Positions 1 through 64,000 of a stretch of DNA of 64,000 nt are shown here, piece after piece. The notes beneath the pieces are model-generated. The model saw only the letters and a list, made by a program, of their open reading frames with translations, was not told the origin of the DNA and ran no database searches. Position 1 is the stretch's first letter, and every line of letters starts with the position of its first letter. The position numbers and the translations under genes are program-made. This DNA is from Poecilobothrus nobilitatus (Eukaryota; Arthropoda; Insecta; Diptera; Dolichopodidae), in contig OX352772.1 of assembly GCA_947095535.1 (NCBI GenBank), positions 320,488,018-320,552,017 on the forward strand, read 5' to 3'.

Positions 1-904
1 TTTTATCATAAATAATACATAATAAAATGTATTGTTATTTCGAAATTTTTGTTTTTCTTTTTTTTTTTTTTCAAAAATTTATTCGTACTTAAGGATGAGA
101 ATAAATAAGATTTAATATATAAATATGAAAGATGATCTTTAGCTAATACGAAAGTTTTTTTTACACTTATAATAGGTATATAGGAATATAAGGTACAGGA
201 CACCCAGAAAATCCTTTTTATTAATAATTATTTAAAAAAAAAAAAAACAAAATTTAAATTCAGTTTTTGGAATTATTAACTTCAATAATTTGTTAATTAT
301 ATGGCTATAACTATTATCTATAAGATAATGGAATATAAATATTTTGTATCTACTGTTTGGATATCATTTATTATCTGATAGAAGTGGTATATTTTTTTTT
401 TTTGCTCTTCTGCAGCAAATGTTGTACCTGCATAAGACTAAACATTTTCAAGGCATATCTCAAAGATATTTGATGTTGTTACTTTTCCAAAAAATGTATG
501 TTCTTAATGGCGCATCTCGTCCTTTAAAGACTAAAAAACAGTTGAAAAAATTCTTGTTGTTTTTATGTTTTTGTATATAAATCGTTTTATTTATTAATCT
601 ATTGTAGATATACCTACATATGTTTATTTATTCCGTTTTTTTCTGGTATGATCTGATATCTTTTTTTTTTTTTTCTCTCATTAATTATTTTTTTATGATT
701 ACATATTTAGGTTTTTAAGTGTATTATGAAAAATTATATGCTTATGTGTATTATTTTTATACAATTAAAATTATTCTATAAATTCTTGATATTTTTTTTA
801 ATATATAATATGATATTATTTTGTAAAAAAATATTCTGGTATTTATATATATGTAAGCAAAAAAAATTAAAAGTTTATTTTAAAGTAATATTTTTTTTCC
901 CCAC
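1..904. other. Gene-free A+T-rich DNA
   Basis: Only short open frames rich in F, I, K, Y and L are present, as expected from low-complexity A+T-rich sequence. Poly(A/T) runs of 10 or more bases occur near 60, 235, 390 and 660. I see no splice-flanked exon, RNA gene or transposon terminus. Confidence 0.7.
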
Positions 905-1030
905 TAAAGAAGGCGAAAATCTTCCAAGGACACAAACTCTCTTGTAGTGATAGTACTCTTGGTAGTGTCAGATTATTGCTGACTAGATCCACCTCCTCCT
1001 TTAGCCAATATACCAATATAAGCGAAGTGA
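905..1030. repeat. SINE-like dispersed repeat, copy 1
   Basis: This block is less A+T-rich than its surroundings and aligns with 45445-45570. Shared landmarks are a segment like AGGYGRAAATCYTCCAA, then CTCTTGTAG-like sequence, then ATCCACCTCCTCCTTTAGCC followed by AATATA. The two copies are clearly diverged. A tRNA-like origin is possible because of the length and composition, but no convincing A and B boxes are visible in this copy. Confidence 0.5.
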
Positions 1031-1311
1031 TGTGATTGAAGAAAATTGATTTTCTAAAATTGAAGATTTTTAAGTTTACATAAGTTTACAGCAAATGCGT
1101 TTGAGTATCTCAAAATTTCTACATCGATGTCTGTAAAAAAGATATTGCAATATCATCTTAATTGCTACATATATTTTTAACTACTTTTATAACTTTTAAA
1201 ATTATTTATAATATATTGTTTTAAAAAAAAAATTTAAAATTTTCATTTTTTACATAAGTTTATAAAATTGCTCATACAATTTTAAACTAGTTTATTAAGC
1301 ATTTCGAAACA

Positions 1312-1690
1312 TCAAAAAATTAACCACCACCAAAAAAAAAAACCCAAAATTAAAAAAAAAATAAATTTAAAAATATTTTTAAACTGGAATATACTTTGAT
1401 AAAATCTTAATGCTAATGCAATAATTTTACCGTCCCTGATTTTGTAACCAATTATAAAATCCCTTCCAATAATTTTTTTGCATACATATTTGGTCAGCAA
1501 GTCGTCAGCAATTTAATATAGCTGCCACCTCCAAACCCCCATTAAACAAATAAATTATTGAAACCTTGATTTTGTATCCTTTGATTTTAAAATCCTAGTT
1601 ATATTTGTTACATACATATTTCGTAATTGATTAAATCTATTATTTTGTAACCAGCTCTAAAATATAGTTTAAAAAAAAACTGTCGACATT
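1312..1690. repeat. Fragment of the foldback-core minisatellite family
   Basis: Several degenerate units related to TTTTGTATCCAACTCTAAAA occur here, near 1434-1464, 1568-1600 and 1640-1662. A flank reading CTGCCACCTCCAAACCCCC (about 1522-1540) matches the reverse complement of 44385-44420. The same unit recurs at 13590-13800, 21535-21860 and 44215-44390. The left edge carries A-runs and CCCAAAAT that could be a decayed minisatellite arm. Confidence 0.55.
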
Positions 1691-2042
1691 TTTTTTTCTT
1701 CAACATAGAAATTCGACTTTTTTTTAAAAATTTTTTTTTTTGTCATTTTATTTTTATTTTGCATTTTTTTCTACATTTTTTTTTCGAACAAAAAGACTGA
1801 CTCCCTATAATTTTTGTATTTTTTCTATTTTCACTTGTTGGCGATGAGACAAGATTTTACTTCGCGAGATACCAATCAAAATCCAATCCCAGGAGAAGCG
1901 CCTATTTCAGAGTATATTTAATAAAATTTAAAAATTATCCTTATAGTTTTTTTTTTTTTAATTATGATGCAATTTGTAAAAAATAATAATTTTTTAACTT
2001 TAAAAAATTTTAAAGTACATTGTAATTAAAAATTTTTATAAA

Positions 2043-3219
2043 GAGTCTTTCAAATTAAGTTTTCAAAAGTAAATAATTAAAAGACATAGAATTTGAATTG
2101 AAACTGGAAAAGTTTTTATTTATTTTTGAAGTGCAATGCTTTTGATATTTATACTCTGAAAATGATCTCCCATGTTGCCTCTTGCATCTTTACAGTACCT
2201 GATTCTTTTATCAAAATATTCGGTCACATTCTGGCATGTTTGCGGGTCTATCTCACCAATAACTCGAATAATTTCTGCTTTCAATGCTTCAATGTTTCTA
2301 GGATTATCGTTGTAGACCTGTCCTTTCACATAGCTCCAGAGAAAGAAGTCTAACGGTGTCAAATCGCAAGGATCTTGAAGGCCAATTCCCGTCAACGAAT
2401 CTGAAAATAACACGGTCTGGAAAGTTTGTATAACTTTGTCAAACTTTGTATAGACACGTAGCCCCATCTTGTTAAAATCACATGTTCTTAGTATCAAAAA
2501 AGTTGTGATAATGTCGCGATATCTGGTACCGTTAATGGTTATGGAAGAGTGGAAGAGCTGGAAGAGTCCAGCATCATTTTCAAAAAAGTACGGACCAATC
2601 ACACCAGCAAACCACAATGCACAGCAAACATTGACTCTTTGTGGATGCGTTGGCTTCTCTTGGATCACGCGAAGGTTTTCCTCTCGTAGCCACCGATCTG
2701 GAAATGTGCCTCGTCCGCAAAGATGATTTTTTTTTTTTTAATCGTCGTTTTGTTCCAGTATCCAATTGGCAAAGTCCCGACGCATGGAATGATCTTGTGG
2801 CAGCAATTCTTGTGTCAATTGACCTTTGTAGGACTTAAAATCTTTGTGCATAATATGCCATAGAGTTGACTCAGAAAGTCCCAATTGTTGTGAACGTCGG
2901 GAAATTGACAGGGTGGGGTCAGCTGTAACACTATCATTCACAGCACCAATATTTTCTTGTGAACGACCGGCACGAGCATACTGATCTCTTTCTCGATCTT
3001 GTACTGTACCAGTTTCTTGAAATTTCCGCACAATATTGCCGATTTGGTTGGACGATTATGTCGACCATAATTAATTAAATATATTTCTTACAGAACTACC
3101 ATTTTCATAAAATAATTCAATAATTTCAACACGTTGTTGTAATGTATACGATTCCATTTTTATAAATATCAAACCTTCAACTGTCAAAATGACATAACTA
3201 AACTCAATTTGAAAGACCC
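2043..3219 (-). mobile_element. Mariner/Tc1-superfamily element, decayed
   Basis: Matching inverted ends are visible. The left end reads GAGTCTTTCAAATTAAG (2043-2059) and the right end, read on the minus strand from 3219, reads GGGTCTTTCAAATTGAG. Both are next to TA, the expected target of this superfamily. A single transposase frame lies between them on the minus strand and is broken by several indels. Element length (about 1.18 kb) is close to the family norm of about 1.3 kb. It is non-autonomous as seen. Confidence 0.88.
2120..3156 (-). pseudogene. Mariner-like transposase relic
   Basis: The gene once encoded a cut-and-paste transposase. It starts at ATG 3156 with a MESYTLQQRVEIIELF-like N-terminus, has helix-turn-helix sequence across 2738-3031 (including SISRRSQQLGLSESTLW), the first catalytic aspartate block ADEAHF (about 2715-2735), VCCALWFAGVIGPYFF (about 2580-2630) and DLTPLDFFLW (about 2330-2362), and ends at 2120. 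The second catalytic block, QQDGAT, is present in the DNA near 2460-2480 but in another frame. Two compensating frameshifts, near 2480 and near 2370, let a continuous 182-aa frame bypass it. A run of 11 T at 2728-2738 is another break. The protein is therefore not functional. Confidence 0.88.
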
Positions 3220-3221
3220 TA

Positions 3222-3795
3222 TTGACAATAAAATAATTTTAATATGAATTAATAAACTAATTTATAAAATTTCCTTATAATTAATTAAATAAAATTTTAT
3301 AAACATATATATTAAGCTATAGGATGAAAATAAAAACCTCAAAATTGATTTTCATTTTTTTAATTTTATCATACATACTTTTATTATTTTATAAATTTAT
3401 TTTAAAATAAATTTTATTTTCATGACTTATATAATAGTACAAAAGTACAAAATCCTTGCAAATCATATCACATTTTCCAAAAAACATCAATAATTCACAG
3501 GATAAATATAATTGTATAGAAGAATCAATTTTTCAATATTTGTCAAACCAAAAATCAAATATAATCTTTGAATACCTGATTATTACTAGAAATAAATTCA
3601 TTTATATTCAATTTTGTTTTTATTACTTTTTTTTTTTTAATATTTTAAAATTAGCAGGTCAACTTAACTCTTGTTGTTCTATTATTTTAGAACCAAACTT
3701 ATATATTAACACAAATTGTATCTGAATTTTTGACAATTGCAATCTCTTTTTCGAACAATTTCAAAAAAAAAAATGTTTAAACGTTTATTTATTAG
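3222..3795. other. Gene-free A+T-rich DNA
   Basis: I see no gene or defined repeat. An 89-codon plus-strand frame (3456-3725) has low-complexity N/I/F/Y composition, no domain and no splice context. Confidence 0.6.
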
Positions 3796-4430
3796 TTTTA
3801 TTCTATCCATTTTGTCGGTCTATCCTGCGCTTTTTTTATAAAAAAACTTCTAAATCATTTAAGATAAAGTGTTGCAATTTTATGAATTTTTAAGCTTTTT
3901 TGATAAGAAAATTTTTAAGCTTTATATAAAAATTATTAATTAGTTTTGCAATTTGGTAATTAAATTTACCGTTATGTTAAACCGTTATGTTATAATTTTA
4001 CAAAACATTAGCTCCTCCGTATATTTGGAACGCTTTCAGTTAGAATCTTGCAATTTTGAGAGGAAGAAGATCCTTGAGAATTAACATAAGTTGCTTCATT
4101 TTTTCAAATTTTTTGTACTTTCTCCTGTTTAATACGTATTATTAAAATGAAAACTCTATATTTTTAGACACCTCTGCAAATTTATCGTAATTTTAGAACA
4201 TTCAAATTAAAGGTCTAATACCAACTTTTTACAAATGTTAACACCTTTTATTCTAACTTTATGTAATTGGGTTCCGTTTAAATTGAAGACACTTTCTTTG
4301 ATTTGATTTTCCACAATTTTTTCTTATTTATATAAAAATTTTTAATGCAAAAGTAGTCACAGGTTTTTAATACGCTTTTTATTGTCTTTTTGTAAATGTG
4401 CTCCGTTAAAAATCTACGATTTTACTTACC
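3796..4430 (+). repeat. Dispersed 477-bp-period repeat family, copy C
   Basis: The sequence is collinear with 39740-41090 and with the reverse complement of 55930-57110. It has a degenerate CTGTCCGTCC-like start (about 3807-3830), then AAAACTTCTA, then TAAATTTACCGTTATG (about 3960-3976), then ACGCTTTCAGTTAGAA (about 4030-4045) and a TAACATAAGTTGC-like segment (4082-4094). It is strongly diverged and probably old. No protein-coding content is visible. Confidence 0.6.
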
Positions 4431-4690
4431 GCTTTATTTTTTTTTTTATATAATTTAATAAACTGCTTATGAAAATTGATCTTTGTTTATAATGTATAAT
4501 ATATAAATAGAATCAATTTTAAAATTTTTAGATGGGTAAATCAGCTATTATATTTGTCCGAACTAAAATTTACTAAAGTTATAAGAAAGTTGTATAAATT
4601 AAAAGGAATATTTTACGTAATTATTGCTATGTATGTACCTATTATTCTTTCTAATTATAATTTTTTTAATAAATAATTTTTATTAACACA

Positions 4691-5304
4691 GGATAAGTTC
4701 ACATGGGATGCATGCATTCGGATGCAAACATTTAATTGTTTGAAAATATATATCGTATTCATGACATGCTCTTCCTTTTGCTCATTTTCGATTCAAAATT
4801 GCTTGCATCCTCTAGAAGCATACAAGATGCAAATTTGTTTTAACGTTAAATTCATATGTAAAATCAACCGTCAAAAATTTTAATTGTTAAATATTTTTAA
4901 ATATTTTGAAGGTGGATATAATAAAAATGAAAAATATTGCAATGGTTTTTTTGGTTTGCAGTTAGTATTAAATTTAAATAAATATGAGTTAATAAATTAT
5001 ATTAAGTTTATACACATATTAATTAAAATTTTTTCTTACATAAAATAACAATTTTCTCTGGTTTAACCATTTTGTATTTTGTGATTGTGAATAAAAAATT
5101 TTTTCATCAAATATCAAAACAATATACACATATTACATAGCCTACTCTACTAGGTATTTTCAAATAAAACTTTCAAAATAAAAATGTCGCCGTTTTGCAT
5201 CTCGTAAACGACAACGAGTGGATGCATAATGATTAATGGATGCAAAATACCGAAATAATTTTTACATCTGGATGCATTTCATGCATCCCATGTGAACTTA
5301 CTCT
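4691..5304. mobile_element. Non-autonomous DNA element with about 25-bp inverted ends
   Basis: The left end reads TAAGTTCACATGGGATGCAT (4694-4713). The minus strand from 5300 reads the same 20 bases. Beyond this, both ends continue with GATGCA-rich subterminal repeats (GGATGCA occurs many times inside both ends). There is no transposase. Total length is about 0.61 kb. The target duplication cannot be fixed by eye. Subterminal repeats and size suit a hAT-like or similar MITE, but that assignment is inference. Confidence 0.82.
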
Positions 5305-5341
5305 AAAGCTTCTACAACTTCAACTTCTTTAATCTAAAAGT

Positions 5342-5669
5342 CATTCTCCAATGCTGGCGTTGGCGTGTAACTTTTCTAAATTTGAAGTTGAGCAATGTTC
5401 AAAGCTGAACACTGAACTATTTGACAGTTTTATTAAATGGAACATTAAACATTTCATTTTTGTGTTATTTTTTGTTTTTTTTTTTTGTAACAATAAAAAA
5501 AAGATTTAAAGTAATTGTGAAAAACAATGTTTACTTTTCTTTTTAATTCTTCACTACCCATTAAATGTAATTAATATTGATACAATTACACAGACTGATA
5601 TAAAAAAAACCGCTGGCGTGAAACTTTTTTAAAGTTAACCTTACAAGCCAACGCCAGCATTAGAGAATG
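5342..5669. mobile_element. MITE with about 27-bp inverted ends
   Basis: The left end reads CATTCTCCAATGCTGGCGTT (5342-5361), continuing GGCGTGTAA. The minus strand from 5669 reads CATTCTCTAATGCTGGCGTT and continues GGCTTGTAA. Only two mismatches occur across 29 bases. The interior (about 270 bp) has no coding frame. A second GGCGTG motif lies inside near 5614. The element begins 38 bp after the preceding one. No clear target duplication is visible. Confidence 0.85.
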
Positions 5670-8600
5670 GTATTTAATCATTTATTAAACAAAATGATAA
5701 TTATATTTAATCTATAAATCAATAAATGCATATATGTAGCTGCATTTAAGTCAACATATTATTTAAAAAAAAAAAAAAAAAAAAACAAATTAAAATAATT
5801 TGAATATTTTTGGTATAATTTAAAGTTTGCAAGAACAACTTTTAATATAATTATTGTTTTACAATTATATTTATTAAAGGACGAAATCATTGAAATTCAA
5901 TGGTACTACAAAAAAAAAAATTTAATTCTAACATATACAATTGTAATTGCAAAATCCTTCTTTACCTCAAAATTTATAAAAAAAAAAAAAACAACAAAAA
6001 ATTTAAATAGAAAAATTTTCTATATAAATTCAAATATCAGTTAGAAATGGAAAAAGTGAGAAGAACTTAAAAAAAACATTGAAAGGAGACTATTGATATA
6101 TTATAGCCATTAAAATTTTGTTCTCTAGATTTAGCTATACACCTTTTTATTCAATTTCATTACCTATATATTATATAAATTTTTTTTATATATATCAAAT
6201 AAAGGAAATACACTTACTTATAAAACACTCGTTCACTCGATAAATCTACTTTTCTCTATGTTATCCTGATTTGAATACATATGTACACATGTGGTATACT
6301 AAACCTAATATATATATATAAAACATATATATATACCTATATAATATATTGAAGAAATATTTGAATGTATTTGTAACATATAATTTTATTGTAAGCGCAG
6401 CAAAACAAAGTAATGTTCTGCATGCATAATTCATTGTTCTGTCAGTTTGCAAAACCAACCAATTTGCCTGAACCACAATAACCAAGCCAAATGCTGGAAC
6501 ATAGTTTTTTCATTCACCCCAATTCTTTTTCTTGTTTTGTATAAATATGCTAACATATATTAAAAATAAAGCAATGTACATCTATAAGTCTAAGTATACT
6601 AGATTCTTCATATATTATGTGTATCTGTATAGTATATATATTATCACATTTTTTTTTTTTTAGATATAAAAACACTTGCTAAAGTAAAAAAATTAGTCAC
6701 AAAACTGTTATAATAAACGAATTCATAAATATATTTATTATTAGGATTTCCAACACTTATAATTTTTCTACGGTATTTAAAATTAACATTAAATACAAAA
6801 ATGGTGTGTTATTTAGTGCCCCTGACCACATTCTGTTGAGGGTTTTATGTCATTTCAATGGATTATTATAATCTACAAATTTAGTTTCCCAATTATGTAT
6901 CACTAGTTTGTCTCCTTGAATAATTTCAATATGTACCTTATTTATTACATTATATTAAGTTCAGCGTTGTTTAAATATCTATGTAAAAAATAATTAGTAG
7001 GGGTTTTACAATTAGTTACAAAATCCGCGTATACGAATACAGTTTTTCCAGAATATGTATATTTGTGTGTGTATATTAGAGATTTTTATTTAGGAGAAAT
7101 GTTTTAATTAGTTGGAAGATCAAGACTAAGCCCTTTGGAAATCGTTAATGAAACATATTTCTCTTAATTTTTGTTGTGCTATAAACTCTTAATTTTTTTA
7201 CGGTATTGTAATTTCACAAAGATACCGATTATGATCCGAACTATGACACGACACCAAATACAATTTTTATCTTTATATTTAAATTAATTTGAAATTATTT
7301 ATACAAACTTTATTACCTACAAAATAAAACTTTCTATTCTCTTTAACTAATATGGTAACCTGCTTAACAATGACTTTTTATGAAAGGACCAAATAAAAAA
7401 AAAAAATGAAAATGAAAAAAAAAAAGTTTAAAGCATTCTCTTTTCAAAATATGTAGATAAGGTATGTTAAAATGGCTTAGTAATGGGTAAGATCCTGGTA
7501 TAATTTTGGTATTTTTTTTTTTTTTTTTTTTTGTTCGTTATGTTTTTTTTTTCATACTTTATTTATACATATAAACATATTTATGTAAACATATATATTA
7601 TATATTTGAGTTTAAACATATGTATATGGACAAAAATTTAAGTTTTATATATTTTTTTATATGAATTATAGAAAAACATGTACAATGTTTGTTTTTTTTT
7701 GTTTATTTTTGGAAACCGGAACAAAAGGAATTCTAACGAGGCAGCATTAGGATGCAAAAAGTAACAAAAAAAAAAAAAAAAACACAAAACATCGAACAAA
7801 AAATATTAAAGAAAGAAAAGGACAAAAAAGTAATTTTTTCGTTTTAAAAACACTCTTATTAGACTTTTATGAGTGCCTTAATTCATTTATTGGAATTTCT
7901 TTTATGCATGTAGTTATTTTAATGATGATTTTTGAGGATTTTTTTTTTTTTTTTGAACTTCTTGGACATTGGACATTTTTTTTTTTTTGTTTTCTATATT
8001 TCAATTTTGAATAATTTTCTTGTTTATTTGTTCTGTTTAAGAAATATACAACTTAATAAAATTTCTAAAATTTCTAAAACTTATAAAATGAAATACCCAA
8101 TAAAAGAATAATAATTGAAGGTCCTTATTATTAAGACTTAAATAATTTTTTTTCAATAGATCTTATTTGTAATCGTAATGATATACCTAAATGTGGTTAT
8201 GTAAAATTTATATAAAAAAAAATATATATATAAATGTACATATGTATATATTAAAAATAGCTCATATTAAAGAACAATATTTTTTTTTTTTTTCTTTAAA
8301 TTTATTAACAAAAAATATGAACGTGATTCTATGATAAAACAAAAAAAAAAAAAATGTTTTTTATAAAGAAATTTATTTATAAAATTAATTTTTTTTTATT
8401 TTTTTGATCAAATTATAATGTACCTAATTCATATTAATTTTTATTGAACTTATCAAAAAAAAAACACTAAACAATAAAAACGAAATAAAGAATATTAAAA
8501 TTTAACAATTTGGAATAAATAACCATGGAAAACTAATTTAAATTTTGAAATTAAAGTAGATATTTTCCATACCAACCTAAAAGTATGCAATTAATGGGAC

Positions 8601-8675
8601 CAGATTGAATACATGGTTAAAAACATGGCGTTTTTTGCTTTATATACCCCCCTTACGACCAAATATAATGTAAAT
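5670..8675. other. Gene-free A+T-rich DNA with many homopolymers
   Basis: About 3 kb without a recognisable gene, exon or transposon. There are A-runs of up to about 20 at 5764 and T-runs of up to about 22 at 7511, and TATACATATG-type microsatellite tracts near 6300-6360, 7560-7630 and 8220-8250. It may be intron or intergenic DNA. Confidence 0.6.
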
Positions 8676-9390
8676 ATATAGTATATAATATAAACAAAAT
8701 ACATAATATTAGTATATAATTTAATAATAGTATAAAAACCTATAATGGCCTTTAGTAGCCGATGGTTCAATAATATTGCATTACATTTATGTATGTTATA
8801 TTAATATAAATAAATAAATAAATAAATGGCGTATTAACTGAGGAAATCCATTAAGTTAGTTAGGTGTAGATTTAGTTTTAGTTTAAGTAGTATAAGTTTT
8901 AATTTAACATAAGTTTTAAATAAAATAAAAATGGAAACAAATTTTGGTTTTTAATACAAATTTTCCAAAACATAATTATTATAAAAACTTTTTCGACATG
9001 AAATATTAAATAAACAAAAGAATATTAATAATGTTACTAGATAAAAACTAAAAAAAATAAAAATATAGTATTTAAGGTTTTAGTCATAAATAATGTAAGA
9101 ATAAATATTAGTTTTGTAAACTTTTTTTCCTAATTGTAAACTTTGAGATATTGAATAAAATAAAAAAAAAGTAAAAAAAAAAATAAAAAAAAAAAAAAAA
9201 AAACTGAGGAAATCCTGGTTTAAATTCTGATCAGGTAACAAATTTTGTTGATTGGTAGAATATAGACTAAATGTCTAAAAATATAATATAAACAAAATAA
9301 ATAATAGTACTATAAAAAATAATAATAGTTAGTATTCAACCTATAATGGCCTTACTATAGCCAATGGTTTAGTAATATTGCAGTGTATAT
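8676..9390. repeat. Imperfect direct repeat pair, about 110 bp
   Basis: The segment 8676-8785 (ATATAATATAAACAAAATA, then CCTATAATGGCCTTTAGTAG, then CCGATGGTTCAATAATATTG) is repeated at about 9275-9385 with scattered substitutions. A second motif, ACTGAGGAAATCC, occurs at 8838 and again at 9204, so the order is A-B-B-A. An old duplication with rearrangement, or two copies of one unknown repeat, would explain it. A run of about 20 A follows at 9183. Confidence 0.65.
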
Positions 9391-9845
9391 GATTTTTTAT
9401 CATTATATAAATAAAATTATAATTTTTTTTTTTATTTTTATTAAAGACATTATTATATATTTTATATTATGATGATATCATATTCTCATTTTTTATATAT
9501 ATTTCATGACAATATTATTATTAAAAAAATTCGTGAATAAAAAAAAAAACGCTTTTAAAATTCAAATTGTATTAAAACATCAAATTTTCGACAAAATTTT
9601 CCATTTTATAAATAGAACTAAATTTTGCATTAAATAAATCACATTAGGCTTATAAAAAACTAGATATTTTTTTACGACAAAAAAAATATTTTGTTCTTTC
9701 AAATAGGTATTTATATTATGGGTATAGGTATATAGGTATATTTATAGGTATATTTTCACAAATTCACACGAAAATTACAAGGGTCAAATAATTTATACTC
9801 AAGTCGAGTTTTATTAAAACCGCACTGTATAAATTCCGTGATATA

Positions 9846-10375
9846 TATAAGCATTACTTGAATATTTCTATATATATTTAAAAAAAAAATAATAAATAAC
9901 TTTACAAACTAAAAATTTCAACATTTAGTTTAAAAAACTAAATTTCAATTTAATTAAATTACTAAAATTACTAAAAGGAAAAATATGAAAGATTTTTCTT
10001 TTATTTTTATTAATTTTAAAAGGAAATAGTTAGAGAACAAAAAAAATTTTTTATTTTTTAACGTAGAATCCGAATTTCCCTTTTATACATCGCAAAGTAC
10101 ACATTCCCTTTTGAAATTTCGATTTCGATAAATTTCCGGTCTAAAAAAACCTACTTTTGGTCCTTTTCGGAAATTTAAAATATCACCAATCGATAGAGCA
10201 CCCCCAACTTAGCTAATAATTTTTTTTTAATAGTTTGAAATAACGACTCCTTCCCTTCTTGAAAAGCTGATACGCATTGTCTGAACCACCCTGTATAAGC
10301 ATTAGTTGAACAGTTGTATATATGTATATATATTAAAAAAGAAATAATAAATAACTTTACAAATTAAAGATTCTG
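9846..10375. repeat. Direct repeats flanking a 370-bp insert
   Basis: The segment 9846-9920 (TATAAGCATTACTTGAA, then AATAATAAATAACTTTACAAA) recurs at 10294-10375 with small changes. The unique insert between them ends in ACCACCCTGTA, a sequence like a mariner/Tc1 terminus (10282-10292). The insert is richer in G+C than its flanks. It is either a duplication or a decayed element. Confidence 0.55.
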
Positions 10376-13215
10376 CTATTTTCTTATGCATATATTCAGA
10401 TAAATTTGTTTTTTTTTTTAAATAAAATATTAGTCGGCATTTATTTAAAAAAACTGAATTAAATAAAGTATACAGAATGTATCTTTTTTACATTGATTTT
10501 AAGTATCCTATATTGAAATAATTATTTAATTTTATTGTTAATATTCTTAAAATATATTAAAATCACGTTGTTTTTGATTTGCAAGCTTAAGGCTTGTTAA
10601 TTTATTTTACTGCTTTTATTTGAAAATTGATATCAAATTATTTTATAAAATTAATTACAGAGATGTATTATGGAAAATGTAAATGTAATATTAATTAGGT
10701 AGGTACTTCCTTTTTTTTAAATTTAAATAAGTATACTTATATAGTACATCACCAAACCAAAAATTTTAAGAACCAAATATTCTTTAAGTTTATCAAAAAA
10801 TTTTTCATACTTAAGTAAAATTAAATTGAAATACCTTTGCAATTGACAATTTCGAAATCAGGTTCATTTTCAAAGGATTTTTCTTAAGAAAATATTTAAT
10901 GAAAATTTATAGGTGACAACTCAATGTAATGTACGCTTACTTCACTTTTTGTATACCTTTTGCGCTTTTAAAATTTTTGAAATGAAATTAACGCTCTTGA
11001 CAGTAATTTGAAATTGTAAACCAAAAGAAATTGTTCTTATTAAACAAAGATTTTTATTAAAAAAAAGGTCATTACTCTTAAATTTTATAAAAATTTAAAA
11101 AGAATACAAATTAATTTATTGATATTTGTATTGAATGCTAAAAATTTTAAATGGATGTATGGTAGGGACAAGCTGTTTGGAAACAAAAGAAATTAATCGA
11201 TCGCAAAACCAATAATTATTTTGGAAAAAATTGTTAAAGCTTAAAACCAATAATTTTAAAATAGCAAAAATTTTATAAACTGCTAACATTTAATTTATCA
11301 ATATTGTAAATTCAAATTTTAAATTTTACTATATTACAATTCAAAAATAAAAATTTTAATATTAAAATTTAATAAAAAAAAGAATAGTATTTAGGTTGAC
11401 ACCTATTTAAACTTAAATTTAGAATTTAATTGTCAATCAATTTTATTCCACTTTTTTAATTTTTTTTATTTTTTAAAATTGTTAAAAGCGTAAAAAACAT
11501 AAAAAACCTTCCATATAAATCTTAATATTTAACTTAAATGTGATAAGCTTATCACTTGTCAAAGCGATGAAAGCGCCCATTGAATTTTCATTTAAACAAA
11601 CACTTTATAAATTTTATTTTGAAAATTTTATATGCCAAATTTTTTGGCGACAATTTAAAAAACCAATTCTCAACAATTTGATTAGGCCGTTATTTAAAGA
11701 ACATAAAAAGGAAATTAAGAAACATCTAACTAAAAACCTCTAAAAAATCTAAAAATAATTTGAAAATATTTGGTTGTCAAAATAATCCTAGATAATTAAA
11801 AAAAAGGTTCTCAATATAAATTCAAAGCACGATAAAAACAAAATACTAAAAATGAACTGAACATTTAAGTAATAACGAGTAAAAATGTTGTTGTTAAAAT
11901 TTTCTTTTAAAATTTTCATAAATTATATTTTCTTATTCTAATAGATACTTTACAAAATTTTTTTTTAAATCTTTGAAATACACTCCTGTTTATTAATTTA
12001 AAAGATTAAATTCTATTGCGATTCTTTCATGTTACTTTTGATGTTGTTTTTTATTTCTGCATTTTTGTTTTTTTTAATTTTCTATTGAGTGTTTTGTATT
12101 TAATGTTCAACTTTCAGTTTGTTTTGATACTAACTTAGTTGTTTAATATTGTGCATACACCACACAACATACACTACAATCAAATAAATAAAAACGCAAA
12201 ATAAAATATAAAAAACAAAAAAAATTATACAATGCATCACCTGAGAGCCTTTTGGCCACATTGAACATTTCTATTTCTAAAGAAATTTCAACTTTATCAA
12301 CCTAGAATTCAATAAACCTCTCCATTTTTTGTTTTTCTTTTTTTTCTTTTAGTTTTATCAACCCCTTGGTTCTTCTTTGCAACCAATATGTTGCAATTTA
12401 TAGTGAAGAGATTTTTTCAATTACTTTTGTAGTATTTTATTTTTATTTTTTTTCTGTTTTAGGTTTTTCTTTCTGGTCTTTTTTTGTTTCTGTTTCATTT
12501 TTTTTTTTTTTTGATAGAATAAAAATTTAAATTTGTATCTATATATTAAAAGCAATTCAACTATAAGAATCCTTCTATTTAGTAATGTAGAAAAAAGTGT
12601 TACTTACATGGTATTTAATTGATATACGGTATATACACGGTAATTTTAAAGGAAGACAAATGTTGAAAAATAAATTTTGTGTTAACACAAGTTGCAAATG
12701 AATTAAATATTATAAGAGGATTTTTTATAAAAAAAACAAAAATTAAAAAAATTAATGTAATTTAAAACATCTCATAAAAATATTATATACATATTATGTA
12801 TAAAAGATATTGCATATATGTAGGTATATTATTATTTGATTTAATATATATATGTATGTATATGCAAAAGTAATAAATTACCTAATATATGGATTTGTAT
12901 AAATAGCAATAATAGCAATAATTAAAATAAAAGTATATATATATATGCATTACAGTTATACATAGTGCTTATATATACATCTATAGTGCTTATATAGACA
13001 ATGTGCAATATATTTATTAAAACTTATAAAAATAAATTATATAAAATATAATGAACAAAAAATGTCGTCTACATCTTTAGTCATCTGAAAGCTTCAGTAT
13101 AATTTTTTATATACTTTAATTATTTTCTTCTTATATATTTAAACATAAAAAAACATATTTTATTAAATTATGTATTATTTATATTAATACCATACTTCTC
13201 TTAATTATATTTTAT
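10376..13215. other. Gene-free A+T-rich DNA
   Basis: I see no gene or repeat with defined ends. The 67-codon plus-strand frame at 11540-11743 is K/F/I-rich and has no splice context or domain. T-runs occur around 12340-12510, and TATATGTATGTATATG-like microsatellites near 12780-12960. Confidence 0.55.
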
Positions 13216-13216
13216 A

Positions 13217-13442
13217 TTATTTTCAATAAAGATAAAGTTTATTAAGAAAGCGGCTTCCGAACCACAAACTTTTGTATAGAAAACTTGTGAATAATATCAC
13301 AAACTTTATTATTGAAAATAACACCGCAAAAAAGGAAATTATGGCACAAAAATTAGGACATTATTTAATTTTTTTGCGGTCTTATTTCATATAAGACCAA
13401 TAACTCCCCAAAGTAACTATATATTTTGGGGATATTATTTCA
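13217..13442. repeat. Three consecutive hairpins
   Basis: Stem 1 pairs 13217-13240 with 13301-13322 (TTATTTTCAATAA...TTATTGAAAATAA). Stem 2 pairs ACCGCAAAAAA (13323-13333) with TTTTTTGCGGT (13370-13380). Stem 3 pairs CCCCAAA (13416-13422) with TTTTGGGG (13434-13441). They are nested side by side with short spacers. No coding frame is present. Confidence 0.65.
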
Positions 13443-13589
13443 TTATATTGATTTATTTATTTTAATAAATAATCAAATTAATTAAACTTTTATATTTATT
13501 TTAAATATTTCCAGATTAAAGATTTTCCTTTTTGAGTTATGGGAACTCAAATCCCGACTGATGAAGTTTATAACCTATAGACTTTTCCT

Positions 13590-13800
13590 ATTTTAAAAAT
13601 TTCTGGAAAAGGCGTATAATACTGATTTTGAATCCAACTCTAAAATCTTTCATAATTCGGAATCGCGCATATACATATACATATATTATAAAAATATTCT
13701 GGAAAAAGGGAAAACCTTGATTTTGCATCCAACTCTAAAATCTCTCCTAAGAAGAATCTTGTACATATGCATATGTAAATATTCTAGGAAAAAGGGATAC
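13590..13800. repeat. Foldback-core minisatellite fragment
   Basis: Two and a half units of about 70-100 bp occur, each with CTGGAAAA-like sequence, then TGATTTTGNATCCAACTCTA, then AAATCT and a CATATACATAT tract. The same unit is found at 1312-1690, 21535-21860 and 44215-44390. Confidence 0.6.
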
Positions 13801-16300
13801 ATTTGTCAAAAATGTCATTTTAAAAAATAACATCTTAAAAGAATTTGAACGATTATTTCATTTTAATTTGGGGGTTAATTTATTTTAGAGGAGATTTGTG
13901 TAGGCGAAGCTATTGTATCCTATTTGCATTCTGGCAAAACATTTGCTTATTTTGAGTGATGTTGTTGTGGGTAGCTGAATGGACTACTGTTGTTATTTAT
14001 TTTTTCTATTGGTTTATATAGGCTATTATCATTCTGTATGTCTTATTGTTTATTGATTTTTGCAGATAGAATACTTTATTTATCAGTTTTGAAAATGTTT
14101 CCACATAGTGAGAGAAGACCTTGAACTAAGATGGACTACTCCTAAGAGATGTATTATTATCTGTTTTAGAACTTTCGATAAATATTATTTTTCAACTAAC
14201 TTGTTTTATAATGGTGAAGCGTTCTCTAAATAACTTTTAAAATTGGTTGTTCATGTTATAATTTTTGTGATGGCGTAAAAGTTTATCGATATAAAAAGGT
14301 TGATTGAAGAATTATTATCTCTTGTTTTGAGTTTATATTCAATAGAGCATTTAGACTTGATTCTTGAGAAGAATGAATATTTTTGACGGTTGTTTTATAA
14401 AAAATACTAAATAACCATTTATCTATATCAGAATTTGTTGAATATTTACTATACATGTGAAACTATACTAGTTGATAATGCCCGGCCATATAATGGTCTC
14501 GTATAATGATAAAATATAATATATAATGAACGATATAATGATATATAATATCAGTTTTATATATTTCATTTTATGACTTTCGTTCCTTTGAGCTGTCAAG
14601 CCCAATATTTTTCAAATTTTGCAATAAAAAAAAATGTAGCTTTTATGTAGTTCCGATTGACAATATTGAATCATTCAAGATTTAATATTAAACTTGAAAA
14701 AGCAACAATTAGTTTAGATATATACCGTGAATTTAAAGAAAAAAAATTTTATTTTTTTTTTTTTTTTTATTAATTTTTTAAAAAATATTTTTATATAACG
14801 ATTCCTTTTAGCTTTTATTATATCTTTATATTTTTTCTGAAATACGGTCAATATCTCTTTTTTCTGTCATCATTTAAAAGTTATGACGAATAATCTGCTG
14901 TTAAAAATTCTTTAATTGAAAAAAATTAAATTTGATGACTCTAGTTGCCATAATTATACACCAAATAGTATATATATAAGGGTATAATTTATGCTGATGC
15001 AATGCTCTCAGATTCCCTGTACATCAAAATGCAACAGTTTTGCTTATTTAAATATCCATTTAAAAAATTAAAATCGGACAATTAAAATGCACACGGTATT
15101 TTCTTTCCGTTGTAACAATATATCGAAAGGAAATATAATAAAAACCTTTATAATTTTGATCCGTTCTAGCAATGAGTATTGCAACCATTATTAATTTTTT
15201 TAAAAATCTTTATAAACGGATTATTAAAAGTTATAAATTTTTTAAAACAATCAGTTCAAGTTGACCCTTCTTGTACTTTTTGTTTTTATATAAAAGCAAC
15301 AAGTTTTTTTTAATTAAAGAAAAATATAAATTTTCTATAATTTAAATTTTCTTTTCTTATCAAATTTTAGAAGTGTTTCCTCCTACAAGATTACTTGAAC
15401 TTTTCAGTAGGCTTTGTATTGTTGTGTTGCCTAGATAACTCCTGGTTTAAAACTTTCGATTAGTCTTATAGTTACTAATATGAAATTTTATCTGGAAAAT
15501 CGAATCGAACCAATCGAACCAAATTCAAAAATCGAACCAATCGAAAGGAATTTTTATGGTATAAAATTTCTTGTTTTAAAAAACAAATAAAAGATATAAA
15601 GAATTTCATGTGCTGCTTTAAATGCTATATTAAATATTTACTAAATATCTGTTTAAAATTATTAAAAATTTTTAATATATTAATTATTAAATAAAGATTT
15701 TTAATTATCATAAGTATAATAATACAAAAAAATCTTAAAGAATTTCTAATGAACAATAAAAATATCTTAATATCCTTTTCAAAACAAAAATAAAAAAAAA
15801 ATGTAAGAAAATATTTTTTCAAAATTATTCTTAATTAATGCTTAAGAATTTCTAAACAATTATCTAATCTCTTTTAAATTTACAAAATAATATTTAATTA
15901 ATTAATATATGCATATGTATATGCTTATTCTCAAAAGAATAGTTTAAGTATATACTCCTTAAGGATTGAAACAATACAAGTATAATACAATGACTTGAAT
16001 ATATATTTTAAATAAATGGAAAATTGATTTAAAAAAAAATAAAAATATTCGAATTTTCTATGTATATTTCCATATTTCCATTGAATAAAAAAAACCATAT
16101 GGTACAAATTATTTTTTTGTTTTTTAAATTTTCTATTTTAAAATAAAATAATAAAAACACTAAATATTCTATTTTTAAAATTGACCTATTTAAAAAAAAA
16201 AATTATTTTCCATTTTTAATTTTACCACCTGTAGACTATCTATCTTTATTTTTAAAGTTAAAATAAATACGATCCTTTTTAAGAATAGATTTTAAACAAA
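13801..16300. other. Gene-free DNA, no recognised feature
   Basis: The interval 13860-14500 is of somewhat higher complexity but contains no long frame, splice-flanked exon or transposon protein. A palindromic series of ATATAATG repeats lies near 14490-14560. The rest is A+T-rich with poly(T) near 14750. Confidence 0.5.
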
Positions 16301-17300
16301 TCCTTTTTTACATTCAAAAAAAAAAAAAATAAAAAATTTTTTTAATAATAAGAAAACAGAGAAAAATAAAAAAAAAAACAAAATATTTTTTTTTTTTTGT
16401 TTTGTTCACAATGTATATTCCTGTTCTATTATCCTGTTTTTGGGAAGAAAAACATACAAAACAGAATTCCTTTAATACAATAATACATACAATAAAAAAA
16501 AAAAAAACGACTTGATGGGCTTGTTTCTTTTCTTGTATACTTTTACTTCTTGTAATTTTCATTCAATTTTATTTTAATTTTTTTCCTTTTCTTTACATTT
16601 TTCTTTTTTTTTTTTGTTTTTTTTCTTTTTTTTTATTTGTATTATATTTTCGTTGTATTTGTTGTCATTATAATATATTTTATTGTTATTTTTCCTTTAC
16701 TTGTTAATATCATTGTTTATTATTTTTTTATTTTTTTTTTTTTTTGTTGGTTTGTTCCGTCTTTGCTACTATTTTCTAACAAACTGATTCTTAGCGTTAA
16801 CTTTTTGACTTCATTCTATATTTATTTTTTTTTGTGTTCTTCTTTATATTATTTTTACTATTCTATATATTATATAAATTGAAAATAATATAAAAAAAAA
16901 AAAAAAACTAGACACTATTGTGAATGAAAAGCAATTCTATGAATTGCAAAAATCCTTAAAAAAAATATTAAAAAAAACATTTTTTTTTTCTTTTATTATG
17001 AATGGTATGTATATACAGTAAGATTTAATCCTTTTTTTTTTTCTTGAGCTTATATTTTTTGTTATCTTTTTTTTTTTTTCTAATTTTAACATGCTGTTAA
17101 CAAAAACACTTATAAAAGTTCATTTTTAGAATTACTTCAATACTTTGACACATTCATTACACTACTATTATACATATCCTTATACTTTTGTAAAATCCTA
17201 AGGAAAAAATTGAAAACAAATATATAAAAAAAAAATATTTAAAAAAAAAACATTTAAATTTAAAATGAACAAAAACAAAACAAAACAAAAACAAAAAAAG
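16301..17300. repeat. Homopolymer-dense low-complexity tract
   Basis: T-runs and A-runs of 8-15 bases occur every few tens of bases (for example 16318, 16388, 16497, 16610, 16730, 16893, 16980, 17035, 17075). Open frames here translate to strings of F, K, I and Y and are not credible genes. Confidence 0.75.
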
Positions 17301-17555
17301 TTATTGAAAATATTATTATAAGTAAAGTATTCTTTTTAACTATAAGATATAATATGAACATATTAATATTAATCATTTTATTATTATATACATACAATAT
17401 TTTTTTTTATATTCAATATTGAATATAAAATGGGAAAATGTTAAAAGGAAGGAAAAACTACAAAGGCGTGCAATTTAAATTGAAATATAATTATCTACCT
17501 AGAATTACATAATATATAACGTGTTCAAAGATTCAATGTGAGATACATTAATAAT

Positions 17556-17561
17556 TTTATT
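17556..17561 (-). terminator. Poly(A) signal AATAAA for the exon at 17574
   Basis: AATAAA on the minus strand lies 13 bases past the TAA of the adjacent coding segment. It supports that segment being the last exon of a gene. Confidence 0.5.
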
Positions 17562-17573
17562 CAGAATATTCCT

Positions 17574-17785
17574 TTAATCAATTAGAAAACCAATTTTCAT
17601 TCCATAATATTTATTTCTCTTGATCAAACAGTACATTAATTCTAAAGGATAAATATAACCTTTTGTTTGATGATAAAATGTATTAAGGGAAGTGATATTT
17701 AGTGGATTGAAGTGCCAGACAGTCATAAAAAACTCATACTCGTTCCAATCAACCATACTGTCTTTAAAAGATTCACACCTATATC
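17574..17785 (-). CDS. Probable terminal coding exon, unidentified protein
   Basis: A coding segment of about 70 codons with balanced amino-acid use (W, C, H, G and P all present), unlike the low-complexity frames around it. It is preceded on the minus strand by a strong 3' splice site, TTTTTCTTTTTGCCAG ending at 17786. It ends in TAA at 17574-17576 and is followed at once by AATAAA. The exon begins with two bases completing a split codon and then reads YRCESFKDSMVDWNEYEFF, later NITSLNTFYHQTKGYIYPLE, and ends YYGMKIGFLID. I do not recognise the family. No membrane segment or known motif is visible. Upstream exons should lie at higher coordinates, but none can be picked out by eye. The later insertion of mariner, LINE and hairpin sequence at 19-23 kb would then be intronic. 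Confidence 0.5.
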
Positions 17786-17889
17786 CTGGCAAAAAGAAAA
17801 ACATAAATAAAGCTTAAACCTAATCCCTAAACGTTTTATTTTTTTATTTTAATAAAAAATTACTATTATATAATATATTCTAATATATT

Positions 17890-17928
17890 ATATAACCACC
17901 AATAATGTAATATTATTAGTGGTTATAT
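17890..17928. repeat. Short hairpin, 17-bp stem
   Basis: ATATAACCACCAATAAT pairs with ATTATTAGTGGTTATAT (one mismatch) around a 5-base loop. It lies about 100 bp upstream of the 17.6-kb exon on that gene's strand, inside the presumed intron. Confidence 0.6.
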
Positions 17929-18484
17929 ATCTATTCTAATATCTTATATATATATATTCTAATATCTATATAAGATATTCTAATATTTTCTAACCACAAA
18001 TAATGTCGATTAACTTTTCTGTTCCTTTTTAGGTATTTACATATAAATTATATTATATTTTACATTAAATTTGAATTATAAAATATTAGTTTATATATAA
18101 ACCATCTATTATTGTGATATTTAAAAATATTTTTGGAACTTATTAATTTTAAATCTTATTTAAAGGTTATTTATAGGTTACATAATGTTCTATGGTGCTT
18201 TATGTCCTTATATTTTTTAAACATTGTAGAAAAAAAAATTTCTTAATGTAATTTATAATTTGTAAAAAATAAAAGACTATAACGTATATCTGAACCTATT
18301 TAACTTAACTCAAAATATTTTATTCTAATTATCCTACACGTAATTGTCAATAATTTTAATTTATTTAAACTAGTAATTTTCTTACCACTGGTCATTTCTG
18401 TTATCCATTTATCTATTTATGATATATACCTATCAAAATTCAACTTGAATATGTACAATCAAATGATCTTGCTTGCAGCATACT

Positions 18485-18555
18485 CCCTCGATTAATAAGT
18501 CACTGGTCACTTGCTTAACCAGTAGGCTACTAAGATCCCTCCATAAGTTATTTCT
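18485..18555 (-). repeat. tRNA-like SINE fragment
   Basis: On the minus strand a TAGCCTACTGGTTAAGCA segment (18512-18529) resembles a Pol III A box, and a CGAGGGAGTATG segment follows near 18481-18492. CGAGGGAGT is shared with the SINE at 25075-25240. No clear B box remains, so this is a partial or decayed copy. Confidence 0.45.
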
Positions 18556-19167
18556 TATATATTCTTATGAATTTTGGATATTAATTAATTTCTGTTTCTT
18601 TAAGCGCTATTGCTAGTAAAACTGCGTTTCAAAATTCCGTGGCCACCGGTGAACATAAAAATAAACTTGCGTTAAAACTCAATACATTACCGGTGAATAT
18701 TTTTAAAGGTAATAAAAAGTACATTAAATTGATTTGAAATTTTGAAAACAATACTAACAGCAATACTAACTGGTGATAGACGAGATTTTCTTTTTTTTAC
18801 TTTTTATTTATTCTTTTTGTTTCTGTTTATACCCTTAAAAAGTTTACAAAATTAGATTAACTTAATTGATTTACTCGAATTTGTAAATTTTGATTTTCTT
18901 TTCTTAATTTTCTTACCTGTATATAACAAATAATAATCTTTTATGTATTTTTATTTCTTTTATATAATAATTGTAAAAAAGTTATCTAAAAAACCAATTC
19001 ATTTTTCATATATGTTTAAAATAAAACCTTAAAAACTAACTTAACCTACTTGACTAAAACTATGACTAAAAAATAAAACTTTAATATAAAACTATTACAG
19101 AATCAATTTAATTTTTTAACCACCAATAATTTCTATAGACACACATATACCTATTTGGAATATGGGT

Positions 19168-19915
19168 GTCGTGATGAACGCAATTTTCGAGCACTTTTTC
19201 CACTAAATCAAGTCATGCGGTAAATAAACAAAACTGTCGATTCTGGTGCAAAGAAAATCCACAAATTATTCATGTACCACCATTACATTCACCTAAATTG
19301 ACAGTTTGGTGTGGTTTTTGGTCTGGTGGAACCATCGGTCCGTACTTCTTTAGAAATGAAGCTGGTAACACCGTTACTGTCAATGGAGAGCGATAACCAA
19401 CGTATAGATCGATGATAACCAACTTTTTATGGCCGAAATTGGAAGAAGTTGATCTTGACAACATCTGGTTCCAACAAGACGGGGCTACGTGTCACACAGC
19501 ACGTGCAACAACCGAATTATTGAGAGAAAAGTTTGAAGATTCGATTATTTCAAGAAATTGTGACATTAAATGGACGTCCAAGAAGTTGTGATTTAACACC
19601 ATTAGACTATTTCTTGTAAGGTTATTTGAAGTCATTGGTCTTTAGCAATAAACCACACTCTCTTCAAGCTTTAGAAGTCAATATTGAACCTGCTATTCAT
19701 GACATACGACTTGATGGAAGTGGAAAAAGTGCTCGAAAATTGGGTTCATCGAATTCGTTCCTGCAAAAGAAGTCATGGAAGCCATTTGAATGACGTTTTA
19801 TTCAGAACTTAATTGTATCGATTGTACTTCACATTAAATAAAAAACATTTGAATTTTCTTAACAATTAGTGTGTTTTTTTTTTGAAAAGAAATCATATCA
19901 CTCAAATTTGAAAAC
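19168..19915 (+). pseudogene. Second mariner-like transposase relic, 5' rearranged
   Basis: From about 19220 the plus strand reads a mariner-type catalytic domain: VNKQNCRFWCKENPQIIH, then GGTIGPYFFRNEAGN, then WFQQDGATCHTA (19467-19503, with the second catalytic aspartate), then, in a shifted frame, CDLTPLDYFL and GYLKSLVFSNKPHSLQALEV. There is a stop inside the FLWGY-type motif (about 19616), another after NGER (about 19394), and at least two frameshifts (near 19560 and 19715). The 3' terminus carries ACTCAAATTTGAAAACCCTGTA-like sequence near 19894-19920. The N-terminal third is missing. In its place, 19173-19204 is an inverted copy of 19719-19750 from the transposase 3' end. It differs from the 2-kb copy, so two distinct mariner lineages are present. 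Confidence 0.85.
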
Positions 19916-20039
19916 CCTGTATTTGCTAATCAATTTAATTATGAAATTATCTATTCGTGTTAATTTTGATTTTTTATATACATATGTATTTGTTTGAAAG
20001 ATAATGAACAAAATTTGTTTCAGGTTTTCTACTTTCATA

Positions 20040-20595
20040 AACACACTCTTATGTACTTTCTCTCAAATTTTCTAAATTTTTCCATTAAGCTGGCACTTAT
20101 GTTGTACCAGATTGGTGCCGTATAAACTAATAATTTTAACTCTTGTACAGATTGTTTTATTGAAAAATAGTTTCTTGCATGCCATGAATGCCTTATTTGC
20201 TTTCGAGATAGTTTCTTTGATATGGTAAGAGTATAGTCAATGTTATATTACTCCGAGATATTAATTAGATTAACTCTGAGATATTTAACAGATTATTTTT
20301 GTTTTGGTAATATATCATTTGAAGGGCTTTTAATTTCGAATTTTTTTCATTGCTTTTTTAAATTATAGTGCAAGTTTTTATAAGTATTTCGGAATAGAAT
20401 AGTTTCGCATTTATTATAGTTAATTTTTAGCTGCCAGACTTTACAATAATCGATTACAACATGAAACATTTTTTTCGCAGCATTATTTATATTTCCTATT
20501 TTGTTATTACTAATATAAAATATAATATTATATTTACAAAGGCCAAAGAATAATTTTCGCCCTAGACGAGGTACTCCCCTGAGCAAGGATGACAC
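20040..20595 (-). pseudogene. Jockey-like non-LTR retrotransposon RT relic
   Basis: The minus strand carries a decayed reverse transcriptase C-terminal half. The RT block RGVPRLGRKLFFGLCKYN (about 20520-20580) corresponds to the usual GVPQGS..GP.LF block. Downstream come VVIDYCKVWQLKINYNKCET (about 20400-20460) and ILFRNTYKN. After a frame change come VKYLRVN, KAFMACKKLFFNKTICTRVK and SLYGTNLVQHKCQL, running to about 20050. The catalytic YxDD segment between the first two blocks is absent, so it is deleted. No poly(A) or target duplication could be assigned. It is an inactive 5'- and internally truncated LINE. Confidence 0.75.
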
Positions 20596-21534
20596 GCAAA
20601 AACAGTATATAATAATATTATTGATCTATAGTATTTGCATACTTTTAGGGGTTTCATTTTATGCGCTAGTACTTATAATATGGTTTTAATTATAACATTG
20701 TATAAATAGTTTTTATAATACAGAATAATAGAGTAAAAACAAAATGATGTAAAAACAGGTAAAATATTTAAAAAATATAATAAATTTATTTTTTATAACA
20801 TACCTTTTAAATACATTATAGCTATAGTGTTTATTAGTGTCATCAACATATGAATTTAGTCCAACATATAATTGAAATATATTATTATATTAATTCTACA
20901 TTTATTTTTGCCACATTTATTTATTTATCAAATACAAAATATTATAAACTTTAAATCAAAAATCTAATAATAATTTCCTTTCATTCTATTTTCAATATTT
21001 CTAATTATAAATATTACAAAACAGAGAGATTCTCATGGAATTCTGATTCTTTTTACAATTGCATATACAATATGACGTATTTCATAGAAAACCGTCTTGT
21101 TTTTGACGATATGTCCCATGAGAAAAATAAACGGATAGAATATAATATAAAAAGTTTAGATTTTTTTTGTTGTATACTTCTATCTTTTAACACACTTTTA
21201 TTTCCCAAGTTTTTAATTTCTTAAAAGTGAATTTCTTCCTTTTTCTGATTATTCTTTGAACCGTTTTCTTATTTCTTCGAAGCAACAAAACAAAATATTC
21301 AAATCGTTTTAATAATGCGATACGATATGATTATATGATTTTTTTTTAAATCTAATACAATAGCTTAATAATTATACCAGCCAGGACAATTAGAATTTTT
21401 TTTTGTTTGTTGTTGCTTTTATTTTTATTTAATTTTCATTATGTACAAACAGAACAATAAAAACAGAAATGTATTGAAAGATAGCATATTATATAAATAT
21501 AGATATAAATTTTTTCCCTTATATCCTTACTAAA

Positions 21535-21860
21535 CCAACAATTTAAATCCTAATTTTGTATCCAACTTTAAAAACAATACATACTTTTTTTTTATGCTTT
21601 TGCAAATAAATGTTAACATTTTTTTCCTAAATTTAAGAATGGATTTTAGAATTGGACACAAAATTAGCATTTCAAATATACCTGTATTTTAGATGCTAGA
21701 ATCATTTTAACGAAATTTTGGGATGACATCCCTTATAATTTTAGAGTTTTGTTTTTGAAATAAGTATACGTATCTAAATTAGAAAAATATAATTAGAAAA
21801 AATTTTAGAGTTGAATTCAAAAACATGATTATATGCTTTTTCCGAATATATATATATGCT
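21535..21860. repeat. Foldback-core minisatellite fragment
   Basis: TTTTGTATCCAACTTTAAAA near 21551-21570 and inverted units such as TTTTAGAATTGGACACAAAA (21634-21653) and TTTTAGAGTTGAATTCAAAA (21804-21823) lie in opposite orientations. This makes it a decayed member of the 44-kb foldback family rather than a simple tandem array. Confidence 0.55.
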
Positions 21861-22505
21861 AAATAACAAATTAAGATGAAGTTTATGTAATAGAGTTACG
21901 AAATAAGGAGTTCTCTCTTTTTTAGCATAATTATATATATGCATATAAGTTAGCATGTACAAATAGTCAAATGAAATACATGCTTAACATCACAAACCCC
22001 AAAAAACCAATTTAACATTTTCAAATCTTTTTGATTTTTGTATTACTAGCAGGTTAATTTTTTTAAAACTTACATTTGATTTAATAAATTGAGTTCAAAA
22101 TTTGCGTTTTTCCTCTTTCGCTGTTTTTTAGAAGTTAATAATAATACTACTTCCATCGCCAAACCGGAATTTTCCTTTTTTTTATAAATTTCGGAAAAAG
22201 TTTATACATATACATATTAATTTATTTTTTTTTATCTCACTTAGGTTTTTTAATTGAAGATTATTTTAGAAAAAAAATAGTAGAAATAGTGAAAACCTTT
22301 TTATAAACCTATTTATAAGAGCCTTTTATATAGTTAGTTTTTTTTTTTAGGATTGTTTTACAATAGATTAGTTTTTAAATCATATCTTCAAACACATAAC
22401 AGATAAAAGAGTTGTTAACCCCATTCTAGAGAAAATATTCTAGAACAAGCAAAAACGGCTAATATAATATAAAGGAACTCACAATTGTCATATAAAAGTA
22501 TATGT

Positions 22506-22980
22506 TTAAAAAAAATAAATAAAAAATATTTTTAAAAAAACAGCTTTTTTGAACTAAAAAGTAGAAAATAAATTTTTAATAGCAAATTTTTCTGTAATTT
22601 TCTAAACTATATTGTTACAATCGAGATTTCTTTGAAAAACTTTATTTCAATATGTCAAATATATATATAAATATAAGTATATATAAGTTTTAAAGTCTGT
22701 GAAATTAAAATAAAAGCTGGAGACAACAAACGCTAAACTATAAACTTATATTTTTAAATTTTGCCTACAGCTTTTATATTAATTTCACAGACTTTAAAAC
22801 TTATATATACTTATATTTATATATATATTTGACATATTGAAATAAACTTTTTCAAAGAAATCTCGATTGTAACAATATAGTTTAGAAAATTACAGAAAAA
22901 TTTGCTATTAAAAATTTATTTTCTACTTTTTAGTTCAAAAAAGCTGTTTTTTTAAAAAATTTTTTATTTATTTTTTTTAA
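22506..22980. repeat. Giant near-perfect inverted repeat (214-bp arms)
   Basis: The arm 22506-22719 and the arm 22768-22980 are reverse complements with only a few differences, separated by a 48-base loop (22720-22767). Inner bases pair AGCTG with CAGCT, and outer bases pair TTAAAAAAAATAAATA with its complement at 22980. Arms include GTCTGTGAAATTAAAA and TGTTACAATCGAGATTTC. No coding frame crosses it. If transcribed on either strand it would form a roughly 214-bp duplex. It is a hairpin-RNA type locus, a palindromic duplication, or the two ends of a collapsed foldback element. Confidence 0.93.
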
Positions 22981-22994
22981 TATATTCTTTTTGT

Positions 22995-23195
22995 TGTTTA
23001 ATGTTTTTACATAATTGGAAATATATTCTCAGTTTTTATACTTCAGAAAAAGGCATTAGCGGTGCAGGTCATCATTCCCTAATAGATCTTAATTTAAAGG
23101 CAGCTCCCAATTTAGATATCAATGTTAGGGCCATAATATGCGATTTTAATATGTTAAGTGTTTCGAAAGAAAAGCCCTATTTTAATTATAATTAA
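22995..23195 (+). pseudogene. Possible P/THAP9-type transposase fragment
   Basis: The plus strand reads FLHNWKYILSFYTSEKGISG, then LIDLNLKAAPNLDINVRAII, then CDFNMLSVSKEKPYF before stopping. The pattern L..WK..L.FY...GI.G, a helix, NVRAI(V/I)CD and a later (V/S)(T/S)KEKPYF resembles the RNase-H-like region of P-element and THAP9-related transposases, where NVRAIVCD carries a catalytic aspartate. About 66 residues remain and no N-terminal or C-terminal domains are visible nearby. It starts 15 bp after the giant hairpin, which might be a piece of the same element. The family call is from remembered motif patterns and is tentative. Confidence 0.4.
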
Positions 23196-25074
23196 GAAAG
23201 GAAAAACACATATCTATATAAATATTATAAATAAACACATTGCTTTTATAAATAAAAATGTATACTAAAAATCAATTGATTTGATGAAAAAAAACTTAAA
23301 TTTAACACTTGCTAACTAAATTTTAAGTAAATGCATATTAAGTTTTACACTGTGTTCCCAAGTGCGGCACATTAATTTGTTTACACATTCATATCTTTCA
23401 AATGCATCGCTTTCAAACCAAAAATATTTTCGAAGCACATATTATTACATATTTTGAAGTATGTACCTATGTATATGTACGCATACAATGCAATGGTTTA
23501 CATAAAAAACAATAGTCTTTTATAGAAAAAATAAACATTTATGTATTACGTACATGTATTGGTATTGGTGAGTTTAGTAAATTTAGATAATGTTTTATTT
23601 TGGTTCTGTAATAATTCTGTTAAAAATTCTGTTATATCTTTGTATGAAAATTTAATTTTGAAATTAAGCTAATTTCTCTAATGTTTTTCGATATTATTAT
23701 TTTAAAATCATGTATTGTCATCGGGATCTGATCTAATGAAAAAAATTTCAAGCCTCTAGCTCAACGGGAAGTGTGTTTAAAATGGCTTCTAAGATTCCAT
23801 CCTTTACCCAACCAAGTTAATAAAAAGCTGTTAAAAAAAAAGCAAAAAATTAAAAATAATTCTACTAACGGTTATATTTCCAAGTTTTTAAATTATCATT
23901 TGACAAAAAATCTCAAGATCTTTCTTTTTGGCATGTCAACTTATATTATACCTTTCAAGAGATATTTACAGTATAAAAAATCCTTAATGACTTCACCGCT
24001 ATTTGGTGAACTCTCACAGAAGTTCTTTAATTCTTACAAAGCTTTTTTGTGGAAAATTTCAAAAACTTCATACCTATGATACCTATTCCTGTAATAAAAT
24101 ATAATTATCAAACTAAATTACAACTTTTAACTTTACATCAATTTTAGATCGGTCAAGGCTTACGTATATTCTACTTTTAGTTCTCGATGTACTCAATTAT
24201 TTTTGAAAAGATTCAAATTTTGGTATCTTGCCTATCAAAGAAGAAGTTTGGGTTGTCCCTCCTCGCCTTTATAAATATATGAATGAAAATCCTAAGAAGA
24301 CTTCATTATTTTTAAAATACTTTTCTTAAGATTAAATAAAGAAATTTCCTTTTTTCAAAAAAAAAAATAAATTGATATTAAAACACGTAAATTATGGCAT
24401 TTTATTTTTGCGTAATTAAAATTTTATCATTATAATTCAAAAAAGCGAATCTAACGCTTACAACTTGCAATAAGTTTATTTATTATAAGTCGCTACATAA
24501 TATAGATGTTTGAAATCACCCTTTGAAATATAAGGCCTTGTCCATGCAGAAAGCGGGCGGGAGATTTTTTTGCGAGCAAATCTAATTTTGCGATTTTTCT
24601 GTGGCAAGAATAGCTTTTTAAATTTAAATAACAGAAATTGATAATTTTCCAGTTTCACTCTAGCTTTCATGTAAAGTATTCTTTAAAATGTCTATTCTTC
24701 GTAAAATTTTATTTTGTGATACAAATTACTAAAAATTTAATTTTTAAAAATAATCGAAGATATGGAGTTCATCTTATTAATATGGTACGAGCTAGTTTTG
24801 GGAAGTTTCATCATCTTATAGAAAAACAAGAGACGACCCAATTTCTTTATACTTATACATATGCTTATACATAGTTTCTTTATGGTATAAGTGTAATTTA
24901 ATTACCAAAACGCAGCAGGGGTACTGTTTACTGGCAAAGTTAGCCAGTAAGCAGCATTTTTTAGAAAAATAAAAAATAATTTGTTTCTGTTTAATTGGTT
25001 GCGAATAATTCATTTTTATTTTTCATCAACCTCAATATTTTTTTATTTTTGTTGTTTTATAGTGCATTTCATGC
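23196..25074. other. Intergenic or intronic DNA, with a poly(A)-like tail
   Basis: No confident gene. A 102-codon frame (23771-24079) begins in slightly G+C-richer sequence but matches nothing I know. At 24335-24369 an AATAAA is followed 18 bases later by a run of 11 A, like the 3' end of a retroposed copy on the plus strand. A moderately open frame of about 43 codons follows a CATCAATTTTAG 3' splice-like site near 24148. A G+C-richer patch at 24530-24620 is unassigned. Confidence 0.4.
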
Positions 25075-25240
25075 CACATAAATTTGAACAGGAAATTACA
25101 CAGCCTTTCCTTTTCAGGCGTGGCTGTAAATGTCATAACGGGGAAAACTCTTACGACGTATGTGGGATTTGAACCCTCACTCCCTCGGTGTTTGCAGCGT
25201 ATTTTATACGCTCTTACTCATTAGGCAATCGAGGCCCCTA
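25075..25240 (-). repeat. tRNA-derived SINE
   Basis: The minus strand from 25238 reads GGGGCCTCGAT, then a Pol III A box in TTGCCTAATGAGTAAGAGCG (25209-25228), then a B box, GGTTCAAATCC (25165-25175), followed by CCACATACGTCG and a non-tRNA tail with ACAGCCACGCCTGAAAAGG. Box spacing (about 35-45 bp) is as in tRNA-derived SINEs. The region between the boxes does not fold into a normal tRNA with anticodon arm, and the sequence continues past the T-arm, so this is not a tRNA gene. Confidence 0.75.
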
Positions 25241-25244
25241 TGTT

Positions 25245-28200
25245 TTATACATATTATGTTTTTATTCTTTGAATTATAAATTTTCTTAGAATTAGAAAAC
25301 TTCTTAATAAAAAGTAAAAAAAAACATTTTATTTAATAAATTATTAATTGTGATTTTTCTTTTTTCTTACGAATTTGGACTCTTCTTAATTTGGTTTAGA
25401 ACAATATAATTTTCCGAAATGAAATGACGTAAAATTAAGAAATATGAAAAAACGATCAAAGTATGCTGCCAGCTGGGGTGCTGAAAGTAGGCTGAGTGAT
25501 CTTCTCTACATTTTTTATCTAAATTTCATATTTTTTATAAAAAAAAAAGGAATAAAATAAATAATGTGATCAAAAAGTATAATTTCCAGGATTTTTTAAA
25601 AATGTAGGAATGATGTTTGTGAATCAAAAACTAAAGAAGATACTAGAATTTAATTTTCAATATTTCTCTTAAGGATGCTGCGTACTGTGTTAACAGTATA
25701 AAGTACATTAATAATAGGTAATGTTAAACAAAATTTATTATATTTGTTCAAATAATTTTGTAAAATTTGTTTCTTATAACGTTAGCTAAACACTAGGAAC
25801 GTATTCCTTTATATTAATGTAGGTTTAGCTAAGTGGGAGAGGGAAAATGGGGAAAAAGGTTATTCTTCATTTCTTCAATAGTTGTAGGAGAAAAAAGAAA
25901 AACAAATTGCAGAAGAAAGGAGAACACATTGCAGGAGAGGAGAACACATTTGATGTTCTAAGAATGTGTTTCCATAACTAGCTGGGTAGTTTTGTTGAGT
26001 CATCTAACTGTTTAAGTTGAAATAATCTTAGGAGGCCCAAAATTGACTTTAGTTCAATAGGGCAGTGTCATTACCTATAAGATATCTATAAAAGAGTGCA
26101 GTGATAGTTTATGAAACTTCTGTTATTTAATATAACTATAATTTATATAAGACTTATATAATATAAGTTGTAATATAAATTAGTTTAATATTAATACCTA
26201 ATAAATAGATACATATCAAAGAAAAATTTGAATTAAAAATGTTTAAAATACACTCAAAAAATATAAAGTAATCTTCGTTGGCATTATAGATTATACGTAG
26301 ATGAAAATGCTTCATTCTTGGTATGTACTATCATTAACGCAAAAGTAAAAATACTGTAAATAAAATGGTGCAGCCTGTTAAAATTTTGTAGAAGTTTATC
26401 TAATAATTTAATATAACTTTTTTTACAATATGTACATCCTAGAGATGTTTAACCAAAAGGAACTATAGAGCAATATCTAAAAATAAAAATTCAAAATCAA
26501 AGAATCTACCGGCTACACTCTTCATACCATATATTTTATCCGATTATCCATCATCATATTTTTCGACTTTCAAAGATAATGCTGTGTTTACAAATATATT
26601 AACGTAAAAGAATATTGCATTGTGCTAAGCTATAAAATTTTCCAAAGATGGAGGCTGGAAAATTGGAAAAAAATTAAAAAGCATTTATATTTTTTGTTAA
26701 CAAATTGCAAATGATATAGTCAGCCAAATTGTAGGAGCAACAAAAAATATTATATGAAAATGTTAGCATTTCTTATTTTGATTATTTTAATTAAAGGAGA
26801 TCATTTAATTGAAGGGGATTTAAAAGAGATAAAGTAACCATTGTAATTATTAATTAAGAATTTTTTAGTTTTTCAAATTAAAAAAATTTTAAAACAGAAG
26901 TTCTAAAGTTGTCCAAAATTTAAATTCATAAAAATATGTTCAAAAGCTAAGTTTATCATAACTTAATTGATTTAACTATTATTGTAGAGATCCGGCGTAT
27001 TAAATTTCAAAAAAATTGCTACAGACTTAAAAAATGGAAAATAGCATTGATAAAGCAGCGTTAGATTTCCGGAATTTCCCATTAGAATAGTTATATCAAA
27101 ATTAGAATCAAAAGTATCAAGCATAATCAAGTTCATTATAGCAATAGTTTTGCGCGGAACAAACAGTTTTAAAAGGAGGATTAGCGCTTTTGCGACAAAC
27201 CGGAATAACAGTTATTATTTTTAATAATATTTTGTAGTATTAATATTTGATGTTATACCAATACATATAAATTATGTTATCTTAGATGTAATAAATGGCA
27301 AAAAATTAAAAAAAAATAATTAACTTATTGTTGCTGAAAAGAAAACAAAATTTTTAAACTCAGTGAATATGAAAAATATAATTAATGTTAAGATGGATTC
27401 TGTATAACTTGACAATGTTTATAAAAATAAAAAATAGACTATTTATCTCAAAAATCTGTTTTTTTGGTACAAAAATAGTAACAATTATCAAGACAAGAAA
27501 ATTATTTTCAAAACTATCATATTTTCTACATTAATAATTTGAATAACCATATGATGGAGAACTTAAAAATTTTTAGAACTATTTAGTGACTTTTAAATTT
27601 TGAAAAACATTAACATAATGTCGAATCTTAATAAATATAAGCTACTGATGGAAAAAAAAAGACATTAAAATTCATTTTTTATGTGAGTTTTGTATTCGTT
27701 TTTCTTTTTTTTTTTTAAATGACAAGAATTTAAAATTAAAGTTAAAACAAAAATACTAATTCTATTTAATTATATTTAATTATAATCTTTGCTTTTTTTT
27801 GATTATGAGAATTAAAAATATAAAACAATCCAAACATTCTCTTTTCAAAAAGAGATCACAATAGGGGTGATTAATTTTTTTTTATTTTTAGTTTTTTTAA
27901 TTGTTTTTAATATATTTTAATTATTTAGAATTTATTAGATTTTAATAGAATTTATTTACAATATGCTACAAAGTGTAAAAATAATTTAAAAGAATTTTTA
28001 AAGTGATAATTTACAAAAGACCATGGAAATTGTAAATATTGAAATTAATAATTCACTTTTTAAAAAAAAAGAATAAATTTTGCTTTAGTTTAGGTTAATA
28101 GATTTTAAGTAGTATAAATAATAGTCAAATTTGATATAAATAATAATAATGTATGTAAAAATAAATTTATTTAATAATATTAAGTAACATTTTATATTAT

Positions 28201-28770
28201 TTTTTGAAAAGTTATCACACCGTACAATTTTTTAAAGTATCCAAATTCAATTTGATCAATTGAGTTAGTTTACATCACAATTCTTTAACATTTATTAGCA
28301 ATTTATTGTAGCATAATGTAATTTTGTTGACTTTATTTATACAATAATAAATTTTTTTAATATTAATTTTTGTTCGTTAATTTTAAAGTGGGCTTTTCTA
28401 AAAATTTTTTTTTTTTGTTTTTGCCATAATTTTGGTATTTCATTTATTTTATAACATTAATCAACAAATAATAGATTTTATTTATTTATTTTTTAAAAGA
28501 AAAATAAAATTAAATTAAAACATAAATAAATTATGTTCATTTATATATATATATATTTATTTATCTATATTTTAAATATTATAATTAATTTTAGTAAGGT
28601 AACTTCTTATCATTCTTTTACATTCTTCTTATTTGATATTATTTTAATTGTTTATTGTATTTTTTTTTTAATTCAATTTATTGATCCTGTTTCATGTTTT
28701 TGTATTTTTTTTTGCAAATTTTTTTTTTTTTTCTGCATTTATATTAAATTTTAGATTAATATTGGTATTT
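25245..28770. other. Gene-free DNA upstream of the LYSMD gene's 3' end
   Basis: No recognisable gene. A purine-rich stretch, 25830-25960, holds repeated GGAGAACACATT (twice, near 25920 and 25938). The rest is A+T-rich with TATATA tracts. The open frame 28533-28754 is F/I/Y low complexity. Confidence 0.55.
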
Positions 28771-28773
28771 AAC

Positions 28774-28779
28774 TTTATT
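28774..28779 (-). terminator. Poly(A) signal AATAAA of the LYSMD gene
   Basis: AATAAA on the minus strand (context GTAAATAAAGTT) lies about 165 bases past the stop at 28943. It is the first good signal downstream and sets a short 3' UTR. Confidence 0.6.
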
Positions 28780-28942
28780 TACAATTATCATAATTTTGTA
28801 AATTTTTATTTTTCTTTTTTCGATTTTTAACACTCTTAAATATATTTCTGAAACTATTACGTACTGTTTCAAAATTAACACAATATAGATAATTATAATA
28901 GTAATGTTTTTGTAATTGATAATTATTGATATTGGCCTTATG

Positions 28943-29207
28943 CTACAATTCAAAGAATTCATCCTGTTGTTTTTCAAGACGTTGTAAAGAATTTTGTACA
29001 CGTTTACCCTGATTTAAATTAAGCAAATGGGCTGTATCAGATGTACTACCAGATGAACTATGCCGTGTATGATGATTTGATGATGAACAACTAGTTGATG
29101 CTGATGAAGATTGTTGATAATGATATCGTTTGGTTCCAATATTTGAATTATTACCACCTTGATAATTTGCTGAAAATATATCATCTTCACTTTGACTTGT
29201 TAACATA
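28943..29207 (-). CDS. LYSMD gene, exon 3 (C-terminus)
   Basis: The acceptor is TTTTTTTAAATTTTAG ending at 29208. The first base, T, completes a GA|T aspartate codon carried over from exon 2. The encoded tail is S/H/Q-rich and then amphipathic. It ends in TAG. Confidence 0.88.
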
Positions 29208-30155
29208 CTAAAATTTAAAAAAAAGAAAAAAAATATTAATTTAATTTATTTTTAATGTGGTAATTAAATATTTAACAAATATATATATAAGTGATTAACA
29301 TACTCATTACTATTATGCTGAGATTTTGCTACATATTTTTTTGATTCAGCTATTGTTGTATCAATTTTACCCAAAAATTCATCTATTGAACGTTTATTTT
29401 CTTCTTCTGGACTCATTACTATAGATTCAATTGATCTACAACTACTATTCGTACTGTTATTATTATAGTTCTGATTATTCTGATTATTATTATAATTTTG
29501 CACTGGATTTACTGTCGGTGATGTTGAATTTTGTAATTGCATAAATAAATTTTGATTTGATGATTCAAATTCAGTTCCAGCCACAGTAAATGCTCTGGCC
29601 GGCAGAGATTGTGGCCTATCATCTTTTGGATAATATGGTGACGATTTCTCAACTGGTATTAATAAATACTGTCTCAAAAATAAACTGTCTGATGCAAAGA
29701 GACGGTTAGCTCGACGGATTTGTTCCATCTTTAAAATAAAAAAAAAACAAATAATTAAGTTAATAAAGTAAAAATTTTATACGTATTAAAAATTCATGAA
29801 ATGGAAGTTATAAAATAATATGGAAGATAATCTAAAAAAAACTCAAGAATTGTGAATCTATTCTAAATCACCTAATTTTAAAATGTAGAAATCTTCAAGA
29901 AAAAATAGAGTTCATATCACTATCAAATATTATAGAGCATTCAAAATCTTAATTAATTTATACAATTTCATATATATGTACCTAATTAGAACTTTAGATT
30001 TATTTCAAAAAGGAAATTTGATCTGAAAATAAAAATATCCTACGTTGCCAAGAAAATTTAAAACTTTTTTTTGTTCTATACATACATTAATTTTTCTTTC
30101 AGGAAAAAAATGTATATGAGTCATTTTAAAGTTTTATTGATTTAACAAAATAAAA

Positions 30156-30186
<31 letters not shown>

Positions 30187-33100
30187 GTACTTATTTTTAA
30201 ATTTATCATGTAATAACATTATTTATACTTATTTATAAAAACTAAGCCTTAAGTAAACAAAAACAATGTTTTCACATATGATGAATTTATACTCCTTAAT
30301 GCATGTTATAATATAAAAATATATCAATAAAAATTTTTTACTATTTTAGTAAAAAAAGCTAAAAAAAAAAATTCGTACATTGAAATAAATTTTAAGAAAT
30401 TAATGTAAAACTTTTTTGTAAAGTTAAAATATATTATCTCTTATCTAGTCATCTTTCTTATTTAGTACCAAGAATCAAGATACATAAATCAAGATAAGAA
30501 AATTCTTAATTCAACAATAACTGTTGTAAAGAAATTGTATAGTATTTTAGTAAACAATTTTAAATTAAAATACTCATTAGCAATGCTGCTAATAGCAAAC
30601 AAGAAGTTCAAAATAATGAACATTGGGTTCAAATCAGTAATAACTTTATTTTAGTACATCTGGAAACTTTCCTTTTTTTAACAAACCTTTTTTTTTGTCA
30701 TTTTATGTCATTCAATGAAATTACAGTGCAAAAAGATTAAGAAAAAAACACTTTTTAAAGTTTAAAACTTCTTCAAATTCATAAAATAGTAAGATTCTTT
30801 TAAACAAAAATAAATATATCTCCCTATTGCGAACTTGATAATCGATAATAAAATTGAACAAATTGGAAAATCTAATAAATTATTTAGATTTTCAGCTATA
30901 ATTGTTAGAACAATTTTTAAAAACAGCAACAATAAAATCAAAACGCTTTATCCACTAAAGAAAAGAAAAGAATAAATAGAAAGTTTATATACAATAATTG
31001 TAACAGACAACAAACATTATAAATCCATGTTTCAACAAAGTTTAAATTCAAGTTTTATGGATCAGAAATTTAAACTTAGAAATAGAACAATATAAAATTT
31101 TTATAATTTCTCTAAAGAATTCATAAAAAACAAAAATAAAATATGTAAATTATTCAATTATTAGAATCGTTTGAACATTTTCTATTTATTATTTTTGTAC
31201 TCGACCAATCCCATCTTTTTGTATCAGACATTTGCTTAAACCAATTGTTAGTAAATGATGATACTGAGATATTTAATTGGTCATTACCACTGGTCATAAC
31301 TACTAATTAATGTTAGTAATGATGTTAATGGTAATAAGAAACAAGAAAAAAAGGAAAGAAACTAACATGCAAATTAGATTAAAAATGACAGAATAATCAT
31401 GCAGACTACGAGAAATAACCATGCTCGCGTAAAGTCTGGCTCTCAGTGTTAATTTGTTAACGCTAATATCGAAGAGCTCAGACCTTGAGTTAATCTCTCT
31501 TAACGTACGCGAAATAGGCTCAAATTTGCCATAGTCGGTAGAATGCTGTGACACATTAAAAAGCTCGACCGATCTCAAATTATTCAGATTTTTAGAGAAA
31601 AAATGTTGTTTATTACTAGAAAATGTGTTTAAATACTAGAAAAAATAGCATTCATATTTTACAACAAACATTTGTTAAAGTATGTCAAATTTATAACCAT
31701 GTGTCAGATCTAAATATAAACAAATAATTTAAAAAAAAAGATTATGTAAACTTCTCTTGAATTAAAACTAATGATTGTCTTTTCTATAAATATAAACTTT
31801 GTAATAAGAAAATAAAATAGAACAAATTCAAAACATATCTTAAAAGATTACTAACATCATTAGTTTATTTCAGAAATGTTATTAGCATAATTGTACAGAG
31901 ATACAATTTATTAATACAATTAATTTCATTTAAAAGACAAAAGAATATTCATAATTAAAACCAAAAAGAAACAAATATACAAAAACAAAAAAATATCACA
32001 TGATTAAATATGACTACTGATACACTTTTGCCAAGTCTTTATCTTGTATTCTTAAATCTTAGTACATGAAATAAACCAACAATATTTTTCTCTTATCTAA
32101 AAAAAGTGTCTAAATTTTTTCAGTTTGTCAGTTTGAATACCAATAAAATGCTTTTTTTTTTTTTTTTTTTGAAAAATTTTAGGTAATTAAATTTTACCCT
32201 TTGTTTAATGTACAAAAAATAAAATTTGCTTTAAGAGTAGGTAAACAAATATAAAGTGTTTCAAAATATACATATTCAAACGCACACTTCCACGACAAAT
32301 TAATTTTACAATAAACTAATTCATTGGTTAAATAAATTATTTTAATTAAATTCTTGTTCAAAATATACATAGTAATAAAACAACAATGTGTACGAAAGGG
32401 AAATTTCATTATATGAAAAATAATAAAATAAGGATATTAACATTTAGTTTTAACGGTTAATGTCCAGGATTATTTATTTACTTAGGGTTTTATTTATCAT
32501 AAAAATTTTGTAGTTATGAAAATAAGTATTAACGTCATCTTTTGAATTCAATACATTTTGTTTTAAACATATTTCTTATATATTTTATATATGTATGTAC
32601 GTATACATATATGCATATTTCAATTTTATGCTACCACGTATATTGTTCAATAAATAAAGTATAAAAAATTGAAAATATTTTCTTAATGAAAAAAAATAAG
32701 AAAAAGTAAATTGAACTGAAACCTTAACATGTCAATTCAATTTTAGTTGATACGTAATATTTTTTGTTTTAAAAGAAAATACAACTTTACTTGCATCAAA
32801 TACATAATACTTATAACATCATAACATGTAATATACATTGCACATTTTTAGATTGATTAAAAATAATTTATTTTTTTTTTATATTTCTTTACACTGGTGT
32901 TTCGTGTGGAGCTAATACTTATCATTTAACTTTTCACTTTTCAATATAATTTTCTCTTCAAATATTAATTGTGTTATATTATAGTTTTTGTTTAAAAGGT
33001 ATCAAATGCTAAAATATTTATAAATAATCTATGAGATCATATGAATAAAATATAATTGTTTTCAGATTTTACCACTATATGTAGCACCCTTATACAAAAT

Positions 33101-33601
33101 ATTACAAAGAAAATAAGCTTGAAAAAAAAACTAATAAACAAAAAATGAAAATACTAAACAAATACCTATTTGTCACGAAATTTAATAAGCGTAAAGCAAA
33201 AATTATTGCATATATAATAATATGAATGTTGTATAGTGTATAGGTATACATATATTATTGTTGTCCTACACTCCTACCCTACCCTATAAATTAATAATTA
33301 TATTTTCTAATAATTTATAATATCTAAATCAACATACATACTATATGCAATTGAAATATAAAAATTGCTGAAATTAAATTACGTATTTTAATTAAAAATT
33401 TCCAAATTTCAATATATCACTTACAGTGCAGCCATATTTTAATGATATTCCTTGAAGTGTATCAGTTTTTTCAATCTCATGTCTTATTAATACTTCACTA
33501 CTGCTATTTCTGATATGATTACAGGTACTTCCATATTTTTTTAATGATCTAGCTGAATCTCTTATTGATTGTTTTTCATTGAACATATCCATGTCATCCA
33601 T
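28943..33601 (-). CDS. LYSMD1/2-family protein (one LysM domain), three exons
   Basis: Joining 33601-33425, 29728-29304 and 29207-28943 gives a 288-residue protein. The LysM domain spans about residues 40-87. It reads HEIEKTDTLQGISLKYGCT at the end of exon 1 and MEQIRRANRLFASDSLFL, then RQYLLIPV, in exon 2. This matches the animal LYSMD1/LYSMD2 pattern (DTLQGIALKYG.TMEQIKR.NRL..DS.FL...L.IP). After it come a Q/N/S-rich linker, an SPEEENKRSIDEFLGKIDTT helix, and a C-terminal coiled-coil-like RVQNSLQRLEKQQDEFFEL. No signal peptide or transmembrane segment is present, unlike LYSMD3/4, so it is probably intracellular. LysM folds generally bind N-acetylglucosamine polymers, but the ligand of animal LYSMD1/2 proteins is not established. 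The start at 33601 is the first ATG after a possible acceptor at about 33617, so a further 5' exon is possible. Confidence 0.9.
29304..29728 (-). CDS. LYSMD gene, exon 2 (second half of LysM)
   Basis: The acceptor is TTTTTTTTATTTTAAAG ending at 29729. Reading continues in phase 0 as MEQIRRANRL, so the internal ATG at 29728 is not a start codon. The donor is GA|GTATGT at 29303, a strong fly 5' splice site. The intron to exon 3 is 96 bases. Without splicing the frame would continue into a short nonsense tail. Confidence 0.9.
31380..31600 (-). other. Unidentified G+C-richer open segment in LYSMD intron 1
   Basis: A minus-strand frame reads about 75 codons with mixed composition (including VSQHSTDYGKFEPISRTLRE, then INSRSELFDISVNKLTLRA) in a region noticeably richer in G+C than the rest of the intron. 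No strong splice sites bound it and I do not recognise it. An alternative exon or a transposon scrap are both possible. Confidence 0.3.
33425..33601 (-). CDS. LYSMD gene, exon 1 (N-terminus and first half of LysM)
   Basis: 59 codons from ATG 33601 to ACT|GTAAGTGA (donor at 33424), a near-consensus 5' splice site. The intron that follows is 3,696 bases and splits the LysM domain at a phase-0 boundary between KYGCT and MEQIRR. A short nonsense extension occurs if the donor is ignored. Confidence 0.88.
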
Positions 33602-36600
33602 ATCAGGTATAATTTCTGTAAACTAACGAATAATATTAATCAGTAAATGAAACTTTAATTTTAAGTTACTTATTATCACTTTTCTTTTTTTTTTTTATTT
33701 AATTATTAATTTTATTTATTAGTATATTTTTTATTTAACAAATAGGTAAATATGTTACCGACAAGAAAAAAAAATTATAAATTTTCTTTGGAATAATTTA
33801 TACTCTGAATTGAAATTAAAATAGACATAAAAACTATATTAGTTCATTTTTATTTTAGATATTGTATTTTATACATTTTTTTTTAACTTCTTTTAAAATA
33901 TTAACTTTCCAAGTTATGTTTACATTTTGAATATTTAATTTTTTTTTTCTATTTTAAATATATTAAGCGTTATTATAAGATTTAATAAAAGTTGAAACTC
34001 TGAAGGAACTAGATTATATTTTTACTTTAGAAAAACTTTCTTCTCATCATATTTAATGAAAATCTGACATTTTCTTGTGTGTGACTGCTGCATGAAATAT
34101 GAAATATCAAAATAATTATGAATTTTCTTTTGATTTTTTCAATCAAGAAAAAAAAGTATACACAAATAAACGTCAAGTTAATGTCAATAAAGGTGTTGCC
34201 AACTAAACAAAAAATAATTTCTAATTATGGTATATACACAATGAGTGTAGCCATAAAACAGATAATAAAATTGTAAAATGTCGAAAAAGAATCTATCAAA
34301 TTTATTTAACGTAAGAAAGAAAATTATGAATATTAATTTTTATGGGTTTTCAAATATATAGGAAAAACAATATTTTTTTGCGTATTACAGTCAAAATGTT
34401 TCAAATGTAAAATGAAAAATACAACAAGCTGAAAACTGAAAATTTGATTTGAATTTTTATATTTATCATAATGAAAACATAAAATGATAAAATGTAAAAA
34501 TTGTTATTTTTTCTAAAAATAAATATAAATATTAATTAAGGACAACAACAATAAGGACAACATAAAATAGTCGACTATCAATGTAAATTAGCGATATTCA
34601 TTTGACATTTCTTACAAAAAAAAATGGCTAAAAATGAAAACAAAAGGAGTTCTAAAATCTAAGTAGGTATCTTTTCTTTCATTAATTTTTTAAAACATGG
34701 TTAAATATCAAAAACTCAAGAAAGTATAATAAGGAAGAAGTTCATGAATTTTTAATTTTTAACATCCCGATTTTATTGCTGTTACACTTGAGAGATTATG
34801 ATGCTTCACAAATTGTCATAAATGATTCAATAATAGATATATTAAATGCCGTATGCAAGTATCTGCTATGCTTCATGTGTGACATATTTGAGTGACGAAA
34901 TTGGAATTAAAATTATTTTGATTTTTACGATTCTTACGTGTGACATACATTTGTTCAACTTCATCCACTATGCTATATGGAATGCCGTCACTCATGTGTG
35001 TCGCACATGAAGCATAGTGAATACGGCGCTATACAAATGGATAGGAAGGTCTTTGTTTGTCCTTTTTCTACTTGTATGCTTATCTCAAGGTATTCAGCCA
35101 AACAAAAAATATGCTTTTTTATATGATATTGCATAATACATTTCGTTCACTCAGCTGTTTATATTTATTAAAATAATATAAAGCAGTTTCTCATAACCAG
35201 TTTCATTTAAGAGATTTTAAGTATATTACTTAATAATTGATATATGTATTTTGTTTTTAAAATTTAGTTAAGGTTGTTCAAAATTTTAATTACTTGTAAT
35301 GTAACAAAATAAGTCATAAAATTCTTGAAAAAATTAGAAATGAAAACATTCCATCTTTAAGGAAACTATTTCTGAAGATACTTATGCAATATATAAGCAA
35401 GCAGGGTTCACTCAGTTATTTCTCAAAATTGACTGATAATATTTTGCCTGTCTAAAAATAAAATATTTTCAACCGTTACAAGAGCCTTATTTTCACAAGA
35501 GTAGTAAGTATTACTTTGATAGGTAATAGGTATCAACTTTATGTTCATACCGGTATGTATTAAAGCAATTTTTAATACTGGTGAGACCACAAGCATGTGG
35601 TCGTAATACCGCTGGAGTTCGACTGCAAAATGCTCGAAAGTCTGAAAATGACAACATGTTGAGTAATTCTTTAATCTGCCATTTTCGCGTTAAATTTTTT
35701 ACATTATAAGTAATTTTTTTTAAATATACAAATAAATTTAATACATGTTATTATAATTTGTTGAAGCTATCTGTCATACTTTTGAAATGGAATAAATATT
35801 GAATATCTTCTTAAATATTTAGGGGTGCTTAAAAATCTCAAAAAGTTGTTATATTACATTATTGGAAATTATCAGTCAGAATCAATTATATAAGTACTAA
35901 AAAGAGTAAATGAAGTAGGTATGTTTGTAATATTATGCACAAATCTAAAATAACAAGAATCCTTTTTGTTCAGTGTATGCAGTATGGTGCATTTTAATTT
36001 CAAATTCAAAGAAACTCGTAGAAAATGACTTCGTTTCATTCTTCGTCCTCCGAAGTGAAAGGATTCAAATATATATTTTATTATAAAAATTGATGCAAAT
36101 ATTAACAATTTAATATTTCATAGCTTGGGTTAGCTATTTTTTTTTTTAAATTTAAAAAAATTACGAGGATGACTTTACCGCAGATAATAGTAATATGTAA
36201 TAGTATTATTTTATCTGTGCTTGTACATTTACCGTAAGATTTTTACTTCCAAAAACAATTGGAAATTTTGAAACAAGAAAACTCAAATCGCATTCATTTA
36301 TAATAACAAAAATGGGTTGGGAATAAAGTCCATAACAGACAAAATTCCGAAAACCAAATGTACATATTGAAACAAAATTATTAAAATCACAATGAATTGA
36401 AAAATAGTAAAAATTGCATAAAATGATAAAAATTCAATTTTCAAAATTAAAAATGAAAAAAATATGACAGGGGATTACAGTACGGTTATACTAAGCCCCT
36501 TACCTATTTTAACAATCCTGAATAATAATTTTTGAATAAAGTAAGTAAACGCATACAGCAATATTGAAGAGAATTTAAGGCTTTATGTATTTAGTCTTTC

Positions 36601-37161
36601 TGGATTTTCTCCCACATCTTAAAAAAATTCGAACAATCTGACTAATGAGTGGGTACATAAGTTTTTATTTTATAGTGTTTTATTGTTATCATGTTTTGTG
36701 CTTAAATTAGTTTACTTTAAAAAAATATAATATTTTACGAAATTAAAATAATTACTTTAAATGTATTAATTTTATTTTTCGTTTAGGTATTGTTAGACAT
36801 ACATAGTTCATATTTGTCCAAAAATAAATGGATTTTTCAATCATCTTGATATTGGGCACTTGTTTTTTGATTTACCATTACCATTCACTTGTGTTCAAAA
36901 TGCTTTTCAACAAACTATTGCATAATCTCATTTACTAATCATTAGGTAATAATGGCTTTGATAACCATAGTTAAAAAGTCAATAAAATACAAATGCTTTA
37001 TATGGCCACATTGAAAACTTTAAAGAAACTCAAATAAAACAAAACTTTTAATCTTTAAAATTAGTTTCAACTTCAATCTTTCGCACATTTCTTAATCACA
37101 AAATCATAATTTTCAGTCGGCGAAATGTAAAATTTAATGTACAAAAAAACACAATTAAAAA
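33602..37161. other. Intergenic DNA between the two complete genes
   Basis: Apart from the MITE at 34847-35030, no feature is evident. A 16-18-bp hairpin GACCACAAGCATGTGGTC lies at 35584-35601. The 78-codon minus frame at 35872-36108 has no splice context. Promoter elements of the LYSMD gene should lie just above 33640, but no clear TATA or initiator stands out. Confidence 0.5.
34847..35030. mobile_element. 184-bp MITE with about 45-bp inverted ends
   Basis: The left arm GCCGTAT, then CTATGCTTCATGTGTGACAT, then GAGTGACG (34848-34898) pairs with the right arm, which on the minus strand from 35028 reads GCCGTATTCACTATGCTTCA, then TGTGCGACACACATGAGTGACG. The left arm holds an 11-base insertion relative to the right one. 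The interior is about 85 bases without coding content. The target duplication is not resolvable. Confidence 0.85.
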
Positions 37162-38643
37162 TTAAAGAAATAGTGATCTAGGCTCTAAAATATGTTGTCT
37201 GCCAAATTTATCATTTTTGCAATTGTTCTCTTCAAGTTGTGGAACTTTTCCAATTAATTTTAAGTAATTTGGTTTAGTTGGACAAACTTTTTTCACACAA
37301 CGACTTTTAAACATTTCTGCCAGATTTTTACTTATGTTTCTTTGCTTATGTAGATTTGTTAATAATTCATAAGGTCTATCATAAACAACATTTATAAATT
37401 CTTTTTTAAATTTTGGTAAATATAAATTATTTGGTTTTAAATCAATTTCATTCTTTAATTGATTTTTAAAGGCTTTTGTGCTAATATTTGTTTTAGCATC
37501 TTGAACTATTTTTTTCTTTCTTATAACTAATATTGAATCGCCGTCTATTCCATTCGTTGGATTCCTAATGTAATCTGGTAATGAAATTTTTTCAATTGGA
37601 ACTATTCGTGGAGTTGCAAGTAGTTTACATTTTGGTGTATTTCTCCTTTGTTCACTATTTTTTATTCTTGAGTATGTCCTTATTGGAGTTAAACATTTTC
37701 TCCACTTTGTAATAGTTTTGGGTGGAGATTTTACAAACTTTTCTTTTCTAATATAAGTCTTTACTATCTGTTTCTTGAAAACTAGTGTTGAATTACTGTT
37801 TTCAAAATGTGAACAAATATTACCTGATTCTTTTAAATTTTGAAGTTTTGGGACCGTTAATAATTTTACAGGTTTTTTAGGACTATCCTCAGTTTGATTT
37901 CTATATAAATGAACAAGTTTAAATTTTTGATCAATTGATTTTGAATGATTTTTATTGATTGGAGATTTGGTTTCTTTTTGTATTTTATTGATTTTCTTTT
38001 TACTATATGTCTTCACAATACTTTTTGTTTTAGATACTGGGCTCTTTACATTATTTTCTGAAAATTTTATTGGGTAAGCACTTAGATCTGGCTTTGGTAG
38101 TTTATACAGCGTTCCCAATTCATTTAAATTATGTATTTGTGTTAATGGTGAATTAAATGTTAATTCTGCAGATATATTAAGATGATTTTCTTGCAGACTT
38201 TCACATAAATTTAGATCTTTTTTGTAATTTTTTTCATTTAAATTTAATTTGTTAATGGGAGAATAAAAAATATCATTTTTAATTCCAATTATAGGACTTA
38301 TTCTTCTTCTTTTAATATAACGCCTTGTTATGTCTAATGGTGAAAATTGCAAACTATTACTACGTGCACACGATTTTGTTTTATATTTTGTTGTTATCAT
38401 AGATGTTACCTAAAAACATTACAAACTCGATATATAAAAACTAAATATAAATAAATAAATTACTTTGGGTTGAATATTAAAGTCAGCTTTTTCGCAGCAA
38501 CACCTCCTACTTTCTACAACATTTTCTAAAACAATACGATTATTTCTTATTAGAGGTACAAATATTTCAGAGTCGAATCCATCTAACTCTAGTAAAACAA
38601 TTTTATTTCCAGAAAGTAGTTTAATATTAAAATTTATGTTCAT
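37162..38643 (-). CDS. Lysine-rich, S/T-P-rich protein of unknown function, two exons
   Basis: Exon 1 is 38643-38464 (60 codons). A 53-base intron follows, with donor AAA|GTAATT and acceptor TGTTTTTAG at 38410. Exon 2 is 38409-37162. The spliced frame is in phase and gives about 475 aa. The N-terminal 60 residues look like a small beta-rich fold (MNINFNIKLLSGNKIVLLEL). The rest is basic and probably disordered, with a KRRR patch near residues 93-96. It has at least eleven S/T-P sites (for example FSPLD, ISPII, KSPVS, KSPIN, DSPKK, KSPPK, LTPIR, NTPKC, ATPRI). A motif, (I/V)(K/R)TY(S/I)(K/R), recurs three times (about residues 191-199, 275-283 and 302-310). The C-terminus has a CVKKVCP segment. 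This composition suggests a nuclear, CDK-regulated or chromatin/cell-cycle protein, but that is inference and I do not recognise the family. Confidence 0.82.
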
Positions 38644-39739
38644 ATTAAATATTTTTCAAACTAAACAAAAGCAACAAAAGTATGTAAACATAAACAACCA
38701 ATACACAAAGATTTTAAATTCAAATAAATTTCTCAGTTAAAATGTCATAATATTTTCAGTGAGTTGCCGTTTTAATACATATTTTTAAAAATATAACAGT
38801 TTATAACAACAGTTTTACCCTAGTGGTAAGTTTAATAAACTAATTATAAAACTCAAGTAAGAAATGTAAATAATTTAAGATATAGTAATAATACATAAAG
38901 ATTATAGTAATAATACATAAAGTTACATGCACTTAAATAATTTTTTTTTATTTATATATTTTTGTTTAATTATAATTATTTAATTTTAAATAACAGTTAA
39001 CCCAAAAAAATTTTCAAAATTCTCCTAATCAGTCTTAATATATGTAGTCTCTGATATAAGTAAATAATATTTATTTTTAAAACTTACCGCTAGTTACGGC
39101 AACTGTACATTCAAAAAACATTACATTTTTTATAGAAGTTAATTATTGAAAATAAAAATAAAACTTTTTCCTGTTCTTGCTTTGTGCTTTTCTTATTTAT
39201 AACTTTTAAAAAAATTTCAAAACGAAAAAAAAAACATATTATTATAATTGCATATTTTTAGGATATTTTTTTTGTGGTTTTAGTTGGAAACTGTTAATAA
39301 AATCAGAAATATATAGACATAATATAGGTATCAAAATAATCAAAAATTCAATTTTTAACCAGTTAAAATTCATTTTTTTTATGACTTATCCATTAAATGT
39401 ACAAGTGCTCTTGAAAAAAAAACTTAATCTTTAATAATTGTTAAAAAAAAAAAATAAATTTCCTTCCTTTTGTAAACACCGAACTGATACGAAGAATTCA
39501 TCAGAAACATTTGAACATGATGACAACATAGTATATAGTAAGTAGCGAAAATTATTCAATCTAATATTTAATTTTTAAAAATTTGTAATCTAATACTTTT
39601 TTTTTTCGCTACATCAACAAAATAACGAATTTCGATAAAGAAATAATATTATTATTCGGTTAGTATTTTTTTTAGACTGAAAAGTGTACGAATAAAAAAT
39701 TATATTCAAAGTAAATAAATTGTTTTTAGCACATTTTCA
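38644..39739. other. Upstream region of the unknown gene, otherwise empty
   Basis: This holds the presumed promoter of the minus-strand gene. No clear TATA box is present within 60 bases of its ATG. A short direct repeat, AGTAATAATACATAAAG, is found twice at about 38885-38922. Nothing else is recognisable. Confidence 0.5.
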
Positions 39740-41090
39740 AAAATAATTTTGAAAAAATGTACAAATATTAGTTTCACTCTGTCCGTTCCTGCGTCCATCT
39801 GTTTACAAAACTTTTATACCGGTAAAGATAGAGTAATAAAATTTGAACTATGGGTAAGTCTTATAAAAAAAATTATGTTGTGGAACAACTTTTTCATGTA
39901 GTCCCATCCTTTACGAAACTACAGCCACTCAAATCCTATTGGAAAAGTCCTGTTTTTAAATGTGTATATCTATATCTCAAGTTCGGCTTAAGATTTTTTC
40001 AATTTAAAAACGCTATTCGACAGGACTATTTTTTACCTTTATAAATCAATATATGCTTATCAAAATTATATATTGATTTATAAATCAAAAGTACCTATAC
40101 TTCTTCTTGTTTATGACCATTTCTCTTATCTGGGCCGCTCTCCTTGATCTAAGGCGCCAAGAACATCTTTCTTAGGTTGTCGTAGCGTTCAATCCTGCGT
40201 TCTTATCATGCCGTAGTTAACTGTTCCGATTCATGCTGCTGATGGTCTTCCAGGATTTCTTTTAGATATTGATATGTTAAGGGCCTTTTGTTAAGAATGT
40301 TCTTCGTTTCTGTCCATGGCATGACCGTACCATCTTAGACGTTTTTCTGCTGGTTTATCTTTAGTGTCGGCATTTGAAAGCATTCGTTATAGGTATTGGT
40401 ACATTTCTGTATTTGTTGGGCCTATAAATAATTCGTTTGAAAATGGTAAGTATATACTCCGTTTAAATTCTATTTATTTTTGGACCATTGTTTTTTAAAT
40501 TGTCAGGCCACTGCTTCACTTTTATTCGCAGGTCTTCTAAAAACCTAGAGGATCGTCACTTTTCTTACTTTTAGTAAACAATATCAAAATTATGCAAAGT
40601 TTTATAATTTACTATTTAAATTTAGATATGTGAAGATAAAATTTTGAAAGATCTATCTTCCTTTATAATGCCGGCACGCTTTTAAGTTAGAACCTTAACA
40701 TTTTAAAAGAAAAAAGACTTTTAGAATTAGTGTAAGTTGTTGAATATTTTTTTCTATCACCCCCTTTTAACTACTATTAGGGCCCAAAAATTTAAATTTT
40801 CCTATTTTTAAACATTTGTATCTTATAGGCACCTGTAAAAATTTTTTCAAAATAAAAGGCGAAAATTATAGTTTCAGCTTTTTAATTTTACATTGGTTAA
40901 TAGTTTTTCTTAATTATGTAGAATTCCCTTAAAATTATTGATGAAAGTGTGTCTTTATTTTTCAGATTTTTTCTTATTATACAAAATTTAAAGAAAATTT
41001 TCAGATTCTCGTGCAAGTTATAACAGGTCTAAACAATTTGTATTGTCTTTTGGAAATGTTACCCTTTAAAAACCATTGGCTTACATTCTG
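39740..41090 (+). repeat. Dispersed 477-bp-period repeat family, copy A (interrupted)
   Basis: The left end, TTTTTAGCACATTTTCAAAA, then TTAGTTTCACTCTGTCCGTT, TTTACAAAACTTTTATACCG and GTTGTGGAACAACTTTTTCA (39724-39895), matches the reverse complement of 57110-56940 closely. Matching resumes near 40600 with TAATTTACTATTTAAATTTA, then GCCGGCACGCTTTTAAGTTAGAA (split by small changes), TTAGAATTAGTGTAAGTTG and TTTTTAAACATTTGTA. The stretch about 40090-40590 is not part of the family and is an insertion. Confidence 0.75.
40100..40380 (-). pseudogene. Non-LTR retrotransposon ORF2 C-terminal relic
   Basis: The minus strand reads KRLRWYGHAMDRNEEHS, a stop, then QKALNISISKRNPGRPSAA, followed by R/E-rich remnants. 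This is the familiar C-terminal signature RLRW.GHV.R..E......L.......RG.GRP seen after the reverse transcriptase in insect LINE ORF2 proteins. Several stops and frame changes follow. It interrupts dispersed repeat copy A, so it inserted later than that copy. Confidence 0.6.
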
Positions 41091-42199
41091 CCTCGTTTTT
41101 TTTTTTCATAAATAAACAAATATTTATTTTGCACTACCTATTTATAAATGTTAATCAATTAATAAAAAAAAAAACATGAATAATAATTTATGATTTTGTT
41201 ATGATTATGATAAGTGAACATGATTAATTTAATACATATACATACATACTTATATAGTTTAAATTTTTCATCATATTTTTTGATAACATAAATATATCCA
41301 TATATAAAAAAAATTTAGAAATGGATAGGGGAAAAAAAATTGTCACTTTTTTTTTTTTTTGAAAAATAAGAAAAGATGCGCAAAGAAAAGTTTGGGACTT
41401 TTATCCAAAGCTATAATGACCCAGCATAATTCTAACCTAACTCCTACTCATAATTTTTTGACTGCAAAAGTGTAAAGTAAAATGTTTTAATAAAAATTAA
41501 TCAATTTTAGTATGTAATTAATGTTAATGTTATAAATTTAATGATCAGTGAAGAATTTTTACCAACACTTCCATGCCCAATTAATTTTTTATTTTAAAAA
41601 ATAATATGATGGTAATCAATATTTTTTTTTGTATACAGTTTGATTAATTAATATATTTAAATAAATCAAAATAATATTAATTGCATTTTAACAAAAAATT
41701 AAATATAAGATTAAATAGATAAATTTTCCATTTTCCTTAAAAAAAAATTGTAAATTAGATGGAATTTGTCCATCTGAAAAAAAAAAAAGAAGAAATTAAT
41801 GTAAGAGTAAGAAAATTGGATTATATTGGTATAATAGAAACTCAAATATATACACACATATAACCATCAACCAAGTATTATTAGTATACATATTACCAAG
41901 TTTTAAAATCAACTATGCAATATAATATACATATACAATATTGTTAATATTATGTAGATGCTCTTATAAAAGTACTAGAGACAAAGAGTACAAAACAGAA
42001 TTTTAAGGCAAATTGTAAAAGTGCTTAATGACACAATAATGATGCAAATAATGATACGATTCACAGGCACTAATGTGTGCACATATATATAACAAAAGTA
42101 AAAGAACAAATGTAACCCACTCATGGTCACCCTGTAGCAAACTATAATAATAACAATAATTAATAATACTAATAATATAACAGATGCTAGAGTGACAGT
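41091..42199. other. Gene-free A+T-rich DNA
   Basis: I see nothing beyond homopolymers (41101, 41340, 41780) and TACATATACAATA-type microsatellite sequence near 41880-41960. Confidence 0.55.
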
Positions 42200-42835
42200 G
42201 GAGCTGCCTTCAATTATTACATTATGCTGGCAGAAAGGTTTTATGGTACTATTACATGTTAATACGAATGTGAATGTTAATGTGAATACGAATATTATTT
42301 AATATGTTCTAAAGCACATAGAAATTGTTATACGATTTGAATGATGTTATAATTTGATGATTTGAATGATTTGGTATAAATGTTATTCTCGCGATATAGT
42401 TGATGCTAAAATAATTTGATAAAAAATTGTGATAACATCAAGAGATTTTAAGATACACTCTGTAAACTTGAAAATTAGATAGAGTATGTTAGAACCATTC
42501 ATAAAAGGGACCATAGTTTCCACTCTTCACCTCCCTAAGATAAATGAGAGGGTAAATTTCTAAACCTACATTACTTTACGCCTCCACCGGAGACTTTTTT
42601 TTTTTTTGCAAGAAAATAATATCTTGTATTAAATCTCTATTATTAATTTAATCAGTAACGAATAATGGTTGCTTTTAAGTATATGTGTTTCAATTGTAAT
42701 TGAAAAAGCTTACTTAAATTTATTATAAACACTTTCTTTTTATAACTCTATAAAAATATAAATAAAAAGGCTTATTAAATACACTATGAGTTTTGGGCTA
42801 CCTTTAGATTAGCAGCTTTTTTTTTTTTTATATAC
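42200..42835 (-). repeat. Second dispersed family, internally deleted copy
   Basis: Read on the minus strand, this is collinear with 52507-53700. It has an end unit AAAACTCATAGTGTATTTAA (42777-42796) and TTTTTCAATTACAATTGAAA (42692-42711), then AACCATTATTCGTTACTGAT (42653-42672), then a poly(A) block near 42596-42610, and finally CATTTATACCAAATCATTC and CGTATAACAATTTCTATGTG (42318-42385). The 53290-53545 block of the longer copy is missing here. Confidence 0.7.
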
Positions 42836-44049
42836 CTATAAATAAAATTTAATTTGTTTTTCATTTATAATTTCAAATGAAAAACAAATTAAATTTAAGA
42901 TAATAAGAATATCTAATTATTAATAAATTTTAAAATAAGTAATACAAAATTATTTAATCAACAATAAAGTAGACTTATTTAACTTTATTACAAAGCAGTA
43001 GCAGAAAAGCAATATTTTTATCTAACCTAAACAAAAAAATTATTGAATCAGTTCAGTTTTATGTTAAATTTGCAATCTTTATTACTTTCTAAAGTTTGTT
43101 ATTATTGTATTTAGTATTAATAATGTTATTTATAATTGGTTTTTTTTTTTTTAGAATCAATTTATTGAAGCAAAATAAAAAAGGAATGTCGTGTTAAAAA
43201 AATTATTGTGATTAAAATTCTAATACGTTTCAATACAAAAAAAAAAAAAAATTAATAATATAATCACCCGGAACTTATCAATAAAAATTGAAATAATAAG
43301 CTTTTATTGCTTAATAATAAGCTTAAATTGCAAAGTAAAAATTTACAGATGACAGTAATGCTGATTGGTTTGGAGAAATGTTTACTTTAGATATAGCAGT
43401 AGCAGTATCTTTCCAGAAATGTTGATTGGTATTTTTAAAAAAATGTTAGTTCGTACCTAATCTGAATAATTATCTAGTTTTCATTTCTAAAAATACAATA
43501 TAAGTTTTGAGTTTTAAAGTTTGAAAATAAATAATTTTTAAAAATTTCAAAATCTAACTCCAAATTAATTGTAAACTCCAAATAAATTCTAAAAACGAAA
43601 TGTTGATATTAATAATAAACCTTAAAAAATTTCCTTGAGCAAATAAAATATGTACATATGTATGTATAGCGTTAAGGTAGAGGATATTTTAGTCTAAGAA
43701 AAATATGCACCGATCTTACAGTGCATATTTTTTATACATGAAACAACAAAAAAATTTCGGTCAAAAATTTTCTCAAATCCTCCGATGCAAAACTATTTTG
43801 CACTTTTACGTGAAGATCCCTTATGTTTCTTTTGTCAAAATTTTTCTACTTTTGTCAAGTGTCAAAAATGTCAAGTTTTTCCTGGGGTCTGGGTCAACAT
43901 GTTACTTAGAATTCGCCCTTTACTGAGGACTTATTACTTTTGTTTCTTTAAGTAAGTGGCGTTAGTTGCTTCCTTAAATTTAATATTTTTTGATAACAAA
44001 AAGACATTATCTATTATATTTTGGGATAAAAAATTATCTCTTACATTAA
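42836..44049. other. Gene-free DNA with one perfect hairpin
   Basis: Mostly A+T-rich. A perfect stem AAAAATATGCAC / GTGCATATTTTT with a 10-base loop is at 43699-43732. The 73-codon frame at 43705-43926 begins inside that hairpin and has no other support. ATTTCAAATGAAAAACAAATT near 42870 forms a further short palindrome with 42850. Confidence 0.5.
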
Positions 44050-44770
44050 CAAACGGGAGCGCCACGAATTCCCAAAAAAAAAAAAATCACAAATGCCAAA
44101 ATCCCAAAAAAAAAAAAAATGCCAAATTCCAAAATCCCAAATCCCAAAATTCCAAAACTCCAAAATACCAAAATTCCAAAGTAGTTTTGATATTATAGTT
44201 CGTTTTGAATTTAGAGTTGAATTCAAAACCAGGATTGCCGCTTTTTCCAGAATATGTATACATATATACGTATATTCCAGATTCTGAACTAGGAAGGATT
44301 TTAGAGTTGGATTTAAAGTCAGAATTGCCGCCTTTTCCACATTCTGAATTAGGAGGGATTTTATAGTTGGATACAAAATCAGGGTTCCAGTAATTTGTTT
44401 AGCGGGAGTTTGGAGGCGGCACCCACCGTTTTTATCTTTTCAAATCATCATTTCAAAAATAAATAATTTTAATTCAAGATTTTATTTTCAAGATTTTTTT
44501 CTTCAATATTTTTGGTTTTTGTTTTTCAAGATTTTTTTTTTCCAAGATCTTTTTTGTTCCAAATTTTTTTTTCAGGATATCGATGGGGACCCAATCGACC
44601 CACATCTGAAATAAAAAAACTCAAAACGAATTATTATCATATCATAACGAAAGTGGTTTGGAATTTTGGGATTTTGGACTTTTGGGATTTTGAGTTTTAT
44701 GATTTTGTATTTGGGATTTTGTATTTGGGATTTTGTATTTGTGATTTTGTATTTGGGATTTCGTAATCAA
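44050..44770. mobile_element. Foldback element with inverted CCCAAAAT minisatellite arms
   Basis: The left arm (about 44068-44180) is a string of CCAAAATCCCAAA / CCAAAATTCCAAA units on the plus strand. The right arm (about 44655-44765) is the same string inverted (TTGGGATTTTGG, TTTGGAATTTTGGGATTTTG). Inside the arms the pairing continues, with TTCGTTTTGAATTT (left, about 44199-44212) against AAACTCAAAACGAA (right, about 44619-44632). The outermost sequences also pair: ACGAATTCCCAAA on the left and ACGAAATCCCAAA read from the right. The core holds four TTTTAGAGTTGGAT-type units and a T-rich stretch with repeated TTCAAGATTTT. There is no transposase. Minisatellite-armed long inverted repeats are the hallmark of foldback-type elements. 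Confidence 0.82.
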
Positions 44771-45339
44771 CCCTTAATTAATTAATAATTTAAATTTAAT
44801 TATTATAAATATTTCGAATTATGAATATGGAATTTTTTATCTGACCAAAATTTTACTTTTAATAAAATCACAAATAATCACATCATTTAAGAAAGAAAAA
44901 AAAATAATTAAATTACCATTAATAAAATAAGCAAAATGTAAAATAATTAAATAAAAAAATTAATTAAAAATTTTTACTTAAATTAACAAACAATACATTA
45001 ACAAATAAAATTAATTATCTTTTTATTAAAATAAAATTTGAATATAAAATTTGAAGATTAACTACCATAAAACTGTAACTTTTAATTTAGATAAATAATA
45101 AAGGACGTTATACTGATGCATATTTTTAAAACCGAAGGGCAGATGCATATTATTAAATAGGGCAGTATGCAGTATGTAAAAAACCATAGACTCAAATTTT
45201 CAAAAAAAACAATAAAATCATATTCATATATTAGAGGATTGTAATTCTTTTGCATTAAAATTTTTAATTTTTCATAGAAGTTTTTATGTAAGAAAAAATT
45301 ATGAAAAATCATGAAAGACTTTCTACAATTTCAAGAAAA
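44771..45339. other. Gene-free A+T-rich DNA
   Basis: I see no feature. The 76-codon minus frame at 45082-45312 is I/F/L-rich and unsupported. Confidence 0.5.
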
Positions 45340-46090
45340 CGCTGCATAATAAAGAAAAGTCGTTAATGCGTTTTAAAATCTAATATTGGTGCTTTAATTT
45401 TTAAGTCTTATTTACGGCAAATTTTCACAGACGTTGAAACTTTTTTGTCCTATAAGGGAGGTGGAAATCCTCCAAATACACTAAGGATATCCTCTTGATT
45501 ATAGGGTTCTTACTGATTAAATCCCTCTCCCCCTTAAGCCAATATAATGGGATCAAACTCCTAACTGCTAAAGCTGTATATTGACTATAGGAGTAGGAAT
45601 AGGAGCGGATCGAACAAGGATCCAGAAAGATTAATTTAGGGAGTGCGACTGTAAGAGAACAATGAATCCGTCCATTATTATTACTATTTTCAGTGACCAT
45701 AGCCGACAACAGTTAAACCATGCAGTAGTCCTTTTTGAATGAAATTATAATTGAAGATCAACCCTACTGTCGCTGTAGCAGCTATTATTATTAGTCTTAA
45801 TTATTAATATTGTTATTATATACTACCAGAGTCAGGACCATCAGTGTATTACAATCTGCACTATAATATAAAACCCCATCCTGCATGATGTAAACAAAGC
45901 TGTGTAAATATTCAATCCCAATTTTCAATTTTTGACCCTTGTTGATCTCTTCTTACACTACTGCCCGTTCCTAAATTTTTTCTGAGATATTTTATGCTAA
46001 TTTTCAAAGATCCTTTCAAAATTTCCAAGCTCCGATGATAGGTAGGAATGAAAATTTGTCATAACTGTAAATTCTTTATTGTTTTCATTT
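45340..46090 (-). repeat. Dispersed 477-bp-period repeat family, copy D, split by an insertion
   Basis: The segment 45352-45435 (AAAGTCGTTAATGCG, GGTGCTTTAATTTTTAAGTC) matches the unit at 55990-56070 (AAAGCCGTTAACACACG, AAGCTTTAATTTTTATGTC). The match resumes at about 45955-46075 with CTAAATTTTTTCTGAGATAT, AATTTCCAAGCTCCGATGA and CATAACTGTAAATTC, which correspond to 56620-56760. The roughly 500 bases between contain SINE-like copy 2 and are an insertion. Confidence 0.6.
45445..45570. repeat. SINE-like dispersed repeat, copy 2
   Basis: Aligns with 905-1030: AGGTGGAAATCCTCCAAATA, then CCTCTTGATTA, then TTACTGATTAAATCCCTCTC, CCCCTTAAGCCAATATAAT. It lies within the interruption of copy D. A 94-codon minus frame through it (45425-45709) is fortuitous. 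Confidence 0.5.
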
Positions 46091-48990
46091 AATTAATTTC
46101 ATTATTATTTCATTTCATTAAATATCAAATTGCGAAGAAATTATATCATTTTTGTAATGATTTATAAAGCTTCTGCATTTAAAATTTTTAGATTGAAAAA
46201 ATATTAAGCATATAAGTGGAAATACATACATATATAAATATTTGAAAATAGAACTTCATTTAACTTTGAGAAGCTGTAACAGCTTAATAGGTGAGGCTAC
46301 ATATGCTATTGTACGCGACATTAAAGATACTTTTTGTAATAATGTAGTATTTGATTTTGTTCCTAATTAAAATGGTTAAGGTATGTTTTGTTAATGTTCT
46401 GATCTGTCACCTCTTCCCGCCTTCTTAATTGATAAAAAAAAAATGTTTTTAATAATTTGTTAACCTTCATTAAATTTCTTATAACTTGTCATTTTTATAA
46501 TTGAATTTGTCACTTAAATCATTCATTTTTATTTAAGTTTTTGTTTTTGTTTTTTGTTGCCATTAATAATTTATAATTAAATTGTCAAGTAAGCTTTTCT
46601 ATAATTAAATTAGTTCCAATTAAATTTAAAATGTCTCGTATTTTATCCACATACATACATATATTATATAAAGTATATTATGCACATATGTAATATTTTT
46701 AATAAAAATGTTATTTAAAATTTAATTAAATTAAAAAAAAAATTTTTTTAAATAATTTTTAATGTTACATATTATTTTAATTTGCTAAGCTTAACCAATT
46801 AGTACTCTTAGAACTATTGTAGTGTATTATTTTTAAAATATTATTATAGGTTATATATTTTTAATATTAACATTCTATGTAATTTATTTGGAAAATTTGT
46901 TGTTGTTTCGAAGGGAAGAGGTAGGCTTAGGACTGCCAATACAGCTAGACCCTGCTAGCCGTTATGTTCCTAGCTCAATGATCTGCTCGTCTTTTACAGT
47001 TTTTCATCAAGCCAATCTAAACCCTTCATTAATCATAAAGTGTCTTGTTGGTTGAGCATTCTCGTTTCAGAGAAGCTCTTCCAATCTTACTCACACAAGA
47101 TTCTCCTTCTTTGAGCTCTCAAGACCGGGGGTTGGCACAGTACTGTTTCTTTATCTTGTTCGCATCCTCTGCATTTGGAAAATTTATAACTTGGTATTGC
47201 AGATTCTTTATACATATTTATAAATTTGTATTTGAAAAAATAATTAGCCCATAGTGAAACTTGTGCGCTTGAAATGCGCGCTTCGAGCACTGCCAGAGGA
47301 TATACAGAGTGTAATTTGATCAGAGCATATAACAAAATTTACATTTGTCCATGGCATGTTAAACAAAAGAGATATATGTATATGGTAAAGTAAAATAAAT
47401 TTTCGCTCAGTCCGTCTGAGCACACGTCACACGATAACTCAAAAAACAAAATAATAAAACTACGATTTCGAAATTTTTACCGATCGATCGGCACATTCGA
47501 TTAACCGTCATGCAACTTTTTTTTATAAATAAGTCAGTGTCAAAAAAAGCTGGGTATGTATCTGAAATTGTGTGAAAAGAAGTTAAGTTTTTCTTATGCC
47601 AACAACGTTAACAACAACAACAATTTAGTTGCTCTAGTGTCATATGTTTTATGCCCCTTTTGTAAAATTTTGTTGGTTCGGAGCAAAAGATTTCACTAGC
47701 TGTCATTCAACTCCAAAATATACATATATAAATATATCTCGGCAGTGAACTAAGTCAGATATCTGAAATTAATGACAAGATAATTAAATTTAAAATTTTA
47801 TGGTAAAAGCATGATTTATGTTCGTACTGGTATCCCAAAGTTGACATATTATATTAACTATATACCCTCTTCCCCGTTTAAGTTAGGAATTTTTTGTTGA
47901 TGTCTTTTACATCAGAAACTATGGTATAAATAAAGCATTTATTGTGTTTTGGTAATATTATTCTCTTTTCTATACATTAGTATATACATTAATATAAGAC
48001 AAAGACATATAACAGTAAATTTACAATTTCAGAGCATTTTCGTTGATTTTATTATAGGTACTGTGTTTTTTTTTTGTGCAGCCGTGACCTGTTTTTCTAA
48101 AAACGTTTTTATGATATATGAGACATATTGAACTAAGATTTACTGAACATTTCTCAATATTACTCAAAGTTGGAAATTTTAAAATAGTCTGTATAAATTT
48201 TTAATAAAATAAAATGTAATGCATACATACATACATATTATGTACAAATTCCTATGTGATTCTTGAAATAAATTATAAAATTGTTAAAAATTATAGAAAT
48301 AATTTTTCGTATAAGAAAAACAATTTAAATTTCAAATAAATATGCAATTATTTCTAATTATTTGATTTTAATTTCATAATATGTATAGAATTTTTGAAGT
48401 TAGAAATATTAAAGTAAAATGTAATTTATGACTTGCTATGCAATGACATTTTAATTATCTAAAATATATTTAAAGTTTTAACATGTTTAAACATATTATA
48501 ATGTTAAAATCATTTAAATGTCAAAATAATAATTTATAATCTATATAATTTATTATTAATAAAATAAATTTAAGCATAAAAAACTTTTAAACATTTATTT
48601 TTTATTAGATTATAGAAATGACGAAAAACAGAAAAAAAACAACGATTACTTCAATGAAATTGTATACTAATGACTCAGCTGAGTAAATTTGTAATTTAAT
48701 TATATTCTTGGAGAACCCGAAAATCTATCTTTCCATATTACCTTCTCTTAATAATAGAGGCGGTCCGCGGTACGTCATAAATCGGTACCAAAATCTTAAA
48801 ATGACAATATGTAAGGATAAGGACTAAAAAAATTTCACCATATTTTTTGTATTTATGCCATAAAATTTATTTCGTATGACTTATGTATGACATATGACAT
48901 AGATACGAAAACCTAAAAATGACTTAAGTACTAATTTATTTTTAATTTTTTTTGTATATTCTTTCCTATGTGTATTAATTAATGTCTTAA
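46091..48990. other. Intergenic DNA with unassigned repeat-like patches
   Basis: A G+C-richer patch at 46905-47340 (GGGAAGAGGTAGGCTTAGGA, GACCGGGGGTTGGCACAG, CACTGCCAGAGGATATAC) resembles transposon debris but has no readable protein. The segment 47400-47500 (CGCTCAGTCCGTCTGAGCAC, ACACGATAACTCAAAA) is typical of non-coding ends of arthropod retroelements. There is no host gene. Confidence 0.45.
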
Positions 48991-49320
48991 ACCGCGGTTA
49001 GACTTCAATGTTTTCAATCCACAATTTGTTCCATATTTTCTCACTATTTTATTATTTTTTTTTGATAAAAAGACATTAGCGATTTGATGTTACTATATCA
49101 TATTTTTTTTTTAAAAATGAAAAAATTAGGTTCCAAGTGTCATTTTTTTGTTAAAAAAATAATGAAATAGTGAAGAAATTGTGATGATAAATGGATAAGC
49201 AAGTGATAAAAAATGAAAAAAAAAGGACAATTTTCATTTCAATTTTTCAAAAATAATGAAGAAATATTAAAAAAATAGTGATATAGGAATAGTTAAGAAA
49301 TAGTGATGTCTAACCGCTAA
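48991..49320. mobile_element. 330-bp MITE with short inverted ends
   Basis: The left end, CCGCGGTTAGACTTCAATG (48992-49010), pairs with the right end, which on the minus strand reads AGCGGTTAGACATCACTAT (49318-49300). The interior contains repeated (ATAGTG)-type motifs on the right matched by CACTAT on the left, extending the pairing weakly. There is no coding frame and no clear target duplication. Confidence 0.7.
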
Positions 49321-50390
49321 GTTAGAATATATAAGTACATATTCGAAAAACAAAAATAACATAAGTTCGAAAAATAAAAAAGTATATAAGTATCTTCTGG
49401 AAAAAGCATAAAACGCTGCATTTTGCAATTAACCATAATATCCATCTAAATTATTTTTTGTTTACTCCTGCTTAACATATATTGAATATGGTAGCCGACG
49501 TGTTAAAGAAAAACATGGTTATATATTTTGAATATAATATATTCAAAATTCTTGCAATTAGTTTAAATAAAATATATAATAGGTACATAATGGTATTTCA
49601 CCATTTTTTAAATAAATAAACTGTAGCAGTTGGTTACTAAAAAAAAAATTCTGGTATACAGTTTTTATTTAACTATTTATTAACATATTTTTTTAATTTT
49701 TTATTTTTTATTTTTCAGAGATTGATTGATTAGTTTGTATTGTATTTTTTTTTATTGTATATTATATTATTAAAATTTTATTTCAATCCATGTATTAATG
49801 TGTTATTACATCATTATATTAAATAGATTAAAAAGTAAAAAATTTATTAAAAGCTAGTAATGTATATAATATATTATGATAATGTGGTATGTTTATGTAT
49901 TAAATGAGGAAGCTATTACAGGTCAATGCCACTTTTATGACGAAAATTTTCATAACAAATTGAAAAAATTTGTAAAATAATTCCAAAGTTCAAATTTTAA
50001 GTTATCATTAATATATGATTTAAAAATGAAATTAAAGTATGATAGAAGATTTGTTATAGAATAATACATATACATATATACAATGTATATACAATGATCT
50101 GTAACTGACTGTTGTGTTAAATTATAATGATGAAATATTGTTTACTTAAAAAAAAAAAAAAGGTTGTTGGTTGTGTATTCTTTCAAGACTTTTTTTTTAA
50201 TAAAATTTTTTATAACATGTGATTTATTATAAACTTTCTATAATTATCTTTATAATATTAAACTTTTTTTTTTTTTTTAATAAGAGAAATTTTACATTTG
50301 TTTGTTTTGAAAAATTTTACAATTTAAATATCAATTAAATACGCTTTTATTTTAAAACATGACTTACAACAGTTTAAAGAGAAGAAGAGT
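49321..50390. other. Gene-free A+T-rich DNA
   Basis: I see no gene or repeat with defined ends. Poly(A/T) tracts occur at 49640, 49747, 50150 and 50266. Confidence 0.5.
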
Positions 50391-50399
50391 GTAAAATTG

Positions 50400-50619
50400 G
50401 ATGACGTATTATAGCCCCACAGGTCATAAAAAAATTATGGCGGTATAACCCTCTACATGTGAGTTATAACGGCATAAATATTAAAAATATTATGGTTTTA
50501 TGTCCCAGAAACTTTTTAGTTTATGTTATGACCCATTTGTAATTATGATGTTATAATACGCTATATTGAAACAAAACCTCATAATGGGCTTATGGCCTGT
50601 GGGGCTATGACACGTCACC
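50400..50619. mobile_element. 220-bp Mutator-like MITE with 9-bp target duplication
   Basis: The left end reads GATGACGTATTATAGCCCCA (50400-50419), continuing CAGGTCATAA. The minus strand from 50619 reads GGTGACGTGTCATAGCCCCA, continuing CAGGCCATAA. That is 26 of 30 matches. The element is flanked on both sides by GTAAAATTG (50391-50399 and 50620-50628), an exact 9-bp target-site duplication. 9-bp duplications are typical of Mutator-like elements. The interior has no coding capacity. Exact duplication and well-matched ends suggest relatively recent insertion. Confidence 0.93.
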
Positions 50620-50628
50620 GTAAAATTG

Positions 50629-52506
50629 ATGTGTGATGTGTAAACTCAAGACTCACACCAAATCTGTTGCGTTAGACTAACAACTTTTGTAGAAGGCTTG
50701 GTATAAAACTTATTTTAGTTTAATTAAATTTCATATATCCATAGCTCCAATTAATTGAATTATTCTTATATAAAAAATTAAGTTATTTGAAGTTACATAC
50801 TCGAACACACCGCTTAAACTTATTACATTTCAATCACAAAGGTGTGCATTTATATAAAAAATAAAATAGTAAAAATTGCAGAATCTCTTAGTTTCCTATT
50901 ATTTTTTAAGGGATTATAATCTTCTTGTAAAATTTACTTCATATTTTATTTAAAGATTCAGCAAGGCTCTGTGAAGTAACAACAAAATGAATGATAAAAG
51001 GAATAATGAACTAACACTAGGTGATTTGTTTTAATTATTTCTTTGGGCGTTAGTTTAAGAATTAACACCATAGAAAAGAAAAAAAAAATTAACTAACAAT
51101 AAGAAAGAAAGGAATCTAAAAAAAATAGTCTAAATAAAAATTTCTAGAATTTTAAAGGGCTTTTGCAGAATATTTGGAAAATAGAATGTATCCAGTCCGC
51201 TTACTACACGTGTCCTGCGTGTAACGTCTTATAATAGAGAATTCACGGTTACTGTGTCAATTGGCTATTACATTATATATACGTAACACGTTTATGTTAC
51301 ATTCTCGACGGCCGAATTTTTTATAATATTAAAAAAAGATTAACTTAAGATTAACTTAAGATTTTGAAATTTTGTAATTTTTTTTGTTTGTTTTGTAATT
51401 TTGTAGTTTTTTTTTTTAAATCATTTTTGTGTCAAAATATAAATTTTGACTAAAAAAATGATTACTTTCGCCTTTTTAAAGATGATAAAATGTAAAAACA
51501 AAAGAAACTTTAGTGTATGTTTAAAAAGTGGGCTTCAATATTAGGATTTTAATTTATTATTTAGTATGGGTTTTGAGTTCCTCAGAAATTTGTAATCGAG
51601 AATCTTGTAACATGTATCAAATGCATGCAACGATCAATCAACCCATACAATCTAAAACTGAATTAAATTTATCATTGTCAAAAATAAATAAATTAACATT
51701 CAAAAAAACTAATCTTAAAAAGACACGGAATTAAAAACAGAAAGAAATGTGCAAAGATCAGAAACAAAACTTTACATAACTCTTGACATTAGTTCAGAGA
51801 TAACAGGATTCCATTTAATAGATTTAAATGCGCGCCTTCTAATTAATAAATTGATTAAATATAGTATAGATATTATTATTATCAATTGTCATACGTTCTT
51901 AATATTTATAGAAAAAACACAAAATAATAATATTCTGAGATTTTTACTAAGATTTGTTTTCAACATTCTCACAATTATAAACAAAAAATATTTATTAAAT
52001 AAATCTTATAACAACGTCGTATCTACCATATTTCAATATTAAATAGCTATTTTAATTCTTAATACTAAATTATGGGAGAATTGTTATTAAATTTACAATA
52101 AATTTTTTTTAATTAACATATTATATAGAAGTTAAGTAATTTATTAATTAAAACAATTAATGTATTTACCTGATATTACAAAAATAAAAAATAAAAAAAT
52201 TATTAAAAGTAAAAAGTATTAAAAATAAAAAAAATTATTAAAAGTAAAATTATACTTAAACCTTTTATTGCAGTTTTTAGTTTTTTTTTTTTGAGGATTT
52301 TATATTTAATTGTTTTAAAAACCTACAATCAAATTTCATTTTAATTAGGTAATGTCAGGTAATATTATTATAAGTATTAATTGTTTTATCTGGTTTTATA
52401 ATAAAAAATTCTTCTGGTTTTGTAGGTGAACTAAAAATTAACCGCCACGCTAATAACAATCAAATAAAAAACAAAATCAAAGAAAATGGTATATAGTTAC
52501 AAAAAA
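50629..52506. other. Gene-free DNA with two unsupported adjacent frames
   Basis: A hairpin-rich G+C patch, 51185-51310, contains CGTGTAACGT and ACGTAACACG in opposite orientation. The frames 51528-51734 and 51749-52042 follow one another in different frames. The first is preceded by a fair 3' splice-like TTATTATTTAG at 51563, but composition is I/N/K-rich and I do not recognise either. Confidence 0.4.
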
Positions 52507-53945
52507 AAAGCTGCCCAGCCCAAAACTCGTAGTATATTTAATAGCCTTTTTATTTATATTTTTATAAGTTATAAATATCTGCAGATATTTTTAGGACCCT
52601 TTTGCCTCTAGCATGTAGACCATCTCGATACAAGTATTCAATTATGATTATATTTAATATTTTATTTACATTATTTTATTATATTTTATATATTATTTTT
52701 GACCTGACCGGGATTTTTATAAGTTATAAAGTAAAGTTTTTAAAATAAATTTAAGCATGAATATTTATTTTTATTTTTATACAGCTATTTGAAATAAAAA
52801 GGCTGTTAAATATACTACAAGTTTTGGACCACCCTTAGTTTAGCGGATTTTTCAATTACAATTCAAACACATGTTTAAAAACAACCATTATTGGTTACTG
52901 ATTAAATTAATCAATCGTCAATCATAAATAATCAATTAATAGAGATTAATACAACATTTTTATGTTGCATCAAAGTTCAAAACGTCCAGCTACATTTTCA
53001 TCAGTTGCAACAAGATACATCGACACTATTTTTTTTTTTTTTTGCGAGGATAGATGGGAATCATCGAAAGACACTATAGAGGAGTGAAAACGAGCACGAG
53101 TGTGTGGGACTTTAACTCACTAAATACCACCTCTCTTTTTTGACCAAAGAATAGGTTATACGACCTTTAGTACTCATGTACTGTCTGGTCAAAGGAAGTT
53201 CAGTTGATGAATGAAAATTGATTTCAAATTGACAGGCATATAATGAATATGAATATGAATATGTAATATGAAAATAATTTTTAATAAACAAAGTTGTTAA
53301 TATTTGCACGTTGTAAATGTAATCATCACCAATTCTGGGGAACACATGAGGTGAAAGATCTTTCTACATTCGCGATGTTCGTGCTACAAACGAATTTCCA
53401 TAAGCCGAATTATACCATCTGGAATTTCAACTACATAGTGGTGGGCAGCAGAAATTCTCGTTATTTCTCTTTGGAATGCTTTGAGAGGAGGCATAAAACC
53501 TCGTTTTTAATCCCGTTAGAACAAGAACCCACTCATATATGGTAACTTTTTTATATTGCATAAAAGTTAAGCAATGTTTTCATGATGCAGCAACATTTTA
53601 GTATTTATACAGTAACATTTATACCAAATTTCATTCCAATCGTATAACAATTACTATGTGCGAGAACATATCAAATAATATTCGTATTCGGATATTTTAA
53701 GGTGAACCCACTAAAGCTACAGATTTCAAGTTTTGTGTCCTGATACAGGAGTATAAGAACAATCCGTATATCAAATTTGATTGAAATCCGAGACTTTTTT
53801 TTTGTCTAACGAATATTATAAGGGAGTTCCACTACAGTTTCCGACCTCAACGTTTTTTGCAGATGTCCTAATCACAACACTAACAACCTCTGTACCAAAT
53901 TTTATTCTAATCGGATGACAATTACATGTTATGCTGATAACAAGT
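52507..53945 (+). repeat. Second dispersed family, longer copy
   Basis: An inverted pair, 52510-52556 and 52793-52845 (GCTGNCCNNCCCAAAACTCG versus its complement), bounds the first 340 bases. TTTTTCAATTACAATTCAAA (52849-52868) and AACCATTATTGGTTACTGAT (52884-52903) then match the 42-kb copy. A poly(T) (53029-53042) follows, then a G+C-richer block (53290-53545), then three diverged units of about 140-155 bp, each with (T)ACCAAATTT.ATT..AATCG (near 53612, 53768 and 53902). There is no recognisable protein. The 83-codon frame in the G+C-richer block is unsupported. Confidence 0.6.
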
Positions 53946-55929
53946 TGTTACGGACGCCGAATTTTCAAAATAAAATTTTTTATTTGTTTATTTTTTGGAT
54001 TCTACACTCTTAAAAACAAACGTTCAGAATGAATTTCAGTGAAATCTATTTTTTTTTTTTTTTTTTCGAAAACCTATCACAACATTCATAGTATTTATAG
54101 TACGAATAATATTAAATATAAAAGTACAATCATTTTCTTAACAATATTAAATTATAATTAAAACAATAGCGGTAAATACAATTATCTATAAGAATTTGTA
54201 ATATTTATTATTCAGTATTTTTAATTTAATAATAATTTAATTTAATAATTACCTATTATTATTACGGACCAAAAATAATAAATATAAATATTTTCAGCGA
54301 TATAAACTATAGCTATTGTATGCGGTGTTTTATCGACCGCATACAATTATGTATAAGGTAGGTATTGTTTTCATACTAAAAATTTGTACCCGAGATTTTG
54401 GCAAATATATGCACTACTCCGGTGTTAAGAAGGCTGTAAAAAAAAATTTAACATGATGTCTGTCTGTGTGTGTGTGTGGTTGCGTATGTATGTGTGGGTA
54501 TGTCTGTGGGCACATGTACAGCTTAAACGACTGAGCGGAATTTTTTGCAATTTCATGTTTAAGGTTTTGACGCAAATATCTCAGATTGATAAGCTTTTCG
54601 AGCAAATCGGACAACAGCAAGTGTTAGTTTACTAGTATAGTTTTTAAGTTTTTTACAAATATTTCGTAACAGAAAAATTTAATGAGAAAAATTATTAAGA
54701 AAATGTTTTTACACTTTTTTCTTTTATATCTTTAAAAATTTATATACATATGAACATTACATAATATGTATGTAGTTATATCTATGTATATTATTCTTTT
54801 ATTGATGACATAAAATTAAAACGGTAAAATTTTTGTTAGCAGATTCAATATTAATCTTATGTTTGTTTTGTATTTGTTTACAGTTTTTATTATTTTTTAC
54901 TTCTAATATTTTTGAATGAAAAAAAAATTATTTACCTACATTACAATATAATGGAAATGGATGTATGAATGAATGCACATATATTTTTACGATTTCATTG
55001 TTTATTATTGTTATTGAATAAAACAAAATGTTAAATTATTAGAAGTTATTTTGCTTTGATATAATTTATTTATTATTATGTAAAAAATCTATAAATTTTG
55101 GCATTGTACATTTCGTGTAGTGGCGGTCGGTCCTATGGTGGAAGGAGCTGATTTTTTTCAATGTCATCAATTTATGGTTGTTCTTAAAAAAACGCAATTA
55201 CTCAAAATTTCTGTATAATGTTGTAAAAAAATGTATTCCAATTACATTTACTTCTAAGTAATATATTAAAATTAAAGATTTAATTTCGAATGTTATACTT
55301 GTAACCGTAAATACTACGCCTTTTTTTAGATATTATTTTTATTCAAAAAATTTTTTAAATCTTATATTTTAACTTGCGTATTTATTCTTATTAATGTTTT
55401 TTAATAATATTATAAAACTTTTAAAATCCGCAAAAAAAACAAAAGTCATATTTTATACATAGGAAGAGAAAAACAAAACTGCCACACTTGGAACAAGGAA
55501 CACGGTTTCAAAATAACCTATAGTTTTAATATCAAACAAATGGAATTAAGAAATCAAATACTTATATAGTAGTACATATATTTCTTTCATAAACTTACTT
55601 TAAAAAAATATACTGAGTATGCGTCTATTAATAAAATTAATGAAACGACTAGAATGTTATACTTATATCTTGGATAAATGTAAAGGAAATTCTGTTTTTT
55701 CAAAAGATAACCAACTCATCGTATAATAAAAACGTTATTTCAACTCTAACCTATAATATTATACGACTCATCAATCTGGTATCACTGATGATTAGTGTGA
55801 TATCACAAGAAACAAGGTAGAATGTAAACCAACGGTTTTTAAAAGCGCACATTTCCAAAACTCAATACAAACTGTTTAGAAGTGTGACTTACACAAAAAT
55901 TTGAAAATTTCATGTAATAAGAAAAAATG
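53946..55929. other. Gene-free DNA with retroelement-like debris
   Basis: The segment 54410-54640 (TGTCTGTCTGTGTGTGTGTG, then TGCAATTTCATGTTTAAGG and AGCTTTTCGAGCAAATCGGA) resembles the non-coding tail common in arthropod retroelements. Its open frames on both strands come from GT-repeat translation. The rest is A+T-rich. Confidence 0.45.
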
Positions 55930-57110
55930 TGCAAATAGGACATTTTTGAAATTTTGAGGGGCTATAAGTCCGGAATCCTATATAACTAAGAAAAGCCGTT
56001 AACACACGTAAAAATATATTATTGAAGCTTTAATTTTTATGTCTTGCCGAAGAAAAATTTGTACAGGTGCCTAAGTTACAGGTGTCTAAAAATAGCAAAT
56101 TTTCAATTTTTGAGGCGTAATAACTCTTAAAGAGGGGGTGTTACCAAAAAATTTTATGAGGAAACTTATACTAATTCTAAAAGTTCTTTCTTGTCTCAAA
56201 ATTTCAGGTTCCTATCTAAAGGGGTGCCGGAGTTATGAAAAAAGAAATTTCATGCAAAATGTGGTTTTCACATAACGGTAAATTTAAATAGTAAATTACA
56301 AAATATCACATAATTTTGATATTGTTTTATATAGATAATAAAATTTTCGATCTTCTGGCGGTTTTAGATTGCAAAATTATTACGCAGAGCCCGAGATATA
56401 TACATCTGAAAATGGGGCTTTTTCGCAATTTTGAAGAGCGGCAACTTTGGAACCCTTTACAATTAAAATAAACCTTTAACACAAGTAAAAATATATTATT
56501 GTAGCTTTAATTTTTATATCTTGCAGAAGTAAAATGTGTACAGGTTCCTAAGTTACAGGTGTTTAAAAATAGCAAATTTTCAATTTTTAAGCCCTAATAG
56601 CTCATAAACAGGGGGTCCTCCGAAAAAATTTTCTGAGCAAACTTATACTAATTCTAAAAGTTCTTTCTTGCCTCAAAATTTCAAGCTTCTATCTAGAAGC
56701 GTGCCGGAGTTATGAAAGTAGAAATATCATGCAAAATTTGGTTTTCACATAACGGTAAATTTAAATACTAAATTTAAAAAAATTGTATAATTTTAATATT
56801 AATTTACAAAGATAAAAGAAATACCTGTCGAATGACGTTTTCAGATTGAAAAAATCTGAAACAGAACATAAGATATATGCATTTAAAAATAGGGCTTTTT
56901 CAAAGTTTGAGGGGCTGTAGCTCCGTAATGGGGGGGGCTACATAAAAAAGTTGTTCCACAAAATTATTTTTTTTATGAGACCTACCTATGGTTAAAATTT
57001 TTTTTCTCTATCTTTAACGGTGTAGAAGTTTTGTAAACAGACGGACGGACGGACAGAGTGAAACTAATAAGCACATTTTTTCAAAATTTTTTTGGAAATG
57101 TGCTAAAAAC
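55930..57110 (-). repeat. Dispersed repeat family, copy B, with 477-bp tandem units
   Basis: About 2.3 tandem units: GTGCCGGAGTTATGAAA occurs at 56224 and 56701, and GTTAACACACGTAAAAATATATTATT-like sequence near 55997 and 56477. ACATAACGGTAAATTTAAATA occurs near 56270 and 56747. The minus-strand start is GCACATTTCC, followed by TTAGTTTCACTCTGTCCGTC with a CCGTC triplication (57040-57065). No coding frame runs through it. Frequent aligned T-runs and the repeated phrase AACTCCGGCACGCTTCTAGA (minus) make it easy to recognise in copies A, C and D. Confidence 0.82.
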
Positions 57111-57976
57111 TAAAGATAATTTAGCTAATCTAAAACAAAATTTTAAAAATGATGCTGAATAATGCAAGAAAAGAACTGCACGTACTGTCGAAAATAACTT
57201 CTAATAAAGAAAAGATAACATAACAAATAATTTCTGAGAAAAGGTTTAATTATACTTATTCGATTACATTGTATTCAGTTGTATCATATAAATTGCACAG
57301 TTTAGTTATAAACATTCTAAAATTAAGTATTTAACGAAAGGTAATTAAGATTTATTAATATTTTTTATATAAAGTTTTTGAATTATTTATTTATTCCCTT
57401 AATATTAAATAATCATGTGAATAAATTTTGATAATACACTAGAGAAACTTAACTGTAAGGTGTACTATGTAAAATGTCGCGAAAGGAAACGAAGCAAATA
57501 AAATAATTGTATATGTTAGAAATACTTAATAAATCAATAAATAATATTATAATATTTAAAATTTTTTTATAAGAATATGATTCATTTATATGGTGAGTCT
57601 TTACATCTAATTATTTTGCATGAAGTGTTAAAAAAATCGTTTCTCTGTCACATCCAACGATCGTTTAAACCTTTATTAAAATATATTACAATACTACAAC
57701 CCAGAAAGATAAAAAAATCTTTTTCTGAAGAACACTAAAAATATATTTTATTCAATTTTGTTAAATTTAGTCTTGCAGAACGGTAAAAATTACTTGTAAA
57801 TGAATGATTAAAAATTTTATTGTAATTCTGCTATATATAATTACTATTATTTTAAATTGAATTGAATTTAACATTTTGATAGCTAAATACGAAGCTTCTA
57901 TGTTCTACAGGGGCATGTTCTACATAATATTATTATATTTTTAAAAACTTAATGATAATACTTTGAAGGCGATAAT
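57111..57976. other. Gene-free DNA flanking the LTR element
   Basis: A+T-rich. No gene or repeat recognised. TTCTACAGGGGCATGTTCTA (57901-57920) has an internal TTCTACA repeat near the presumed insertion point. Confidence 0.45.
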
Positions 57977-58420
57977 AGTTATGTCACCCTGTAATAAAAC
58001 AATGTTTTGAATATATTTTTATTTTCTTTCACACGCGCAAACTTACTTTTGCGCGCGTCAACATATTATTGTAACTTGTAACATGATCCTATCTTAAAAT
58101 AACTGTACATTCCAAACTTCAATAATAATTTTCTCAGCACGTTGCATTGCAACGTGACTTATTAAGAATGTAAATATTCTAATATAAAAATGCATTGATT
58201 CTGCTACTGGACGTTGGTTCGATCAGAAGTTGTTTTGTTATATAAAAAGTTGAATAAATAAAAAGAAATTGTTTTGTTATATATAAAAATAAATAAATAA
58301 ATAAAAATCTAATGTAAAACAAAATAATGTTATATATAAAAATAAATAAATAAATAAAAGTCAAGTATAAAACAAAACAAACAATATTTTTATTATTTCG
58401 CTTAATTATAAAAATATAAA
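57977..58420 (+). repeat. 5' LTR (left boundary provisional)
   Basis: The right edge is set by the primer site at 58421. The left edge is proposed at AGTTATGTCACCC (57977) because related elements start with AGT and because sequence character changes there; the 3' LTR is needed to prove it. Inside are two perfect hairpins upstream of a TATA box: CGCGCAAA/TTTGCGCG (58034-58055) and CACGTTGC/GCAACGTG (58138-58156). Downstream is a tandem repeat of GTTATATATAAAAATAAATA-type units (58276-58375). Confidence 0.6.
58183..58189 (+). promoter_or_regulatory. TATA box in the LTR
   Basis: TATAAAA, 27 bases after the second perfect hairpin. Transcription would start at roughly 58210-58225, where GGTTCGATCAGAAG lies. 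The start is inferred. Confidence 0.45.
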
Positions 58421-58438
58421 TGGCGCAGTCGGTAGGAT
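58421..58438 (+). other. Primer-binding site, tRNA-Ser type
   Basis: TGGCGCAGTCGGTAGGAT is complementary to the 3' end (with CCA) of an insect serine tRNA, as remembered from ATCCTACCGRCTGCGCCA-type ends. This is the primer used by the 297/17.6 group. It lies immediately after the LTR. Confidence 0.85.
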
Positions 58439-58469
58439 GCGTCAACTAGTGCATACTTAAAAAATAACA

Positions 58470-58555
58470 AAAACAATAAATGAACGAAAATCATAAAATA
58501 ATAAGTGAATGAAAATCACAAAATAATAAGTGAACGAAAATCACCAAAAAACAAA
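58470..58555 (+). repeat. Three 29-bp tandem repeats in the retroelement leader
   Basis: The unit AAGTGAACGAAAATCACAAA followed by ATAAT occurs three times with small changes (AAATGAACG, AAGTGAATG, AAGTGAACG). It is non-coding. It lies 32 bases after the primer site, where packaging or dimerisation signals are often found; that role is inference. Confidence 0.7.
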
Positions 58556-58591
58556 AATTGTACATACTATACAAAGTGCACCAGTTAGTAT

Positions 58592-58756
58592 ATGTCAATA
58601 TACTCAAGGACGCAGAAAAAGAAAAACCTAGCAATCATCCGGCCGAAACAACAACAACAACCAATAGCTGAATCGAAGAGTACCAGGGCAACAACACCAG
58701 CAGTACAACAACCAACAAACCGTGAGTTTTTATTTTTCCAAGTTTTACCAATATAA
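58592..58756 (+). CDS. Small leader ORF of the LTR retrotransposon (54 codons)
   Basis: ATG 58592 opens a frame reading MSIYSRTQKKKNLAIIRPKQ, then a Q/A/T/S-rich stretch to about residue 43, then FLFFQVLPI and TAA. The region is much less A+T-rich than the following kilobase, and its codons look protein-like, with a basic KKK patch. A near-consensus 5' splice site, ACC|GTGAGTTT, lies at 58721-58722 inside the ORF after residue 43, so the product may be truncated or joined to a downstream exon. In related elements a donor upstream of gag serves the spliced env message. Joining to the acceptor before gag (59696) would not put it in the gag frame. No homologue is known to me. Confidence 0.4.
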   Translation: MSIYSRTQKKKNLAIIRPKQQQQPIAESKSTRATTPAVQQPTNREFLFFQVLPI

Positions 58757-59696
58757 TAGATTAAATTAATAGAAGAAGTATATTTAAGTAAATCAAAATT
58801 CTTTGTGTTTTAAAGAGAATATTTTTTTTTATATATATATAAACGTGCTTTAAATATCATCTGGGTAAAACTAAATTAAAGTCTATTTGAATCAAATAAA
58901 TTTAAAGTAAAAGAATTAAATTTAAAACACCTAAGTATATAAATAATTTTTCATTGTTTTAAAATATTGCTAAAGACTATTATTTTGCAAAAGTTTGTTT
59001 AACTTTTTTCGTAATCACTATTAGCAGTAGCACTAAAATTTTAAAAGAAAATATATTTTTTATATTACATCAAATTTATTTTTTTTTCGTACGATAAAAT
59101 CAAATAACCCAGTGTTAACTTATTAAATAAATTTTTCCAAGCGAATATATTACCTGAAAGAAAAAAAAGAATAAAATTAAAATCAAATAATAAAATATTA
59201 AAACCATATGAAATATTAAATAAGTAATAAGTAGATATTAAATAAAAAAAAAAAAAAGGGAAGCGTAAAATAATAAAAGAAATAAGTAGTATTAACTTCC
59301 AAAAAATAAATAAAACAATTTTTTCTTCATACTATTACTAATAATACAATTTTGTTTTCATATTAATAATTACTATAAAATACATATTCCAAAATATATA
59401 TATGTTCGAAAATTTACAATCTAGCAAAAAAAATTATAATAAAAATAAAGCTTAAATAAATATTACAAAAAATAATTACATACTTATAAAAAAAATATAT
59501 ACAATAAACAATTTTTAATCAAAAAAAAAAACTATTAAATAAAAAAAAAATAAAATAAGAAAAGAAAATAATAAATTACCTAATTTTAAATTTATACTTT
59601 TGATGAGAAGTAAACAAGAATTACAACCAGTCAAATTAAATAAAAATTACATTTCATAAATAAATTTTGTATAAATCGAATTTCCTTTTCATATAG
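58722..59696 (+). other. Candidate intron in the retroelement leader
   Basis: GTGAGTTT at 58722 and TTTCCTTTTCATATAG ending at 59696 bound 975 bases of extremely A+T-rich sequence (A-runs, repeated AATAAA) with no open frame. The composition contrast with both flanks is sharp. The acceptor lies 24 bases before the gag ATG, so removal would bring the cap-proximal leader close to gag. Both sites match the consensus by eye, but splicing is unproven. Confidence 0.45.
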
Positions 59697-59720
59697 TACT
59701 AAACTTTCATTTTGCCGTTT

Positions 59721-60872
59721 ATGTCACAACATTTCGTAGCTATCGGAGTTGTTGACATACTTATAGAAGAATTATCGAAATTAAATTTAAATAGAAATAC
59801 AGAAAATCGAATCATGACAGACCCAAAAAGCCTTACAATTGACCCACTTAAATATTTAGAACGTGTACCTGAATTTAATGGGAAATTCGGTACCTTACAA
59901 ACTTTTATCGATTTAGTAGATCGGATCACACCTTTACTACTCCAATACGACGAATTCTCAAAAGGAATTTTCTCTGACATAATTAAATCAAAATTAACTG
60001 GAAGTGCCAGAGAAGTTATCGAAATCAATCATCAAGCTACCACCTGGGATGAAATTAAAAAAGTACTTAATAACAATTTTGGCGATAGGCTATCCGCTGA
60101 CCAACTTTTTGACCAGTTAAGGGGCCAAACTTTTAAGACGAATGCTGTCGAATTTTACAACGACGTGAAAGCTATACTTAGAAGACTAAATACAAAAACA
60201 CAGTTGGAATACCAAAACAATAACGACGAATTAGAAAGATATTTAAAAGCTAACGTTCAAAGTGCTTTAGATACTTTTAAAAATAAAGTTCCTGAACCCT
60301 TGAAATCAATCCTATCTTGCAGAGATCCTAAGACGTTAGAAGATGCAATGAAAATTTTATACGAATCGGGCTACGCTTTTTCGAATATCAATGTCAATCA
60401 TAACTATACCCAAAATAACCATAACAGTAATCGTAATCGCCATAATAACAATAATCGTTACATTAGTAACAAAACATCCCAAAATCGTTCAAATAACATT
60501 CAAGACAATCCAAATCGTGATAATAATCGTAATTCTATTCGAAACCCCTCTAATAATATTAATAATAATGGTAATCGCTCAATCAGATATTTCAACAATA
60601 ATACATCTCCAAATACAACGCACCAAAACGGTACCTCTAATCCCAACATTCTTCATAATAATAACAGAAGCCCACCTGGTGTGTACAATCATATAAATAA
60701 TCAACGACCATTTTACAATAATTGGCAACCAAACCAGAACAGAAATTCTCACTACAACCCCAACTACCAAAACAATTACAATTCGCAAGTAGAACCCATG
60801 GATGTTAATAATCAGCAAACCATCGATATAGGAAATTTTCGGGAGACTGGCCAAACCGACTCACCTACATAA
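59721..60872 (+). CDS. gag: Gag-like structural protein of the LTR element
   Basis: The frame is 383 codons from ATG 59721 to TAA 60870-60872; a second in-frame ATG at 59814 (MTDPKSLTIDPLKYLERVPE) may be used instead. Residues about 40-210 resemble the gypsy-type capsid: FNGKFGTLQTFIDLVDRITP, SARE(V), TTWDEIKKVLNNNFGDRLSA. Residues about 230-350 are strongly N- and R-rich with no CCHC zinc knuckle, as in 297/17.6 gag, and presumably supply RNA binding. The end, QVEPMDVNNQQTIDIGNFRE, is typical of the group just before the frameshift. The product would form cytoplasmic particles carrying the element's RNA. The frame is intact. Confidence 0.9.
   Translation: MSQHFVAIGVVDILIEELSKLNLNRNTENRIMTDPKSLTIDPLKYLERVPEFNGKFGTLQTFIDLVDRITPLLLQYDEFSKGIFSDIIKSKLTGSAREVIEINHQATTWDEIKKVLNNNFGDRLSADQLFDQLRGQTFKTNAVEFYNDVKAILRRLNTKTQLEYQNNNDELERYLKANVQSALDTFKNKVPEPLKSILSCRDPKTLEDAMKILYESGYAFSNINVNHNYTQNNHNSNRNRHNNNNRYISNKTSQNRSNNIQDNPNRDNNRNSIRNPSNNINNNGNRSIRYFNNNTSPNTTHQNGTSNPNILHNNNRSPPGVYNHINNQRPFYNNWQPNQNRNSHYNPNYQNNYNSQVEPMDVNNQQTIDIGNFRETGQTDSPT
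60833..60839 (+). promoter_or_regulatory. -1 ribosomal frameshift site, A AAT TTT
   Basis: In the gag frame the heptamer sits as A AAT TTT, exactly the X XXY YYZ form, 31 bases before the gag stop. The -1 frame is open from here through protease, with no stop to 62870, so pol can be made as a gag-pol fusion. A clear stimulatory stem was not found by eye. Confidence 0.75.
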
Positions 60873-62872
60873 AAATAAAGGAATACAATTTTCTAATCGA
60901 CAGTGGCGCTTCAAGCTCAATAATCCGACCAGACAGTTTCAAGGAAATACCTAGAATACAACTAAAAAATTCAAAAATTTTGAGAGCATTGAAAAAAGAT
61001 GTCTTAATAAATCAAGCAATAAGTATAAATATTTTTGAGGAATTCAAACCAAACAATAATGAAAAATTTGTATTTTTGGTTCATGATTTTCATGAAAAAT
61101 ACCATGGCCTTATAGGTAATGATATACTAATGCAAGTTAACGCTGTTATCGACTACAAAAATAAAATTCTCATGATGAACGACACTCCAATAAAATTATA
61201 CTTTAGTCACCAACCAGAAAATACCATATACCAAATCGAACCTGGGGAATATTATTATAAAATCCCTGTCAAACAACAAAAAGGTGACGCAATGATAGAA
61301 GAAACTAATTTAAATGCCGACGTTCGAATTCTAGAAGGTATTTATGAAGTAAACGACTTTCAAGCAAAAGCCAAAATACTTAACGTATGTGACCAACCTA
61401 AAATGTTCAATTTCAACGAACCATTCCCGTCCGCAGAAATAGACGAAATCTTAGATTTCAATAATTACGAAACAAACGAATACTTAACGTACAAAGACAG
61501 TAAAATTATTCCAGAAAAAATTAAAACCGACCACTTAAATAAAGAAGAAAAACTTCAATTAAATCATCTTATATCTGAATTTAATGAAATATTTTCTGAA
61601 CAAATACCTCTCTCAGTTACCAACAAAATCAGACACAAAATTAATACTATAGACAACATACCAATAAAAAGCAAAATTTACAGATACCCATATATCCACA
61701 AAATAGAGATACAAAAGCAAATTCAGGAAATGTTGGAAAATGGAATTATCCAACATAGCAATAGTCCGTACAACAGCCCAGTTTGGGTTATTCCCAAAAA
61801 ATTAGATTCCTCTGGCGAGCGGAAATACCGTCTTGTCATAGACTACCGTAAACTTAATGAAAAGACAATTGACGACTCTTATCCAATCCCTAATATTGAA
61901 GAAATATTGGACAAATTAGGGAAAAGTACGTATTTCTCTGTAATAGATTTAAAATCCGGATTCCATCAAATAGAAATGGAACCGGAAGACATACAAAAGA
62001 CTGCATTCTCTGTTGACAACGGACACTACGAATTTAGTAGAATGCCTTTTGGGCTGAAAAATGCCCCTAGTACCTTTCAACGCCTGATGGACAATATATT
62101 GAGGGAAAATATAGGCAAAGAATGTCTAACGTACATGGACGACATTGTAGTGTTCTCAAACGGTTTAGAAGAACACATAAAAAACTTAAAAAAAATTTTC
62201 ACAAAAATAAAATCAGCTCGACTTCGAGTACAACTAGACAAATGCGACTTTCTAAGAAAAGAAGTCGAATTTTTAGGACACGTTATCAATGAACACGGAA
62301 TACATCCCAACCAAAAGAAAATAGAGGTAATTAAAAACTACCAAATTCCAAAAACTCCAAAGGAAATAAAAAGATTCCTAGGTATCGCAGGATACTATAG
62401 GAAATTCATAAAAAATTTCGCCGAGATAGCAAAACCCATGACTCTATTCTTAAAGAAAAATTCTAAAGTAGACATAAATAACCACAAATACATCCAAAGT
62501 TTCAACGATCTAAAAAAGAAATTAATATCAGCACCAATTCTTATCTACCCCGATTTTGAAAAAAATTTCGAAATAACCACAGATGCGAGTCATTATGCCA
62601 TAGGTGGCGTACTATCTCAAGAAGGAAAACCAATCTCATACGTGTCTCGCACACTAAATGAGCACGAAATTAATTATTCAACAATCGAGAAAGAACTTCT
62701 CAGTATTGTATGGTCACTTAAACAATTCAGACCATATGTTTTCGGTAGAAAAATTAAACTCTTCACAGATCACAAGCCCTTAGTTTGGTTACACAGTCTT
62801 AAAGAACCAAACAGCAAATTAATAAGATGGAAATTGCAAATTCAAGAATATGACTATGACATATCATACTAA
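60836..62872 (+). CDS. pol: Pol, N-terminal part: protease, reverse transcriptase, RNase H
   Basis: Entered by -1 frameshift from gag. The protease active site is FLIDSGASSSI (catalytic Asp at 60899). Reverse transcriptase spans about 61660-62330: NGIIQHSNSPYNSPVWVIPK, the conserved YRLVIDYRKLN, FSRMPFGLKNAPSTFQRLMD and catalytic TYMDDIVVFS (62128-62157). The connection and RNase H follow, with ITTDASHYAIGGVLSQ (about 62573-62620), ELLSIVW and FTDHKPLVWL (62761-62790). It ends at TAA 62870, just where group members read on in the same frame through YDISY...KGCENKVADFLSRI. The stop separates it from the integrase and is probably a disabling point mutation. No ATG is expected; an upstream-most start codon in this frame would miss protease. 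Confidence 0.88.
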   Translation, partial: FSGDWPNRLTYIKIKEYNFLIDSGASSSIIRPDSFKEIPRIQLKNSKILRALKKDVLINQAISINIFEEFKPNNNEKFVFLVHDFHEKYHGLIGNDILMQVNAVIDYKNKILMMNDTPIKLYFSHQPENTIYQIEPGEYYYKIPVKQQKGDAMIEETNLNADVRILEGIYEVNDFQAKAKILNVCDQPKMFNFNEPFPSAEIDEILDFNNYETNEYLTYKDSKIIPEKIKTDHLNKEEKLQLNHLISEFNEIFSEQIPLSVTNKIRHKINTIDNIPIKSKIYRYPYIHKIEIQKQIQEMLENGIIQHSNSPYNSPVWVIPKKLDSSGERKYRLVIDYRKLNEKTIDDSYPIPNIEEILDKLGKSTYFSVIDLKSGFHQIEMEPEDIQKTAFSVDNGHYEFSRMPFGLKNAPSTFQRLMDNILRENIGKECLTYMDDIVVFSNGLEEHIKNLKKIFTKIKSARLRVQLDKCDFLRKEVEFLGHVINEHGIHPNQKKIEVIKNYQIPKTPKEIKRFLGIAGYYRKFIKNFAEIAKPMTLFLKKNSKVDINNHKYIQSFNDLKKKLISAPILIYPDFEKNFEITTDASHYAIGGVLSQEGKPISYVSRTLNEHEINYSTIEKELLSIVWSLKQFRPYVFGRKIKLFTDHKPLVWLHSLKEPNSKLIRWKLQIQEYDYDISY

Positions 62873-64000
62873 AAAGGTTGTGAAAATAAGGTAGCTGATT
62901 TCCTAAGTAGAATAGACATAAACCAAAACGAAAATATCCCATTCCAAACTAATATTATAGAAACAGTTACGCCTTTAAATTTATACAAAAATCAAATTAT
63001 AATAAACAAAATTAATTCGGGCTCTTTGCAAATCAAAACACGAAATATATTTAACAAAACCCTTAAAACAATATCCATAAAAGTCTTAGACGATATCACA
63101 TTAAAAATGATTATCAAGAATCATTTTGACCCAAAACGAACTAACGCCATATATGTAAACGACGAAATATTTGATAAAATAAATCCTATCCTTCGCGAAC
63201 ATTTTATAAATTACAAAATTATTAGGAGTAAAAAATTACTGAAAAATATTACCAATGACGAAGAACTAGAAAATCTCATTCAAACAAAGCACTTGGAAAA
63301 CAATCACCGTGGCATTAACGAAATTAACGAAGAAATGAAAAACGAATTCTATCACCCAAATTTAAAACTTAAGATATCAGAATTTATAAATAACTGCGAA
63401 GTGTGCATTCTAGAAAAATATGAAAGAAAACCCCCACAGATTCCGTTAAAAATATCCGAAACTCCGAATAAACCTAACCAAATAATCCATATGGACATAT
63501 TCTATTCCATAAACAAGTCATTATTTGTCACTATGATCGATAAATTCAGTAAAATCGCCATGTTTACTAAAGTACAAAATAGAAGTGAGGCAGAATTCAG
63601 AAGAGCAATTGCAAAGTATATTAGCACATACGGTAACATAGCGAAAATAGTTACTGATAACGAATTAGGAATGAAATCCCATTTAATGAGAAAATTTTTG
63701 GAAGAAAATAATATCACAATCCACTACACTTCCAATTCAAATCACAACAGTAACGCAGACATAGAGCGCTTGCATAACACCATCAACGAGCACCTCAGAC
63801 TATTAAAACATGCAAAGAAAAATCTACCAATCGAAGAGCAAATGATTTTAATAAACGGGTATTACAACAATACGATACACTCCTCAACAAACAAGAAACC
63901 AATAGATTTCATTCAAGGTAAAATAACAGAAAGCGAATACGAACAAATCTACAACAAAATATTAGAAAAGAAAAACCGCGTTATTGAAAAAGCAAACGAA
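62873..64000 (+). CDS. pol: Pol, C-terminal part: integrase (partial, runs off window)
   Basis: The same frame as the upstream pol segment, open from the TAA to the window end. It begins KGCENKVADFLSR, the usual RNase H tail. Integrase features: the zinc-binding HHCC motif in HLENNHRGINE (about 63292) and NCEVC (about 63394-63408); the catalytic triad in HMDIFYS (about 63490), IVTDNELGM (about 63647-63673) and NADIERLH (about 63753-63776). The tail continues with IHSSTNKKPIDFIQ. No frameshift or further stop is seen in 1,128 bases. It would insert the cDNA into the host chromosome, but the upstream stop should prevent its synthesis unless it is read through. Confidence 0.87.

What the first reader, a model, noticed from the sequence alone, without database searches (positions are those of the whole stretch)
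22506..22980. 475-bp near-perfect hairpin locus with 214-bp arms
Two arms of 214 and 213 bases differ at only a few positions and are separated by a 48-base loop. Such identity in A+T-rich neutral DNA means recent origin, gene conversion, or function. In flies, long inverted repeats of this size are the precursors of hairpin RNA-derived endogenous siRNAs. It could equally be a foldback or P-type element end pair, since a transposase-like scrap starts 15 bp later.
Basis: partly seen in the sequence, partly recalled or inferred. Interest (0 to 1): 0.75.

Follow-up and report, generated by a model that had tools for sequence, protein, structure and literature searches.

The report
Palindromic fly repeat, probably MITE-like
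A stretch of very A+T-rich fly DNA reads almost the same backwards on the other strand, most likely because it is a small non-coding mobile element (or a one-off inverted copy) of a kind already seen in flies; nothing in the sequence itself shows that it makes regulatory RNA.

Summary
In detail: arms 22506-22719 and 22768-22980 flank a 48-base loop and match at 211 of 214 aligned columns. It is not chance: the longest exact arm is 111 bp, against 15-18 bp in 8 resampled sequences and 24 bp in the window without the hairpin (arms up to 1 kb apart). The host is a fly: one frame's best database match is a Condylostylus (long-legged fly) protein, 74% identical. The arms are 15% G+C and match the rest of the window only in A+T-rich low-complexity stretches. 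No target-site duplication beyond chance is found. The neighbouring 'transposase scrap' is a sub-threshold match to the P-element-type RNase H domain, unconfirmed. Best reading: a palindromic MITE/foldback-type repeat, comparable in structure with the 488-bp palindromic repeat 'Unknown 6' of Calliphora vicina (PMC3630058); main rival, a one-off inverted duplication. Endo-siRNA precursor: possible, untested, no specific support. The decisive copy-number search never ran: the genome server did not answer nine identical requests.

The parts
22506..22719 (+). left arm of the near-perfect inverted repeat (weaker complementarity from 22494)
22720..22767 (.). 48-nt loop; its outermost bases still partly pair
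22768..22980 (-). right arm, 211 of 214 aligned columns identical to the left arm (weaker complementarity to 22991)
22499..22503 (.). TATAT two bases outside the left arm, repeated at 22981-22985 directly after the right arm; possible target-site duplication, of little weight (in 260 of 300 random boundary boxes the best exact repeat is 5 bp or longer; no null was made for this exact position)
22981..22985 (.). TATAT directly after the right arm (see 22499-22503)
22956..23195 (+). 79-codon open frame overlapping the right end; residues 19-64 weakly match the P-element-type RNase H domain (TNP-like_RNaseH_N); possible transposon relic, not part of the hairpin
   Evidence: E 0.0065, below cut-off; not confirmed

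Best explanation
A short, non-coding palindromic repeat of the MITE/foldback kind: two long terminal inverted repeats around a tiny centre, with no gene of its own, inserted fairly recently into DNA of a long-legged-fly-like genome. It would be moved in trans by the transposase of an autonomous relative that recognises its ends (inferred). The pairing of the arms is then a by-product of its terminal-repeat structure and would give double-stranded RNA only if something transcribes through it (inferred). Shown here: structure, arm identity, no detectable coding content, host group. Not shown: mobility, copies, target-site duplication, transposase family.
For: Arms fill nearly all of a compact unit of about 480 bp and the match stops on both sides. 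No coding signal: arms 15% G+C, no Pfam match with E 0.1 or less in six read-through frames of 20501-26502 (a scan that also missed the weak fragment), no Rfam match in the window. The window holds other mobile or repeated DNA: an LTR-retrotransposon pol (RVT_1 E 1.4e-41) and dispersed and tandem repeats. Structural precedent in another fly: C. vicina 'Unknown 6', 488-bp consensus, palindromic over nt 1-465 at 92% identity, present 12 times (PMC3630058, section 21). TATAT lies at both ends, of little weight.
Against: No second copy in the 64 kb. The best exact flanking repeat in the scanned boundary boxes is 7 bp, reached or exceeded in 73 of 300 random boxes. The outermost bases are A/T-rich runs with no transposon-end signature that I recognise (from memory, no database of termini was searched). 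Genome copy number could not be tested.
Confidence: 0.52

Rival explanations
1. One-off inverted duplication: replication or repair switched template and copied about 215-230 bp of local A+T-rich DNA back in reverse orientation; the locus is single-copy and has no function.
For: The arm occurs only as this pair in the window; no target-site duplication beyond chance; arm composition lies inside the local range (8% of 214-bp windows are as low in G+C). Foldback inversions through single-stranded DNA hairpins are described in yeast (PMC7467729, start of abstract in the listing).
Against: Compact, nearly symmetric unit as in a known palindromic fly repeat. No positive evidence: no relative without the second arm was available.
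Confidence: 0.3
2. Hairpin-RNA gene: the locus is transcribed, the transcript folds on itself, and Dicer-2 cuts it into 21-22-nt endo-siRNAs that silence a gene or transposon.
For: Geometry is compatible: a long, near-perfect stem with a short loop. Young hpRNAs exist in Drosophila and match genes or, in one case seen, a transposon (PMC10317233, passages and section 7).
Against: Drosophila hpRNAs typically show substantial complementarity to one or a few targets, from a single siRNA to extended regions, and are proposed to derive from them (PMC10317233, passage); here no 18-mer or longer is shared with the rest of the window and the arms are 15% G+C. The count of sampled 21-mers with a near-match elsewhere in the window (22) is within the spread of 25 random segments (mean 14.7, sd 9.7). 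Targets outside 64 kb were not searchable. No RNA data.
Confidence: 0.1
3. Assembly or library fold-back artefact.
For: Long palindromes are a known product of fold-back reads (recalled).
Against: The arms differ at three places, there is a largely unpaired centre, and both flanks run on into unrelated sequence instead of continuing the palindrome.
Confidence: 0.05

Closest known systems
Calliphora vicina 'Unknown 6' palindromic repeat (PMC3630058; section 21 and passages seen)
   Same: About the same length (488 bp), palindromic over nearly its whole length (nt 1-465, 92%), unclassified, in a fly
Galileo (P superfamily, foldback-like; PMC4168063, passages seen)
   Same: Long terminal inverted repeats; copies made of two TIRs without a transposase segment exist
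   Different: 7-8-bp target-site duplications and a putative transposase that places it in the P superfamily; neither shown here
Drosophila hpRNA loci (PMC10317233, passages and section 7 seen)
   Same: Long inverted repeat arms able to form double-stranded RNA
   Different: Recognised by Dicer-2-dependent siRNAs and usually a complementary target; none shown here
MITEs with terminal inverted repeats (e.g. the Bari-related MITEs of PMC4877112; search listing and start of abstract only)
   Same: Short, non-coding, inverted-repeat ends (class features recalled)
   Different: Recognisable family termini and target-site duplication not found here

Membership tests
MITE / foldback-type DNA transposon | terminal inverted repeats at the ends of a compact non-coding unit | tested here: met
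   no Pfam match with E 0.1 or less
MITE / foldback-type DNA transposon | target-site duplication flanking the unit | tested here: inconclusive
   TATAT at both ends and a best exact repeat of 7 bp; 73 of 300 null boxes reach 7 bp or more
MITE / foldback-type DNA transposon | multiple dispersed copies in the genome | tested here: inconclusive
   one pair in 64 kb; whole-genome search unanswered nine times
P superfamily (P, 1360, Galileo) | P-type transposase linked to the element | tested here: inconclusive
   adjacent fragment matches TNP-like_RNaseH_N at E 0.0065, below cut-off; no P-element match in the PDB at E 10 or less, none of 7 candidates with E 10 or less, no match in read-through frames
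P superfamily (P, 1360, Galileo) | 7-8-bp target-site duplication | tested here: inconclusive
   one 7-bp exact repeat at boundaries that do not fit the arm ends, not beyond chance
hpRNA (endo-siRNA precursor) | long near-perfect inverted repeat able to fold as one stem | tested here: met
hpRNA (endo-siRNA precursor) | Dicer-2-dependent 21-22-nt siRNAs and a primary transcript | not testable with these tools
   no RNA data available
hpRNA (endo-siRNA precursor) | complementary target gene or transposon | tested here: inconclusive
   no specific match within the 64 kb; rest of the genome not searchable

The most novel reading that the evidence does not exclude
A recently born hairpin-RNA gene in a long-legged fly whose endo-siRNAs silence a gene or transposon elsewhere in the genome, outside the Drosophila species in which the hpRNAs cited here were described.
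Probability: 0.08. Interest if true: 0.5.

Novelty: new member of a known kind. Interest (0 to 1): 0.15.

Why it matters
If it is a palindromic mobile repeat, it adds one case to a poorly classified class of fly repeats and warns that long hairpins in A+T-rich fly DNA are not by themselves evidence of RNA-interference genes. If it were an hpRNA gene, it would allow tests of endo-RNAi outside Drosophila.

Tried and rejected
Other copies of the arm in the window: with the low-complexity filter off, the shown part of the list (cut at 3000 characters) holds, besides the two arms, only A+T-rich matches, the best 68 columns at 78%, E 1.6e-7, at 30132-30195. An exact 26-base arm pattern in viral contigs and in prokaryote genomes: 0 stretches in each; expected for fly DNA and hardly informative, and those outputs say that records of the window's own genome may be left out. 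tRNA genes, with ARAGORN on the bacterial code: 0. Rfam at gathering scores: 0. P-type fragment: the only PDB match at E 10 or less is AclR at E 0.62, taken as chance; 7 candidates, none with E 10 or less. The same fragment also matched DUF7663 at E 0.019 and ERGIC_N at E 0.17, and another of the ten frames scanned matched an unrelated family (Renin_r) at E 0.0071, about as well as the P-type match. Frame 23732-24079: 8 candidates, none with E 1 or less. Seven literature searches (5 to 15 papers listed each) showed me no closer structural precedent than C. vicina Unknown 6; most listed papers were not opened. Rejected: chance origin. Considered unlikely: assembly artefact.

Full report
Observation. 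The inverted repeat is real and the stated coordinates are accurate. Arms 22506-22719 (214 nt) and 22768-22980 (213 nt) align at 211 of 214 columns, with a 48-nt loop. Weaker pairing extends a dozen bases outwards, to 22494 and 22991, and a few bases into the loop. The three core differences are a one-base indel at 22528 and substitutions at 22640/22847 and 22709/22778. As RNA, 22494-22991 folds at -279.3 kcal/mol, against a mean of -65.35 for 100 shuffles (z -43.4). For arms up to 1 kb apart, the longest exact arm in the window is 111 bp; eight first-order resamples gave 15-18 bp, and the window with the hairpin cut out gave 24 bp. This is not chance.

Host. The window is 24% G+C. The frame 29267-29776 (minus strand) has its best match, by E-value, in a LysM-domain protein of Condylostylus, at 74% identity over 89% of the query, among 64 matches with E 0.001 or less from 97 candidates. 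The frame's own Pfam scan gave no family, so the LysM name comes from the matches. C. longicornis is reported at 26.5% G+C, and its authors place long-legged flies (Dolichopodidae) at the low end for insects (PMC10749331, passages). The host is therefore very probably a fly near that family; the species is not known to me.

Setting. The window holds an LTR-retrotransposon (pol frame 60812-62872, RVT_1 E 1.4e-41), a 477-bp tandem unit at 55999-56901 related to stretches around 39722-41101 and 3924-4173, and frames at 2120-3055 and 19397-19591 that read like transposases. That last statement is my reading of the translations; the pieces 2123-2737 and 19397-19588 gave no transposase family, and 2738-3055 was not scanned. 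The fragment beside the hairpin (22956-23195) resembles the P-element-type RNase H domain below the curated threshold (E 0.0065, 17.2 bits against 24.6, one of ten proteins scanned). Against it: the same fragment matched two unrelated families at E 0.019 and 0.17, another of the ten frames matched an unrelated family at E 0.0071, the match was not recovered in read-through frames, and neither the PDB nor the protein database (7 candidates, none with E 10 or less) supported it. By eye the residue pattern looks P-like to me, from memory only.

What it is. Mobile-repeat reading: the unit is compact, its arms fill almost all of it, no coding content was detected, and a structurally similar dispersed repeat is known in another fly: C. 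vicina 'Unknown 6', 488-bp consensus, palindromic over nt 1-465 at 92%, present 12 times (PMC3630058, section read). The two sequences could not be compared. Against it: no second copy in 64 kb and no target-site duplication beyond chance. In boundary boxes of 35 by 35 positions the best exact flanking repeat was 7 bp, reached or exceeded in 73 of 300 random boxes; the 5-bp TATAT at the arm ends is no longer than the best repeat in 260 of those 300, though no null was made for repeats exactly at the arm ends. A one-off inverted duplication explains these negatives equally well and stays the main rival.

RNA reading. In Drosophila, hpRNAs are recognised by Dicer-2-dependent siRNAs and a primary transcript that rises in dcr-2 mutants (PMC10317233, section 7), and they typically show substantial complementarity to one or a few targets, from one siRNA to extended regions (same paper, passage). 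Here no 18-mer or longer is shared with the rest of the window; three 16-mers are, all A/T only. Sampled 21-mers with a match of up to three mismatches elsewhere (22) lie within the spread of 25 random segments (mean 14.7, sd 9.7). The arms are 15% G+C, below all seven frames measured (25-41%). These points argue mildly against a gene-derived hpRNA; they do not exclude a transposon target or one outside the window.

Age. Three differences in 214 columns (1.4%) point to a recent origin or to arm-to-arm gene conversion; these cannot be separated with one copy.

Limit. Confidence in the mobile-repeat reading is therefore only about one half, and rests on structure and one published precedent.

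Noticed in passing
59703-64000: LTR-retrotransposon on the plus strand: a gag-like frame (59703-60872, my reading), a pol frame with reverse transcriptase and RNase H domains (60812-62872), and an integrase-like frame (my reading) running off the window end.
   Followed up: partly
55999-56901, with related stretches at 39722-41101 and 3924-4173: Tandem pair of a 477-bp unit (83% matches) with inverted relatives elsewhere in the window (67-82% identity); a dispersed repeat of unknown class.
   Followed up: no
2120-3055 (-) and 19397-19591 (+): Broken frames that read to me like Tc1/mariner-type transposases; the pieces scanned gave no transposase family in Pfam.
   Followed up: partly
29264-29776 (-): Frame with best database match to a LysM and putative peptidoglycan-binding domain-containing protein 1 of Condylostylus; used to place the host.
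   Followed up: yes
37162-38409 (-): 415-codon open frame with no convincing Pfam match (best E 0.89); possibly a fast-evolving fly gene.
   Followed up: no
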